Of a stretch of 39,361 bases of DNA, positions 1 to 39,361 are shown in pieces (position 1 is the stretch's first letter; the number at the start of each line of letters is the position of its first letter). The stretch lies in contig JAICXC010000041.1 in the NCBI GenBank assembly GCA_025980665.1, positions 1-39,361 on the forward strand. Direction: 5' to 3'. The position numbers and the translations under genes were made by a program. Origin of the DNA: Bryobacteraceae bacterium. Its GTDB lineage: Bacteria > Acidobacteriota > Terriglobia > Bryobacterales > Bryobacteraceae. Under the pieces are notes generated by a model. It was not told where the DNA came from, searched no databases, and saw only the letters and a list, made by a program, of their open reading frames with translations.

Positions 1-1064
1 AGGTAAAGAGTGAGGCGAATGTTTCCGACCATCTTGTCGCGCAGCCTCTTGATTCCAACGGTTCGATCCTTATTGGCTTCGGGATATTGCTGCTCCAGCC
101 GCCGGGCGATGATCGTCATCTCGGCTTGCGCGCTTTCGAGACGAACGCCGGGTTTCAGGCGCCCGACTGCAAGCCAGTTTTGCCCTCCACGGTACTTCAT
201 ATCTTCGGGGCCTATGTTTCGAGGGACCCACAGGTCTGTGTTGTCCGGAAACCTGAAACCGGGAGGCAGGACACCGACGATTGGCATCGGCCGGCCATAG
301 ACGCGAAGCGTCTGTCCCAGGGCGTGCGGGTCGCCTGCGAAATGGCTTTGCCAATATGCGTAGCTGATCATTGCGGCCCCACCATTCCCGGACTTTCCTT
401 CTTCCGTCGTAAAGAAGCGCCCCAGTATTGGCTCAACATCGAACACCTGAAAGAACTCGGGGCCTACTTGCGTGCCTCGCGCATACTCCGCTGTGGCACC
501 CGCCGTCGCGGGGATTTCCCGGCCGTTATAGTACGCCATCGCCTCGAAAGACGAACTCTGGTCGTGCCAGTCCTGGAAGTTCGGGATCGAAATTTGCTCG
601 TCGAGCGAGCTTTGCCCAGCGTCCGCCGAGCCCGCGGTTACGCGCGTGGACAGCGTCACAATCCGGTCGGGATCGCGATACGAAAGCGGTCTGAGAAGCA
701 CGGCGTTGACAACGCTGAAAACCGCCGTGTTTGCCCCGATGCCGAGCGCCATGATCAGGATGGCGAGCGCGGCAAAGCCTGGATTCCGGCGCATCGACCG
801 GCCGGCATACCGGAGATCGCGCAAGAGGTTATCGATGAAGTTGACGCGCCGCATATCTCGCGTTTCTTCCTTGCTTTTGGCGATTGCTCCCATCGCGCGC
901 AGCGCGGCGTAGCGAGCCTCTTCCGGCGCGAGGCCGGCTTTCAGCCCCTCTTCGATCTCACGTTGCAGGTGCTCTTGAAGTTCCTCGTCGAGTTCCAGGT
1001 CAACGCGCTCTCTGCGGAATACGGACCGAAGGGTCAATCGAAATTGTGTGATCCAGCGCGACAT
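1..1064 (-). CDS. ADOP-type ABC transporter permease (MacB/FtsX-like), C-terminus off the window
   Basis: The reading frame starts at ATG 1064 and stays open to the left edge (about 354 residues), so the stop and C-terminal half are missing. The N-terminus (MSRWITQFRLTLRSVFRRER) leads into a helical ADOP N-terminal segment with paired glutamates (about residues 20-70). A membrane segment follows near residues 93-115 (GFAALAILIMALGIGANTAV), then a MacB-like periplasmic core. This is the usual layout of the acidobacterial duplicated-orphan permease family. The start lies 6 bp after the stop of the PadR-type regulator, so the two are co-transcribed and the regulator probably controls the permease. 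No ATPase is visible. ADOP permeases are linked to macrolide-type efflux or lipoprotein export by homology only; the substrate here is unknown. Confidence 0.88.
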   Translation of the reverse strand, partial: MSRWITQFRLTLRSVFRRERVDLELDEELQEHLQREIEEGLKAGLAPEEARYAALRAMGAIAKSKEETRDMRRVNFIDNLLRDLRYAGRSMRRNPGFAALAILIMALGIGANTAVFSVVNAVLLRPLSYRDPDRIVTLSTRVTAGSADAGQSSLDEQISIPNFQDWHDQSSSFEAMAYYNGREIPATAGATAEYARGTQVGPEFFQVFDVEPILGRFFTTEEGKSGNGGAAMISYAYWQSHFAGDPHALGQTLRVYGRPMPIVGVLPPGFRFPDNTDLWVPRNIGPEDMKYRGGQNWLAVGRLKPGVRLESAQAEMTIIARRLEQQYPEANKDRTVGIKRLRDKMVGNIRLTLY

Positions 1065-1070
1065 GCCGCG

Positions 1071-1400
1071 TCATCCTGTCCGCACGATTGCGGAAATAGC
1101 TCCCGAGAGCCGCTCCCAATTGGCCGCCTCTTCGGCAAGGGCTTTGCGCCCAGAGCGCGTGAGCGAGTAGTATTTGGCGCGGCGGTTGGTCTCGGAGATT
1201 TTCCACTCGGCCTCGATCCAGCCTTGCTGTTCCAGTTTGTGCAATGCCGGGTACAGTGCGCTCTGGCCGACCTGCAGGACGTCGCTCGACATCTGCTGGA
1301 TTCGATGCGCGATGGCCCAACCGTGCATCGGTTCGAGGGCCACGATCTTCAAGATAAGCAGGTCCAAAGTGCCCTGTACAAGATCGGTCGGCTTGCTCAT
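1071..1400 (-). CDS. PadR family transcriptional regulator
   Basis: A 109-residue winged-helix protein that fits the short PadR-s2 class. It begins MSKPTDLVQGTLDLLILKIV, the standard PadR N-terminus, and continues through HGWAIAHRI, QVGQSALYPALHKLEQQGW (recognition helix and wing) and RRAKYYSLTRSGRKAL. An in-frame GTG nine codons upstream is possible, but the family N-terminus begins at ATG 1400. It sits 6 bp upstream of the ADOP permease start, a pairing common in Acidobacteriota, so it probably represses the transporter and itself. A sigma-70-like promoter and an 11-bp palindrome lie upstream at 1455-1498. Family assignment is firm; the inducer cannot be read from sequence. Confidence 0.93.
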   Translation of the reverse strand: MSKPTDLVQGTLDLLILKIVALEPMHGWAIAHRIQQMSSDVLQVGQSALYPALHKLEQQGWIEAEWKISETNRRAKYYSLTRSGRKALAEEAANWERLSGAISAIVRTG

Positions 1401-1469
1401 ATCGTTACTCTGCGCGCACAACGCCACGAACTGGCTGTGCGCTGCGCGCTTGCCTCAGTTACTGACAAC

Positions 1470-1498
1470 AGTATGTGCCGACAAGACGGCTGTGTCAA
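1470..1498 (-). promoter_or_regulatory. Sigma-70-type promoter for the padR-permease pair
   Basis: On the minus strand a perfect TTGACA (-35, positions 1498-1493) is followed after 17 bp by CATACT (-10, 1475-1470). The promoter lies 70 bp upstream of the regulator start. A perfect palindrome TCAGT-T-ACTGA (1455-1465) overlaps the predicted transcription start and is a plausible autoregulatory operator. Confidence 0.55.
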
Positions 1499-1514
1499 TA
1501 ACAGTCTTGGGTTT

Positions 1515-2714
1515 TTAACGGGGAATTTCGCGGCCCAGATAGCGGGAGACGGCCGACCACAGTTCGTTGGCGTCGATCGGCTTGGACAGGAACGCCTTCA
1601 TGCCAATAGCACGGCACTGCTCGCGCACCTGATCCGAACAACTGGCCGTGAGGGCGAGGATCGGAACGTCGCTATAGCCTTTCATTTGGCGGATCTGCGC
1701 GGCCGCCTCCAGCCCGTTAATGTCGGGCATCTGAAGGTCCATGAGGATCAGATCGTAATGCCGCAGCGCTACCGCTTCGAGCGCTTCCCGGCCCGAGGCT
1801 ACGCAGTGTACATTCTTGAGGCGCCGCTGCAGGACGTGCCGCAGCACCGTAATGCCGACCGGATCGTCCTCGACGGCCAGCACCGCGGGACCTTCGTCGA
1901 GGACGCGGGCTTGGCGTCCTTCAACGGCCGCGGGACGGCGCAGCGGGACTTCGAGCGTAAATGTGGATCCCGCGCCGAGTTGGCTTTCGACCAAAATCCG
2001 TCCGCTCATTACCTTGGACAGCTTATACGCTAGAGCAAGACCGAGTCCAAGTCCTGGATATGCTCGAGCCAGGCCGCTCTCACCCGGCTGGAAGGATTCG
2101 AAGATGCTGCCTAGTTTTTCGGGCGGAATGCCGATTCCGGTGTCGCGCACTTCCGCCACGAATACGTCAGGGGCTGCTCGCATCGACACACGGATGTCGA
2201 CCGACCCGGTATGAGTGAACTTGATGGCGTTGTTGACCAGGTGACCGAGAAGCTCCCGCAGGCGTGACGCGTCGCCGATAAGTGTCTCCGGGAGCCCGCT
2301 GTCGAGAGCCAGCCGCAACCGCAGCTGCTTGATGTCGGCCTTGGGGCGCTGCGGAGATAAGGCCGCCTCCAGCATTTCTTTGACGCTGAACTCGGTTTCC
2401 TCCACGACAATCTGGCCAGCCTCCAGGGCTGCGTATTGCAGACTGGCATTGAGAAGCTCGGAAAGCGACTCGGCGCACAGCCGGGCCGCATTGAGGTAAT
2501 CGCGCTGGTCCTCGTCGATGCGGGTTTCAAGGAGCAGGTCGAGCATGCCCATAACCCCGCTCAAAGGCGTGCGGATTTCGTGATTCAGGCTGGCCAGGAA
2601 GACACCCTTCACCTGGTCGAGTTCCCGGCGGTCGGCTTGCGGACCAATGCCGGGTTCAGGGGGCGTTTCCCCGCCATCCTTCGTCTGATCTGGTGGAGCT
2701 ACGTGGACAACCAT
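1515..2714 (-). CDS. Soluble hybrid histidine kinase (HisKA-HATPase-REC)
   Basis: A 399-residue hybrid kinase with no membrane segment and no sensor domain. The dimerisation helix carries the phosphoacceptor His45 in LASLNHEIRTPLSGVMG. The ATP-binding domain has an intact N box (N161/N162, NNAIKFTH), G1 box (D191TGIGIP) and G2 box (GLGLGLALAYKL, about 221-232). A receiver domain occupies about 277-395, with acidic E282/D283/D284, phosphoacceptor D326 (LILMDLQMP) and K378. The first 30 residues are proline-rich and probably disordered. Because it lacks an input domain it may respond through a partner or act as a phosphorelay hub. No phosphotransfer protein or output regulator lies next to it. 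It ends 114 bp before the padR gene on the same strand. Confidence 0.93.
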   Translation of the reverse strand: MVVHVAPPDQTKDGGETPPEPGIGPQADRRELDQVKGVFLASLNHEIRTPLSGVMGMLDLLLETRIDEDQRDYLNAARLCAESLSELLNASLQYAALEAGQIVVEETEFSVKEMLEAALSPQRPKADIKQLRLRLALDSGLPETLIGDASRLRELLGHLVNNAIKFTHTGSVDIRVSMRAAPDVFVAEVRDTGIGIPPEKLGSIFESFQPGESGLARAYPGLGLGLALAYKLSKVMSGRILVESQLGAGSTFTLEVPLRRPAAVEGRQARVLDEGPAVLAVEDDPVGITVLRHVLQRRLKNVHCVASGREALEAVALRHYDLILMDLQMPDINGLEAAAQIRQMKGYSDVPILALTASCSDQVREQCRAIGMKAFLSKPIDANELWSAVSRYLGREIPR

Positions 2715-2797
2715 GCCGAAGTCTCATATCGGCAGGTCCTTACGCTTAGTTTAGGGGTTTACCGTAGGACCCAAGCGCAAGAAGGCTATTGTTCGGG

Positions 2798-3601
2798 CTA
2801 TTGTTTCTTGGCCGGCGAGTCGGTCTTCTTATCTGGTTTAGCTGGCTCGGTCTTAGGCTGGTCGACCTCAGCCCCGAAAGTGATGCTGCTGGTGGCGCCG
2901 AACTGCTTATAGTCCTCATAACGAACCGTTTGCTTGATCCGTTGATCGAATTCGGGGAAGTGCAGCGTGGCGTTGGCGATGGTATAGGTGGGGAACCAGT
3001 ACTTACCGTCGATCTGTTCTCGGTAAGTCTCGAACTTGGGATAAGCGTTGTTTTTCTTGAAAACGCCGGTACCGCGCCCATAGCTCTTGACGATCTGCAG
3101 ATCCCGATCGTCCACCCAAACGATCCCTTCAAAGTACCGCTGGCCCGGATCGACTTTCTTGGGCTTCACCGCAAACGCATAGCATCCGATCTCATCCAGC
3201 TTTTCCCTGCCGAGATAGCGGATCAGGTATTTCGGCAGTTCGGCAGTGGTCAACACGAAAGGCTGGACACTTTTCAAGTCTTCCAAATCCTCCGGAGTGA
3301 GCAAAATGTTGTGCAGCGTCGACACCGGCGCACGTACCACTTTTTCAGTGCGTTTGCCGGCCGTATCGAAGATGATGTCGGAGACAGTTTCCCACTTGCC
3401 ACTGGCGGTTCCGGACGGCTCCAGCTCCTGGATCCGTGCCGTCTGGTGATAGGTGTAACTCTCTCTGGCCTTGGCGAATTCGGCTTCCTTAGCGGCGAAT
3501 TTCTGGATAATTTCATCGATCTGCGCTGGCGACGGGTCTGGTAAGTCTGCGGCAGCAACAACGAGTCCGGTTCCGAGAATCATCAGCCCAACTATGCGCA
3601 T
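2798..3601 (-). CDS. Secreted LolA/LppX-like protein (outer membrane lipoprotein-sorting-like)
   Basis: A 267-residue exported protein. A short signal peptide (MRIVGLMILGTGLVVAAA) is followed by a mature domain with alternating strand-like segments such as GIVWVDDRDLQIVKSYGR and KYWFPTYTIANATLHF. That pattern resembles acidobacterial proteins classed with LolA-like folds: a beta-sheet half-barrel that binds lipid chains. The C-terminal 20 residues are a lysine/proline-rich tail (KTEPAKPDKKTDSPAKK). The start is preceded by a good AGAGAGG ribosome site. It stands alone, separated by 83 bp from the hybrid kinase and 35 bp from the acyl-CoA dehydrogenase stop. The LolA-like assignment rests on general pattern only; function is unproven. 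Confidence 0.75.
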   Translation of the reverse strand: MRIVGLMILGTGLVVAAADLPDPSPAQIDEIIQKFAAKEAEFAKARESYTYHQTARIQELEPSGTASGKWETVSDIIFDTAGKRTEKVVRAPVSTLHNILLTPEDLEDLKSVQPFVLTTAELPKYLIRYLGREKLDEIGCYAFAVKPKKVDPGQRYFEGIVWVDDRDLQIVKSYGRGTGVFKKNNAYPKFETYREQIDGKYWFPTYTIANATLHFPEFDQRIKQTVRYEDYKQFGATSSITFGAEVDQPKTEPAKPDKKTDSPAKKQ

Positions 3602-3636
3602 ACGTACCTCTCTCTAAACAGACGACCGCGGCCAAG

Positions 3637-4812
3637 CTATGGTTTCCCCAGCAGATGCTTGGCGATGGTCAACCGCTGCATGTTGCTGGTGCCTTCATAG
3701 ATCCTTCCGATTTTAGCGTCGCGAAATAGCTTTTCGACCGGATAATCCTTGGTAAAACCGACGCCGCCGAGCACCTCAACGGCTCGCGAGGCAACTCTTT
3801 CAGCCACTTGGGACGCGTAGTATTTGCACATGGCAGCTTCCATCACATAGGACTGCCCCGCGTCTTTTAGCCGAGCTGCGTTGTAAACCATCAGGCGGGC
3901 CGCCTCCACTTCAACAGCCATCTCCGCTAATTCGAATTGTACCCCTTGGAAATCGGCGATCGGCTTGCCGAATTGTTTGCGCTGGCGGGCATAGTCGATG
4001 GCGTGCCCCAATGCTCCCGCCGCCAAGCCGGTCATTTGCGCGCCGATCCCGATGCGGCCCTGGTTGAGTGTTTCGATGGCGATCTTGTAGCCTTGTCCAA
4101 CCTCGCCGATGACATTGGCCTTGGGCACGCGGCAATCGTCCAGAATCAGCTCGCAGGTGGACGAGGCGCGTATGCCTAGTTTGTCTTCTTTCTTGCCGAC
4201 GGCGAATCCGGGAAAATCGCGCTCAATCAAAAATGCCGTGATGCCCTTGTATCCTGCGTCGGGATTGACCGTGGCGAACAACAAAAACAAACTTGCTTCG
4301 GCCGCGTTGGTGATCCAGAGCTTTCGTCCAGTGAGACGATACTCTTCGCCGGCCTCCACTGCGCGGGTCGCCAGCGCAAATGCGTCTGAGCCTGATCCAG
4401 CTTCCGAGAGCGCATAGCTAGCGACGGCGTCTTTCGCGGCACGAGGCAGCCAGCGCCGCCTTTGATCCTCGTTGGACCAACTCAAAACCGCGTTATTGAA
4501 TAGCGTGTTTTGCACATCGACGATCACCGAAGCCGAAGGGTCGACCTTGGCCAGTTCCTCGATCGCCAGGATCGCTTGAAAGAATGTTCCGCCCTGTCCG
4601 CCATACTCTTCCGGGACGTCAATGGCCATCAGTCCCAAGTCGAACAGTTCCGTCAGCAGTCCTTTGCGAAAGACGCCGGCGTCATCCATGGCTCGAACGT
4701 GGGGAGCCAGGCGTTCGGCGGCAAATCGCCGAACCGAGGCCTGAAACATGGATTCTTCTTCGCTGAGCTGGGTCAGCGGCGCGGCGGCGACGTGCTTGTC
4801 AGCGGCCAGCAT
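3637..4812 (-). CDS. Acyl-CoA dehydrogenase
   Basis: A 391-residue FAD-dependent acyl-CoA dehydrogenase that introduces the alpha-beta double bond in acyl-CoA and passes electrons to ETF. It has the family's N-terminal helical domain (ESMFQASVRRFAAERLAP), the FAD-contacting middle domain (SEAGSGSDAFALATRA, LWITNAAEA) and the C-terminal domain with the catalytic base Glu373 in YEGTSNMQR. Length is normal. The start is ATG 4812; an adjacent GTG at 4815 is equally possible. A -10-like TACAAT (minus strand, 4825-4820) lies 7 nt before the ATG, which would make the mRNA leaderless. It is divergent from the small amidase-coupled ORF across 29 bp. The short- or branched-chain class is likeliest from the overall pattern; chain length cannot be fixed. 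Confidence 0.93.
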   Translation of the reverse strand: MLAADKHVAAAPLTQLSEEESMFQASVRRFAAERLAPHVRAMDDAGVFRKGLLTELFDLGLMAIDVPEEYGGQGGTFFQAILAIEELAKVDPSASVIVDVQNTLFNNAVLSWSNEDQRRRWLPRAAKDAVASYALSEAGSGSDAFALATRAVEAGEEYRLTGRKLWITNAAEASLFLLFATVNPDAGYKGITAFLIERDFPGFAVGKKEDKLGIRASSTCELILDDCRVPKANVIGEVGQGYKIAIETLNQGRIGIGAQMTGLAAGALGHAIDYARQRKQFGKPIADFQGVQFELAEMAVEVEAARLMVYNAARLKDAGQSYVMEAAMCKYYASQVAERVASRAVEVLGGVGFTKDYPVEKLFRDAKIGRIYEGTSNMQRLTIAKHLLGKP

Positions 4813-4844
4813 CACCTTGATTGTACGACTTGTATATTTAGGGA
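4813..4844. promoter_or_regulatory. Compact divergent promoter region with two -10-like boxes
   Basis: Only about 30 bp separates the acyl-CoA dehydrogenase start (minus) from GTG 4845 (plus). On the plus strand TATATT (4833-4838) ends 6 nt before GTG 4845. On the minus strand TACAAT (4825-4820) ends 7 nt before ATG 4812. That spacing places both transcription starts at the start codons. No clear -35 boxes are visible. Confidence 0.4.
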
Positions 4845-5012
4845 GTGACTAACTGGAAAGCATTGGCTGCGGCCGCCGAGCCGCCCGTGCCCGAGAACCT
4901 GTTGCCGGACGTGATCCCGGCTCTGGAGGAGCTGGAAGCCGCGCTGCGCGTATTGGAGCGAGACATCGCACCTGAGACGCTGTTGTGGAACGGACGCGAG
5001 GACGAAGAGTGA
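4845..5012 (+). CDS. Small acidic GatC/AtzG-like protein coupled to the amidase
   Basis: A 55-residue ORF read directly from the sequence (begins MTNWKALAAAAEPPVP, ends [10 protein letters not shown]), with GTG start 4845 and TGA 5010-5012. Its stop overlaps the amidase GTG in a GTGA junction, which implies translational coupling. A helix-forming core rich in Leu, Glu and Ala (VIPALEELEAALRVLERDI) sits between a PPVP segment and a short acidic tail. The size, position and pattern recall GatC and the small AtzG/DUF4089 subunits that stabilise partner amidases; this is an analogy, not a proven homology. The GGGAG directly before the GTG is too close to act as a normal ribosome site, whereas a TATATT box 6 nt upstream suggests a leaderless message. 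An alternative is a non-conserved leader peptide. Confidence 0.6.
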   Translation: MTNWKALAAAAEPPVPENLLPDVIPALEELEAALRVLERDIAPETLLWNGREDEE

Positions 5013-6361
5013 CGATAGCCGAAATCGGCGCGGCGTTGCGCAGCAAGAAGATTTCGGTTCGTGAGCTGACGGAAGAAACGCTGCAGCGGATCGCCGACGC
5101 GAATCCACGTCTGAATGCTTTTATCACGGTTACGGGCGTGGCGGCACGGTTGCGCGCAGCGGTACTAGATCACGAGCTCGCGTGCGGCGTCGACCGGGGA
5201 CCTTTGCACGGCATTCCGATCGCTCACAAAGACAACATTTTCACTCGCGGCGTGCGCACCACCGGTGGATCGAAAATCTTCGCCGATTTCGTGCCGGACT
5301 ACGACGCGACCATCGTGAGCCAGTTGAACGATGCGGGCGCCAATGTAATCGGCAAAACTGGGCTGCACGAGTTTGCCTACGGCATCACCTCCAACAATCC
5401 GCACTTCGGTGCGATTCGCAATCCATGGGATCCGGAGCGGGTTCCCGGGGGATCGAGCGGCGGATCGGCTGCAGCGGTGGCGGCGGGACTCGTTCCTCTC
5501 GCGACCGGTACGGATACGGGTGGGTCGATTCGCATCCCGGCGGCATTCTGCGGCGTGGTGGGGTTGAAGCCGACCTATGAGCGAGTCAGCCGCAGAGGCG
5601 TGATGCCGCTCGGACTGACGCTCGATCACGCGGGAGTGCTGGCGGCCACAGTTCGAGACGTCGCTCTGGCCCTCAGCCCGATCGCGAAACATTCGAGCGG
5701 CTACCGGCCCGTTACTCACGCTGATCTTCGCGGCATGCGCATTGGTGTACCGGAGAACTTCTTTGTGGAGCGCATCGCTCCAGATGTCATGCTCTCGTTT
5801 CGCGCAGCGGTTCAGACTGTGGCGGCGCTGGGAGCGCACGTGACCGAAATCAAACTGCCCGACGTTGAGGCCATCAACGTCGCAGGTCGTATCGTCCAGC
5901 TTTCGGAAGTCTCGGCGCTGCTGGCGCGTTACCTTGACCGGCGTGACGAATTTGGACGGGACATCCAGGTTCTGGTCGAGCAAGGCCGGCTGATTCCTGC
6001 CATCGATTACTTGAACGCGCAGCGAGTGCGCACCGTACTGGTGCGGGACTTCTCGAAAATCTGGAAGCATCTCGATTGCCTGATGACTCCCGCGACGCCG
6101 ATGACTGCGCCCAAAATTGGCGAGATGAATGTCGCCATCGGCACGTTCACCGAAGACGTTCGCACCGCAGCAACGCGCCTGACGCGGCCGTTCAACGTGT
6201 TGGGTTGGCCGGCGCTGGCGCTGCCGTGCGGATTCTCAAGCGCGGGCATGCCGATCGGTCTACAAATGGTCGCTCCACCGCAGCAGGAAGACACCCTGCT
6301 CCAGGCTGGTGCGGCGTTGGAAGATGCTTTCGGAATCGTGGGCCGGCACCCGCCCACGTAG
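5009..6361 (+). CDS. Amidase signature family enzyme
   Basis: A 450-residue amidase-signature hydrolase. The Ser-cisSer-Lys triad is visible: Lys74 in IAHKDNIF, the cis-serine in the [10 protein letters not shown] loop (about 148-154), and nucleophile Ser173 in [12 protein letters not shown]. Length fits GatA/AtzE-type enzymes. The start is GTG 5009, overlapping the upstream small ORF by 4 bp; an in-frame upstream GTG at 4985 would lie inside that ORF and is less likely. No GatB lies nearby, so a role as a general or catabolic amidase is likelier than tRNA amidotransferase. The next gene, a convergent MFS transporter, ends 1 bp away. Substrate unknown. Confidence 0.92.
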
Positions 6362-6362
6362 T

Positions 6363-7688
6363 CTAATCGGGTAATTTTTCGGGCGGCTCGGGCAGCCAAA
6401 ACGTGAGCACCAGCGCCAGCAAATAAACCCCAATTCCCACAAGCGCCGCGGCGTAGGAGAGTTGTGCGCCTGGTAGCGCCGCCGGCATCATCGCAGCGAG
6501 ATGAGTGGTCACGAACGATGCCGATGTTCCGAGCATCCGCCCGCCGACGTTCGCCGCGAATCCTTCGCCGGTCCCTCGCAAATGCAGCGGGTAAATGCGC
6601 GGCATGTAGTTTCCCAGGAACGTAAGTTGGGCAATCGTGAAGAACCCTGCTATGAACACGCCTATGCGGAATAGCTCCAAACTCGTTGTGCCCATGTAGA
6701 AAAAGACGATGCCTGTGACGACCAGGCCGGGAATGAGAAATACACGCAGCAGCGCGCGCCGGCTGACGATCAGCAGCCCCAGGCTCGCAATCGCGAATCG
6801 ACCCGCCAGTCCTCCGAGTTCCTGCATCGTCTGTGCGCCGGCGGTCGCCTGGCCACGTTCGGAGGTCGGGCGCTGCCGGACCTCGGGAAGTCCCGCGGCG
6901 ATCTGCGGCGATTGCTGCACGGTTCCGAATGCGGCTCCGTAGGCGCAGGCGAATAGCAGGGCCGTGACGATCGTGCTGCGGCGAAATTCGGGCCGGAAAA
7001 GTTCCGCGACACTCGGCCGCTTGAGTGTCCCTTCGGACCGACGCTGCTGCCACTGCGGGGATTCCGGCAGGAAAGGCCGGATGAGCATTAAGGGAATCGC
7101 GGGAGCCAAACCGGAGATCAATGTATAACGCCACGCGGAGTGTCCGCCGTAAATAGCGGGCAAGTTGCCTCCGTATCGATTGGCGAAATAGAATGCGCCC
7201 GCCACCAGAGCTCCCCCGAGCGAAGAAAACAGCTGCGTGTAGCCGAGCACGGCTTCGCGTATTTTCGGATCGGGGAACAGTTCGGCGAGCCACGCGACGG
7301 CCGCGATGAATTCGACGCATACGCCCGCGAAGCACAGGGCGCGGAACACGAGCAGCGTCTCCATCCGCGTCGACATCCCCGCGGAAATAGCCGACACCGT
7401 ATAGAGCAGGATGCTCCAAACGAGTACCCGCCGTCGCCCGAAGCGATCCGCCAGGTACCCGCCCCACAGGCCGCAAAAGCCACCGACCAGTGGTGGGATC
7501 CAGAACAGCAAGCCGGTCCAGTAGCGGTATTCAGGCGTGCCGGGAGAGAATCCGCCGAGTTCCATGACGGCAGGCTGCAACACCAGCGGGGCCACCAGCA
7601 CTTCGTAAATATCAAAAAGGAATCCGAGCGAGGCCATGGCACAGATCGTCCATTTGACAGGGTTTGAAATCCGTGTGGGGTCGGCCAT
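6363..7688 (-). CDS. Major facilitator superfamily transporter
   Basis: A 441-residue polytopic inner-membrane carrier with about 12 predicted transmembrane helices. The loop 2-3 motif is present (GGYLADRFGRRRVLV, about residues 75-90) and a sugar-porter-like PESPQW follows helix 6. The acidic motif LFDIYEV in helix 1 recalls aromatic-acid and sugar-acid symporters. The stretch PQIAAGLPEVRQRPTSERG (about 265-285) is a hydrophilic insertion in the helix 7-8 region and may be an unusual periplasmic loop. The gene converges on the amidase with a 1-bp gap and has no transporter partner. The substrate cannot be assigned; an organic acid or sugar is plausible. Confidence 0.88.
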   Translation of the reverse strand: MADPTRISNPVKWTICAMASLGFLFDIYEVLVAPLVLQPAVMELGGFSPGTPEYRYWTGLLFWIPPLVGGFCGLWGGYLADRFGRRRVLVWSILLYTVSAISAGMSTRMETLLVFRALCFAGVCVEFIAAVAWLAELFPDPKIREAVLGYTQLFSSLGGALVAGAFYFANRYGGNLPAIYGGHSAWRYTLISGLAPAIPLMLIRPFLPESPQWQQRRSEGTLKRPSVAELFRPEFRRSTIVTALLFACAYGAAFGTVQQSPQIAAGLPEVRQRPTSERGQATAGAQTMQELGGLAGRFAIASLGLLIVSRRALLRVFLIPGLVVTGIVFFYMGTTSLELFRIGVFIAGFFTIAQLTFLGNYMPRIYPLHLRGTGEGFAANVGGRMLGTSASFVTTHLAAMMPAALPGAQLSYAAALVGIGVYLLALVLTFWLPEPPEKLPD

Positions 7689-7713
7689 CGAACACGTCAG
7701 GCTAGCACACAGC

Positions 7714-7758
7714 TTATCGAGTGAGATAACTTAGAGCCTCTTATCACTATTGGTGATA
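7714..7758 (+). promoter_or_regulatory. Two TTATC-type dyads upstream of the ORF6N gene
   Basis: Dyad 1 is TTATC-N6-GATAA (7714-7729). Dyad 2 is TATCAC-N5-GTGATA (7742-7758), which runs into the ATG at 7758. Both share the TATC/GATA half-site and their centres are about 28 bp apart. They may be operator sites for the DNA-binding ORF6N product. This is inferred from symmetry only. Confidence 0.35.
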
Positions 7759-8314
7759 TGCGTTCTCAATCTAAAAAGATGACTAAAACGGCCGTCTCGA
7801 AGCTTCCCGTCCCAGTTCAAGTCGTGGAACGGCGGATTTATATGATTCGGGGACAAAAGGTCATGCTGGATGCTGACCTCGCGGAGCTTACCAAGTCCCC
7901 ACAAAACGAGTAAATGAGCAGGTGCAGCGCAACTTGGGCCGCTTCCCAAAGGACTTCATGTTTCGCCTGAAGGAATCCGAGGCTGAAAACTTGAGGTCGC
8001 AAATTGCGACCTCAAGTTGGGGCGGCCGCCGCCACTTGCCATACGCGTTCACCGAACATGGCGTGGCGATGCTCTCGGCGGTATTGGCCAGCGAGCGCGC
8101 GGTCAAGATGAGCGTCCTCATTATCCGTGCGTTCGTGCGAATGCGCGAGCTGATCGCGAATCACAAAGAGTTGGCCGCTCGCGTCGAGAAAATCGAAGAT
8201 ATGAAGAATAGGCAGAATTCGGTGATTACGATACTCGCAGATGAGATCAGTGATCTGAAGGCGATTCCTCCGCCGGGACCCAAGCGCCGCATCGGCTTCC
8301 CACGACAGGGATAA
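7758..8314 (+). pseudogene. Frameshifted ORF6N-domain (KilA-N-like) protein gene
   Basis: The first frame (ATG 7758) encodes RRIYMIRGQKVMLDADLAEL, the ORF6N N-terminus, then shifts and stops at TAA 7911-7913. The rest of the domain continues in another frame: VNEQVQRNLGRFPKDFMFRL, then GGRRHLPYAFTEHGVAMLSAVL, then a helical tail to TAA 8312-8314. Family members usually read LAELYQV here. The DNA gives LAEL, then ACC AAG TCC; restoring one T near 7888-7890 would give LAELYQVPTKR and a single ORF of about 185 residues. So this is a one-base deletion, a sequencing error, or less likely a programmed shift. ORF6N proteins are DNA-binding and common on phages and mobile islands. The gene is single here, between a transporter and transketolase. 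Confidence 0.85.
7988..8018. repeat. Perfect 15-bp inverted repeat inside the ORF6N coding region
   Basis: The left arm AACTTGAGGTCGCAA (7988-8002) and right arm TTGCGACCTCAAGTT (8004-8018) are exact reverse complements with one spacer base. The arms encode the NLRSQIATSS segment just before the conserved GGRR...AFTEHGVAML block. In RNA this would be a very stable hairpin; in DNA it is a candidate binding site. Confidence 0.9.
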
Positions 8315-8338
8315 CGTCCTGCTACATTTGAGGAAGCC

Positions 8339-9172
8339 GTGCAAAAAACCAGCGACGTCGCGCAATTGGCTGCCATCACCAAACGGATGCGGCGCACGGT
8401 GATCGAGATGATCACTGAGGCAGGTTCGGGCCATCCAGGCGGATCCCTCTCGGCGGCGGAAATCGTCACGACGCTGTTTTTCGACGTGCTGCGTCACGAT
8501 CCCGATAATCCTCAGTGGCCCGATCGCGACCGGTTCATCCTGTCGAAAGGGCATTGCTGTCCGATCCTCTATGCGGTGATGGCGGAGTGCGGTTATTGCC
8601 CAAAAGACAAGCTGATGACCTTGCGTAAGCTCGGTTCGATCTACCAGGGGCATCCGGATGTGCGATTTCTTCCGTCGCTGGAGGCTTCCACGGGTTCATT
8701 GGGCCTGGGACTTTCGTTGGGAATAGGGATGTCGCTCGCCGCGCGTCTCAATAAAGGAAAACCCGGCGGCAAGTCGCGATCCTACGTCGTGTTGGGCGAT
8801 GGTGAAATTCAAGAAGGCCAGATCTGGGAAGCAGCCATGGCCGCGGCCTTCCTGCACGTCGACAACCTGGTGGCGATTGTGGACTACAACCAGATCCAAC
8901 TGGACGGTTTCGTGAAGGACATCATGAGCCTGGAGCCTCTGGCTGACAAGTGGCGCGGCTTTGGATGGCACGTGATCGAGGCCTACGGGCATGACATCGC
9001 GGCTTTGCAAAACGCTTTCGGAGAAGCCTCGTCGATGCAGGGCAAACCAACCTGCATCCTGGCTCACACCATCAAAGGCAAGGGCGTCTCATTCATGGAG
9101 AACAATCCGAAGTTCCACGGCACTGCGCCCACGCGCGAGGAATGCGCGAAAGCACTCCAGGAGCTAGCCTGA
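8339..9172 (+). CDS. Transketolase, N-terminal (TPP-pyrophosphate) subunit
   Basis: A 277-residue N-terminal half of a split transketolase, which moves two-carbon ketol units between sugar phosphates using thiamine diphosphate. His32 lies in EAGSGHPGGSLSAAE. The TPP/metal motif GDG (153-155) pairs with Asn184 in VVLGDGEIQEGQIWE...VDYNQIQLDG. The start is GTG 8339 with a good GAGGAAG ribosome site 2-8 nt upstream. The stop TGA overlaps the next ATG by one base (TGATG), so the two halves are coupled and should assemble 1:1 (heterotetramer in known split enzymes). The short intergenic distance to ORF6N (24 bp) is incidental. Confidence 0.96.
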   Translation: MQKTSDVAQLAAITKRMRRTVIEMITEAGSGHPGGSLSAAEIVTTLFFDVLRHDPDNPQWPDRDRFILSKGHCCPILYAVMAECGYCPKDKLMTLRKLGSIYQGHPDVRFLPSLEASTGSLGLGLSLGIGMSLAARLNKGKPGGKSRSYVVLGDGEIQEGQIWEAAMAAAFLHVDNLVAIVDYNQIQLDGFVKDIMSLEPLADKWRGFGWHVIEAYGHDIAALQNAFGEASSMQGKPTCILAHTIKGKGVSFMENNPKFHGTAPTREECAKALQELA

Positions 9173-10137
9173 TGCCCACACAAACGAAATACGCTCTGCC
9201 CCTGGGAGCAGCCACCCGCGAAGCCTTCGGCAAGGCTTTGGTGGAACTCGGGCGGACGAATCCGAATATAGTGGCGTTGGATGCGGACCTGTCCAAATCC
9301 ACCTACACCGCTGGGTTCGCGAAGGAGTTTCCGGACCGCTTTATCGAGTGTGGCATCGCCGAGGCGAACATGATTGCGATCGGGGCAGGTTTGGCGTCGG
9401 CGGGAAAGATTCCATTCGCGGCCAGTTTTTCGGTGTTCGCCATGAACAAGGGATTCGAGCAATTGCGGGTAACCGTGGCGTATCCGAGCGTGAATCTGAA
9501 GGTGGTTGGTACGCACAGCGGCATTTCCATTGGCGAAGATGGGCCATCGCAGATGAGCGTGGAGGATCTCAGTCTGGCTTGCTCTCTGCCCGGCTTCACG
9601 GTGATCTCGCCTGCCGACGAAATTGCCATGATCGAACTGGTCAAGCTTGCGGCTGCACACGTTGGACCGGTATTCATCCGTGCGGGACGCCCCAAAGTCG
9701 CACGTGTATATGAAGCGGGGCGTACGTTCAAGATCGGCGAATCTATTGAGCTGCTGGAAGGCTCCGATGTCACTTTGATGGCCACCGGCCTGCTTGTTGC
9801 CGAATCGATTCGCGCCGCCGAGGCACTTGAAGCGGAGGGAATTTCCGCCGGGGTGATCGATTTCCATACTATTAAGCCTTTGGATCGCGAAGCTATCGCC
9901 CGTGCGGCGCGTGAAACGGGCGCCATCGTCGTATCCGAGGAGCACCTGGTTGATGGCGGTTTGGGCGTGCGTGTCGCCCAGGTGGTTGCAGAGATGCACC
10001 CGGTCCCGATGGAGTTCGTCGGAATCCAGAATACCTACGCGGAATCGGCAACCCCGGAGCAACTTCTCGATAAATACGGTTTGCTCGCGCGCGACGTCGC
10101 CGCCGCGGCCCGCCGAGTGGTCCAGCGGAAGCGCTAG
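9172..10137 (+). CDS. Transketolase, C-terminal (pyrimidine-binding) subunit
   Basis: A 321-residue partner of the preceding gene. The pyrimidine-binding domain contains Glu64 in FIECGIAEANMIAIGAGLA, the residue that activates the TPP aminopyrimidine. It is followed by the GISIGEDGPSQMSVEDLSLA loop and a C-terminal transketolase domain (about 190-310). The start is ATG 9172, sharing its first base with the upstream stop; a farther in-frame start lies inside the upstream gene and is not credible. This split architecture is common in Acidobacteriota and other lineages, and the same fold is used by 1-deoxyxylulose-5-phosphate synthase. Function is the non-oxidative pentose phosphate pathway, in the cytosol. 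Confidence 0.95.
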   Translation: MPTQTKYALPLGAATREAFGKALVELGRTNPNIVALDADLSKSTYTAGFAKEFPDRFIECGIAEANMIAIGAGLASAGKIPFAASFSVFAMNKGFEQLRVTVAYPSVNLKVVGTHSGISIGEDGPSQMSVEDLSLACSLPGFTVISPADEIAMIELVKLAAAHVGPVFIRAGRPKVARVYEAGRTFKIGESIELLEGSDVTLMATGLLVAESIRAAEALEAEGISAGVIDFHTIKPLDREAIARAARETGAIVVSEEHLVDGGLGVRVAQVVAEMHPVPMEFVGIQNTYAESATPEQLLDKYGLLARDVAAAARRVVQRKR

Positions 10138-10148
10138 ATCTATAGTCG

Positions 10149-10811
10149 ATGGCCCAGTCCAGGCGATCGCCAGCCAAGCACAATTCCAAGAAGGAGGCGA
10201 AAAGCGATATCGAGCAGATCGCCGCGCTCTATGTTCAGACCCAGGCTGCGCTGGTGCGCGCCGGGCGTGCGCTCCACGACCATATAGGATCATCTCTCTC
10301 GGCCGTGGGAGTGCAACTTCAAATGCTACGGATGGACGTGCCCGCGGCCCAGGAGCGGCTGGATGAAACGCTTCAGATTCTGGAGGAGTCCCTCAGCCGG
10401 GTTCGGGATCTAAGCCAGGAATTGTGCCCTTCGCCGGCCTATAGGGGCGGGCTGAAACAGGCTCTGCTGCGGCTCGCCGATCAGCACATGTCAAGCAATT
10501 GCAATATCGACTTGGATTACTCCGCTACTGCTGTCCTACCAGGGGAGATCGCGGCAGCGGTCTACGAAACGTCCGCTGCGGCGCTGGCAGAAGCCCTTCG
10601 CCAGGGAGCCACCGTGGTACGTATCACGGCACGGGGAGCCGGTTCGCTGGTTCTGCGCGTCGTGGACGACGGGAGGAAATCCGGCCGTGCCCGCGCGTTA
10701 GCGGCCACCGGCACCCTTGCGCGCGCGCAGGGGCTCGGGTTTGCATGCACGACGGGAAAAGGTACAATTGTTTCCATTCGTTATGCCATTCGACGTCCTC
10801 CTCGTGGATGA
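10149..10811 (+). CDS. NarL/LuxR-type sensor kinase homologue with degenerate ATPase domain
   Basis: A 220-residue soluble protein. The HisKA_3 dimerisation region carries His43 in RAGRALHDHIGSSLSAVGVQ, equivalent to the LHD phosphohistidine of NarX-type kinases. The ATP-binding half is poor. The N-box position that normally reads like EALTNALRHA is here AALAEALRQG, so the Mg-coordinating Asn is replaced by Glu. The G boxes are reduced to VVDDGRKSGRAR without a clear GxGL. There is no sensor or membrane segment. The gene follows transketolase by 11 bp and overlaps the response regulator start by 29 bp, so the pair is tightly coupled. It may be a pseudokinase, phosphatase or dimerisation partner rather than an active kinase. 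Confidence 0.8.
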   Translation: MAQSRRSPAKHNSKKEAKSDIEQIAALYVQTQAALVRAGRALHDHIGSSLSAVGVQLQMLRMDVPAAQERLDETLQILEESLSRVRDLSQELCPSPAYRGGLKQALLRLADQHMSSNCNIDLDYSATAVLPGEIAAAVYETSAAALAEALRQGATVVRITARGAGSLVLRVVDDGRKSGRARALAATGTLARAQGLGFACTTGKGTIVSIRYAIRRPPRG

Positions 10812-11454
10812 TCACAAGATCATGCGCGATGGCATCAAGGCCATCCTGAACCGCTCAAGCGAATTTCGCGTGGTCGGCGAGGCCGAGAATGGTACCGACG
10901 CCGTTCAGTTCGTCAGGAAGTGCCATCCGCAACTGGTATTGATGGACATCGGTCTGCCGGGATTGAACGGAGTGGAAACCACAGCCGAAATCCTGCGTCA
11001 TCAGCCCGACTGCAAGGTCGTGATTCTTTCGATGTACGACGATGAACATTCGGTTGTCAGCGCGGTTCGCTCCGGCGCCCGGGCGTTTGTTCTGAAACGC
11101 GCGTCCGATAACGACCTTCTCGAAGCGCTGCGGATGGTCGCGGCCGGCGGGATGTACCTTAGTCCGCAGGTCTCCGATCGCTTGCTTACCCGCATTCAGA
11201 AAGGCGATTTGGAAGCTCGCCAGACTCCCCAGGTGCTCGAAGCGCTTTCGCCGCGCGAGGTGCAGGTGCTGCGCCTGGTGGCGGACGGAAAGACCAGCAA
11301 GGAAATCGCGGTGCTTCTGGACCTGCGCGAGCAAACCGTACGCAGCTACAGAAAGACCATGATGAAGAAGCTGGGGGTTAACAACGTGGCTGGTCTGACG
11401 CAGCTCGCGCTTTCCACGGGCCTGACGCAGGCAGCGCATGGCAGCCCCAGATGA
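10783..11454 (+). CDS. NarL/FixJ family response regulator
   Basis: A 223-residue two-domain regulator. The receiver domain (1-120) has D9/D10 in LLVDDHK, phosphoacceptor D55 in LVLMDIGLPG and K105 in FVLKRAS. The LuxR-type HTH (about 153-215) reads LSPREVQVLRLVADGKTSKE and ends with MMKKLGVNNVAGL. The start is ATG 10783 inside the 3' end of the kinase homologue; the next gene starts in a 4-bp ATGA overlap at 11451. All phosphorylation and DNA-binding residues look intact, in contrast to the partner kinase. Targets are unknown; the coupled amidohydrolase may be one output or simply share the transcript. Confidence 0.95.
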   Translation: MPFDVLLVDDHKIMRDGIKAILNRSSEFRVVGEAENGTDAVQFVRKCHPQLVLMDIGLPGLNGVETTAEILRHQPDCKVVILSMYDDEHSVVSAVRSGARAFVLKRASDNDLLEALRMVAAGGMYLSPQVSDRLLTRIQKGDLEARQTPQVLEALSPREVQVLRLVADGKTSKEIAVLLDLREQTVRSYRKTMMKKLGVNNVAGLTQLALSTGLTQAAHGSPR

Positions 11455-12383
11455 CCGACCGCATCACCCGGTCCTCGCCCTGGGGACCGCTGGCTGTTGC
11501 TGATGCCCATCTTCATTTCTTCTCGCATCATTTTTTTACGACGCTGATCTCATCCGCGGCGAGTCAGAAGCCCGGGTTGACGCTCGAAGCTGCGGGCGCG
11601 CACCTCGGCTGGCAACTGCCTCCGCACGAGCCTGAGAAGCTGGCCGAGATTTGGGTGCACGAACTCAACCGGCACGGCGTGTTCGCATCCGCTCTGATCG
11701 CCAGCGTTCCCGGCGACGAAGGTTCGGTGGCCTCCGCAGTGCGTGCCTACCCGGACCGCTTCTTTGCCTACGCCATGATTAACCCGCGGGCGCTAACCGA
11801 CGGTCTGCCCGCGGCTTTTTCCGATGTGCGCGTTGCCTGTCTGTTTCCGGCGATGCATGGATACTCGGTTCAGGACGAATGCGTCCGTCCGGTGTTCGAA
11901 TGGGCCCAGAGCCAAAAGCGGGCGGTGTTTGTGCACTGCGGCGTGCTGAGCGTAGGCATCCGCAAGAAACTGGGATTGTCCTCCCCTTTCGATATGCGAT
12001 TTTCGAACCCCATCGATTTACACGCAGTCGCACTACGCTATCCCGAGGTCCCGGTCATCGTGCCGCATTTCGGGGCGGGCTATTTTCGAGAATCGCTGAT
12101 GCTGGCCGACCAGTGCTCGAACATCTATCTGGATACATCCAGTTCTAATCACTGGATGCGTTACCAGCCGGGGCCTGTGACTTTGCGCGAGGTCTTTCGG
12201 CACGCACTGGATGTGGCGGGGCCCAAGCGGCTGCTCTTTGGAACCGATTCGTCGTTTTTTCCGCGCGGCTGGCATCACACGATCTTCGAAGACCAGGCGA
12301 AGGCTCTTTATGAGATTGGAACCAGCGAGGCGGACGCGCGGGCCATCTTTGGCGAAAATCTGGTGAGAATTCTCGCAGCCTAA
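11451..12383 (+). CDS. Amidohydrolase family 2 (metal-dependent TIM-barrel) protein
   Basis: A 310-residue TIM-barrel hydrolase or decarboxylase of the ACMSD/amidohydrolase-2 group. Strand 1 carries the metal-binding pair His20/His22 in AVADAHLHFFSHHFF. Further likely ligands lie in AVFVHCG, VIVPHFGAGYF and the strand-8 Asp in LLFGTDSSFFPRGW. Length is typical. It begins in a 4-bp overlap with the response regulator stop, the fourth member of a coupled run from transketolase onward. Family members include amide hydrolases, aromatic acid decarboxylases and lactonases; I cannot choose among them. It is not close in detail to the LigJ-type protein later in the window, which has Glu in place of this Asp. 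Confidence 0.85.
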   Translation: MTDRITRSSPWGPLAVADAHLHFFSHHFFTTLISSAASQKPGLTLEAAGAHLGWQLPPHEPEKLAEIWVHELNRHGVFASALIASVPGDEGSVASAVRAYPDRFFAYAMINPRALTDGLPAAFSDVRVACLFPAMHGYSVQDECVRPVFEWAQSQKRAVFVHCGVLSVGIRKKLGLSSPFDMRFSNPIDLHAVALRYPEVPVIVPHFGAGYFRESLMLADQCSNIYLDTSSSNHWMRYQPGPVTLREVFRHALDVAGPKRLLFGTDSSFFPRGWHHTIFEDQAKALYEIGTSEADARAIFGENLVRILAA

Positions 12384-12400
12384 GGCAACGTCATTTATGC

Positions 12401-12952
12401 ATGACGCTTGTCATTAGCACTCTCAATACTCTTCGCCTTGGTCGAAAATCTGTGTTCCGGTATCCGCTGGACCCGGTTCCACGCACGGCCGTGCTAGCGG
12501 CCTCTTTCCGGCAACCACGGTTTCGCCCGAGCTATCCCGTTCGGGTTTTTCCGGAAGGCTGGTCGGCGGAGGTCTCCGCATTCGCGCCTGCCGCCATCGC
12601 GGCTCCTCGCGAGCAACTCTTGAGTTTGGCGGCGGCCGGGCAGCCACCTATACTCACTCACGCGCTCATAGCGATCGCGGGTCGCGCTGACCCGTTGCTC
12701 CCGACGGCGGATCGCGCGCGGTTATGGCGAGTCTTTCGCGTCCCAGTGTTTGAGCAGATCATCAAGGCAAACGGCGAGCTGCTGGCGGCCGAGTGCGAGG
12801 CGCACGACGGGCTGCACATCGAGGTTCCCGGATTGAGCTGGGACGGGTACCGGCTGGAATTTTCGGTCTGCGGGTGCGGCCGCAAAACGCCGCGCCTTAC
12901 GGCGGCCGAGCCCTTGGAACGCGACCGCAGCGCTGCCGCCTACGCCAGGTAA
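12401..12952 (+). CDS. Conserved-looking hypothetical protein, CGCG motif
   Basis: A 183-residue protein I do not recognise with confidence. The N-terminal half is arginine/proline-rich. The C-terminal half reads LLAAECEAHDGLHIEVPGL and then FSVCGCGRKTPRL. The DGLHIE...CGCGR.TPRL pattern resembles the segment between the acyl-adenylate core and C-terminal lid in phenylacetate-CoA ligase-like proteins, but nothing else of that family is present, so this is only a weak resemblance. Paired cysteines could bind metal. It follows the amidohydrolase by 17 bp and may be the last gene of that transcript. No signal peptide or membrane helix is evident. Confidence 0.6.
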   Translation: MTLVISTLNTLRLGRKSVFRYPLDPVPRTAVLAASFRQPRFRPSYPVRVFPEGWSAEVSAFAPAAIAAPREQLLSLAAAGQPPILTHALIAIAGRADPLLPTADRARLWRVFRVPVFEQIIKANGELLAAECEAHDGLHIEVPGLSWDGYRLEFSVCGCGRKTPRLTAAEPLERDRSAAAYAR

Positions 12953-12957
12953 GCCGA

Positions 12958-12963
12958 TATAAT
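12958..12963 (+). promoter_or_regulatory. -10 box of the tRNA-Leu promoter
   Basis: A perfect TATAAT lies 18 bp upstream of the tRNA 5' end. No good -35 is visible in the GC-rich sequence upstream. Confidence 0.5.
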
Positions 12964-12981
12964 AACGACAGTCTACTTCGT

Positions 12982-13067
12982 GCGAACGTGGCGGAACTGG
13001 CAGACGCACTGGATTTAGGTTCCAGCGGTTAACAGCCATGTGGGTTCGACCCCCACCGTTCGCACCA
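12982..13067 (+). tRNA. tRNA-Leu (UAG anticodon), CCA encoded
   Basis: The acceptor stem pairs GCGAACG (12982-12988) with CGTTCGC (13057-13063), followed by discriminator A and encoded CCA (13065-13067). The anticodon arm is CTGGA-TTTAGGT-TCCAG, with anticodon TAG at loop positions 34-36, reading CUA/CUG leucine codons. A long class II variable arm follows (around 13024-13039). The T-arm GTGGG-TTCGACC-CCCAC occupies 13040-13056. All stems pair fully. Only one copy is in the window. Confidence 0.96.
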
Positions 13068-13663
13068 TCCAAGGTACTGCCCACCACCTGAGAACTGCTA
13101 GTACCCAAGCACCGGGTAAGCCTCTCCGACTTGGAGCGTAGCATCTAAGCAGATGTTCAACGCGAATCCCTCTATGTCGAGGCTCGATGGCTTCACCTTA
13201 CCGAAGCAAACAGCACGATAGGCACCCCGAGTCCTTAGCCGTGCTCACGCTTAAGACCGCGGACAAGCTCGCCCGTCTCTCGTATACGGTGAAACCGAAC
13301 TCGGGAAACTTGGGCTACGTGGATGCTCAAGCGAGAGCGCTTGGTGTCCCGCTGTCATGCCGACCAATCCATCCCACGCATTCGGGGGGCGAACCGAGCC
13401 GGGACATCGCACCGCGTGCTTCGGATACGCTCATTCCGTTGGCCTGCTCAATCGCGCTAACGCCGCAGGTGCCCGCCAGAACTTTCTTGAACCTGCTGCA
13501 ATCGCTTCGGCCGTTTGGTCCTGTGTCGAACTTTAAGGTTCTGCATTCCCGCCCCTTCTTGCTCCAGCTTCCAAGCTGGCGTCCACCCGCCCCAAATTCT
13601 GTCGTGGCAAACACTATCGCGGAAAGTCCCCGCTTTAAACTCGGAACTGCACTTGAGGAAACC
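13068..13663. other. 596-bp unexplained stretch after tRNA-Leu, with several hairpins
   Basis: No recognisable gene. Open frames occur on both strands: plus from 13187 running without stop into the next gene, and minus 13327-13665 (112 codons). Neither resembles a protein I know. Short perfect or near-perfect hairpins are spread through it: GGTACT/AGTACC (13073-13105), CAAGCG-AGAG-CGCTTG (13328-13343), CCAGCTT-CC-AAGCTGG (13564-13579) and GCGG-N7-CCGC (13619-13633). It could be a structured RNA, an element inserted next to the tRNA, or decayed coding sequence. I looked for tmRNA, RNase P RNA, SRP RNA and group II intron domain V signatures and did not find them. Confidence 0.45.
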
Positions 13664-14404
13664 ATGAAAGCAATCCACTTCGATCAGCAGCAGCTTCTCA
13701 ATATAGCGATCGGGATTCTCTCCGTTACAGCGCTGTATGGCATAACGCTGCGAATGCCGCCTACGGCCGAGACGGTGCACCAAGGCTGGCAAAATGCGCA
13801 CCAAGCGCTACTCGATCGCGCGGCTGTGGCACTCGATGAAGATTTCCGGGCGGGTTTGGACGATTGGATGAACCGCGAGGGCGCTCGTCCTTCCTGGACG
13901 TCCGATGGCGCGGGTTTCGTACATCCCGGCGCGCTCGCGCTGTATCGTCCCTCACTGGGTCTGACCGATTATCAGATGCAATTTGTGGGGACCGTCGACC
14001 GCAGTGCGCTGAGCTGGGCGGTGCGCGCCGCTGATTTCAACGACTACTATGCCGTCCGGATTGCCGTGCTGAAGCCGGGGCCGGTGCCGAAAATCGGCGT
14101 CACTCGCTATGCCGTGATTAACGGCAAAACACAAAATCAAGTGACCACGCCTCTGCGGATAAGCGCGCGGCCCGATACCATCTATCGTGTGAGCCTGGAC
14201 GTAAAAGGCGATCACTACGCACTGTCAGTCCAAGACCAGCCGGTGGATTCCTGGTCGGAGCCTGGCCTGCCGCGTGGGGGCATCGGCTTCTTCTCCGATC
14301 CAGACGCAGGGAGTCGCGTAGCAGCTTTGCAGGTGAAGGAACACTATGACATGCTCGGACGGCTGTGTGCGTTCCTGGCTCCTGCCGTGTTAGTGCGTCA
14401 TTGA
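13664..14404 (+). CDS. Membrane-anchored or secreted protein, beta-rich (lectin/LamG-like) domain
   Basis: A 246-residue protein starting at ATG 13664 with a good GAGGAA ribosome site. The frame is open upstream but has no comparable start. A hydrophobic segment near residues 10-28 (LLNIAIGILSVTALYGITL) is a signal anchor. Residues 60-225 form a beta-rich domain with FRAGLDDWMNREG, WAVRAADFNDYYAVRIAVLK, YRVSLDVKGDHYALSVQDQP and GGIGFFSDPDAGSRV, the pattern of concanavalin-like/3-keto-disaccharide-hydrolase-type modules that bind carbohydrate. Its last 15 bp overlap the convergent DUF4159 gene. The role may be polysaccharide binding at the cell surface; no enzyme residues can be assigned. Confidence 0.72.
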   Translation: MKAIHFDQQQLLNIAIGILSVTALYGITLRMPPTAETVHQGWQNAHQALLDRAAVALDEDFRAGLDDWMNREGARPSWTSDGAGFVHPGALALYRPSLGLTDYQMQFVGTVDRSALSWAVRAADFNDYYAVRIAVLKPGPVPKIGVTRYAVINGKTQNQVTTPLRISARPDTIYRVSLDVKGDHYALSVQDQPVDSWSEPGLPRGGIGFFSDPDAGSRVAALQVKEHYDMLGRLCAFLAPAVLVRH

Positions 14405-15220
14405 ATAGAGAACGTAGTTCACGCCGATGCGGATCCCCAGGGCCGAAAATCGCTCCGGGTACGCTGGCGCGTCCGCGAACTCCCACGAATCGCCTATATC
14501 CGAGTTGAAGGAGACGGTCACCATCAGCCGGCCCTTATCGTCGCGTACGCCCAGCCAATGCGGCGTGATTCCGCCGTCGCGCGGCCCTCGGCGCAGGCCC
14601 CATTCGCCTAGGATCTGATACCGGTCATTCAAGTCGTAGACGATGTGAAACAGGGCCTCTTCATTGGTCAGCTCGACGATATCGCGGTTGGGAAAGATCT
14701 TCTTCATGCCCGCTTCAAACCCGCGCCACTCGTCGGGACCCCAAAAATCATCCGCGTAGAAGAAGCCCCCGCGCAGCAGGTATTCACGGATTTTCGCAGC
14801 TTGCTCATCGGTCAGATCCCAGTTGCCAGTCAGACCTGAATACAGCCACGGCCAGTTGTAGATGTCATCCACGTCGTCCGGATTCACCGGCTGCTCCAGG
14901 CTACGCGCGTCCACGCGGCTCAAGCGCCGCAGGGCGGTCAGGAAATGCCGATCGGCACGCGGATAGTCTTCGGTCCAACTAGTGCCGCCCTCACGCCAGT
15001 CCCGGCGACCTCGGAACTCGAACTTCGCGTAGGGAAGCGACGGATACATCAGACGGGCGAATACGAATTCCGCCGGATCCTGTCCGTCCTTCGGCAGGGG
15101 GATGTCGTCATAGGCTTCGAGACTCTCGAATAGCCGCCAAGGACGCTGATACGCGTAGAGGCAGCCGCTCAAAGCCATGACGCCCAGGCTCAGCCAGCAC
15201 GCGTTTTTCAGCTTGATCAC
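14390..15220 (-). CDS. DUF4159 domain protein, paralogue 1
   Basis: A 276-residue exported protein with a signal/lipoprotein-like N-terminus (SLGVMALSGCLYAYQ; the Cys in LSGC could be a lipobox). The DUF4159 domain shows EFVFARLMYP, the YPRADRHFLTALRRLSRVDA block, DLTDEQAAKIREYLLRGGFF with ADDFWGPDEW, and SDIGDSWEFADAPAYPERFS. It ends in YSMTH. The domain is thought to adopt a glutamine-amidotransferase-like (ThuA-like) fold; its biochemical role is unknown. The start is GTG 15220; an internal ATG at residue 16 is an alternative. It is followed on the plus strand by a convergent gene whose 3' end it overlaps by 15 bp, as also seen for the other two paralogues. Confidence 0.85.
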   Translation of the reverse strand: MIKLKNACWLSLGVMALSGCLYAYQRPWRLFESLEAYDDIPLPKDGQDPAEFVFARLMYPSLPYAKFEFRGRRDWREGGTSWTEDYPRADRHFLTALRRLSRVDARSLEQPVNPDDVDDIYNWPWLYSGLTGNWDLTDEQAAKIREYLLRGGFFYADDFWGPDEWRGFEAGMKKIFPNRDIVELTNEEALFHIVYDLNDRYQILGEWGLRRGPRDGGITPHWLGVRDDKGRLMVTVSFNSDIGDSWEFADAPAYPERFSALGIRIGVNYVLYSMTH

Positions 15221-15241
15221 ACGCTTATACGCCGGGTACGC

Positions 15242-15529
15242 TTAGGCCGGCATCAGATCCTGATTCACCCACAGCAGATTCCAGGGACGGATGGTCCAGG
15301 ATACAAACACGCCGCCTTGTCCGAACGGATCGTCCCGTATCATCCGCTCGACGTCTTCTTTCGATTCCGCCTCGTAGATCAGCAGCCCGCCGCTATCGTC
15401 GGTGAACGGCCCGGCCATAGCCGCTTTACCGGCTTTTCTGAGACCCATCAGGTATTCGCGATGCGGAGGACGGAAATGAGCGATTTTGCTCTTGTCCGGC
15501 GTGTATTCGATGACGGCTGCGAATTTCAT
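15242..15529 (-). CDS. YCII-related domain protein
   Basis: A 95-residue single-domain protein with the YciI ferredoxin-like alpha/beta pattern: MKFAAVIEYTPDKSKI, then RPPHREYLMGLRKAGKAAMAGPF, GGLLIYEAESKEDVERMIRDDPF and VSWTIRPWNLLW. The His in the RPPHREYL segment and the Asp in DDPF match the conserved His-Asp positions proposed as catalytic in YciI proteins (chlorinated-muconolactone dehalogenase relatives, possible small-molecule enzymes). It lies 21 bp upstream of DUF4159 paralogue 1 on the same strand, so the two may be co-transcribed. Divergent from the U32 gene by 75 bp. Confidence 0.9.
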   Translation of the reverse strand: MKFAAVIEYTPDKSKIAHFRPPHREYLMGLRKAGKAAMAGPFTDDSGGLLIYEAESKEDVERMIRDDPFGQGGVFVSWTIRPWNLLWVNQDLMPA

Positions 15530-15604
15530 AGGATCTTTCAGTGTATCCCCATCTTACCGCCGCCCCCGGCGGTCCCCGTTGGGCGGCAGCATACACTTGA
15601 TGTA

Positions 15605-18103
15605 GTGGTTCCTTCCCGCATCAAGCCCGAAATCAAGAGTCCTGCGGGTCACTGGCCGCAGCTCCACGCCGCTGTCGAAGCCGGCGCCGACGCTGTGTAC
15701 TTCGGGCTGACGCATTTCACCGCGCGCGCCAAGTCCGGATTCACCATGGCGGAGTTGCCCGAAGCCATGCGAACCCTGCATCGCCGAGGCGTTAAAGGTT
15801 ACATAACATTCAACACCTTGATCTTCGACAACGAGCTCCCGGCCGCGGCTAAAGCTCTTGCCGCGATCGCGGAAGCCGGAGCCGACGCAATCCTGGTCCA
15901 GGATTGGGCGGCTGTCGCACTGGCCCGCCGCATCGCGCCGGATCTCGAAATCCACGGCAGCACACAGATGAGCATCACCAGCGTGGAAGGTGTGAGACAT
16001 GCCATAGGGCTCGGCGTGCGCCGCATGATTCTCGCGCGTGAACTTTCGCTCGACGAGATTCGCGCGATCCGCCGGCAGACCGATGCGGAGCTCGAGCTGT
16101 TCGTGCACGGCGCACTGTGCGTCTCCTATTCCGGGCAATGCTTCTCTTCGGAAGCCTGGGGTGGACGCAGCGCCAATCGTGGGCAGTGCGCGCAAGCCTG
16201 TCGTCTGCCCTATGAAATGTTGGTCGATGGCCGCTTAGAACCTTTAGGCGACGCGCGCTATCTGCTCTCGCCGGGCGATCTGTATGCGCTCGAACAAGTA
16301 CCGGAGATAGTGGACATCGGCATCTCGGCGCTCAAGATCGAAGGCCGATATAAGGACGCGGAGTATGTTGCGCTCACCACGCGGGCGTATCGAAAAGCGG
16401 TGGATGATGCGTGGGCGGGTCGCGAACAGTCCGCGGATCGTGGGGTTAAAGCGGAGCTGGAACAGGTGTATTCGCGGGGGCTGGGTCCGTTTTTCTTGAC
16501 CGGGACCAATCACCAGGTGGTTGTGAGGGGTCGCGCGCCACGGCATCGGGGCGTCCGCGTTGGCCGTGTCATTCGTGTGTCTCCGACCGATGTGCTGGTC
16601 AAGCCCGATGTTGTTGTGTCGCCGTTGAAACCGGGCGACGGAGTGGTGTTCGATGCCGCGGACTGGCGTAGTCCCCAGGAAACGGAAGAGGGTGGCCGCA
16701 TTTATCAGGTCCTGCAGAGCGCGGGAAATCTGGAACTGGCATTCGCCAATGGCGCGGTGAACACCTCGCGGATTCGCCCCGGCGATCTGGTGTGGCGCAC
16801 TCATGACCCCGAGATCGATAAGTCCGCGAGGCCTTACATTACAGCTGCATCACCCGTGAACAAGCAGAAGGTGAATGTCCGCGTGGCCGCGCGAGAAGGT
16901 GAGCCCCTGGAGCTCGAATGGTTCCTGCCAGCGCATCCCGATATTCGCATCCGCGTCGCGTCCGATGCGCCGCTCGAGGTTGCTCAGAATCGTGGGCTTA
17001 CTCCCGAGTTCCTGCGCGAACAACTGGGCCGTCTGGGTAACACGCCCTATGAGCTCGGCGAATTGGAACTCGCATGCGAAGGATCGGCTTTCGCACCCAG
17101 CTCACTGCTCAATCAGTTGCGAAGGCAAGCTGTCGAGAAACTGGCGGAACTCCAATCCAAGCTGCGCACCTTCGAGGTCCACGACCCATTGACTGCGATC
17201 GAGCAGTTGTTACCCGCGCCGAAACCGGCGGTGGCGCAGGCGACGCAACTCCATATTCTAGTCCGAACTGCGGAGCAGCTGGATTCTGCCATCGCGCTCG
17301 CGCCCGCTAGTATCACTCTGGATTATCTGGATCTATACGGTCTGCGGTCCTCGCTCGACCGCGTGAAGTCCGCCGGGATCGAGGCACGCGTCGCCAGCCC
17401 ACGGGTCTTGAAACCAGGAGAACAGAGAATTGCCGATTTTCTGCTGCGTTGCGAGTGCCCGATTTTGGTCCGCTCCGCCGGTCTTCTCGAAACATTGCGC
17501 GCGGCGAACGTCCGCCTGGACGGTGACTTCAGTCTGAACGCCGCGAACACAATCTCGGCCGACCTGCTGTTGGGCATGGGACTGAGCCGCCTGGCTCCAA
17601 CGCACGATTTGAACGCCGCGCAGATCGCCGAACTGGCTCGCGGTGTTGATCCGGCACGCCTCGAAGCGATCGCCTATCACCACCTGCCCGTGTTCCACAC
17701 CGAACACTGCGTTTTTTGCCGGTTCCTTTCCACTGGCACCAGTTATCGCGATTGCGGCCGGCCATGCGAGAAACACCAAATCGCGTTGCGCGATTCCGCT
17801 GGCCGTCCTCATCCACTGATGGCGGATGTGGGCTGCCGCAACACCGTGTTTGGAGCCGAGGCGCAGGAAGCCAGCCTGCATCTAGCCGAGTGGCTGGCGG
17901 CAGGAATCCGGCATTTCCGGCTCGAGTTCGTCCATGAGACAGCGGCTCAGGTTACCCACGTCAGCCGTGCGTTCGCCGACTTTTTCGCCGGTCGCTCGAC
18001 GCCCGATGAACTGCATCGACTGCTCCAGCGTTGCGCCCCCGAAGGTGTCACGGAGGGCAGCCTTTTCGTGCCATCGAGTGCCCTGCTGCCGGTTTTGCAG
18101 TAA
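15605..18103 (+). CDS. Long U32 family peptidase-like protein (with DUF3656-type region)
   Basis: An 832-residue member of the U32 family, a TIM-barrel iron-sulfur group now linked in several bacteria to RNA or ubiquinone hydroxylation rather than proteolysis (RlhA, UbiU/V). The N-terminal barrel begins PEIKSPAGHWPQLHAAVEAG. The U32 signature is clear: ELFVHGALCVSYSGQCFSS, followed by NRGQCAQACRLPYEM. The middle (about 330-560) resembles the DUF3656 insert of long RlhA-type proteins. The C-terminus repeats a barrel-like part with a Cys cluster (HCVFCRFLSTG, YRDCGRPCEKH, ADVGCRN). GTG 15605 is the nearest start to the conserved N-terminus; a TACACT box 7 nt upstream would make it leaderless. 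Upstream codons would overlap YciI and are proline-rich noise. Confidence 0.88.
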   Translation: MVPSRIKPEIKSPAGHWPQLHAAVEAGADAVYFGLTHFTARAKSGFTMAELPEAMRTLHRRGVKGYITFNTLIFDNELPAAAKALAAIAEAGADAILVQDWAAVALARRIAPDLEIHGSTQMSITSVEGVRHAIGLGVRRMILARELSLDEIRAIRRQTDAELELFVHGALCVSYSGQCFSSEAWGGRSANRGQCAQACRLPYEMLVDGRLEPLGDARYLLSPGDLYALEQVPEIVDIGISALKIEGRYKDAEYVALTTRAYRKAVDDAWAGREQSADRGVKAELEQVYSRGLGPFFLTGTNHQVVVRGRAPRHRGVRVGRVIRVSPTDVLVKPDVVVSPLKPGDGVVFDAADWRSPQETEEGGRIYQVLQSAGNLELAFANGAVNTSRIRPGDLVWRTHDPEIDKSARPYITAASPVNKQKVNVRVAAREGEPLELEWFLPAHPDIRIRVASDAPLEVAQNRGLTPEFLREQLGRLGNTPYELGELELACEGSAFAPSSLLNQLRRQAVEKLAELQSKLRTFEVHDPLTAIEQLLPAPKPAVAQATQLHILVRTAEQLDSAIALAPASITLDYLDLYGLRSSLDRVKSAGIEARVASPRVLKPGEQRIADFLLRCECPILVRSAGLLETLRAANVRLDGDFSLNAANTISADLLLGMGLSRLAPTHDLNAAQIAELARGVDPARLEAIAYHHLPVFHTEHCVFCRFLSTGTSYRDCGRPCEKHQIALRDSAGRPHPLMADVGCRNTVFGAEAQEASLHLAEWLAAGIRHFRLEFVHETAAQVTHVSRAFADFFAGRSTPDELHRLLQRCAPEGVTEGSLFVPSSALLPVLQ

Positions 18104-18127
18104 CCCAGATTCTGATACAGTTTTGGC

Positions 18128-18640
18128 ATGAAACTTCCCGGCACATTGTTGCTGCTTCTGGTACTGGCCGTGGGACCGGCGCTGGCGCAAAAGGTCGACA
18201 TCGAATTTGACGACTCCGCGGTCTTCGAACGCTATAAGACGTTTCACATCGTGGAGGGCCAAATCAACGCTAAGGCGGCCGCGCTCAATAGCGATCTCAC
18301 CCGGCGCAAGATCGAAAACGAAATCCGCAAGCGGCTTACCGAGAAGGGGCTGATGGAAGTCGAGAGCAAGCCCGATCTGAACGTCCGCTTCACGCTGGGA
18401 CAAGCCCGAAAATCGGAAGTGGAGGCTTATCCGGCAGGCTGGCGCGGGCTGGGTACGCGGCGTGTGCGCGTAGCATACACCCAGGGGACCTTGGTCATCA
18501 ACCTGCGCGATACGAATCGCAAGGAACTCGTCTGGCGCTCGGTTGCGGAGGAAGAGAAGAACGATCCCATGCAGATCGCCCAGCACCTGGACGACATGGT
18601 CCGGAAATCGATCGACAAGTATCCGCCCAAGACAAAATAG
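18128..18640 (+). CDS. DUF4136 domain secreted protein
   Basis: A 170-residue exported protein. A clean signal peptide (MKLPGTLLLLLVLAVGPALAQ) is followed by the DUF4136 pattern: an N-terminal strand around the YKTFHIVEG motif, NEIRKRLTEKGLMEVESKPD in the middle, LNVRFTLG, GTLVINLRDTNRKELVWRSV, and a terminal helix RKSIDKYPP. Family members are small periplasmic or lipoprotein components of unknown role; here no lipobox Cys follows the signal. It starts 24 bp after U32 on the same strand, but a TACAGT box ending 6 nt before the ATG suggests its own leaderless promoter. Its stop lies 3 bp from a convergent gene. Confidence 0.88.
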   Translation: MKLPGTLLLLLVLAVGPALAQKVDIEFDDSAVFERYKTFHIVEGQINAKAAALNSDLTRRKIENEIRKRLTEKGLMEVESKPDLNVRFTLGQARKSEVEAYPAGWRGLGTRRVRVAYTQGTLVINLRDTNRKELVWRSVAEEEKNDPMQIAQHLDDMVRKSIDKYPPKTK

Positions 18641-18643
18641 CGG

Positions 18644-19228
18644 CTAATGATCGTGCCCGGAATCGGGTCCAAAAGCCGACCGATGATACGGCGTGTCCGG
18701 AGTCGACATTTTCTGGTGCTCGGGACCTGCGGCCGGACGTGGACCCGGATACTTGATCAAGTCCCAGCCCGCGAAGTTTTTGTTCCCGCCGTAATACGGA
18801 TCACCGAACATTCCTTCGAGCGTCAACCGGCGCGCGCGATTGAAGAATGCCCGGCCCGTGGTGAGTCCCTCGGCTCGATTAGCTTCGATAGCAGTGAGCA
18901 CCGCGTCCCGCTGTTCGTCAACAAGATCGGCCAACGGCGCGCCGTGCACTCGGCGAGCATACGCATCCACCGCTTCCAGACCGGCTATGAACATGTCCTT
19001 CTCGTCCCTAAGATATCCGGCCAGTTGGCGGTCTATGTAATTCTGTGCCCCCGCGTCCACTGCGCCCGGACCGTTTTCATCGCGCGGAATCAGCCGGTCA
19101 ATGAATGCTTCGAGGGTACGAAGCTGCGCGGGCGTCAAGGCGTGCTCTGATCGCTGTCCAGAGGACTTCAGCGCGGCGACAGGGACCAGCGCCGCGCTAG
19201 CGATCAGAGTACGCCGGGAAAACGCCAT
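18644..19228 (-). CDS. Gluconate 2-dehydrogenase subunit 3 family protein
   Basis: A 194-residue periplasmic protein. The start at ATG 19228 gives an N-terminus MAFSRRTLIASAALVPVAAL with a twin-arginine-like signal; longer in-frame starts would run into the upstream gene. The helical subunit-3 domain shows LTPAQLRTLEAFIDRLIPRD, GAQNYIDRQLAGYLRDEKDM, and FFNRARRLTLEGMFGDPYYG, then NKNFAGWDLIKYPGP. A histidine-containing tail ends DSGHDH. This subunit normally accompanies a flavin GMC oxidoreductase and a cytochrome, and neither is present here. It is the second gene of a pair, 5 bp behind a PEBP protein. The partner oxidoreductase may be encoded elsewhere. Confidence 0.9.
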   Translation of the reverse strand: MAFSRRTLIASAALVPVAALKSSGQRSEHALTPAQLRTLEAFIDRLIPRDENGPGAVDAGAQNYIDRQLAGYLRDEKDMFIAGLEAVDAYARRVHGAPLADLVDEQRDAVLTAIEANRAEGLTTGRAFFNRARRLTLEGMFGDPYYGGNKNFAGWDLIKYPGPRPAAGPEHQKMSTPDTPYHRSAFGPDSGHDH

Positions 19229-19233
19229 GGATC

Positions 19234-19854
19234 CTATTGTTGCCCAAACATCCCGATGTACACGCCCTTCGAGAGAACCTTGCCGTTCATGGCGTTCATC
19301 AGATCCGCACGCGAGGTGCTGGCCGGCAGGCCCAGCTTCGCACTCAGAGCATAGATCTCGAACGTATAGTGATGATCGCCGTGACCGGCCGGAGGGCACG
19401 GACCGAAATACCCGGGCTGTCCCGCGATATTGTTAGGCTGCTTGGCGCCGCTCGGAAGGTCCGCTTGGTTCGGTACACCGGCCGGCAGACTGGTTGCATC
19501 GCCCGGAATGTCGAAGATGGCCCAGTGCAGGACGTCGTTAGTCGCGGAGCCGGCAATGACGGGATCCGGATCGTGCAGGATCAGAGTATAGCTCATGGTT
19601 CCGGCGGGCCCAGGGGTCCAGCTAATCGCGGGGGAGGGAACTCCCTGACCTGCTGCGCACGTATTCGCGGCGGGAATCTTGCCGCCGTCGGCGAAGCCTG
19701 CGATCGTCATCTTAACCATCGGAGGAAGATTGGGACCCTTGCCCTTTCCACCGCCTTTGCCGCCGCCCCTGCCCCCTTTGTCCTGGGCGATCATGGAGCC
19801 CGCGCCGACCGCTACGACCAGTGCCAGAGCCATCAGAAACCGAGTTACTCGCAT
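19234..19854 (-). CDS. YbhB/YbcL-type PEBP family secreted protein
   Basis: A 206-residue exported phosphatidylethanolamine-binding-protein homologue. A signal peptide (MRVTRFLMALALVVAVGAGS) is followed by a low-complexity Gly/Lys stretch (about 26-40, GGRGGGKGGGKGKG) and the PEBP core: SPAISWTPGPAGTMSYTLIL, HDPDPV, NDVLHWAIFDIP, YFGPCPPAGHGDHHYTFEIY. The HDPD, HW and GPCPP-HHY motifs form the family's anion-binding pocket. An AGGAG ribosome site precedes the ATG. The gene is the first of a two-gene unit with gluconate-dehydrogenase subunit 3, an uncommon pairing. Ligand and function are unknown; the Gly/Lys tract is probably a flexible linker. Confidence 0.92.
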   Translation of the reverse strand: MRVTRFLMALALVVAVGAGSMIAQDKGGRGGGKGGGKGKGPNLPPMVKMTIAGFADGGKIPAANTCAAGQGVPSPAISWTPGPAGTMSYTLILHDPDPVIAGSATNDVLHWAIFDIPGDATSLPAGVPNQADLPSGAKQPNNIAGQPGYFGPCPPAGHGDHHYTFEIYALSAKLGLPASTSRADLMNAMNGKVLSKGVYIGMFGQQ

Positions 19855-20184
19855 TGTATTGGTATTCTCCTAGTCGTTTAAACGTACACAACCAAACCAA
19901 TTCTAGCTACTTTTGACCGCCGCCCGCGCTACCGCGGCCTCGCCTTCTGTGGAACATTTTCTGCCCGCCCACGGGCACAGAAAAATGGGCATTTCCCAAG
20001 GAATGCCGAACACCTGCATACGCTGATCCGGTATCCAAAATGCGCGGGGGCATGCCATGGGCGAGAGCTTCGAAATCGATCGCGGCCGCATTTTACGGAA
20101 GAAACGAAAAACTCGCGGCGTTTTTGGAATTGCTGGAAAAGTCATGGGGGCTGATTTTAGCACTGTGGTAAGATTCCCTTCATT
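19855..20184. promoter_or_regulatory. 330-bp divergent intergenic region with two hairpins
   Basis: This lies between the PEBP gene (minus) and the GntR gene (plus). It holds two stem-loops: TTTTCTGCCCG / CGGGCACAGAAAA (19957-19984, with a two-base bulge) and GGCATT-N8-AATGCC (19988-20007). They may be operators or terminator-like structures. A minus-strand frame of 86 codons (19903-20163) lacks any recognisable domain and I do not call it. No RNA gene recognised. Confidence 0.4.
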
Positions 20185-20979
20185 GTGCCTACAGGAGCCA
20201 ACACTGCCCCGGAGTTTTCTTCTCAGACCGGACGCACAGTCCTGAACCTGCGTGAGATGCTTTTGCGCGGCGATTTTCAGCCGGGAGAGCGCCTATCGGA
20301 GCTTCCCTTGGTCGCGCGCCTGGGCGTTTCGCGGACTCCCCTGCGGCTGGCTCTCGATCGTCTGGCGAACGAAGGTCTGCTCGAAATCGTACCGACCGGC
20401 GGCTTCGTCGTGCGCGCCTTCACGTTGACCGATGTGTACGACACCATCGAGCTGCGCGGTGTTCTGGAAGGCTCGGCAGCCAGGCTGGCGGCCGAAAGGT
20501 TGCAGGACCGTCGCGAGCTCGCCGGTCTTCACTCGCTTCAAAACGAGCTGGAACTGGTGATGCCGCTCGCTCCTGAGCTGGTTCCCACCATTGATTCGTT
20601 CGCGACTTATCTGGATTTGAATGAGGCCTTCCATTCGACCTTGGTCGATTTGGCGAAGAGCCCCATGCTCCGCAGGACGGTGGATCGGCTGCTATCCCTT
20701 CCTTTCGCGTCACCCAGCGCCACGGTATTCGCACGGCTGAAATTGCCGAAGGCCAAAGAGTTGCTCACCGTCGCTCACGATCATCACCAGGCGATCATGG
20801 AAGCGATTGAGAAACGCCAAGGAAGCCGCGCGGAAGCCCTGGCCAGGGAACACGCGTGCCTGGCTTTACGAAATCTGGAAGCTGTCATGGCCGACAAGGA
20901 AGTCTCGAGTTCCGTACCGGGCGTCTCGTTGATCCGCATGCCGGACGCTAATGCGTCAGAGCGTACATCACGTAGTTGA
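20185..20979 (+). CDS. GntR family transcriptional regulator, FadR/FCD type
   Basis: A 264-residue regulator. The N-terminal winged helix (about 18-82) reads LREMLLRGDFQPGERLSELP, LVARLGVSRTPLRLALDRLA, NEGLLEIVPTGGFVVRAF. The C-terminal all-helical FCD ligand domain follows, with ELRGVLEGSAARLAAERL and metal-type histidines in LNEAFHSTLVD, HDHHQAIMEAI and EHACLALRNL. FCD regulators respond to small carboxylates, often catabolic intermediates. The start is GTG 20185. Its last 32 bp overlap the convergent DUF4159 paralogue 2, so the two 3' ends are antisense. No target operon lies directly next to it; control of the adjoining PEBP pair by shared promoter DNA is possible. Confidence 0.93.
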   Translation: MPTGANTAPEFSSQTGRTVLNLREMLLRGDFQPGERLSELPLVARLGVSRTPLRLALDRLANEGLLEIVPTGGFVVRAFTLTDVYDTIELRGVLEGSAARLAAERLQDRRELAGLHSLQNELELVMPLAPELVPTIDSFATYLDLNEAFHSTLVDLAKSPMLRRTVDRLLSLPFASPSATVFARLKLPKAKELLTVAHDHHQAIMEAIEKRQGSRAEALAREHACLALRNLEAVMADKEVSSSVPGVSLIRMPDANASERTSRS

Positions 20980-21775
20980 CCCCGATATTAATGGCCAGAT
21001 GTGAGTACCGCTCCGGATAGCGGGGATCGTCGGCGTATTCCCACGCATCGCCCAGATCCGAGTTGGGCGTAATGGCTGCCTCAATCCGGCCCTTGTCGTC
21101 GTAGATGGCGCGCCAATAGGGAATATCGCCGCCGTTCTGCGCGCCGCGGCCGTACAGACCCCAAGCGCCCAGAACCTGGAAACGGTTGTTGAGGTCGTAG
21201 AGGATGTGAAACGCGGTGTCTTCTTCAGGAATATCAACGGGGGTCTTCCCCGGCAGGACGCGACCCATGCTCTGCATGAAAACGTCCCACTCAAACGGCC
21301 CCCAAAAATCATCGCACCAGAAGAAGCCTCCACGAGCCAGGTAATCGCGCATCTTGGCAGCTTGCTTGTCGGTCAGATCCCATTCGCCCGGCCGCACCGC
21401 GTAGAGCATGGGCCAGTTGTAAACGTCATCTTCATCGTCCAGGTTGACCGGCTGCTCCACCGGCCGCGCGTCGATGCGGGTGAGACGCATGATGGCGGTA
21501 AGAAAATGACGATCGGCGCGAGGGTAATCCTGCGTCCAACTGGACATGCCGTTGGCCCAACCGCGGCGCCCGGAACGGTCGAAACGCGCTGTCGGCGCCG
21601 GCGGATACATCAGCCTCGCAAATACCCATTCAGCGGGTCGCTGAGCGTCCTGGGGCAGCGGGAAATTGTTGTACTCGATGGCCGGATACTCGCGAAATTC
21701 GCGCTGCCACGCACACAGCGAGCCGACGAAGATGGCGCCGCCCGCCAGCAGGAACAGGATGTATCGACGGCTCAT
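20948..21775 (-). CDS. DUF4159 domain protein, paralogue 2
   Basis: A 275-residue exported protein. The N-terminus MSRRYILFLLAGGAIFVGSL is a signal anchor. The DUF4159 domain matches paralogue 1 closely: AEWVFARLMYP, YPRADRHFLTAIMRLTRIDA, DLTDKQAAKMRDYLARGGFF with CDDFWGPFEW, SDLGDAWEYADDPRYPERYS, and the same C-terminal YALTH. Paralogues 1 and 2 are clearly each other's closest relatives in the window. A GGAGGG ribosome site lies about 13 nt upstream. The 3' end overlaps the GntR coding sequence by 32 bp. The role is unknown; the family is widespread and expanded in Acidobacteriota. Confidence 0.87.
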   Translation of the reverse strand: MSRRYILFLLAGGAIFVGSLCAWQREFREYPAIEYNNFPLPQDAQRPAEWVFARLMYPPAPTARFDRSGRRGWANGMSSWTQDYPRADRHFLTAIMRLTRIDARPVEQPVNLDDEDDVYNWPMLYAVRPGEWDLTDKQAAKMRDYLARGGFFWCDDFWGPFEWDVFMQSMGRVLPGKTPVDIPEEDTAFHILYDLNNRFQVLGAWGLYGRGAQNGGDIPYWRAIYDDKGRIEAAITPNSDLGDAWEYADDPRYPERYSHLAINIGVNYVMYALTH

Positions 21776-21830
21776 GGAGCGATCAAATCCCTCCAGAGGA
21801 TAACACCTCTACTGGAACGTCGTTTTTCAT

Positions 21831-22205
21831 ATGATAGGAGGCATGGCCGCCGAGAACTCCGCCGCTAAACCAGTTTCCCACTTGACGCTAGTCACCTCCA
21901 TGGAAGGCGACGCCGCGTTCGTGCGATGTTCCGGCAAGCTGCTCACCGGCTCGACGGGAATCCTGCAGACTGAGGTTCGCGGCTTGATCCCCGGTTCCAA
22001 GCGGATCGTGCTCGACTTGACCGATCTCGGCTACATGGACAGTAGCGGGCTCGGTTCAATCATTGGACTGTATGTTTCGGTCAAGACTGCGGGCGGGCGG
22101 CTGGAGGTGATCAACCTGAGTGCGCGTGTAAGGCAACTGTTCAGCATTACCAATGTGCTGAGTTTGTTCGAGGTGTGCGGTGAACAGAATATCCGGCTTC
22201 CGTAA
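21831..22205 (+). CDS. STAS-domain anti-sigma factor antagonist
   Basis: A 124-residue single STAS domain of the SpoIIAA/RsbV type. The phosphorylation loop is intact: LDLTDLGYMDSSGLGSIIGL, with D70-S71, equivalent to the Asp-Ser of SpoIIAA. A partner-switching role is likely: an anti-sigma kinase phosphorylates Ser71 and the dephospho form frees a sigma factor. No RsbW-type kinase or PP2C phosphatase is adjacent. The start is uncertain: ATG 21831 has no ribosome site, and ATG 21843 has AGGAGG only 1 nt upstream. Its 3' end overlaps the alpha/beta hydrolase start by 26 bp, implying co-translation with a secreted enzyme. Confidence 0.9.
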   Translation: MIGGMAAENSAAKPVSHLTLVTSMEGDAAFVRCSGKLLTGSTGILQTEVRGLIPGSKRIVLDLTDLGYMDSSGLGSIIGLYVSVKTAGGRLEVINLSARVRQLFSITNVLSLFEVCGEQNIRLP

Positions 22206-23067
22206 ACGTGCGAGGCTGCTGATGCTAGCGGCTGTGTCCCTGGCGGCACAGACTTCATATCAGGACCGCTTCGTCACGGTCAACGGTCTGCGCCTGCACT
22301 ATCTCGACTGGGGTTCGCCCGACAAGCAACCCTTCATCATGCTGCACGGGATTGGCCGCGTCGCCCACTCCTTCGACCACATCGCGCCGCGATTCAGCCA
22401 AGATTATCACGTCATCGCTATCGACATGCGCGGCCACGGCGATTCGGCTTGGTCGCCTGAGGGCGCTTATCTGGTGGAGGATTACGCCAAGGACCTGGCG
22501 GCGTTCGTCGAACAGCTAAATTTGAGTGACGTTGTCCTGCTCGGGAATTCCACCGGCGGCCGCGTGGTCCAGGTCTATGCAGGCACGCACCCGGAGCGCG
22601 TAGCGAAGCTGGTGGTCGAAGATGTGGGACCGGAGCGGACCAATGAAATCGCCTCGGGTTTTGCTCGCAGAGTCCAGCAGGAAGAAAACGGCTGGGCGTC
22701 GGAAGACGAATTGGTCGCTTCCCTGATGCGCGGCGGTGGGACGGTTTCCGAAGAATTGCAGCGCAATTACGCCCACTTTGGCAGCAAACGGCGCGAGGAT
22801 GGCCGCATCGTGTGGAAGCGCGATCCGAATCTGGTCAAGGGATTCGTTCCCACAGAACTGTGGACACAAGTGCTCAAGATCACATGCCCGACGATTTACA
22901 TTTTGGGTGGCGCAAGTAGTATCGTGCCTCTGGAAACGCAGAAGAAGTTGAAGGAGAGTCTACCGGCGGTCGAGATCGTGACGATGCCCAAGCTCGGACA
23001 CTATCCGCATCAGGAAGCGCCGGAAGATTACCTCCGCATCGTGCAGACATTCCTTGCCAAGCGCTAG
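22180..23067 (+). CDS. Alpha/beta-fold hydrolase, probably exported
   Basis: A 295-residue hydrolase. GTG 22180 gives a signal-peptide-like N-terminus (KRARLLMLAAVSLAAQ). The fold shows the oxyanion HGIGR, the IDMRGHGDS strand-4 motif, nucleophile Ser124 in LLGNSTGGRVV and His274 in PKLGHYPHQEAPEDY. The usual catalytic Asp after strand 7 (GxxSD-type) is not seen: the segment reads GGASSIVPLETQKK, so Asp seems lost or supplied from elsewhere. The gene overlaps the STAS gene by 26 bp and its stop overlaps the DUF4159 paralogue 3 stop by 4 bp. Substrate unknown; ester or haloalkane-type chemistry is possible. Confidence 0.87.
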   Translation: MNRISGFRKRARLLMLAAVSLAAQTSYQDRFVTVNGLRLHYLDWGSPDKQPFIMLHGIGRVAHSFDHIAPRFSQDYHVIAIDMRGHGDSAWSPEGAYLVEDYAKDLAAFVEQLNLSDVVLLGNSTGGRVVQVYAGTHPERVAKLVVEDVGPERTNEIASGFARRVQQEENGWASEDELVASLMRGGGTVSEELQRNYAHFGSKRREDGRIVWKRDPNLVKGFVPTELWTQVLKITCPTIYILGGASSIVPLETQKKLKESLPAVEIVTMPKLGHYPHQEAPEDYLRIVQTFLAKR

Positions 23068-23906
23068 TGCGTAATGGCGTACATCAGATAATTGATCCCG
23101 TAGTGATACGCCAGCGTGGTCATCGCCTCGGGATAGTAGGGAACGTCGGCGAATTCCCAGGCGTCCCCGATGTCCGTGTCGAAATTGACGGAGACGACCA
23201 TGCGATTCTCAGGATCGTACATGGCCTTCCACGCGGATTTGGTGCCCGGCGGTTGATAGACTCTTCCGTCCCCTCCCAAATGGCGTGACCCGGGAATAAA
23301 CATCAGATCTTTTTGCTGGATGTCGTAAAGAACGTGCATGACCGAATCGTCGAGTCCGATATCGTTGATGGGCTGGCCCGGCAACACGCGGTTCATGGCT
23401 TCGGTGAAAACTTCCCATTCCTGCGGTCCGTTCTGGTCCCAGAAATCATCGGTCATGATAAAACCGCCGCGCAAAAGATATTCCCGGAGCTGCGAGGTCT
23501 CTTGATCGGAAAGGTCCCAGTAGCCAGTCTGGGTGGCGTAGATCCATGGATAGTCGAAAAGCTTCTCATCCTTAAGAGATACATGCTGGGGGTTCCCCGC
23601 GTCGATTCGCGTCAGCCGTTGGACGCCTTTGGTGAAGTGTTCGTCGGCGTCGGGCCAATCCTGGGCCCACCAGCCGGAGGCTCTTCCCCGGCGCGAAACC
23701 TGTCTGAAGCCGCCGCCAAATCCCCCGCCTCGATTGTCTTGATACTCAACTCGGAGAAAATGGAATTCCGCGTTCGCTGGGAATTCGGATTCTGGCGCAT
23801 CCGAACTAAAGCCTCGAAAGCGGCCAAATCCTTGAGAAAACGCCACTACGGCGAGCCCCAGAAGGCCCATCGCCACTAAGGTAGCTCGGATACGACCCAT
23901 TCTCAT
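23064..23906 (-). CDS. DUF4159 domain protein, paralogue 3
   Basis: A 280-residue exported protein. ATG 23906 is preceded by AGGA and gives the signal peptide MRMGRIRATLVAMGLLGLAV; a start 15 codons upstream is less likely. The mature N-terminus contains a Gly/Phe/Arg segment (GGGFGGGFRQ). DUF4159 motifs are WPDADEHFTKGVQRLTRIDA, DLSDQETSQLREYLLRGGFI with TDDFWDQNGPQEW, TDIGDAWEFADVPYYPEA, and C-terminal YAITH. It is more diverged than paralogues 1 and 2, lacking the long PERFS/PERYS segment. Its stop overlaps the alpha/beta hydrolase stop by 4 bp (convergent). Confidence 0.85.
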   Translation of the reverse strand: MRMGRIRATLVAMGLLGLAVVAFSQGFGRFRGFSSDAPESEFPANAEFHFLRVEYQDNRGGGFGGGFRQVSRRGRASGWWAQDWPDADEHFTKGVQRLTRIDAGNPQHVSLKDEKLFDYPWIYATQTGYWDLSDQETSQLREYLLRGGFIMTDDFWDQNGPQEWEVFTEAMNRVLPGQPINDIGLDDSVMHVLYDIQQKDLMFIPGSRHLGGDGRVYQPPGTKSAWKAMYDPENRMVVSVNFDTDIGDAWEFADVPYYPEAMTTLAYHYGINYLMYAITH

Positions 23907-23964
23907 CTTGCATCCTAATTGTAGCCCCGCGAAACCAGGGCGCGCTGCCACGTATTCTGGATTG

Positions 23965-24468
23965 ATGGAAGCGAGACGATTAGGCGAAGCGGAGGTCGAA
24001 GCCCTTTGGAAGCTACGACTGCATGCCTTGGAGACCCACCCGGAAGCTTTCGGAGAGTCGGCTGAGGAACATCGCCAAACCTCGATAGAATCGTACGCAA
24101 GCCGGCTCCGTTCCGGTGGTGATGAGAACTTCGTAATAGGTGCCTTTGTCGATTCAGAACTGGTTGGGATGGTCGGATTCTATCGAGAACTGCGACTGAA
24201 GCGGCGTCATCGGGGTGGAATCTGGGGAATGTTTGTCGCGCCGTCGAACCGCAGCCGCGGCATAGGTAGAGCATTGCTCGATGAGGCTTTGCGGCGGGCC
24301 GCAACGATACCGGGTTTGCGCTGCGTTCACCTCTCCGTTGCGGCTACTCAGGAGAACGCCCGCAGGCTTTACTCGAATGCGGGTTTTCGATCCTACGGAA
24401 TCGAACCCGAGGCGCTGATGGTGGGGGATCGATACATCGATGAGGAGCATATGATCCTCAGGTTTTAA
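23965..24468 (+). CDS. GNAT family N-acetyltransferase
   Basis: A 167-residue acetyltransferase that would transfer acetyl from acetyl-CoA to an amine. Motif A is clear: GIWGMFVAPSNRSRGIGRAL, with the RxxGIGRAL pyrophosphate-binding loop. It is followed by LRCVHLSVAATQENARRLY and NAGFRSYGIEPEAL (motif B). The N-terminal LRLHALETHPEAFGES is typical of the ribosomal-protein-type acetyltransferase subgroup. ATG 23965 is the better start; 19 extra upstream codons would extend into the DUF4159 promoter side. A TATTCT box ends 6 nt before the ATG, suggesting a leaderless message. It converges on the solute-binding protein gene with a 16-bp gap. Confidence 0.92.
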   Translation: MEARRLGEAEVEALWKLRLHALETHPEAFGESAEEHRQTSIESYASRLRSGGDENFVIGAFVDSELVGMVGFYRELRLKRRHRGGIWGMFVAPSNRSRGIGRALLDEALRRAATIPGLRCVHLSVAATQENARRLYSNAGFRSYGIEPEALMVGDRYIDEEHMILRF

Positions 24469-24484
24469 GGGATCTAGGGAACGT

Positions 24485-25516
24485 CTACCGGAAGGCAATT
24501 TTGGACTTGCGATCTTCTTCGGCCTTGATTCCAGGACCGAACAGGCTCTCGAAGAAGCCTTCTTTCACCAGGCGGTCCACTAAGCTGTTGTCGATCACTT
24601 TGTGAAAATCGTAAGCCCGCATCTGCGCCGCGATTTGCGGATCGGCAACGTGTTCCAGGATGTATTTAACTGCTGCGGCCGGAAGATAAGGGACACGTTC
24701 GTAGGTGTTTACTTCCTTGTAGTGGTCGTAGGTGCGCTCTAGCTCGGCCGGATCTTGCTTGTCCCAGGCCTGATACGCCTTCAGTGCGAAGGCCTTATCG
24801 TCATAGAAACGTTTGATCGCTTCGGCGTGCGCTTTCATCAGCAGTTCGGGCAGTTTAGGATTGGCGGCGATGGTCGCCTTCCGGAATAAGTACACCGAGG
24901 GCGCGTAAATGTCTTCGTAGTCGCTGATGTTGCCGAGGTTGGTGTAGCCCTGTTCCTCGATCTTGAAGTACACGGGTGCGGTGATCATGGTTGCGTCGAC
25001 GCGTCCGCTAAGCAGAGCCGTGGCGCGAGTGCTGACATCGCCGCCAGTGGGCACCCATTGGATGTCGTGAGGCTTCAGGCCGGCCTTGGCGATGAGGCCA
25101 TTGGTGTAGTTGTAGGGAGCGTCGCCCACCTGGCTCACGCCGATGCGTTTTCCCTTGAGATCCTGAACACGTTTGATGTCTTTGGTCGCCATGAGGGCGA
25201 AGAGGCTCTTCTTGAAGGGACTACCCAGAACAACAAGCGACCCGTCTTTGTAGGCGGCCGTCATGGATTGCTCCAGCGTGTAAGGAGTCATGACAGCTTC
25301 GCCGCTTACAACCATCGCGATGCCGGCGGGATGAATGGCAAAGACTAAGTTTGCGTCAAGCCCGTACTTCTGGTAATAGCCGCCTTCCTTGGCAATGTAG
25401 AGCGGCCAAACTTGACCGGTTCGGGTAGCGTAGTTGATGGTGATTTTCTGGAGTTGCTGCGCCGACGCGGCTTGCGCCGCCAGGAGAATGGCGAACAATG
25501 CGATACGCCGGTTCAT
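24485..25516 (-). CDS. ABC transporter solute-binding protein, NMT1/SsuA-like
   Basis: A 343-residue periplasmic binding protein. The signal peptide MNRRIALFAILLAAQAASAQ is followed by the NMT1/THI5-like fold: ITINYATRTGQVWPLYIAKE, GGYYQKYGLDANLVF, then DLKGKRIGVSQVGDAPYN and a hinge at LLSGRVDATMITAPVYFK. These bind small anions or aromatic/sulfonate compounds (TauA/SsuA group). It is the last gene of the leftward six-gene run, 15 bp after the extradiol dioxygenase. No permease or ATPase gene lies here, so it must borrow a transporter core or act as a sensor. Context points to an aromatic substrate for the pathway next to it. Confidence 0.9.
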   Translation of the reverse strand: MNRRIALFAILLAAQAASAQQLQKITINYATRTGQVWPLYIAKEGGYYQKYGLDANLVFAIHPAGIAMVVSGEAVMTPYTLEQSMTAAYKDGSLVVLGSPFKKSLFALMATKDIKRVQDLKGKRIGVSQVGDAPYNYTNGLIAKAGLKPHDIQWVPTGGDVSTRATALLSGRVDATMITAPVYFKIEEQGYTNLGNISDYEDIYAPSVYLFRKATIAANPKLPELLMKAHAEAIKRFYDDKAFALKAYQAWDKQDPAELERTYDHYKEVNTYERVPYLPAAAVKYILEHVADPQIAAQMRAYDFHKVIDNSLVDRLVKEGFFESLFGPGIKAEEDRKSKIAFR

Positions 25517-25531
25517 TGCAGCACTACTAAA

Positions 25532-26539
25532 CTAGCACCAACGCGCGAACCCCATGGCGCTGCCGGTCCCCGCGTCGGATCGATAACAAGGTACGTAATC
25601 GACCAGACTCATTTTGAGTCCAGCTTCGGCCATAACGCCCGCGACCACGATCCAATTCTTAATCTCGGAGGTCCCGGCCTGGAACATATTTTCGGGAATG
25701 CTGGCGAGCTTGGCCGCGTCCCCTGCCTGCATCGTATCGAGCAGTTCGTGATCGAAGGATTCATCGAGGACGAAATGCGTCATGCCGCCCGATGCAATGA
25801 ACGCCACTTTAATATCCGCTGGCCACGACGTGACCGCACGTGCGAGTGCCCGGCCGAACTGGAAGCAGCGTCCGGCTGGGGGCTGGTTGGGAGGATAGAA
25901 CGTATTCACGAGCAGCGGGACCTGCATGGGCACTCTATCGCGCATGATGCGGCGGTACACGAACCCATAGGCGTGGGGCACGGCGTTCGACCCGATCTCG
26001 CCGGTCGGAAGCTTAGTGAGCTGGGAAACATCAAAGCCGTCCGTGATGACGCTCTGGATGACGTGTTTGCCGAGCTCGGGCGAACATGGATAGTCGGTAT
26101 GAACGGAGGGCGTGCGATCGGCCTCGGCGCGCGCCACGGCTGGATTGAGCTTCGCCAGGAATTCGGGCGACCTGGGGTGACCTTCCACGTGATCGCCCCA
26201 GAACACGGCGAACGCCGGAACATGCTGATCGGTGAAAATCTCCATCTGGTCATTGCCGACGACTACCGCGATATCCGGGCGGTGCTGATCGAAATAATCG
26301 GCGAGTTGTCGGATCGCATTCTGGTTGCGGTTATGCCGTTCCAGCATGACTTCGGGGGTGATCTGATCGGCCAGGTGGGCATCTTTACGCAAGGTCACCA
26401 TTTCGTCGAACGTGTAAGTTTTGCCCCGGTAGAAATGACGCGCCTGGCGATCGAATGAGACCCGATCCTTCCAGTACTCTGGCGGAATCGAGAGCATGGG
26501 GCCGTGCGAGGTGCCGAGCCCGAAGGTGATCTTCGCCAT
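25532..26539 (-). CDS. LigB-family (class III) extradiol ring-cleavage dioxygenase
   Basis: A 335-residue non-haem Fe(II) dioxygenase of the LigB/gallate-dioxygenase superfamily. His12 (GLGTSHGPM) is a family iron ligand; His69 in LERHNRNQ and Glu260 region (GGMTHFVLDE) are plausible further ligands. His189 in SNAVPHAYGF matches the catalytic His. The C-terminus DYVPCYRSDAGTGSAMGFA is typical of gallate- and protocatechuate-cleaving members. Length fits a one-piece enzyme rather than the separate LigA/LigB. It lies 4 bp after the LigJ-type hydratase and 15 bp before the binding protein. The probable role is oxygenative opening of a catecholic ring to an oxalomesaconate-type product; substrate is inferred from context. 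Confidence 0.85.
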   Translation of the reverse strand: MAKITFGLGTSHGPMLSIPPEYWKDRVSFDRQARHFYRGKTYTFDEMVTLRKDAHLADQITPEVMLERHNRNQNAIRQLADYFDQHRPDIAVVVGNDQMEIFTDQHVPAFAVFWGDHVEGHPRSPEFLAKLNPAVARAEADRTPSVHTDYPCSPELGKHVIQSVITDGFDVSQLTKLPTGEIGSNAVPHAYGFVYRRIMRDRVPMQVPLLVNTFYPPNQPPAGRCFQFGRALARAVTSWPADIKVAFIASGGMTHFVLDESFDHELLDTMQAGDAAKLASIPENMFQAGTSEIKNWIVVAGVMAEAGLKMSLVDYVPCYRSDAGTGSAMGFARWC

Positions 26540-26543
26540 GTTG

Positions 26544-27575
26544 CTACCTCGATACCGTTTGAGCTTCTTGAGCTCGCGGGATTTTCAATCGCGAGAACAG
26601 CCGGCGGGCATTGTCCTCGAAGATGTTGCGGCGGTCTTCGTCGGTAAGCGTCTGGATCGCATCGATCAGCGGCTTGATGTCGTCGAAGGGCTTGCCCGTT
26701 TCAGGGTTAGGAGCCGATCCCGAACCCGGATTCTCGGTTCCGAACATCACATGTTGGCTGCCCGCGATGCCCAGTAGCAGCTCGAGCGACTTGCGCGCAT
26801 GCAGGCAGGTATCAAAGTACAGCATGCCCAATCTACGATTGAACTCGTCGACCGTTCCGCCGCCCTTGAGGACGTAATCGGCCTGCCAGCGCCCGATCTG
26901 ATACGGCACCGATCCGCCGCCGTGCGAAACGATAATCTTGAGTTTCGGAAAATCCTGCAATACGCGCGAGTTCACAATTGAAAGGATCGCCAGGCTCTCT
27001 TCGGTGATGAAATGTTGGCTATAGTTTTCGCGTCCATGCTTGCAGCCGGTCGAATGAATGAGCCCCGGCAGATCCAACTGGACCATCTTCTCCCAGAGCG
27101 GATACCAATATTCGTCGCCCAGCGTGGGCGTGCTGTTGTCGCCTTCGCCCGGGTCGGTGTCGATCAGCAGTCCGATGAATCCGAGATCCTTGACGCAGCG
27201 GTCGATTTCCGCGAAGCCCAGCGTGACGGGCGCGCCGGGAGCCTGCGGGATCGCGCAAACGCCCTGGAACCGGTTGGGAAAAGCCTTGACCTGCTGAGCG
27301 ATGTAATCGTGATTTGCCACCGCCCAGGCTTCCATAATCTTGACGGGCTTCTCGGCGTGCATGAGCTGGAAAGGCCTGGGCGATAGAAATTGTACGTCGG
27401 TGCCGACGGTATCCATAACCCGCAAATTTCGCTTGGTGTCCGGGTGATCGCGCACCCAATCGTCGGCGAATTTCTTGGGCGTGAACCCATGCGCCCCGCG
27501 TGCCGACATCTGGTTCGCTTTCCACTGATACAGCTCCGGAGCCGCGCAGACGTGGGCATGAATATCGATGATCAT
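26544..27575 (-). CDS. LigJ-type 4-oxalomesaconate hydratase (amidohydrolase family)
   Basis: A 343-residue TIM-barrel protein. The metal ligands His6/His8 (MIIDIHAHV), His174 (LIHSTGCKHG) and Glu281 (MFGTENPGSG) match the arrangement reported for LigJ (His6, His8, His178, Glu284). ACMSD-type decarboxylases have Asp in the last position. LigJ hydrates 4-oxalomesaconate to 4-carboxy-4-hydroxy-2-oxoadipate in the protocatechuate 4,5-cleavage and gallate pathways. It sits directly between the extradiol dioxygenase (4 bp) and the ankyrin gene (2 bp), which strongly supports this assignment. Other pathway enzymes (aldolase LigK, tautomerase) are not in the window. The ACMSD decarboxylase alternative is less likely because of Glu281. 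Confidence 0.8.
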   Translation of the reverse strand: MIIDIHAHVCAAPELYQWKANQMSARGAHGFTPKKFADDWVRDHPDTKRNLRVMDTVGTDVQFLSPRPFQLMHAEKPVKIMEAWAVANHDYIAQQVKAFPNRFQGVCAIPQAPGAPVTLGFAEIDRCVKDLGFIGLLIDTDPGEGDNSTPTLGDEYWYPLWEKMVQLDLPGLIHSTGCKHGRENYSQHFITEESLAILSIVNSRVLQDFPKLKIIVSHGGGSVPYQIGRWQADYVLKGGGTVDEFNRRLGMLYFDTCLHARKSLELLLGIAGSQHVMFGTENPGSGSAPNPETGKPFDDIKPLIDAIQTLTDEDRRNIFEDNARRLFSRLKIPRAQEAQTVSR

Positions 27576-27577
27576 TC

Positions 27578-28855
27578 CTAACTCTCCTTCAATCCATACC
27601 GGCGCAAGATCTCTTGCACTGCTTCGGTGCCTCCCAGCTTGTCGGGCATGCGCGCTCCCGCGTCGAGCAGGACTCTGACCGTTGCGGGGTAATCGCCGGC
27701 TTCACGATACCATCCATTCTGAGACCCGTGGATAGCCCAATTCAGGGGCGTGACTCGGTAGTCATTGTCGGAATTTTCGATCGGCCCGCCATGATCCAAA
27801 ATCTGCCGAACCAACTCCGCTCGTCCATGCCACGCGGCCCAATGCAGAGGAGTCGCATGATGCTGTCCGAAGCTCTCCGCGGGTAGGCCGGCAGTCAACA
27901 TCAGACTAGCGGCGACGGGATCATTGTTTCTGGCTGCGTGCGCGAGTTGCCGGCGACCTTCGGCAGGCAGGGTGGCAGCGAGATCGGGATTCACGGCAAG
28001 CAATGATTTCACCAGGGCTTCATCGTGCAGCCAACACGCGTTGAGCAGTCTCTCGTCGGCGGGGCATCGTTCCAGGAGAAGCTTGAGGACTTCCGTGTGA
28101 CCGAACGATTTGGCTACCTGAAAGGCGGAAACATGCCATCCGAGTTCCCACTGATAAATGGTGCCGCCGGAGTGGAAGTTCGCTTTCGGGAAATACTGAT
28201 CGTTCACGCGCGTGCGAATGCATTCCGGGTCGGCCTGTAAATGTTTCTCGATCAGGGCAAGATCGCCGAGCGCGGCGGCCATGAGGATGTCCGACTTCGC
28301 ACCGCGCTGGATCAAAAACCGCACGATTTCCGGGCGCGACCGAACCATGTATTGCGCCGGAGTCGATTCGTGGTCGACGTCACGAGCATTGATGTCCGCG
28401 CCCTGATCAAGCAGGTACTCGGCGATCTTGATGGTCGAAGCGAAGTGCAGCGGCGTCTGCCCGTCGCCGCCTCGAGCGTGAACCAAAGCGGGATCGGCTG
28501 TGATCAGTTCCTTGAGTCGATCGATCATGCCCAGCCGCGCCGCCGCATGAACCGTGACCACCGCCCCGCGTTTGATCGCGCTGGCAGCAACCTCAGGGTT
28601 GGCGTGGTCCAGCAGTCCGAATCCCCCAGCCCACCATTTGCTACGGGCGTTGATGTCCGCCCCCGCTTCGAGCAGTGCGCCCAGCATCGCTTCGCTACGA
28701 GCCCATAGGATCAAAGGCGAATCGAAATGGGAAATCGTCTCATTGATCCCGGCTCTCAGCTCCGGACATTGGTCCAGCAACTGTCGGAAGCCCGCGACAT
28801 CATCGTCTCGTAACGCTCTATTGGCGAGCGGCACGGCTTCGGTTTTGGAGATCAT
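27578..28855 (-). CDS. Cytoplasmic ankyrin-repeat protein in the catabolic operon
   Basis: A 425-residue protein with no signal peptide and at least seven ankyrin-like units. Examples are LGALLEAGADINARS, DGQTPLHFASTIKIAEYLLD, QGADINARDVDHESTP, IVRFLIQRGAKSDILMAAAL, HATPLHWAAWHGRAELVRQI and RVTPLNWAIHGSQNGW. The repeats begin near residue 45 and are degenerate in the middle (about 200-260). It lies in tight spacing between LigJ-type hydratase and RidA (2 and 10 bp), so it belongs to the operon. Ankyrin proteins bind other proteins; here it may scaffold or tune the enzymes. Such a component is not known from the sphingomonad lig operons. Specific partner unknown. Confidence 0.85.
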   Translation of the reverse strand: MISKTEAVPLANRALRDDDVAGFRQLLDQCPELRAGINETISHFDSPLILWARSEAMLGALLEAGADINARSKWWAGGFGLLDHANPEVAASAIKRGAVVTVHAAARLGMIDRLKELITADPALVHARGGDGQTPLHFASTIKIAEYLLDQGADINARDVDHESTPAQYMVRSRPEIVRFLIQRGAKSDILMAAALGDLALIEKHLQADPECIRTRVNDQYFPKANFHSGGTIYQWELGWHVSAFQVAKSFGHTEVLKLLLERCPADERLLNACWLHDEALVKSLLAVNPDLAATLPAEGRRQLAHAARNNDPVAASLMLTAGLPAESFGQHHATPLHWAAWHGRAELVRQILDHGGPIENSDNDYRVTPLNWAIHGSQNGWYREAGDYPATVRVLLDAGARMPDKLGGTEAVQEILRRYGLKES

Positions 28856-28865
28856 CGCTTGGAAG

Positions 28866-29252
28866 TCAACCGACGAAGGCGATCACTTCGCATTGCACCA
28901 GCATACCCGGCGGCAGATCGGGCGCTGGAAACGTGTGGCGAGCGGGGCGCGAATGCGGATCGGGGAACATCGCTAGCCATTCCTTGTTCACGTGCGGACG
29001 CAGAGCGCGGTCCTTGATCCACACATTGATCTTGGCGATATCCTCCGGCGTTGCCCCCGCCACCTTGAGAATTTCCCGGATCGATGCGAACATCTGCGCG
29101 CATTGCGCCTCAATGCCCTCGGGATATTTGCCGGTGAAGGGCTCCTTCCCGGATACCCCGCTGGTAATCAAAAAGGGTCCCACGCGACACGCCGCTGGAA
29201 TGGGATTATCGTGCTCGAACCCCGGAATTTCGATGCTGATCCGTCTACTCAT
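28866..29252 (-). CDS. RidA/YjgF family protein
   Basis: A 128-residue RidA-like protein with the trimeric alpha/beta barrel pattern: RVGPFLITSGVSGKEPFTGK, IEAQCAQMFASIREILKVAG, and DIAKINVWIKDRALRPHVNK. The catalytic-type Arg105 in PARHTFPAPDLP and Glu122 near the end (QCEVIAFVG) are kept. RidA deaminates reactive enamine/imine intermediates; relatives include the 2-aminomuconate deaminase of aminophenol degradation. In this operon it may clear an enamine, or hydrolyse a related intermediate. Its ATG overlaps the stop of the cupin gene by one base (TAATG). Confidence 0.93.
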   Translation of the reverse strand: MSRRISIEIPGFEHDNPIPAACRVGPFLITSGVSGKEPFTGKYPEGIEAQCAQMFASIREILKVAGATPEDIAKINVWIKDRALRPHVNKEWLAMFPDPHSRPARHTFPAPDLPPGMLVQCEVIAFVG

Positions 29253-29707
29253 TACGAAGGGCCTTCTGCAAGCATTTGAATGCCATATTTCAGTCTGATG
29301 GAGTTGCGCTTGCCTTCGTCAGCAGCGTCCTGCGGCGACAGCGCGTCGAGTTCCTGGGCAAACGCATCAAAGCCACCCGGGATGAAGGTCGTCAAGGCCC
29401 GGCTTGGCGTGGTCCCAGGATTGCGAAATGCGTGCGGGATGGTCCGGGGAAGAACCGCCATCGCACCCGCCTCCGCCGTGAAGACTCTTTCGCCGCAGCG
29501 AATCTCGAATGCCCCCTCCAAAATGTAATAGACCTCGTCTTCGCGACTATGCACATGCAGGGGCACGCCTTCTCCTGGCGACGCGACCAATTCGAAAGCG
29601 CAGTATTCGCCCAGGGTGCTCGCGCTGCTGATACGGCAGGTCAGGTTGCCAAGAAAGACTCGCCCCTCTCCCGGTGGAACAAAGACCGGTTTTCGTCCGG
29701 ATTCCAT
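29252..29707 (-). CDS. Cupin-domain protein
   Basis: A 151-residue single-cupin protein starting at ATG 29707. Metal-site residues appear in LHVHSREDEVYYILEGAFEI (His-x-His and Glu) and in IPHAFRNPG (second-motif His). The profile is that of small quercetinase-like or regulatory cupins. It is the first gene of the leftward operon, starting 7-9 nt after an AT-rich box in the 26-bp gap to the divergent CoA-transferase. A role as dioxygenase or isomerase of a pathway intermediate is possible, but the length and sequence do not fit 3-hydroxyanthranilate dioxygenase. Function unproven. Confidence 0.9.
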   Translation of the reverse strand: MESGRKPVFVPPGEGRVFLGNLTCRISSASTLGEYCAFELVASPGEGVPLHVHSREDEVYYILEGAFEIRCGERVFTAEAGAMAVLPRTIPHAFRNPGTTPSRALTTFIPGGFDAFAQELDALSPQDAADEGKRNSIRLKYGIQMLAEGPS

Positions 29708-29733
29708 AAGCGACCCTATATAATAACCGAAGC
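29708..29733. promoter_or_regulatory. 26-bp bidirectional AT-rich promoter gap
   Basis: The only sequence between two divergent operons. It contains TATATAATAA (29717-29726). On the plus strand TATAAT (29719-29724) lies 9 nt before ATG 29734. On the minus strand TTATAT/TATAGG-type hexamers lie 7-9 nt before ATG 29707. There is no room for a leader or ribosome site, so both operons probably start leaderless or nearly so. No -35 is evident. Confidence 0.5.
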
Positions 29734-30909
29734 ATGGGACCACTCGCCTCCATTCGCGTGCTCGATCTGACGCGTGTGCGCTCTGGCCCGACGGCAGTTC
29801 GTCAACTGGCTGACTGGGGCGCGGATGTGATCAAGATCGAACAACCCGCGCAGGACGACGTCGATCCATTTGGAGGCGGCGAGCGACATAGTCCGGATTT
29901 CCAGAATCTGCATCGCAACAAGCGCAGCCTCACGCTTAATCTCAAAACACCAGAGGGCGTCGCGATTCTGAAGCGGCTGGCCGAGAACGCCGACGTGATG
30001 ATTGAGAATTATCGACCCGATGTGAAACGGCGCCTGGGCATCGATTATCCGGCGATGCGCGCGGTTAACCGGCGCTTGATCTACGCCAGCATTTCCGGAT
30101 TCGGCGAAGAGGGTCCCTACCGCGACCGGCCAGGATTCGATCAGATCGCGCAGGGCATGGGCGGATTCATGTCGGTTACCGGATTACCGGGGCAGGGTCC
30201 GGTGCGCGCGGGCATTCCGATTGCCGATCTGTGCGCCGGTATCCTGTGCGCGCAGGGTGTCCTGCTCGCGTTGATCGAGCGGCAGACGTCGGGAGAGGGC
30301 CAGTGGGTGACGACTTCGCTGCTGGCCGCGCAGATTTTCATGCTGGATTTCCAGGCCTCGCGCTGGCTAAATGCGGGCGAGGTGCCGAAACAGGCGGGCA
30401 ACAATCATCCGCTATACATTCCAACGGGAGCGTTCAAGACCGCCGATGGGCACATCAATATCGGAGCCAGCGGCCAGAAAATGTGGGAGCGGCTAGCCCC
30501 CGCCATCGGTGCTCCAGAGCTACTGGATGATCCCCGGTACACTAATGCCGACCAGCGCTCTGCGAATCGTGACATGCTGACGGCCGAGATCGAACGCCGT
30601 CTGGCGTCGGCGGATAGCGCATCTTGGATCGAACGTCTCAACGCAGCCGGCGTGCCATGCGGGCGGATCTATTCTGTCGATCAGGTTTTCGCCGATCCGC
30701 AGGTGGAACACTTGAAGATGGTGGACGAGATCGAATCGCCGCACTATCATCCGTTGAAGGTGGTTGCGCAGGCAATGCGGCTATCGCGCACGCCGCACGA
30801 GTTGCGGCAGCGGCCCCCGGAACCGGGCGAGCACACAGATGAAATTCTTGGTTCGTTAGGGCTCGCGCAGGCGGAAATCGACGATCTGCGTAGCCGGGAA
30901 ATCGTGTGA
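29734..30909 (+). CDS. CaiB/BaiF family (class III) CoA-transferase
   Basis: A 391-residue CoA-transferase that moves CoA between carboxylates through an enzyme-bound anhydride. The fold starts IRVLDLTRVRSGPTAVRQLA (close to the FRC/BaiF N-terminus). Catalytic Asp165 is in GIPIADLCAGILCAQGVLLA, matching FRC Asp169. The C-terminal EIESPHYHPLKVVAQAM completes the domain. It is first gene of the rightward operon and overlaps the crotonase by 4 bp (GTGA). It would activate a ring-cleavage product or related acid as a CoA thioester for the next two enzymes. Confidence 0.94.
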   Translation: MGPLASIRVLDLTRVRSGPTAVRQLADWGADVIKIEQPAQDDVDPFGGGERHSPDFQNLHRNKRSLTLNLKTPEGVAILKRLAENADVMIENYRPDVKRRLGIDYPAMRAVNRRLIYASISGFGEEGPYRDRPGFDQIAQGMGGFMSVTGLPGQGPVRAGIPIADLCAGILCAQGVLLALIERQTSGEGQWVTTSLLAAQIFMLDFQASRWLNAGEVPKQAGNNHPLYIPTGAFKTADGHINIGASGQKMWERLAPAIGAPELLDDPRYTNADQRSANRDMLTAEIERRLASADSASWIERLNAAGVPCGRIYSVDQVFADPQVEHLKMVDEIESPHYHPLKVVAQAMRLSRTPHELRQRPPEPGEHTDEILGSLGLAQAEIDDLRSREIV

Positions 30910-31682
30910 ACAAAATACTGTCAGAAACGAGCGGGTCGGTTGGCACGCTCACCTTCAACAATCCGGAGCGCCACAATGCTATGTCGCTCGATATGTGGCG
31001 CGGCGCCACGGCTTTGCTTGAGCAGTTCGAACAAGATGCGGCCGTGCGCGTGGTCGTACTTACGGGCGCGGGCGGCAAGGCGTTCGTCTCGGGCGCGGAT
31101 ATATCGAAATTCGACAGCGAACGAGCTTCGGCCGATGCGGTGCTCGAATATAACGCCGCGGTGGACCGATTCGGGCAAGTGTTGGGAGAGTGTTCGAAGC
31201 CGACCATCGCCATGATCCGCGGCTATTGCGTGGGAGGGGGCGTCGGCATCGCCGTGTGCTGCGACCTGCGCATCGCCAATGAAACCGCCCGCTTTGCTGT
31301 TCCGGCGGCCAAGCTCGGCCTGGGCTATGGATACGCGAACGTGCGGCGCATCATGGATCTGGTGGGTCCGCAGTTCGTGACCGAGATGTTGCTGACCGCG
31401 CGCCAGTTCGACGCTGCTCAAGCCGAGCGCATTGGCCTGGTGAATCACGTGGTCGCGGAGAGCGAAATCGAAAGCTATGTGTGCAATCTCGCCGAAACCA
31501 TCGCGGCGAATGCCCCGCTGACGATCCGCGCGGTGAAACGCATTGTCCGCGAATTGCGGAGCGACGATCCCGATATCGCCGCGTGCGACGCTTTGGTCAG
31601 ACAGTGTTTTGAGAGCGCCGATTATAGCGAGGGCCGCCAGGCATTCCTCGAAAAACGAAAACCAGTCTTTCGAGGGGTCTAA
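30906..31682 (+). CDS. Enoyl-CoA hydratase/isomerase family protein lacking catalytic glutamates
   Basis: A 258-residue crotonase-fold protein. The oxyanion segments are intact: SGADISKF (A64/D65) and GYCVGGGVGIAVCCDLRIA (G110-G112). The two hydratase glutamates are absent. The position of rat Glu144 is Gly114 (GGGVG) and that of Glu164 is Ala134 (FAVPAAKLGLGYGYANVRRI). Members with VPAAKLGLGY form a known subgroup whose chemistry is not standard hydration, so isomerase, thioesterase or decarboxylase activity is possible. It is coupled to the CoA-transferase by a GTGA overlap; TAA 31680-31682 is immediately followed by the next ATG. Confidence 0.9.
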   Translation: MNKILSETSGSVGTLTFNNPERHNAMSLDMWRGATALLEQFEQDAAVRVVVLTGAGGKAFVSGADISKFDSERASADAVLEYNAAVDRFGQVLGECSKPTIAMIRGYCVGGGVGIAVCCDLRIANETARFAVPAAKLGLGYGYANVRRIMDLVGPQFVTEMLLTARQFDAAQAERIGLVNHVVAESEIESYVCNLAETIAANAPLTIRAVKRIVRELRSDDPDIAACDALVRQCFESADYSEGRQAFLEKRKPVFRGV

Positions 31683-32645
31683 ATGAAAGCCGTATACATC
31701 GAACAAACCGGCGGTCCGGAGGTCTTGCGCGTCGGCGACCATCCAGTCCCTGAACTGCAGAAAGACGAAGTCCTGGTGAAAGTTGCAGTATCGGGCGTCA
31801 ATTTCACCGACCTCAACCAACGCAGCGGCGTCAATAAGATTCCGGTTCCCGCGGTTCTGGGATCCGAAGGTGCGGGGACGGTGGAACGGTCCGATTCATC
31901 CGCTTTTCAAACCGGAGATCGAGTGGCCTGGTGCATGGTGCGCGGTTCCTATGCCGAATATGCGGCCGTTCCGGCACGCATGTTGGTCCGGATCCCCGAC
32001 GGTATCGATTTCCGCACCGCGGCTGCGGCGATGCTCCAGGGCATGACGGCGCACTATCTGTCGCACTCGACCTTCCCGCTCAAGACGGGCCACATCGCGC
32101 TGATTCATGCGGCGGCGGGCGGCACTGGTCGTCTACTGGTACAGATGGCGACGATGTTGGGGGCGCGTGCCATCGGCACGGTAGGGACTCCAGCCAAGGC
32201 CGAGCTAGCCCGTGAAGGGGGTGCGAGCGAAGCGATTCTATACAACCAGCAGGATTGGGTGGCCGAGGTGACGAAATTGACCGACGGCAAGGGCGTGGAC
32301 GTGGTCTATGATTCCGTCGGCCAAGCCACGTTTCTCAAAGGTCTGGACTGCCTGAAGCCGCGCGGCATGATGGTTCACTTCGGAGTATCGAGCGGCCAGA
32401 TCGAACCGTTCGACACGCGTGGGCTGACGACGCGTGGTTCAATTTTTCTCGCACGGCCCACACTGAACACCCACATCGCGGATGCAAAGGAACTGGCTTG
32501 GCGTTCGAGCGACGTATTCCTCTGGATCGCCCAAGACAAGCTGAAGTTACGGATCGATCGGGAATATCCGCTGGGTGACGCAGCTCAGGCGCATCGCGAT
32601 TTAGAATCTCGAGTGACGAGCGGAAAAGTTCTGCTGCAGATCTGA
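31683..32645 (+). CDS. Quinone oxidoreductase / zinc-free MDR-family reductase
   Basis: A 320-residue medium-chain dehydrogenase/reductase of the QOR type. The N-terminal GroES-like part contains VSGVNFTDLNQRSGV, PAVLGSEGAGTVE and GDRVAWCMVRGSYAEYA. The Rossmann part shows AMLQGMTAHYLSHSTFPLK, LIHAAAGGTGRLLVQMATML (nucleotide-binding) and VDVVYDSVGQATFLKGLDCL. No zinc-binding Cys/His set is present, as in QOR enzymes that reduce quinones or enoyl groups with NADPH. It follows the crotonase with no gap. With CoA-transferase and crotonase it probably processes an unsaturated CoA ester or quinone; the rightward operon ends at a strong hairpin. Confidence 0.92.
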   Translation: MKAVYIEQTGGPEVLRVGDHPVPELQKDEVLVKVAVSGVNFTDLNQRSGVNKIPVPAVLGSEGAGTVERSDSSAFQTGDRVAWCMVRGSYAEYAAVPARMLVRIPDGIDFRTAAAAMLQGMTAHYLSHSTFPLKTGHIALIHAAAGGTGRLLVQMATMLGARAIGTVGTPAKAELAREGGASEAILYNQQDWVAEVTKLTDGKGVDVVYDSVGQATFLKGLDCLKPRGMMVHFGVSSGQIEPFDTRGLTTRGSIFLARPTLNTHIADAKELAWRSSDVFLWIAQDKLKLRIDREYPLGDAAQAHRDLESRVTSGKVLLQI

Positions 32646-32652
32646 AAGTAAC

Positions 32653-32672
32653 GTCCGGCCTGGAGGCCGGAC
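32653..32672. terminator. Perfect 8-bp stem hairpin between convergent genes
   Basis: GTCCGGCC (32653-32660), loop TGGA, GGCCGGAC (32665-32672). It is an exact inverted repeat immediately after the quinone oxidoreductase stop and directly before the ankyrin gene's stop (minus), so it can end both transcripts. No T-run follows. The palindrome may be a dispersed repeat of REP type. Confidence 0.6.
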
Positions 32673-34463
32673 CTACTGGCAACCTTTTACGCCCTTGGTC
32701 AAGCAGATCGAGGACGTGATATCGGGCGGAATCGGAAGACCCTTGTCCGCCATCAGCTTCTTGATGAATACTGTGGTCTCCGGATGCGCGATGGCCGATT
32801 GCACGCCCACGCGGACCAAGCCTTCCGAGTAGTGCACCGGAACCCAGGTCATGCCCTTCATGGCGCCGTTGATCGTGTCGCGGCTCCCGTTATCGTGAGC
32901 CTCCAGATCGCCGCCGCGGTCCACCAGCATCTGGATGATCTCGTTGCGGCCCTTGTGCGCCGCGCCGTGCAGCGACGTGCGTCCGTCTTCGTCGTGGACA
33001 TTGGGATCGAGACCCAGATCGAGCAGCATCTTGACCGTCTCGTCGTTTTGCTCCCGCGACCATTCGTAGGTGACGCCCTCGACCCAGGCGATTCCGGAGG
33101 CCACGGCCAGCGCGGTAACATTGCGCGCAGTGTAGATCTTAGGATCGGCTCCATGCGCCAATAGCAGCTTCATGAGCTCTACGTCGCTGGATTGCGCGGC
33201 ACGCAGGAACGGCGTCGCCCCATCCTCGTTGAGCCACTGCATGGTGAAATTGGTGCGTGTTTCGGTGCTATCCCCGACGCAGGTGGTGGCGGTCGATTGC
33301 GTTCCGCACACCCGTACGTTCACGTCAGCGTTCTTGGCCAGCAGCAGCTTGATGAAGTCCAGGTGGTCCATATCGGGCTTGCGGACCGGATAGTCGCCGC
33401 CCTCGATGTTGCGGTTATCGGTGGCCAGGTACAGAGGCGACCACCCGCCGTTGTTCTTGATATTCGGGTTGGCGCCGTGGTCGAGCAGATACGCCCCGAT
33501 TTTGTAGTGGCGGTTCTGCGTGGCCGTCAGTAGCGGAGTCCAGCCGTAATGCGTAACCTGATTGACGTCCGCGCCGGCGGCGAGCAACTCTTTGACGCAC
33601 TCCATGCAGTCCTGCCGGGTGGCGAACACCAGCGGGGTGATTCCGCCGCCATCGGTGTCGCGTGTGCGGCCAAATGCAAATTCGGCCGCAGCCGCATCGA
33701 GCGCCGCGACTTGATCCTCTTCCGCCGTGCCCGCAGCGCCGGCCTTAGCCTGCTTGGCCTGCTTGGCTTGCCCCCCGCCGCCAAAACCGCGCCCGCCCTG
33801 CTTGCCTTGACGCAGACCGCCGGCGCCCTGATCGGACGCCGCTCGCTGCCGAACGGTGGGCGCCAGGTACGCACGATTGCCCTTGGTGTCGAAATTTGAG
33901 GCAGCCTTGTAGTCCGCACCGCTCGCCAGCAGCAGTTTGACGGCTTCAGGATGCGATTGTTCCGCGGCCCACATCAGCGGCGTTGTGCCGCGCAGCTTTT
34001 CTTTCGCATTCACATCGGCTTTCTGGTCGATGAGCACCTTGACTGCGTCCGGATTGCCATTGCGCGCCGCGAACATCAGAGGCGTCTCGCCATTGGGGCT
34101 GACTTCGTTGGCATCCGCGCCGGCCTTGAGCAGACGTTGGATCATGGGCGCGCTTCCGTTAATGCTGGCTAAACGCAGGGGCGTCGCTCCGTCATGGTTG
34201 GGTTTTTTTACATCCGCCCCGGCGGCGATAAGCAGATCGGCGATGTCCACATCGTTGCGGTAAGCTGCCCACTGGATGGCTGTGGCTCCATCGGCCTGCG
34301 CCAGGTTCACGTCCGCCTTTTGTTTGATTAGCGCCTGCACCGCGGCTTTATCGCCTTTCATGGCAGCGTCGGCCACCGGGCTGTCCGCGGCGTTCAGAAC
34401 CGTAAGATAGATTGCCGGAACCAATAGCACGGCAGCAGCTGCCACGGCGTGTCGGATACGCAT
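32673..34463 (-). CDS. Secreted ankyrin-repeat protein
   Basis: A 596-residue exported ankyrin protein. ATG 34463 gives the signal peptide MRIRHAVAAAAVLLVPAIYL and has an AGGAG ribosome site. About a dozen repeats follow, e.g. DGATAIQWAAYRNDVDIADL, NGETPLMFAARNGNPDAVKV, RGTTPLMWAAEQSHPEAVKL, YGWTPLLTATQNRHYKIGAY and DGRTSLHGAAHKGRNEIIQM. Near the middle a low-complexity linker (GGRGFGGGGQAKQAKQAKAG) includes two 9-bp repeats. The C-terminus has KGVKGCQ. It is the third gene of an operon with DUF1552 (52 bp upstream) and DUF1592 genes, the usual acidobacterial trio. Role unknown; likely periplasmic binding or scaffold. Confidence 0.9.
   Translation of the reverse strand: MRIRHAVAAAAVLLVPAIYLTVLNAADSPVADAAMKGDKAAVQALIKQKADVNLAQADGATAIQWAAYRNDVDIADLLIAAGADVKKPNHDGATPLRLASINGSAPMIQRLLKAGADANEVSPNGETPLMFAARNGNPDAVKVLIDQKADVNAKEKLRGTTPLMWAAEQSHPEAVKLLLASGADYKAASNFDTKGNRAYLAPTVRQRAASDQGAGGLRQGKQGGRGFGGGGQAKQAKQAKAGAAGTAEEDQVAALDAAAAEFAFGRTRDTDGGGITPLVFATRQDCMECVKELLAAGADVNQVTHYGWTPLLTATQNRHYKIGAYLLDHGANPNIKNNGGWSPLYLATDNRNIEGGDYPVRKPDMDHLDFIKLLLAKNADVNVRVCGTQSTATTCVGDSTETRTNFTMQWLNEDGATPFLRAAQSSDVELMKLLLAHGADPKIYTARNVTALAVASGIAWVEGVTYEWSREQNDETVKMLLDLGLDPNVHDEDGRTSLHGAAHKGRNEIIQMLVDRGGDLEAHDNGSRDTINGAMKGMTWVPVHYSEGLVRVGVQSAIAHPETTVFIKKLMADKGLPIPPDITSSICLTKGVKGCQ
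33748..33765. repeat. Two 9-bp repeats coding the QAK linker
   Basis: GCCTGCTTG occurs twice in tandem within the ankyrin gene and is followed by a decayed third copy. The repeats encode the QAKQAKQAK low-complexity linker. It is a possible length-variable site. Confidence 0.6.
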
Positions 34464-34514
34464 CGTCGATTTTCTCCTGTTGAGCATGAGCAATTGAAAT
34501 GTCGAACCAGCGAA

Positions 34515-35882
34515 TTAAACGGCGAACCCTGCGAGCCTGCCCGTGCTATCGTCCCCGATCTTGTCCTGATTCACTCCAAACACATCCAGGACGCTCAGCA
34601 GGAGATTGGCCGTGGTGACCGTCTTGGTGGGGAAGTGGAGGTGCCGCCCGCCCTTGAGCTTGCCGCCTGCGCCGCCCGCCAAAATATATGGCACATCGTA
34701 ATGCAAGTGCTGGTTGGAATCGCCCATGTTGGTGCCGTACAGGACCAGAGTGTGATCCAACAGGTTGCCGTCCCCATCGGGGATACTCTTCAGTTTGCCC
34801 AGGAAGTAAGCCAGGCAGAGCACATGGTAGCGGTTGATCTTCGAATAGTCGAGGATGCGATCCGGATTCTCGGCATGGTGCGATCCGCCATGGAAGCTGG
34901 TGTTGGTGCCGCTGGCCGGGAAGCTGCGGCCGGTCAGATCGCGGGCGTAAAGCAAGGTCGAAACCCGCGTGATGTCGCCCTGATAAGCCAAAGCCTGCAG
35001 GTCGAACTGTAGCTTGATATGTTCGTCGAAGGAATCCGGCACGCCAGCGGGGACCACGATGCCTTCGTGGCTCTCCATCGTTCCCGTGGCCTTAGTTGCG
35101 ATGGTCAGACGCCGTTCGATTTCACGTACGCTGTCGGCGTATTCATCGACGCGAAGCTGATCGCTAGGTGGAAGAGTTTTCTTAAAGGCGGCTAAAGTGC
35201 CGGTGATCGAATCGAGAATACTACGATCCTGCTCACGGCGTGCCGCTCGCTCTTGAGGCGTCTTGGCCTGTACGTCGCCGAACAGGCGCTCGAACACCAC
35301 CTGAGGGTTCAGTTCCATGGGCAGCGGAAGATTGGTGGCGGCCCAGGAAATGGAATTCGTGTAAGCGCAGCTGTAGCCCTCGCCGCAGTTGCTGGAATTG
35401 GCGCCCGGATCTTCGATAGCCTGCTGCAGAGAAGGCAGCAAAGATTCCTGTCCGATATGATTGGCGATGATCTGGTCGATGGTAACGCCGTTGTGGATAT
35501 CCGAGCCGGTGGCCTTTTTAGGCTTTTCACCCGCCAGGAAGGCTGCCGCAACCCAGTGATCCGCGCCCGTGACGCCCGGAGGCGGTTCGGCCGATTTCGA
35601 CCACAATCCACTAATAATTACACTCTGGTCCACGTAGGGCGCCAGGGGTTCCATGATGGACGGAAGTTTCTTGGCGTCGAGGACGCTGCCTTCCGGGATC
35701 CAATAGCCCGGCGCCATTCCATGCGGCACGAAAATGCCGGTAAAACGGGTCTTGCCGACTGCCGCGGTCTTGCTCAAGGGCGTCTGAGCTGGAATCATCG
35801 AATCCAGCAAGGGCAACGCGAGGGTAATCCCTGCGCCACGCAGAAACGTCCGACGGGGTATGTGCTTCTTAGTAAGGAACAT
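34515..35882 (-). CDS. DUF1552 protein with twin-arginine signal
   Basis: A 455-residue exported protein. The N-terminus KHIPRRTFLRGAGITLALPL is a Tat signal. The DUF1552 body contains KTRFTGIFVPHGMAPGYWIP, SVIISGLWSKSAEPPPG, DHWVAAAFLAGE, and YGTNMGDSNQHLHYDVPYIL near the C-terminus. The family is related to alkaline-phosphatase-like DUF1501 proteins, found with cytochrome-bearing DUF1592 genes in Planctomycetes and Acidobacteriota. It probably binds a cofactor in the cytoplasm before export. It is the second gene of the operon, 36 bp after DUF1592. Enzymatic function is unknown; a redox or glycan-degradation role is often inferred. Confidence 0.92.
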   Translation of the reverse strand: MFLTKKHIPRRTFLRGAGITLALPLLDSMIPAQTPLSKTAAVGKTRFTGIFVPHGMAPGYWIPEGSVLDAKKLPSIMEPLAPYVDQSVIISGLWSKSAEPPPGVTGADHWVAAAFLAGEKPKKATGSDIHNGVTIDQIIANHIGQESLLPSLQQAIEDPGANSSNCGEGYSCAYTNSISWAATNLPLPMELNPQVVFERLFGDVQAKTPQERAARREQDRSILDSITGTLAAFKKTLPPSDQLRVDEYADSVREIERRLTIATKATGTMESHEGIVVPAGVPDSFDEHIKLQFDLQALAYQGDITRVSTLLYARDLTGRSFPASGTNTSFHGGSHHAENPDRILDYSKINRYHVLCLAYFLGKLKSIPDGDGNLLDHTLVLYGTNMGDSNQHLHYDVPYILAGGAGGKLKGGRHLHFPTKTVTTANLLLSVLDVFGVNQDKIGDDSTGRLAGFAV

Positions 35883-35918
35883 TGTTTCCGCTCTCCATTC
35901 AATTATAAATCTTTAACA

Positions 35919-38348
35919 CTAGCGGGATGCGCGCTCCTGTCCATTCCCGCTCGATTCCAGTTTCTGATTCATCTGGAACGGCTGGCTCTTCACCACGCCG
36001 ATCACCAGTGACGAGAACCGATCTTTGTCTTTGTCGGCCGAGTGCACGATGGAGCGCACCAGAGGCATATCGTAGTATTCAGTTCCGCGGCCCAGCGCGT
36101 AGATCATCAGCTTCTCGGTGACTACCCGAACGAACTGCGGCGAGTATTTGACCAAGGCTTCGCGCAGGTCGGTAACCCCGTTCAGCTTGGTGCCGTCCAC
36201 CAGTTTGCCGGAAGGATCAATCGGGCTGCCATCATCCAGCGTCCGCCATTGTCCGGTTCCATCGAAGTTCTCGAGGACTAGCCCTATGGGATCCATGATC
36301 TTATGGCAGCTGTTACAAGGCTCATTCTTGCGGTGCAGCTCCATCTGCTGGCGCATGGTCGGCCGGGGGCCGCCACGAATGGCCGCGTCCTGCTTCGGAA
36401 GATCCGGGACATTCGGAGGAGGCGCCGGAGGCTCGACGCCCAGGAATATCTGCAGCGTGTACTTCCCGCGGTGAACCGGCGAAGTCCGGTCGGGATTCGA
36501 AGATATGGTCAGGAAGGCGCCCTTTCCGAGCAGGCCCCGGCGCATGTCGAATTCCGGCGGCAGCGTGACCCGGCGGAAATTGCTGCCGTAGATGCCCGGG
36601 ATTCCGTACTGCTTGGCCAGCCGTTCATTCAGGAACGTATAGTTCGCGTCGAGAAGATCCGTCACCGGACGGTCTTCCTGAATCACACTAGCCACGAACA
36701 TTTCCACTTCCGTCCGCATGGCCTGGCGCAGAACGTCGTCGAAATCCGGATACTCGATAGGTACCGGAGTCTGAGATTGCAACGCCCGCAAGCTGAGCCA
36801 CTGACCGGCAAAATTGCTTACCAGCTGCTGGGACCGCGGATCCTTGAGCATACGCCGGACCTGTTGTTCGAGGACGGCGCTCTCGTGCAGCTTGTTCTGG
36901 CTGGCAAGCTTTAGGAGCTCATCGTCGGGAATGCTGCTCCACAGGAAGAAGGACAAACGCGAAGCCAACTCCAGATCGCTGATGCGATAGATCTGCCCGG
37001 CGGCTAAGTTGGCCGGCTCAGTTTCGCGGCGGAACACGAATTCGGGGTCCGCGAGGATACGCCGCAGCGCCATCTCAACGCCATTGTCGAAATTACCTTC
37101 ATTCCGCCCGCGCTGATAAAAGCCCATCAGGGTTTCGGTGTCCTTGTCGGACAGCGGGCGGCGGAACGCCTTGCGTCCGATGTTGTTGACGATCTGGCGC
37201 GCGCAGGCGGTTTCCTGGCTGGCATTGGCCGGCTTGCAAACGAAGATCTTGCGGCGGGCGGCGGTGTCGCTCGCCCCCTTCGCATCGTAGGGGCCGTCGA
37301 TTACGAACTTGCCGACGTGCGGGAAGAAGCGGTATCCGGGGAGTCCCCCGGTTTCGATGGTGCTGCGCAGAAAGTGCTCGTTTAGGTCGTTTCCAGGCGC
37401 CTCATTCGTTGCCAGGAACGTGACCACCACGGTGTGGCGCCCCGCCTTGGCCGGGAATTTGAAATCGAATGTGCCGTCGCCGCCACGTCCCTCACGATCG
37501 CGATCCCAGTCGAATACGTGCAACCGCTCGCCATCCAGCAGTACTTCCAGCTTCTCGCCGGGGATCTCGCCGAAGGGATTGGTGTTCCCCATGTTGCCCT
37601 TGCTGATGGGAGTGATCTTCATGCTGTACTCGCCGTCGGCAGGGAATTCGTGCTGTGCCAGCATGCCGCCGCGGGTTCCGAAAGGCATGCCTTCGACGTG
37701 ATAATCCTGATCGGTGTCTTCCGCCACCCGATAGGTAGTCTGGGTGGGGGTGCTCACGTCGCCAATCGCCAACCGGCTGATCTTGCCCGCCGCAGTGACG
37801 TAACCCTCCAGCAAGGTCGGCGAAATGCTCAGTGCGCCCGCAATGTTATCGAAGCCGCGTGTCGAATCGTCGGAGGGCAGAAACTTGCTCGGATCGATCT
37901 GGATATCCAGCAGATCGCGGATCGCATTGGCGTATTCCGTGCGGTTCATGCGATGCAACCCGGGGGGAGGAATATGCAGCTTGGCGTTTCGGTCGAGTTC
38001 GTTCTCGGCGAACACGATGGCCGATTCGAGGAACTCCGGCTTCGGCCGTGGCATGCCCGAAGGCGGCATCATGCCCGCCCGGAGCTTGCGAACCACCTTC
38101 TCCCACTGTTCCGGGTCCTTATCGACGTGGGCCGGATCCAGGCTATCGAGCGTAATGCGTAACGCCGATTCGACGCCGCGCGTCTTGGCCGCCTGATTGT
38201 GACAGCCATAACAATATTGAGTAAAGAACGCCTTTTCGGCTTCGGCGGAGGTCACCGTTGCGGGGGCCGCAGGCTTCTGGGCCTGGCCCGACATTCCAAT
38301 AACACCCAGTATGGTGGCTGCACAGCCTACCAGGATTTTTGTTCGCAT
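35919..38348 (-). CDS. DUF1592-type multidomain cytochrome c protein
   Basis: An 809-residue exported protein. The signal peptide ends near residue 22 (GMSGQAQ). A first haem c site CYGCH (Cys46, Cys49, His50) opens the PSCyt-like domain, with RAGMMPPSGMPRPK providing the axial-Met region. DUF1587 (HRMNRTEYANAIRDLLDI), a carbohydrate-binding-like segment (about 200-320), DUF1592 (SRLSFFLWSSIPDDELL) and DUF1588 (RRGLLGKGAFLTISSNPDRT) follow. A second haem site CNSCH lies near residue 675, ahead of the C-terminal DUF1585 region. The start has an AAGGA ribosome site. It heads an operon with DUF1552 and secreted ankyrin proteins, consistent with periplasmic electron transfer coupled to polymer degradation. 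Confidence 0.94.
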   Translation of the reverse strand: MRTKILVGCAATILGVIGMSGQAQKPAAPATVTSAEAEKAFFTQYCYGCHNQAAKTRGVESALRITLDSLDPAHVDKDPEQWEKVVRKLRAGMMPPSGMPRPKPEFLESAIVFAENELDRNAKLHIPPPGLHRMNRTEYANAIRDLLDIQIDPSKFLPSDDSTRGFDNIAGALSISPTLLEGYVTAAGKISRLAIGDVSTPTQTTYRVAEDTDQDYHVEGMPFGTRGGMLAQHEFPADGEYSMKITPISKGNMGNTNPFGEIPGEKLEVLLDGERLHVFDWDRDREGRGGDGTFDFKFPAKAGRHTVVVTFLATNEAPGNDLNEHFLRSTIETGGLPGYRFFPHVGKFVIDGPYDAKGASDTAARRKIFVCKPANASQETACARQIVNNIGRKAFRRPLSDKDTETLMGFYQRGRNEGNFDNGVEMALRRILADPEFVFRRETEPANLAAGQIYRISDLELASRLSFFLWSSIPDDELLKLASQNKLHESAVLEQQVRRMLKDPRSQQLVSNFAGQWLSLRALQSQTPVPIEYPDFDDVLRQAMRTEVEMFVASVIQEDRPVTDLLDANYTFLNERLAKQYGIPGIYGSNFRRVTLPPEFDMRRGLLGKGAFLTISSNPDRTSPVHRGKYTLQIFLGVEPPAPPPNVPDLPKQDAAIRGGPRPTMRQQMELHRKNEPCNSCHKIMDPIGLVLENFDGTGQWRTLDDGSPIDPSGKLVDGTKLNGVTDLREALVKYSPQFVRVVTEKLMIYALGRGTEYYDMPLVRSIVHSADKDKDRFSSLVIGVVKSQPFQMNQKLESSGNGQERASR

Positions 38349-38773
38349 GATTCCTTAACCCTCAATAAATCGCGGCGTAACAGCATGCCAGAACTACGAC
38401 GTTGCATAAGGCCCAAAACTTCCCATAGAATTGGCCAGCGATGCGTGTTCCGCGCCTGACCTTAGTATACACCAACTTATTGAAAATGTGGGGCTATCCT
38501 GCATTTTGGGGCCGTTGGCTTCGCTCTGACAACTGAAGATACCCATAGCACTCGGCGTGCCGGATGGCCTGCAGGTTACAGATCCCCGGCAGGTTAAGAC
38601 CATCTACAGATTATCAGGCTAACTTGCCGGAACCAATCGCGTCGTTGGGGGATTTCACCGGGAGAAACAGAGCCATACGGCGCAGTTCCGGGCTAACTTG
38701 GGGCGCTCATAGAGAGTCTGCGATGATAGGGAAGGCATTGGCGCCATGGCACGTCCAATGCAATGGACCCTGT
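38349..38773. promoter_or_regulatory. 425-bp intergenic region with repeats and a dyad
   Basis: No gene recognised. It holds promoters for two divergent units. GCAGGTTA occurs at 38571-38578 and 38589-38596; GGCTAACTTG at 38617-38626 and 38691-38700. CCGGCAGGTTA (38586-38596) can pair with TAACTTGCCGG (38620-38630) with one G-T wobble, forming a hairpin. A perfect 7-bp dyad GCATTGG-N13-CCAATGC (38735-38761) lies 12 bp before the downstream ATG and is a candidate operator. A 69-codon minus-strand frame here looks spurious. Confidence 0.45.
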
Positions 38774-39361
38774 ATGTCGACTAAAGAATGGCTGGTACTG
38801 GGATTCGCAGTGGCTGGCTGGGCGGCCGGTCAAACCCCCGGCGAAACCGCCCTAATTCCCATAGATCACCCTGCGATTCAATACGATACGCGTCCATTGG
38901 ATGACCGGATCACGCGCCTGGGGCGAGATCTGCTCAATGGCAAAGTCCACCTAGCGGCGAGTGCAGACGGCTATCTGCCTGGTCTGCTTCACGCTTTGGG
39001 AATCAATTCCGACTCTCAGACCCTTGTGTTTTCGAAAACCAGCTTTCAGGCGGCCCGGATCGAGCCTCGCAATCCGCGAGCGCTGTATTTCAGCGACGAC
39101 GCTATGGTCGGGTTTGTCCGGGGCAGCGATCTTCTTGAGGTGGCGGCGCTGGACCCCAAGCAGGGCATGATTTTTTACAGTTTCAACGGTGCGTCTAATC
39201 CCCCGAGCTTCGACCGGCGTGACGCATGCCTGCAGTGCCATACCAGTCCCGGCACGCTGGGTATACCCGGATTGCTGACCGCGTCGTCGTACACCGACGC
39301 ATCGGGGATGCCGGCCTTTCGCGGCGCTCAGCGCATCACCGACGGCCGCACTCCGTTCGAA
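38774..39361 (+). CDS. Secreted CXXCH (cytochrome c-like) protein, 3' end off the window
   Basis: The reading frame from ATG 38774 is open to the right edge (196 residues). The N-terminal hydrophobic segment WLVLGFAVAGWAAGQ is a signal peptide. One haem-binding site CLQCH (Cys152, Cys155, His156) lies in FDRRDACLQCHTSPGTLG. Around it are FSKTSFQAARIEPRNPRALY, FSDDAMVGFVRGSDLLEVAA and LDPKQGMIFYSFNG, recognisable as a conserved acidobacterial protein family with an oxygen- or electron-transfer role that is not established. It is divergent from the DUF1592 operon and may be related to it functionally. The missing C-terminus could carry more haem sites. Confidence 0.8.
   Translation, partial: MSTKEWLVLGFAVAGWAAGQTPGETALIPIDHPAIQYDTRPLDDRITRLGRDLLNGKVHLAASADGYLPGLLHALGINSDSQTLVFSKTSFQAARIEPRNPRALYFSDDAMVGFVRGSDLLEVAALDPKQGMIFYSFNGASNPPSFDRRDACLQCHTSPGTLGIPGLLTASSYTDASGMPAFRGAQRITDGRTPFE

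Follow-up and report, generated by a model that had tools for sequence, protein, structure and literature searches.

A probable second, diverged LigZ/LigY-type meta-cleavage gene set with its own binding protein in an acidobacterial genome

The gene cluster described here, located at 24485-32645 of a 39,361-nucleotide stretch of DNA from a Bryobacteraceae bacterium (the window), is probably a second, diverged LigZ/LigY-type meta-cleavage set that comes with a binding protein of its own, and in some genomes also with a CoA-dependent arm. A more SYK-6-like set appears, from sequence comparison, to sit beside the diverged set in the same genome. Nine genes, six leftward and three rightward in a divergent arrangement, were confirmed in this region, together with one short motif between the two arms:

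24485-25516, minus strand: SBP-A, NMT1/SsuA-type solute-binding protein (Pfam NMT1, 90.7 bits)
25532-26539, minus strand: LigZ-A, LigB-fold extradiol dioxygenase of the LigZ family (Pfam LigB, 73.5 bits)
26544-27575, minus strand: AmH-A, amidohydrolase of the LigY/LigJ group (LigY, 5vn5, 284.5 bits; LigJ, 6dxq, 225.6 bits)
27578-28855, minus strand: ankyrin-repeat protein, a lineage-specific addition (Pfam Ank)
28866-29252, minus strand: RidA/YjgF-family protein (Pfam Ribonuc_L-PSP, 64.5 bits)
29252-29707, minus strand: small cupin, ATG start (Pfam Cupin_2, 59.3 bits)
29719-29724, no strand assigned: TATAAT, within the 26-bp divergent gap
29734-30909, plus strand: CaiB-type (class III) CoA-transferase (Pfam CoA_transf_3, 403.8 bits)
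30906-31682, plus strand: crotonase-fold protein, GTG start (NCBIfam NF004781, 371.6 bits, above the cut-off of 291)
31683-32645, plus strand: NADPH:quinone-reductase-type medium-chain dehydrogenase (NCBIfam NF008024, 261.8 bits, below the cut-off of 348)

The layout given in the initial annotation, with nine genes, leftward spacing of -1 to 15 bp and a divergent gap of 26 bp, was confirmed throughout: the leftward intergenic gaps are 15, 4, 2, 10 and -1 bp, and the divergent gap lies at 29708-29733. The sole Rfam match at the gathering threshold was a tRNA. The neighbourhood, whose conservation beyond this genome had been named as a check, is kept in the same order for eight of the nine genes in two other genomes and for seven in a third, but for progressively fewer after that. 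For the eight genes shared with the nearest relative, dN/dS ranged from 0.010 to 0.117; the gene cluster is real and more than a chance grouping, and these eight genes are under purifying selection. The core, found in all 17 LigZ-A loci, consists of the dioxygenase and the binding protein, while the cupin (1/17 loci) and the ankyrin protein (3/17 loci, at the same place) are local additions; such per-locus counts are lower bounds where contigs stop early (L045, L047, L048 and L052).

When the LigZ-A family profile was compared with the SYK-6 genome, it matched LigZ with an E value of 2e-124, a paralogue with 1.3e-132 and LigB with only 8.5e-11, and three other places gave values between 5e-15 and 2e-12. 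On this similarity, which is clearly higher than that to LigB or DesB, the window dioxygenase is a relative of LigZ of the lignin biphenyl (DDVA) pathway, and the gallate- or protocatechuate-like route proposed earlier was not upheld for this cluster. None of the nine NCBIfam families listed gave LigZ-A a score above its cut-off; the best was 72.6 bits, where 290 is required. An AlphaFold2 model of LigZ-A had a mean pLDDT of 94.0, and the predicted site residues are His12, Gln98, His189, His255 and Glu292, for which the roles known in the LigB fold (His12, the catalytic His and the Glu ligand) presumably apply. Gln98 occupies the position of the LigB iron ligand His61, and it might be argued on this ground that LigZ-A is not an active dioxygenase. 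This is extremely unlikely, because the same Gln is present in SYK-6 LigZ, which is named OH-DDVA dioxygenase in PMC6874591 (Fig. 2 legend), because all 83 aligned rows have His12, His255 and Glu292, and because the dN/dS of LigZ-A relative to its nearest relative is 0.016. The aligned relatives were the best 80 of 231 matches, and the row of the SYK-6 paralogue duplicates another row (L084). Gln was found at this position in 81 of the 83, SYK-6 LigZ included, a share that is inflated because relatives in genome contigs were sought by the motifs GNDQ[MR]E[IVF]F and VDYVPCYR; Gln also occurs in two plasmid homologues that were retrieved without them.

The amidohydrolase AmH-A is 42% identical to LigY and 35% identical to LigJ, and no NCBIfam family matched it at E<=0.001. 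The residues His6, His8, His174 and Glu281, which the initial annotation had pointed out, were all found, without variation among 31 aligned rows (the window and 30 relatives). The Glu ligand, which had been put forward as a check on the hydratase, is therefore kept, but it does not separate LigJ from LigY, as all four residues are common to both. A difference is found at LigY position 190, which is Tyr in AmH-A and Thr in LigJ; Tyr190 and the metal ligands presumably have the same roles as in LigY. A phylogenetic tree that used other SYK-6 amidohydrolases as the outgroup had extremely long branches, reaching 8.7, and was discarded; a second tree left out the four outgroup rows and also L073. 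In the rebuilt tree, AmH-A falls in its own clade of nine rows (support 100/99), in which its eight relatives are all acidobacterial records, which supports the earlier idea of an acidobacterial form of a ring-cleavage catabolic cluster. LigJ forms a separate clade with three relatives (100/100), with which AmH-A does not group. The AmH-A clade stands on the LigY side if the tree is rooted on the LigJ clade, a rooting that was chosen rather than tested; its branch is long (1.11), and support for the branch uniting the LigY side without it is 81/82. As judged from these comparisons, AmH-A is a member of a third, acidobacterial clade that is nearer to LigY than to LigJ, and it is a probable C-C hydrolase of a ring-cleavage product.

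In SYK-6, LigZ is adjoined by two RraA genes and then by LigY. In the window's relatives, LigZ-B, AmH-B (54% identical to LigY), RraA1 and RraA2 correspond to this set with ABC genes added. LigZ-A, LigZ-B and RraA1 were found in the identical 16 of the 237 genomes of the family and in none elsewhere, at the thresholds used and by a matching of gene sets that ignores kinship. AmH-B was detected in 15 of these 16 genomes at E<=1e-50 and in the sixteenth, which is the genome of the window, as two contig-end pieces that are each 80% identical to the AmH-B of G015. Thus, at the thresholds used, LigZ-A, LigZ-B, the LigY orthologue and the RraA gene have so far been present whole or absent, in a family-wide scan that may miss weak relatives, since in some genomes the first-look candidates outnumbered those scored. 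The RraA genes are on another contig (C160), outside the window cluster, in which no RraA gene was found.

The genome also has a LigJ orthologue, 65% identical to SYK-6 LigJ, on contig C119, and an RraA and LigB-type pair with GSDH on contig C144, while in two other genomes (G009 and G007) RraA, LigB-type and LigJ genes stand together. It is highly unlikely that the window cluster is an operon for the 4,5-cleavage of gallate or protocatechuate whose amidohydrolase is a LigJ-type 4-oxalomesaconate hydratase, as the initial annotation had read it. Such a reading would account for the PF02900 and Amidohydro_2 folds and for the four conserved residues of AmH-A, and LigJ-type genes are enriched in the genomes with LigZ-A (11/16, against 3/221 without; Fisher p 6e-13, kinship ignored). 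Against it, the closest families are LigZ and LigY, LigJ-type genes are absent from five of the 16 genomes that have the set, and neither a LigA-type gene nor an aldolase gene is among the nine cluster genes by Pfam annotation. It was rejected because of the LigZ/LigY similarity, the tree and the presence of a separate LigJ in the genome.

It is possible, though on the whole unlikely, that AmH-A is instead a hydratase for the 4-carboxy-2-hydroxypenta-2,4-dienoate-type product released by LigY. The family includes a hydratase (LigJ) as well as a hydrolase (LigY), and since every one of the 16 genomes has AmH-B, there might be no need for a second hydrolase. If AmH-A had this activity, it would fill the alkene-hydration step in SYK-6, which is listed as not identified in PMC12673573 (Table 2). 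However, AmH-A retains the Tyr190 of LigY where LigJ has Thr, and it could not be the general hydratase, as it is missing from seven of the 16 genomes. It adjoins LigZ-A in 9 of the 17 loci and occurs in 9 of the 16 LigZ-A genomes, and therefore LigZ-A must function without it in seven, a point against the LigZ/LigY-type reading of the cluster.

The combination of RidA, a cupin and an amidohydrolase resembles the 3-hydroxyanthranilate (nba) route, and this resemblance could suggest an aminophenol/aminobenzoate pathway in which RidA is a 2-aminomuconate deaminase and the amidohydrolase an ACMSD-like decarboxylase. We consider this very improbable and rejected it, since AmH-A scored 88 bits against ACMSD and 284.5 bits against LigY. 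In addition, RidA was found in 5 of the 17 loci (dN/dS 0.010) and not found in 12, and no semialdehyde dehydrogenase gene is among the nine cluster genes by Pfam annotation. The cupin, with Pfam matches to Cupin_2, Cupin_1 and AraC_binding, is present in the window, as had been described, but was not found at any of the other 16 LigZ-A loci (tblastn, E<=1e-6). Among the genus's 22 other genomes, its best match, at 46% identity, is in a genome without LigZ-A (G018). The ankyrin gene had the highest dN/dS (0.117) of the eight shared genes.

For the rightward arm, the CoA-transferase was found in 6, the crotonase-fold gene in 5 and the quinone-reductase-type dehydrogenase in 7 of the 17 loci. Because the CoA-transferase, the crotonase and RidA occur in just five or six loci, the core can do without the CoA arm. 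The crotonase had been called atypical with good reason: Gly replaces the Glu of its nearest solved homologue, 4k2n, in 'GGGLEL', and the region of the second catalytic Glu reads 'VPAAKLG', leaving the protein without either of the usual catalytic Glu residues. The TATAAT in the divergent gap is followed by nine bases before the caiB start codon, and TATAATRRSCGAAGC precedes caiB in all six loci with a divergent caiB; from this conservation, the TATAAT is a probable -10 element common to both operons. A consensus promoter scan did not list it, perhaps because no good -35 hexamer lies upstream.

On visual inspection, SBP-A has a signal-like N-terminus, and the nine cluster genes include no permease, in agreement with the earlier description of a binding protein without a permease. 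At 16 of the 17 loci no more than 88 bp separate SBP-A from LigZ-A; at the other, the distance is 3.9 kb. SBP-A is 53% identical to a binding protein that shares one operon with an ABC ATPase and a permease. From the gene families, conserved order, metal-ligand residues and co-occurrence observed here, we infer a route of which every reaction, the transport and the CoA arm are putative. SBP-A would catch an aromatic acid in the periplasm, with the ABC ATPase/permease of another contig, C160, as the probable importer. LigZ-A would open a catechol-type ring by extradiol cleavage, and the LigY-like AmH-A would then split a C-C bond of the product, yielding a short 2-hydroxy-dienoate together with a carboxylic acid; RraA-type proteins encoded on C160 might finish the dienoate. 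The CoA-transferase could activate the released acid for processing by the crotonase-fold protein and the reductase, and RidA probably helps with reactive enol or imine intermediates. A lignin-like biaryl is a candidate substrate, as is some other substituted catechol. The idea that the substrate is certainly DDVA was rejected: LigXa-type O-demethylase (Rieske) genes do not track the LigZ-A set in the 23 genomes of the genus, which makes DDVA itself doubtful. LigXa_C was matched in eight of these genomes, five of them with LigZ-A; the ten LigZ-A genomes comprise these five, with weak and partial matches (at most 32.8 bits for a single match, against a cut-off of 27), and five with none.

LigZ/LigY-type cleavage is best known from sphingomonads, and the downstream set (LigZ, LigY and two RraA) with an ABC transporter is found here in Acidobacteriota, the records examined being metagenome bins only. 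The strict pairing of the dioxygenases, the constant RraA pair and the Gln at an iron-ligand position raise three concrete questions on biaryl degradation. A rather doubtful combined proposal is that LigZ-A and LigZ-B act in one pathway, for example by opening the rings of a biaryl in turn, that both of them, and LigZ itself, bind iron by a His-Gln-Glu set rather than by the 2-His-1-carboxylate of LigB, and that one of the two RraA proteins performs the hydration step of the DDVA pathway.

Compared with known systems, LigZ-A has the LigB fold (PF02900) in common with LigAB and DesB, but the similarity is weak (46 bits to DesB, 3wku; 45 bits to LigB, 1b4u), Gln stands in place of His61, and there is no LigA partner among the nine genes. 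SYK-6 LigZ (SLG_07720) is closer, with 45% identity (tblastn), the GNDQ motif and His12, His255 and Glu292 in common, and both proteins have about 37 extra residues relative to LigB between His12 and position 98. In contrast to LigZ, LigZ-A belongs to its own clade of 17 rows (SH-aLRT 100) and adjoins a binding protein, without RraA genes alongside. LigJ, the 4-oxalomesaconate hydratase, shares the metal ligands with AmH-A and differs by the Thr in place of Tyr190. AmH-A has the same ligands as LigY (SLG_07750) as well as Tyr190, Arg72, His223 and Arg234; unlike LigY, it belongs to the third clade, and the nearer relative of LigY in this genome is AmH-B on contigs C52 and C160.

The six leftward and three rightward genes described in the initial annotation, their spacing and the 26-bp divergent gap were all confirmed in the window, and the products carry the Pfam domains NMT1 (binding protein), LigB, Amidohydro_2, ankyrin, RidA-type, Cupin_2, CoA-transferase III, crotonase and zinc-type dehydrogenase. 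The central features are as follows:

24485..25516, leftward: binding protein, SBP-A
25532..26539, leftward: dioxygenase, LigZ-A
26544..27575, leftward: amidohydrolase, AmH-A
29708..29733: divergent gap
29734..30909, + strand: caiB, first rightward gene

When the window was compared with its nearest relative, locus L041, by the NG86 method, dN/dS lay between 0.010 and 0.117 (RidA 0.010, dioxygenase 0.016, amidohydrolase 0.026, CaiB 0.029, binding protein 0.031, dehydrogenase 0.074, crotonase 0.092, ankyrin protein 0.117). With all eight values in this range, the genes look functional. The crotonase-fold protein (30906-31682) has neither of the usual catalytic Glu residues, as is also the case in four aligned relatives. 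A terminator-like hairpin (32653-32672) lies between the dehydrogenase and a convergent group of genes (32673-38348), which comprises a second ankyrin gene and genes that we take to be of the DUF1552 and DUF1592 types and whose order is the same in the three nearest relatives.

The dioxygenase was identified with a profile built from 13 relatives, which was run across the genome of Sphingobium sp. SYK-6 (contig NC_015976). There were two strong matches, at 818825-819829 (E 2e-124) and at 2099887-2100873 (E 1.3e-132), and four further places, including LigB, matched weakly (E 5e-15 to 8.5e-11). The first of the strong matches ends 1.4 kb 5' of a gene that contains all 329 residues of the LigY PDB chain as an exact match. 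The gene order there is dioxygenase, RraA, RraA, LigY, and therefore 818825-819829 is LigZ; a table in PMC12997858 gives LigZ as SLG_07720 and LigY as SLG_07750. The strong match of the profile to this gene in turn makes the window dioxygenase a LigZ relative, hence the name LigZ-A.

In LigZ-A, the motif GNDQ aligns with YNDH of LigB (1b4u), whose iron ligands we take to be His12, His61 and Glu242, with His195 catalytic. His12, Glu100, His189, His255 and Glu292 were constant across 83 aligned rows. Position 98 was Gln in 81 of these rows and His in two (L079 and L087), a share of Gln that is inflated because one of the two search patterns used to collect the relatives contained this Gln. SYK-6 LigZ also has Gln at this position and is called an OH-DDVA dioxygenase in PMC6874591, so the Gln is compatible with activity. 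AlphaFold2 modelled LigZ-A with high confidence (mean pLDDT 94.0, pTM 0.93), placing Gln98 shortly after the end of a strand at residue 96.

The amidohydrolase had been read as a LigJ-type hydratase on the basis of His6, His8, His174 and Glu281. All four residues are present, but they occur in both LigY and LigJ and thus do not mark the LigJ type. The nearest solved structures were LigY (284.5 bits, 42% identity), LigJ (225.6 bits, 35%) and then ACMSD (88 bits). At LigY position 190, where the residue is presumably catalytic in LigY, AmH-A has Tyr, as does LigY. Tyr occupies this position in 36 of 40 aligned rows, the exceptions being LigJ and its three relatives with Thr. In a 39-row tree, AmH-A and eight other acidobacterial proteins formed one clade (100/99), separate from both the LigJ clade (4 rows, 100/100) and a LigY group of 26 rows (81/82). 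Because the root was placed on LigJ by choice, the tree by itself is no proof that the AmH-A clade is nearer to LigY. The scores, the identities, the Tyr and the position outside the LigJ clade together speak against a LigJ-type hydratase.

The gallate- or protocatechuate-like route that had been assigned to the cluster seems to be located elsewhere in the genome. A LigJ orthologue (65% identity to SYK-6 LigJ) is carried on contig C119 of the window's genome, and on C144 an RraA gene adjoins a LigB-type gene with the motif GSDH (33% to SYK-6 LigB); RraA, LigB-type and LigJ genes are adjacent in two other genomes (G009:C622 and G007:C88). LigJ-type matches (34-36% to AmH-A) were found in 14 of the 237 genomes of the family, with LigJ identity confirmed in the three genomes named here. 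Since 11 of 16 genomes with LigZ-A had such a match versus 3 of 221 without (Fisher p 6e-13, uncorrected for kinship), LigJ-type genes are enriched alongside the LigZ-A set, yet they are not tied to it.

At the thresholds used, the set itself is all-or-none, in a matching of genes across genomes that is uncorrected for kinship. LigZ-A was found in 16 of the 237 genomes, and a second relative, LigZ-B (40-44% identity), in exactly the same 16, with neither in any other genome (E<=1e-60). RraA1 occurred in the same 16 (E<=1e-60), and AmH-B, 54% identical to LigY, in 15 of them and nowhere else (E<=1e-50); the reading frame of the G220 copy continues across one stop, and in the window's genome the gene is split into two fragments, one at an end of contig C52 and the other at an end of C160, which both share 80% identity with G015 AmH-B. 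Three genera are represented: the window's own supplies 10 of the 16 genomes (out of its 23), g77 five and g29 one, so the set appears to be gained or lost as a unit. Within the window's genus, those 10 genomes out of 23 are also the ones with an ABC permease (72% or more). The order in G015, G001 and G008 is AmH-B, binding protein, ATPase, permease, LigZ-B, RraA1, RraA2, and RraA2 follows RraA1 in the 10 loci examined. In the window's genome, the ABC genes and both RraA genes are on C160, and LigZ-B and its binding protein are on C188. In a quick tree, LigZ-A (17 rows) and LigZ-B (8 rows) formed distinct clades (SH-aLRT 100 each), which argues against a recent duplication. The LigZ-A of L053 sits inside the otherwise acidobacterial LigZ-A clade, though the record bears the title Bordetella parapertussis; the bin has probably been mislabelled.

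Seventeen LigZ-A loci were compared, namely the window and L041-L056; of the latter, 15 correspond to the 15 other LigZ-A genomes, and L049 is from outside the family list. In 16 loci the binding protein adjoins LigZ-A at a distance of at most 88 bp; in the remaining one it is 3.9 kb away. The other genes were found less often (AmH-A in 9 of 17, the dehydrogenase in 7, CaiB in 6, the crotonase and RidA in 5 each, the ankyrin gene in 3, and the cupin in 1, the window), some of these counts being lower bounds due to contig ends. The cupin gene is located between RidA, which it overlaps by 1 bp, and the promoter region.

In that region, TATAATRRSCGAAGC (29719-29733) stands immediately 5' of the caiB start codon, which is ATG, or GTG in L044, in all six loci with a divergent caiB. 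This conservation suggests that the caiB mRNA may be almost without a leader. The conserved sequence is close to symmetric (in the window it reads TATATAATA), with the complement giving TATTAT/TATATA leftward, and therefore a single -10 element is probably common to both operons. Counting both strands, the 39-kb window contains four copies of TATAAT, one of which starts 24 bases 5' of the tRNA gene at 12982. The shared element was absent from the list returned by a consensus promoter scan of the window. In E. coli, PMC12825309 describes five gene pairs that share a -10 element and are transcribed divergently from starts 10-23 bp apart.

LigZ relatives were also found in other settings. Six loci (L059, L061, L062, L071, L080 and L113) have a neighbour of the HpaB monooxygenase group, assigned by Pfam from the L113 member, and a second neighbour group, whose member L062:5245-6126 resembles by eye a binding-protein fold without a signal sequence and had no Pfam match and no PDB match at E<=1. 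A 4Fe-4S protein (L093:4409-5605, Pfam Fer4_16) and its homologues in L062, L068, L080, L095, L096 and L114 are also neighbours of LigZ relatives; by eye the protein resembles cobalamin-type reductive dehalogenases, and such a neighbour would fit halogenated phenols as substrates. In nine Cupriavidus and Paraburkholderia loci (L065, L066, L069, L070, L092, L098, L104, L106 and L107), a LigY-type gene directly precedes the LigZ-type gene, and RraA-type, Rieske and acyl-CoA-dehydrogenase-type genes are also present (Pfam, one member per group). A second LigZ/LigY-type locus of SYK-6 (L137, 2088000-2107900) has three RraA-type genes, and its Rieske gene shares a homology group with a protein of L107 that carries a LigXa_C domain; no name for this locus was found in the accessible parts of the literature searched. 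The two RraA-type genes between SYK-6 LigZ and LigY (L135:7860-9202) recur in the acidobacterial set at 58% and 63% identity. Among the titles and abstract beginnings of the matches listed, with subscription journals thinly covered, no report was found of LigZ/LigY-type genes in Bryobacterales; nor, among the titles and abstract beginnings of the matches listed, was one found of the LigZ-A/LigZ-B pairing or of Gln at the LigZ-family iron-ligand position.

In the pathway that we propose, SBP-A would bind an aromatic acid, as its relatives in ABC operons suggest, LigZ-A would open the ring and AmH-A would hydrolyse a C-C bond. The dienoate, after hydration, may be finished by the RraA proteins of C160, and the released acid could be processed as a CoA ester by CaiB, the crotonase and the dehydrogenase. 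LigXa_C matches were found in 8 of the 23 genomes of the window's genus, and the five of these with LigZ-A were all weak, so DDVA is probably not the substrate in most of these genomes. In G007, a gene with a LigXa_C match (C62:56193-56861, or about 6194-6862 of L188; 56.3 bits, counted with neighbour pieces) directly follows LigZ-B. For SYK-6, PMC12673573 assigns the aldolase step to HMG aldolase, which is related to RraA, and lists the hydration step as not identified; one of the two RraA-type proteins might be a candidate for the hydratase left unassigned there.
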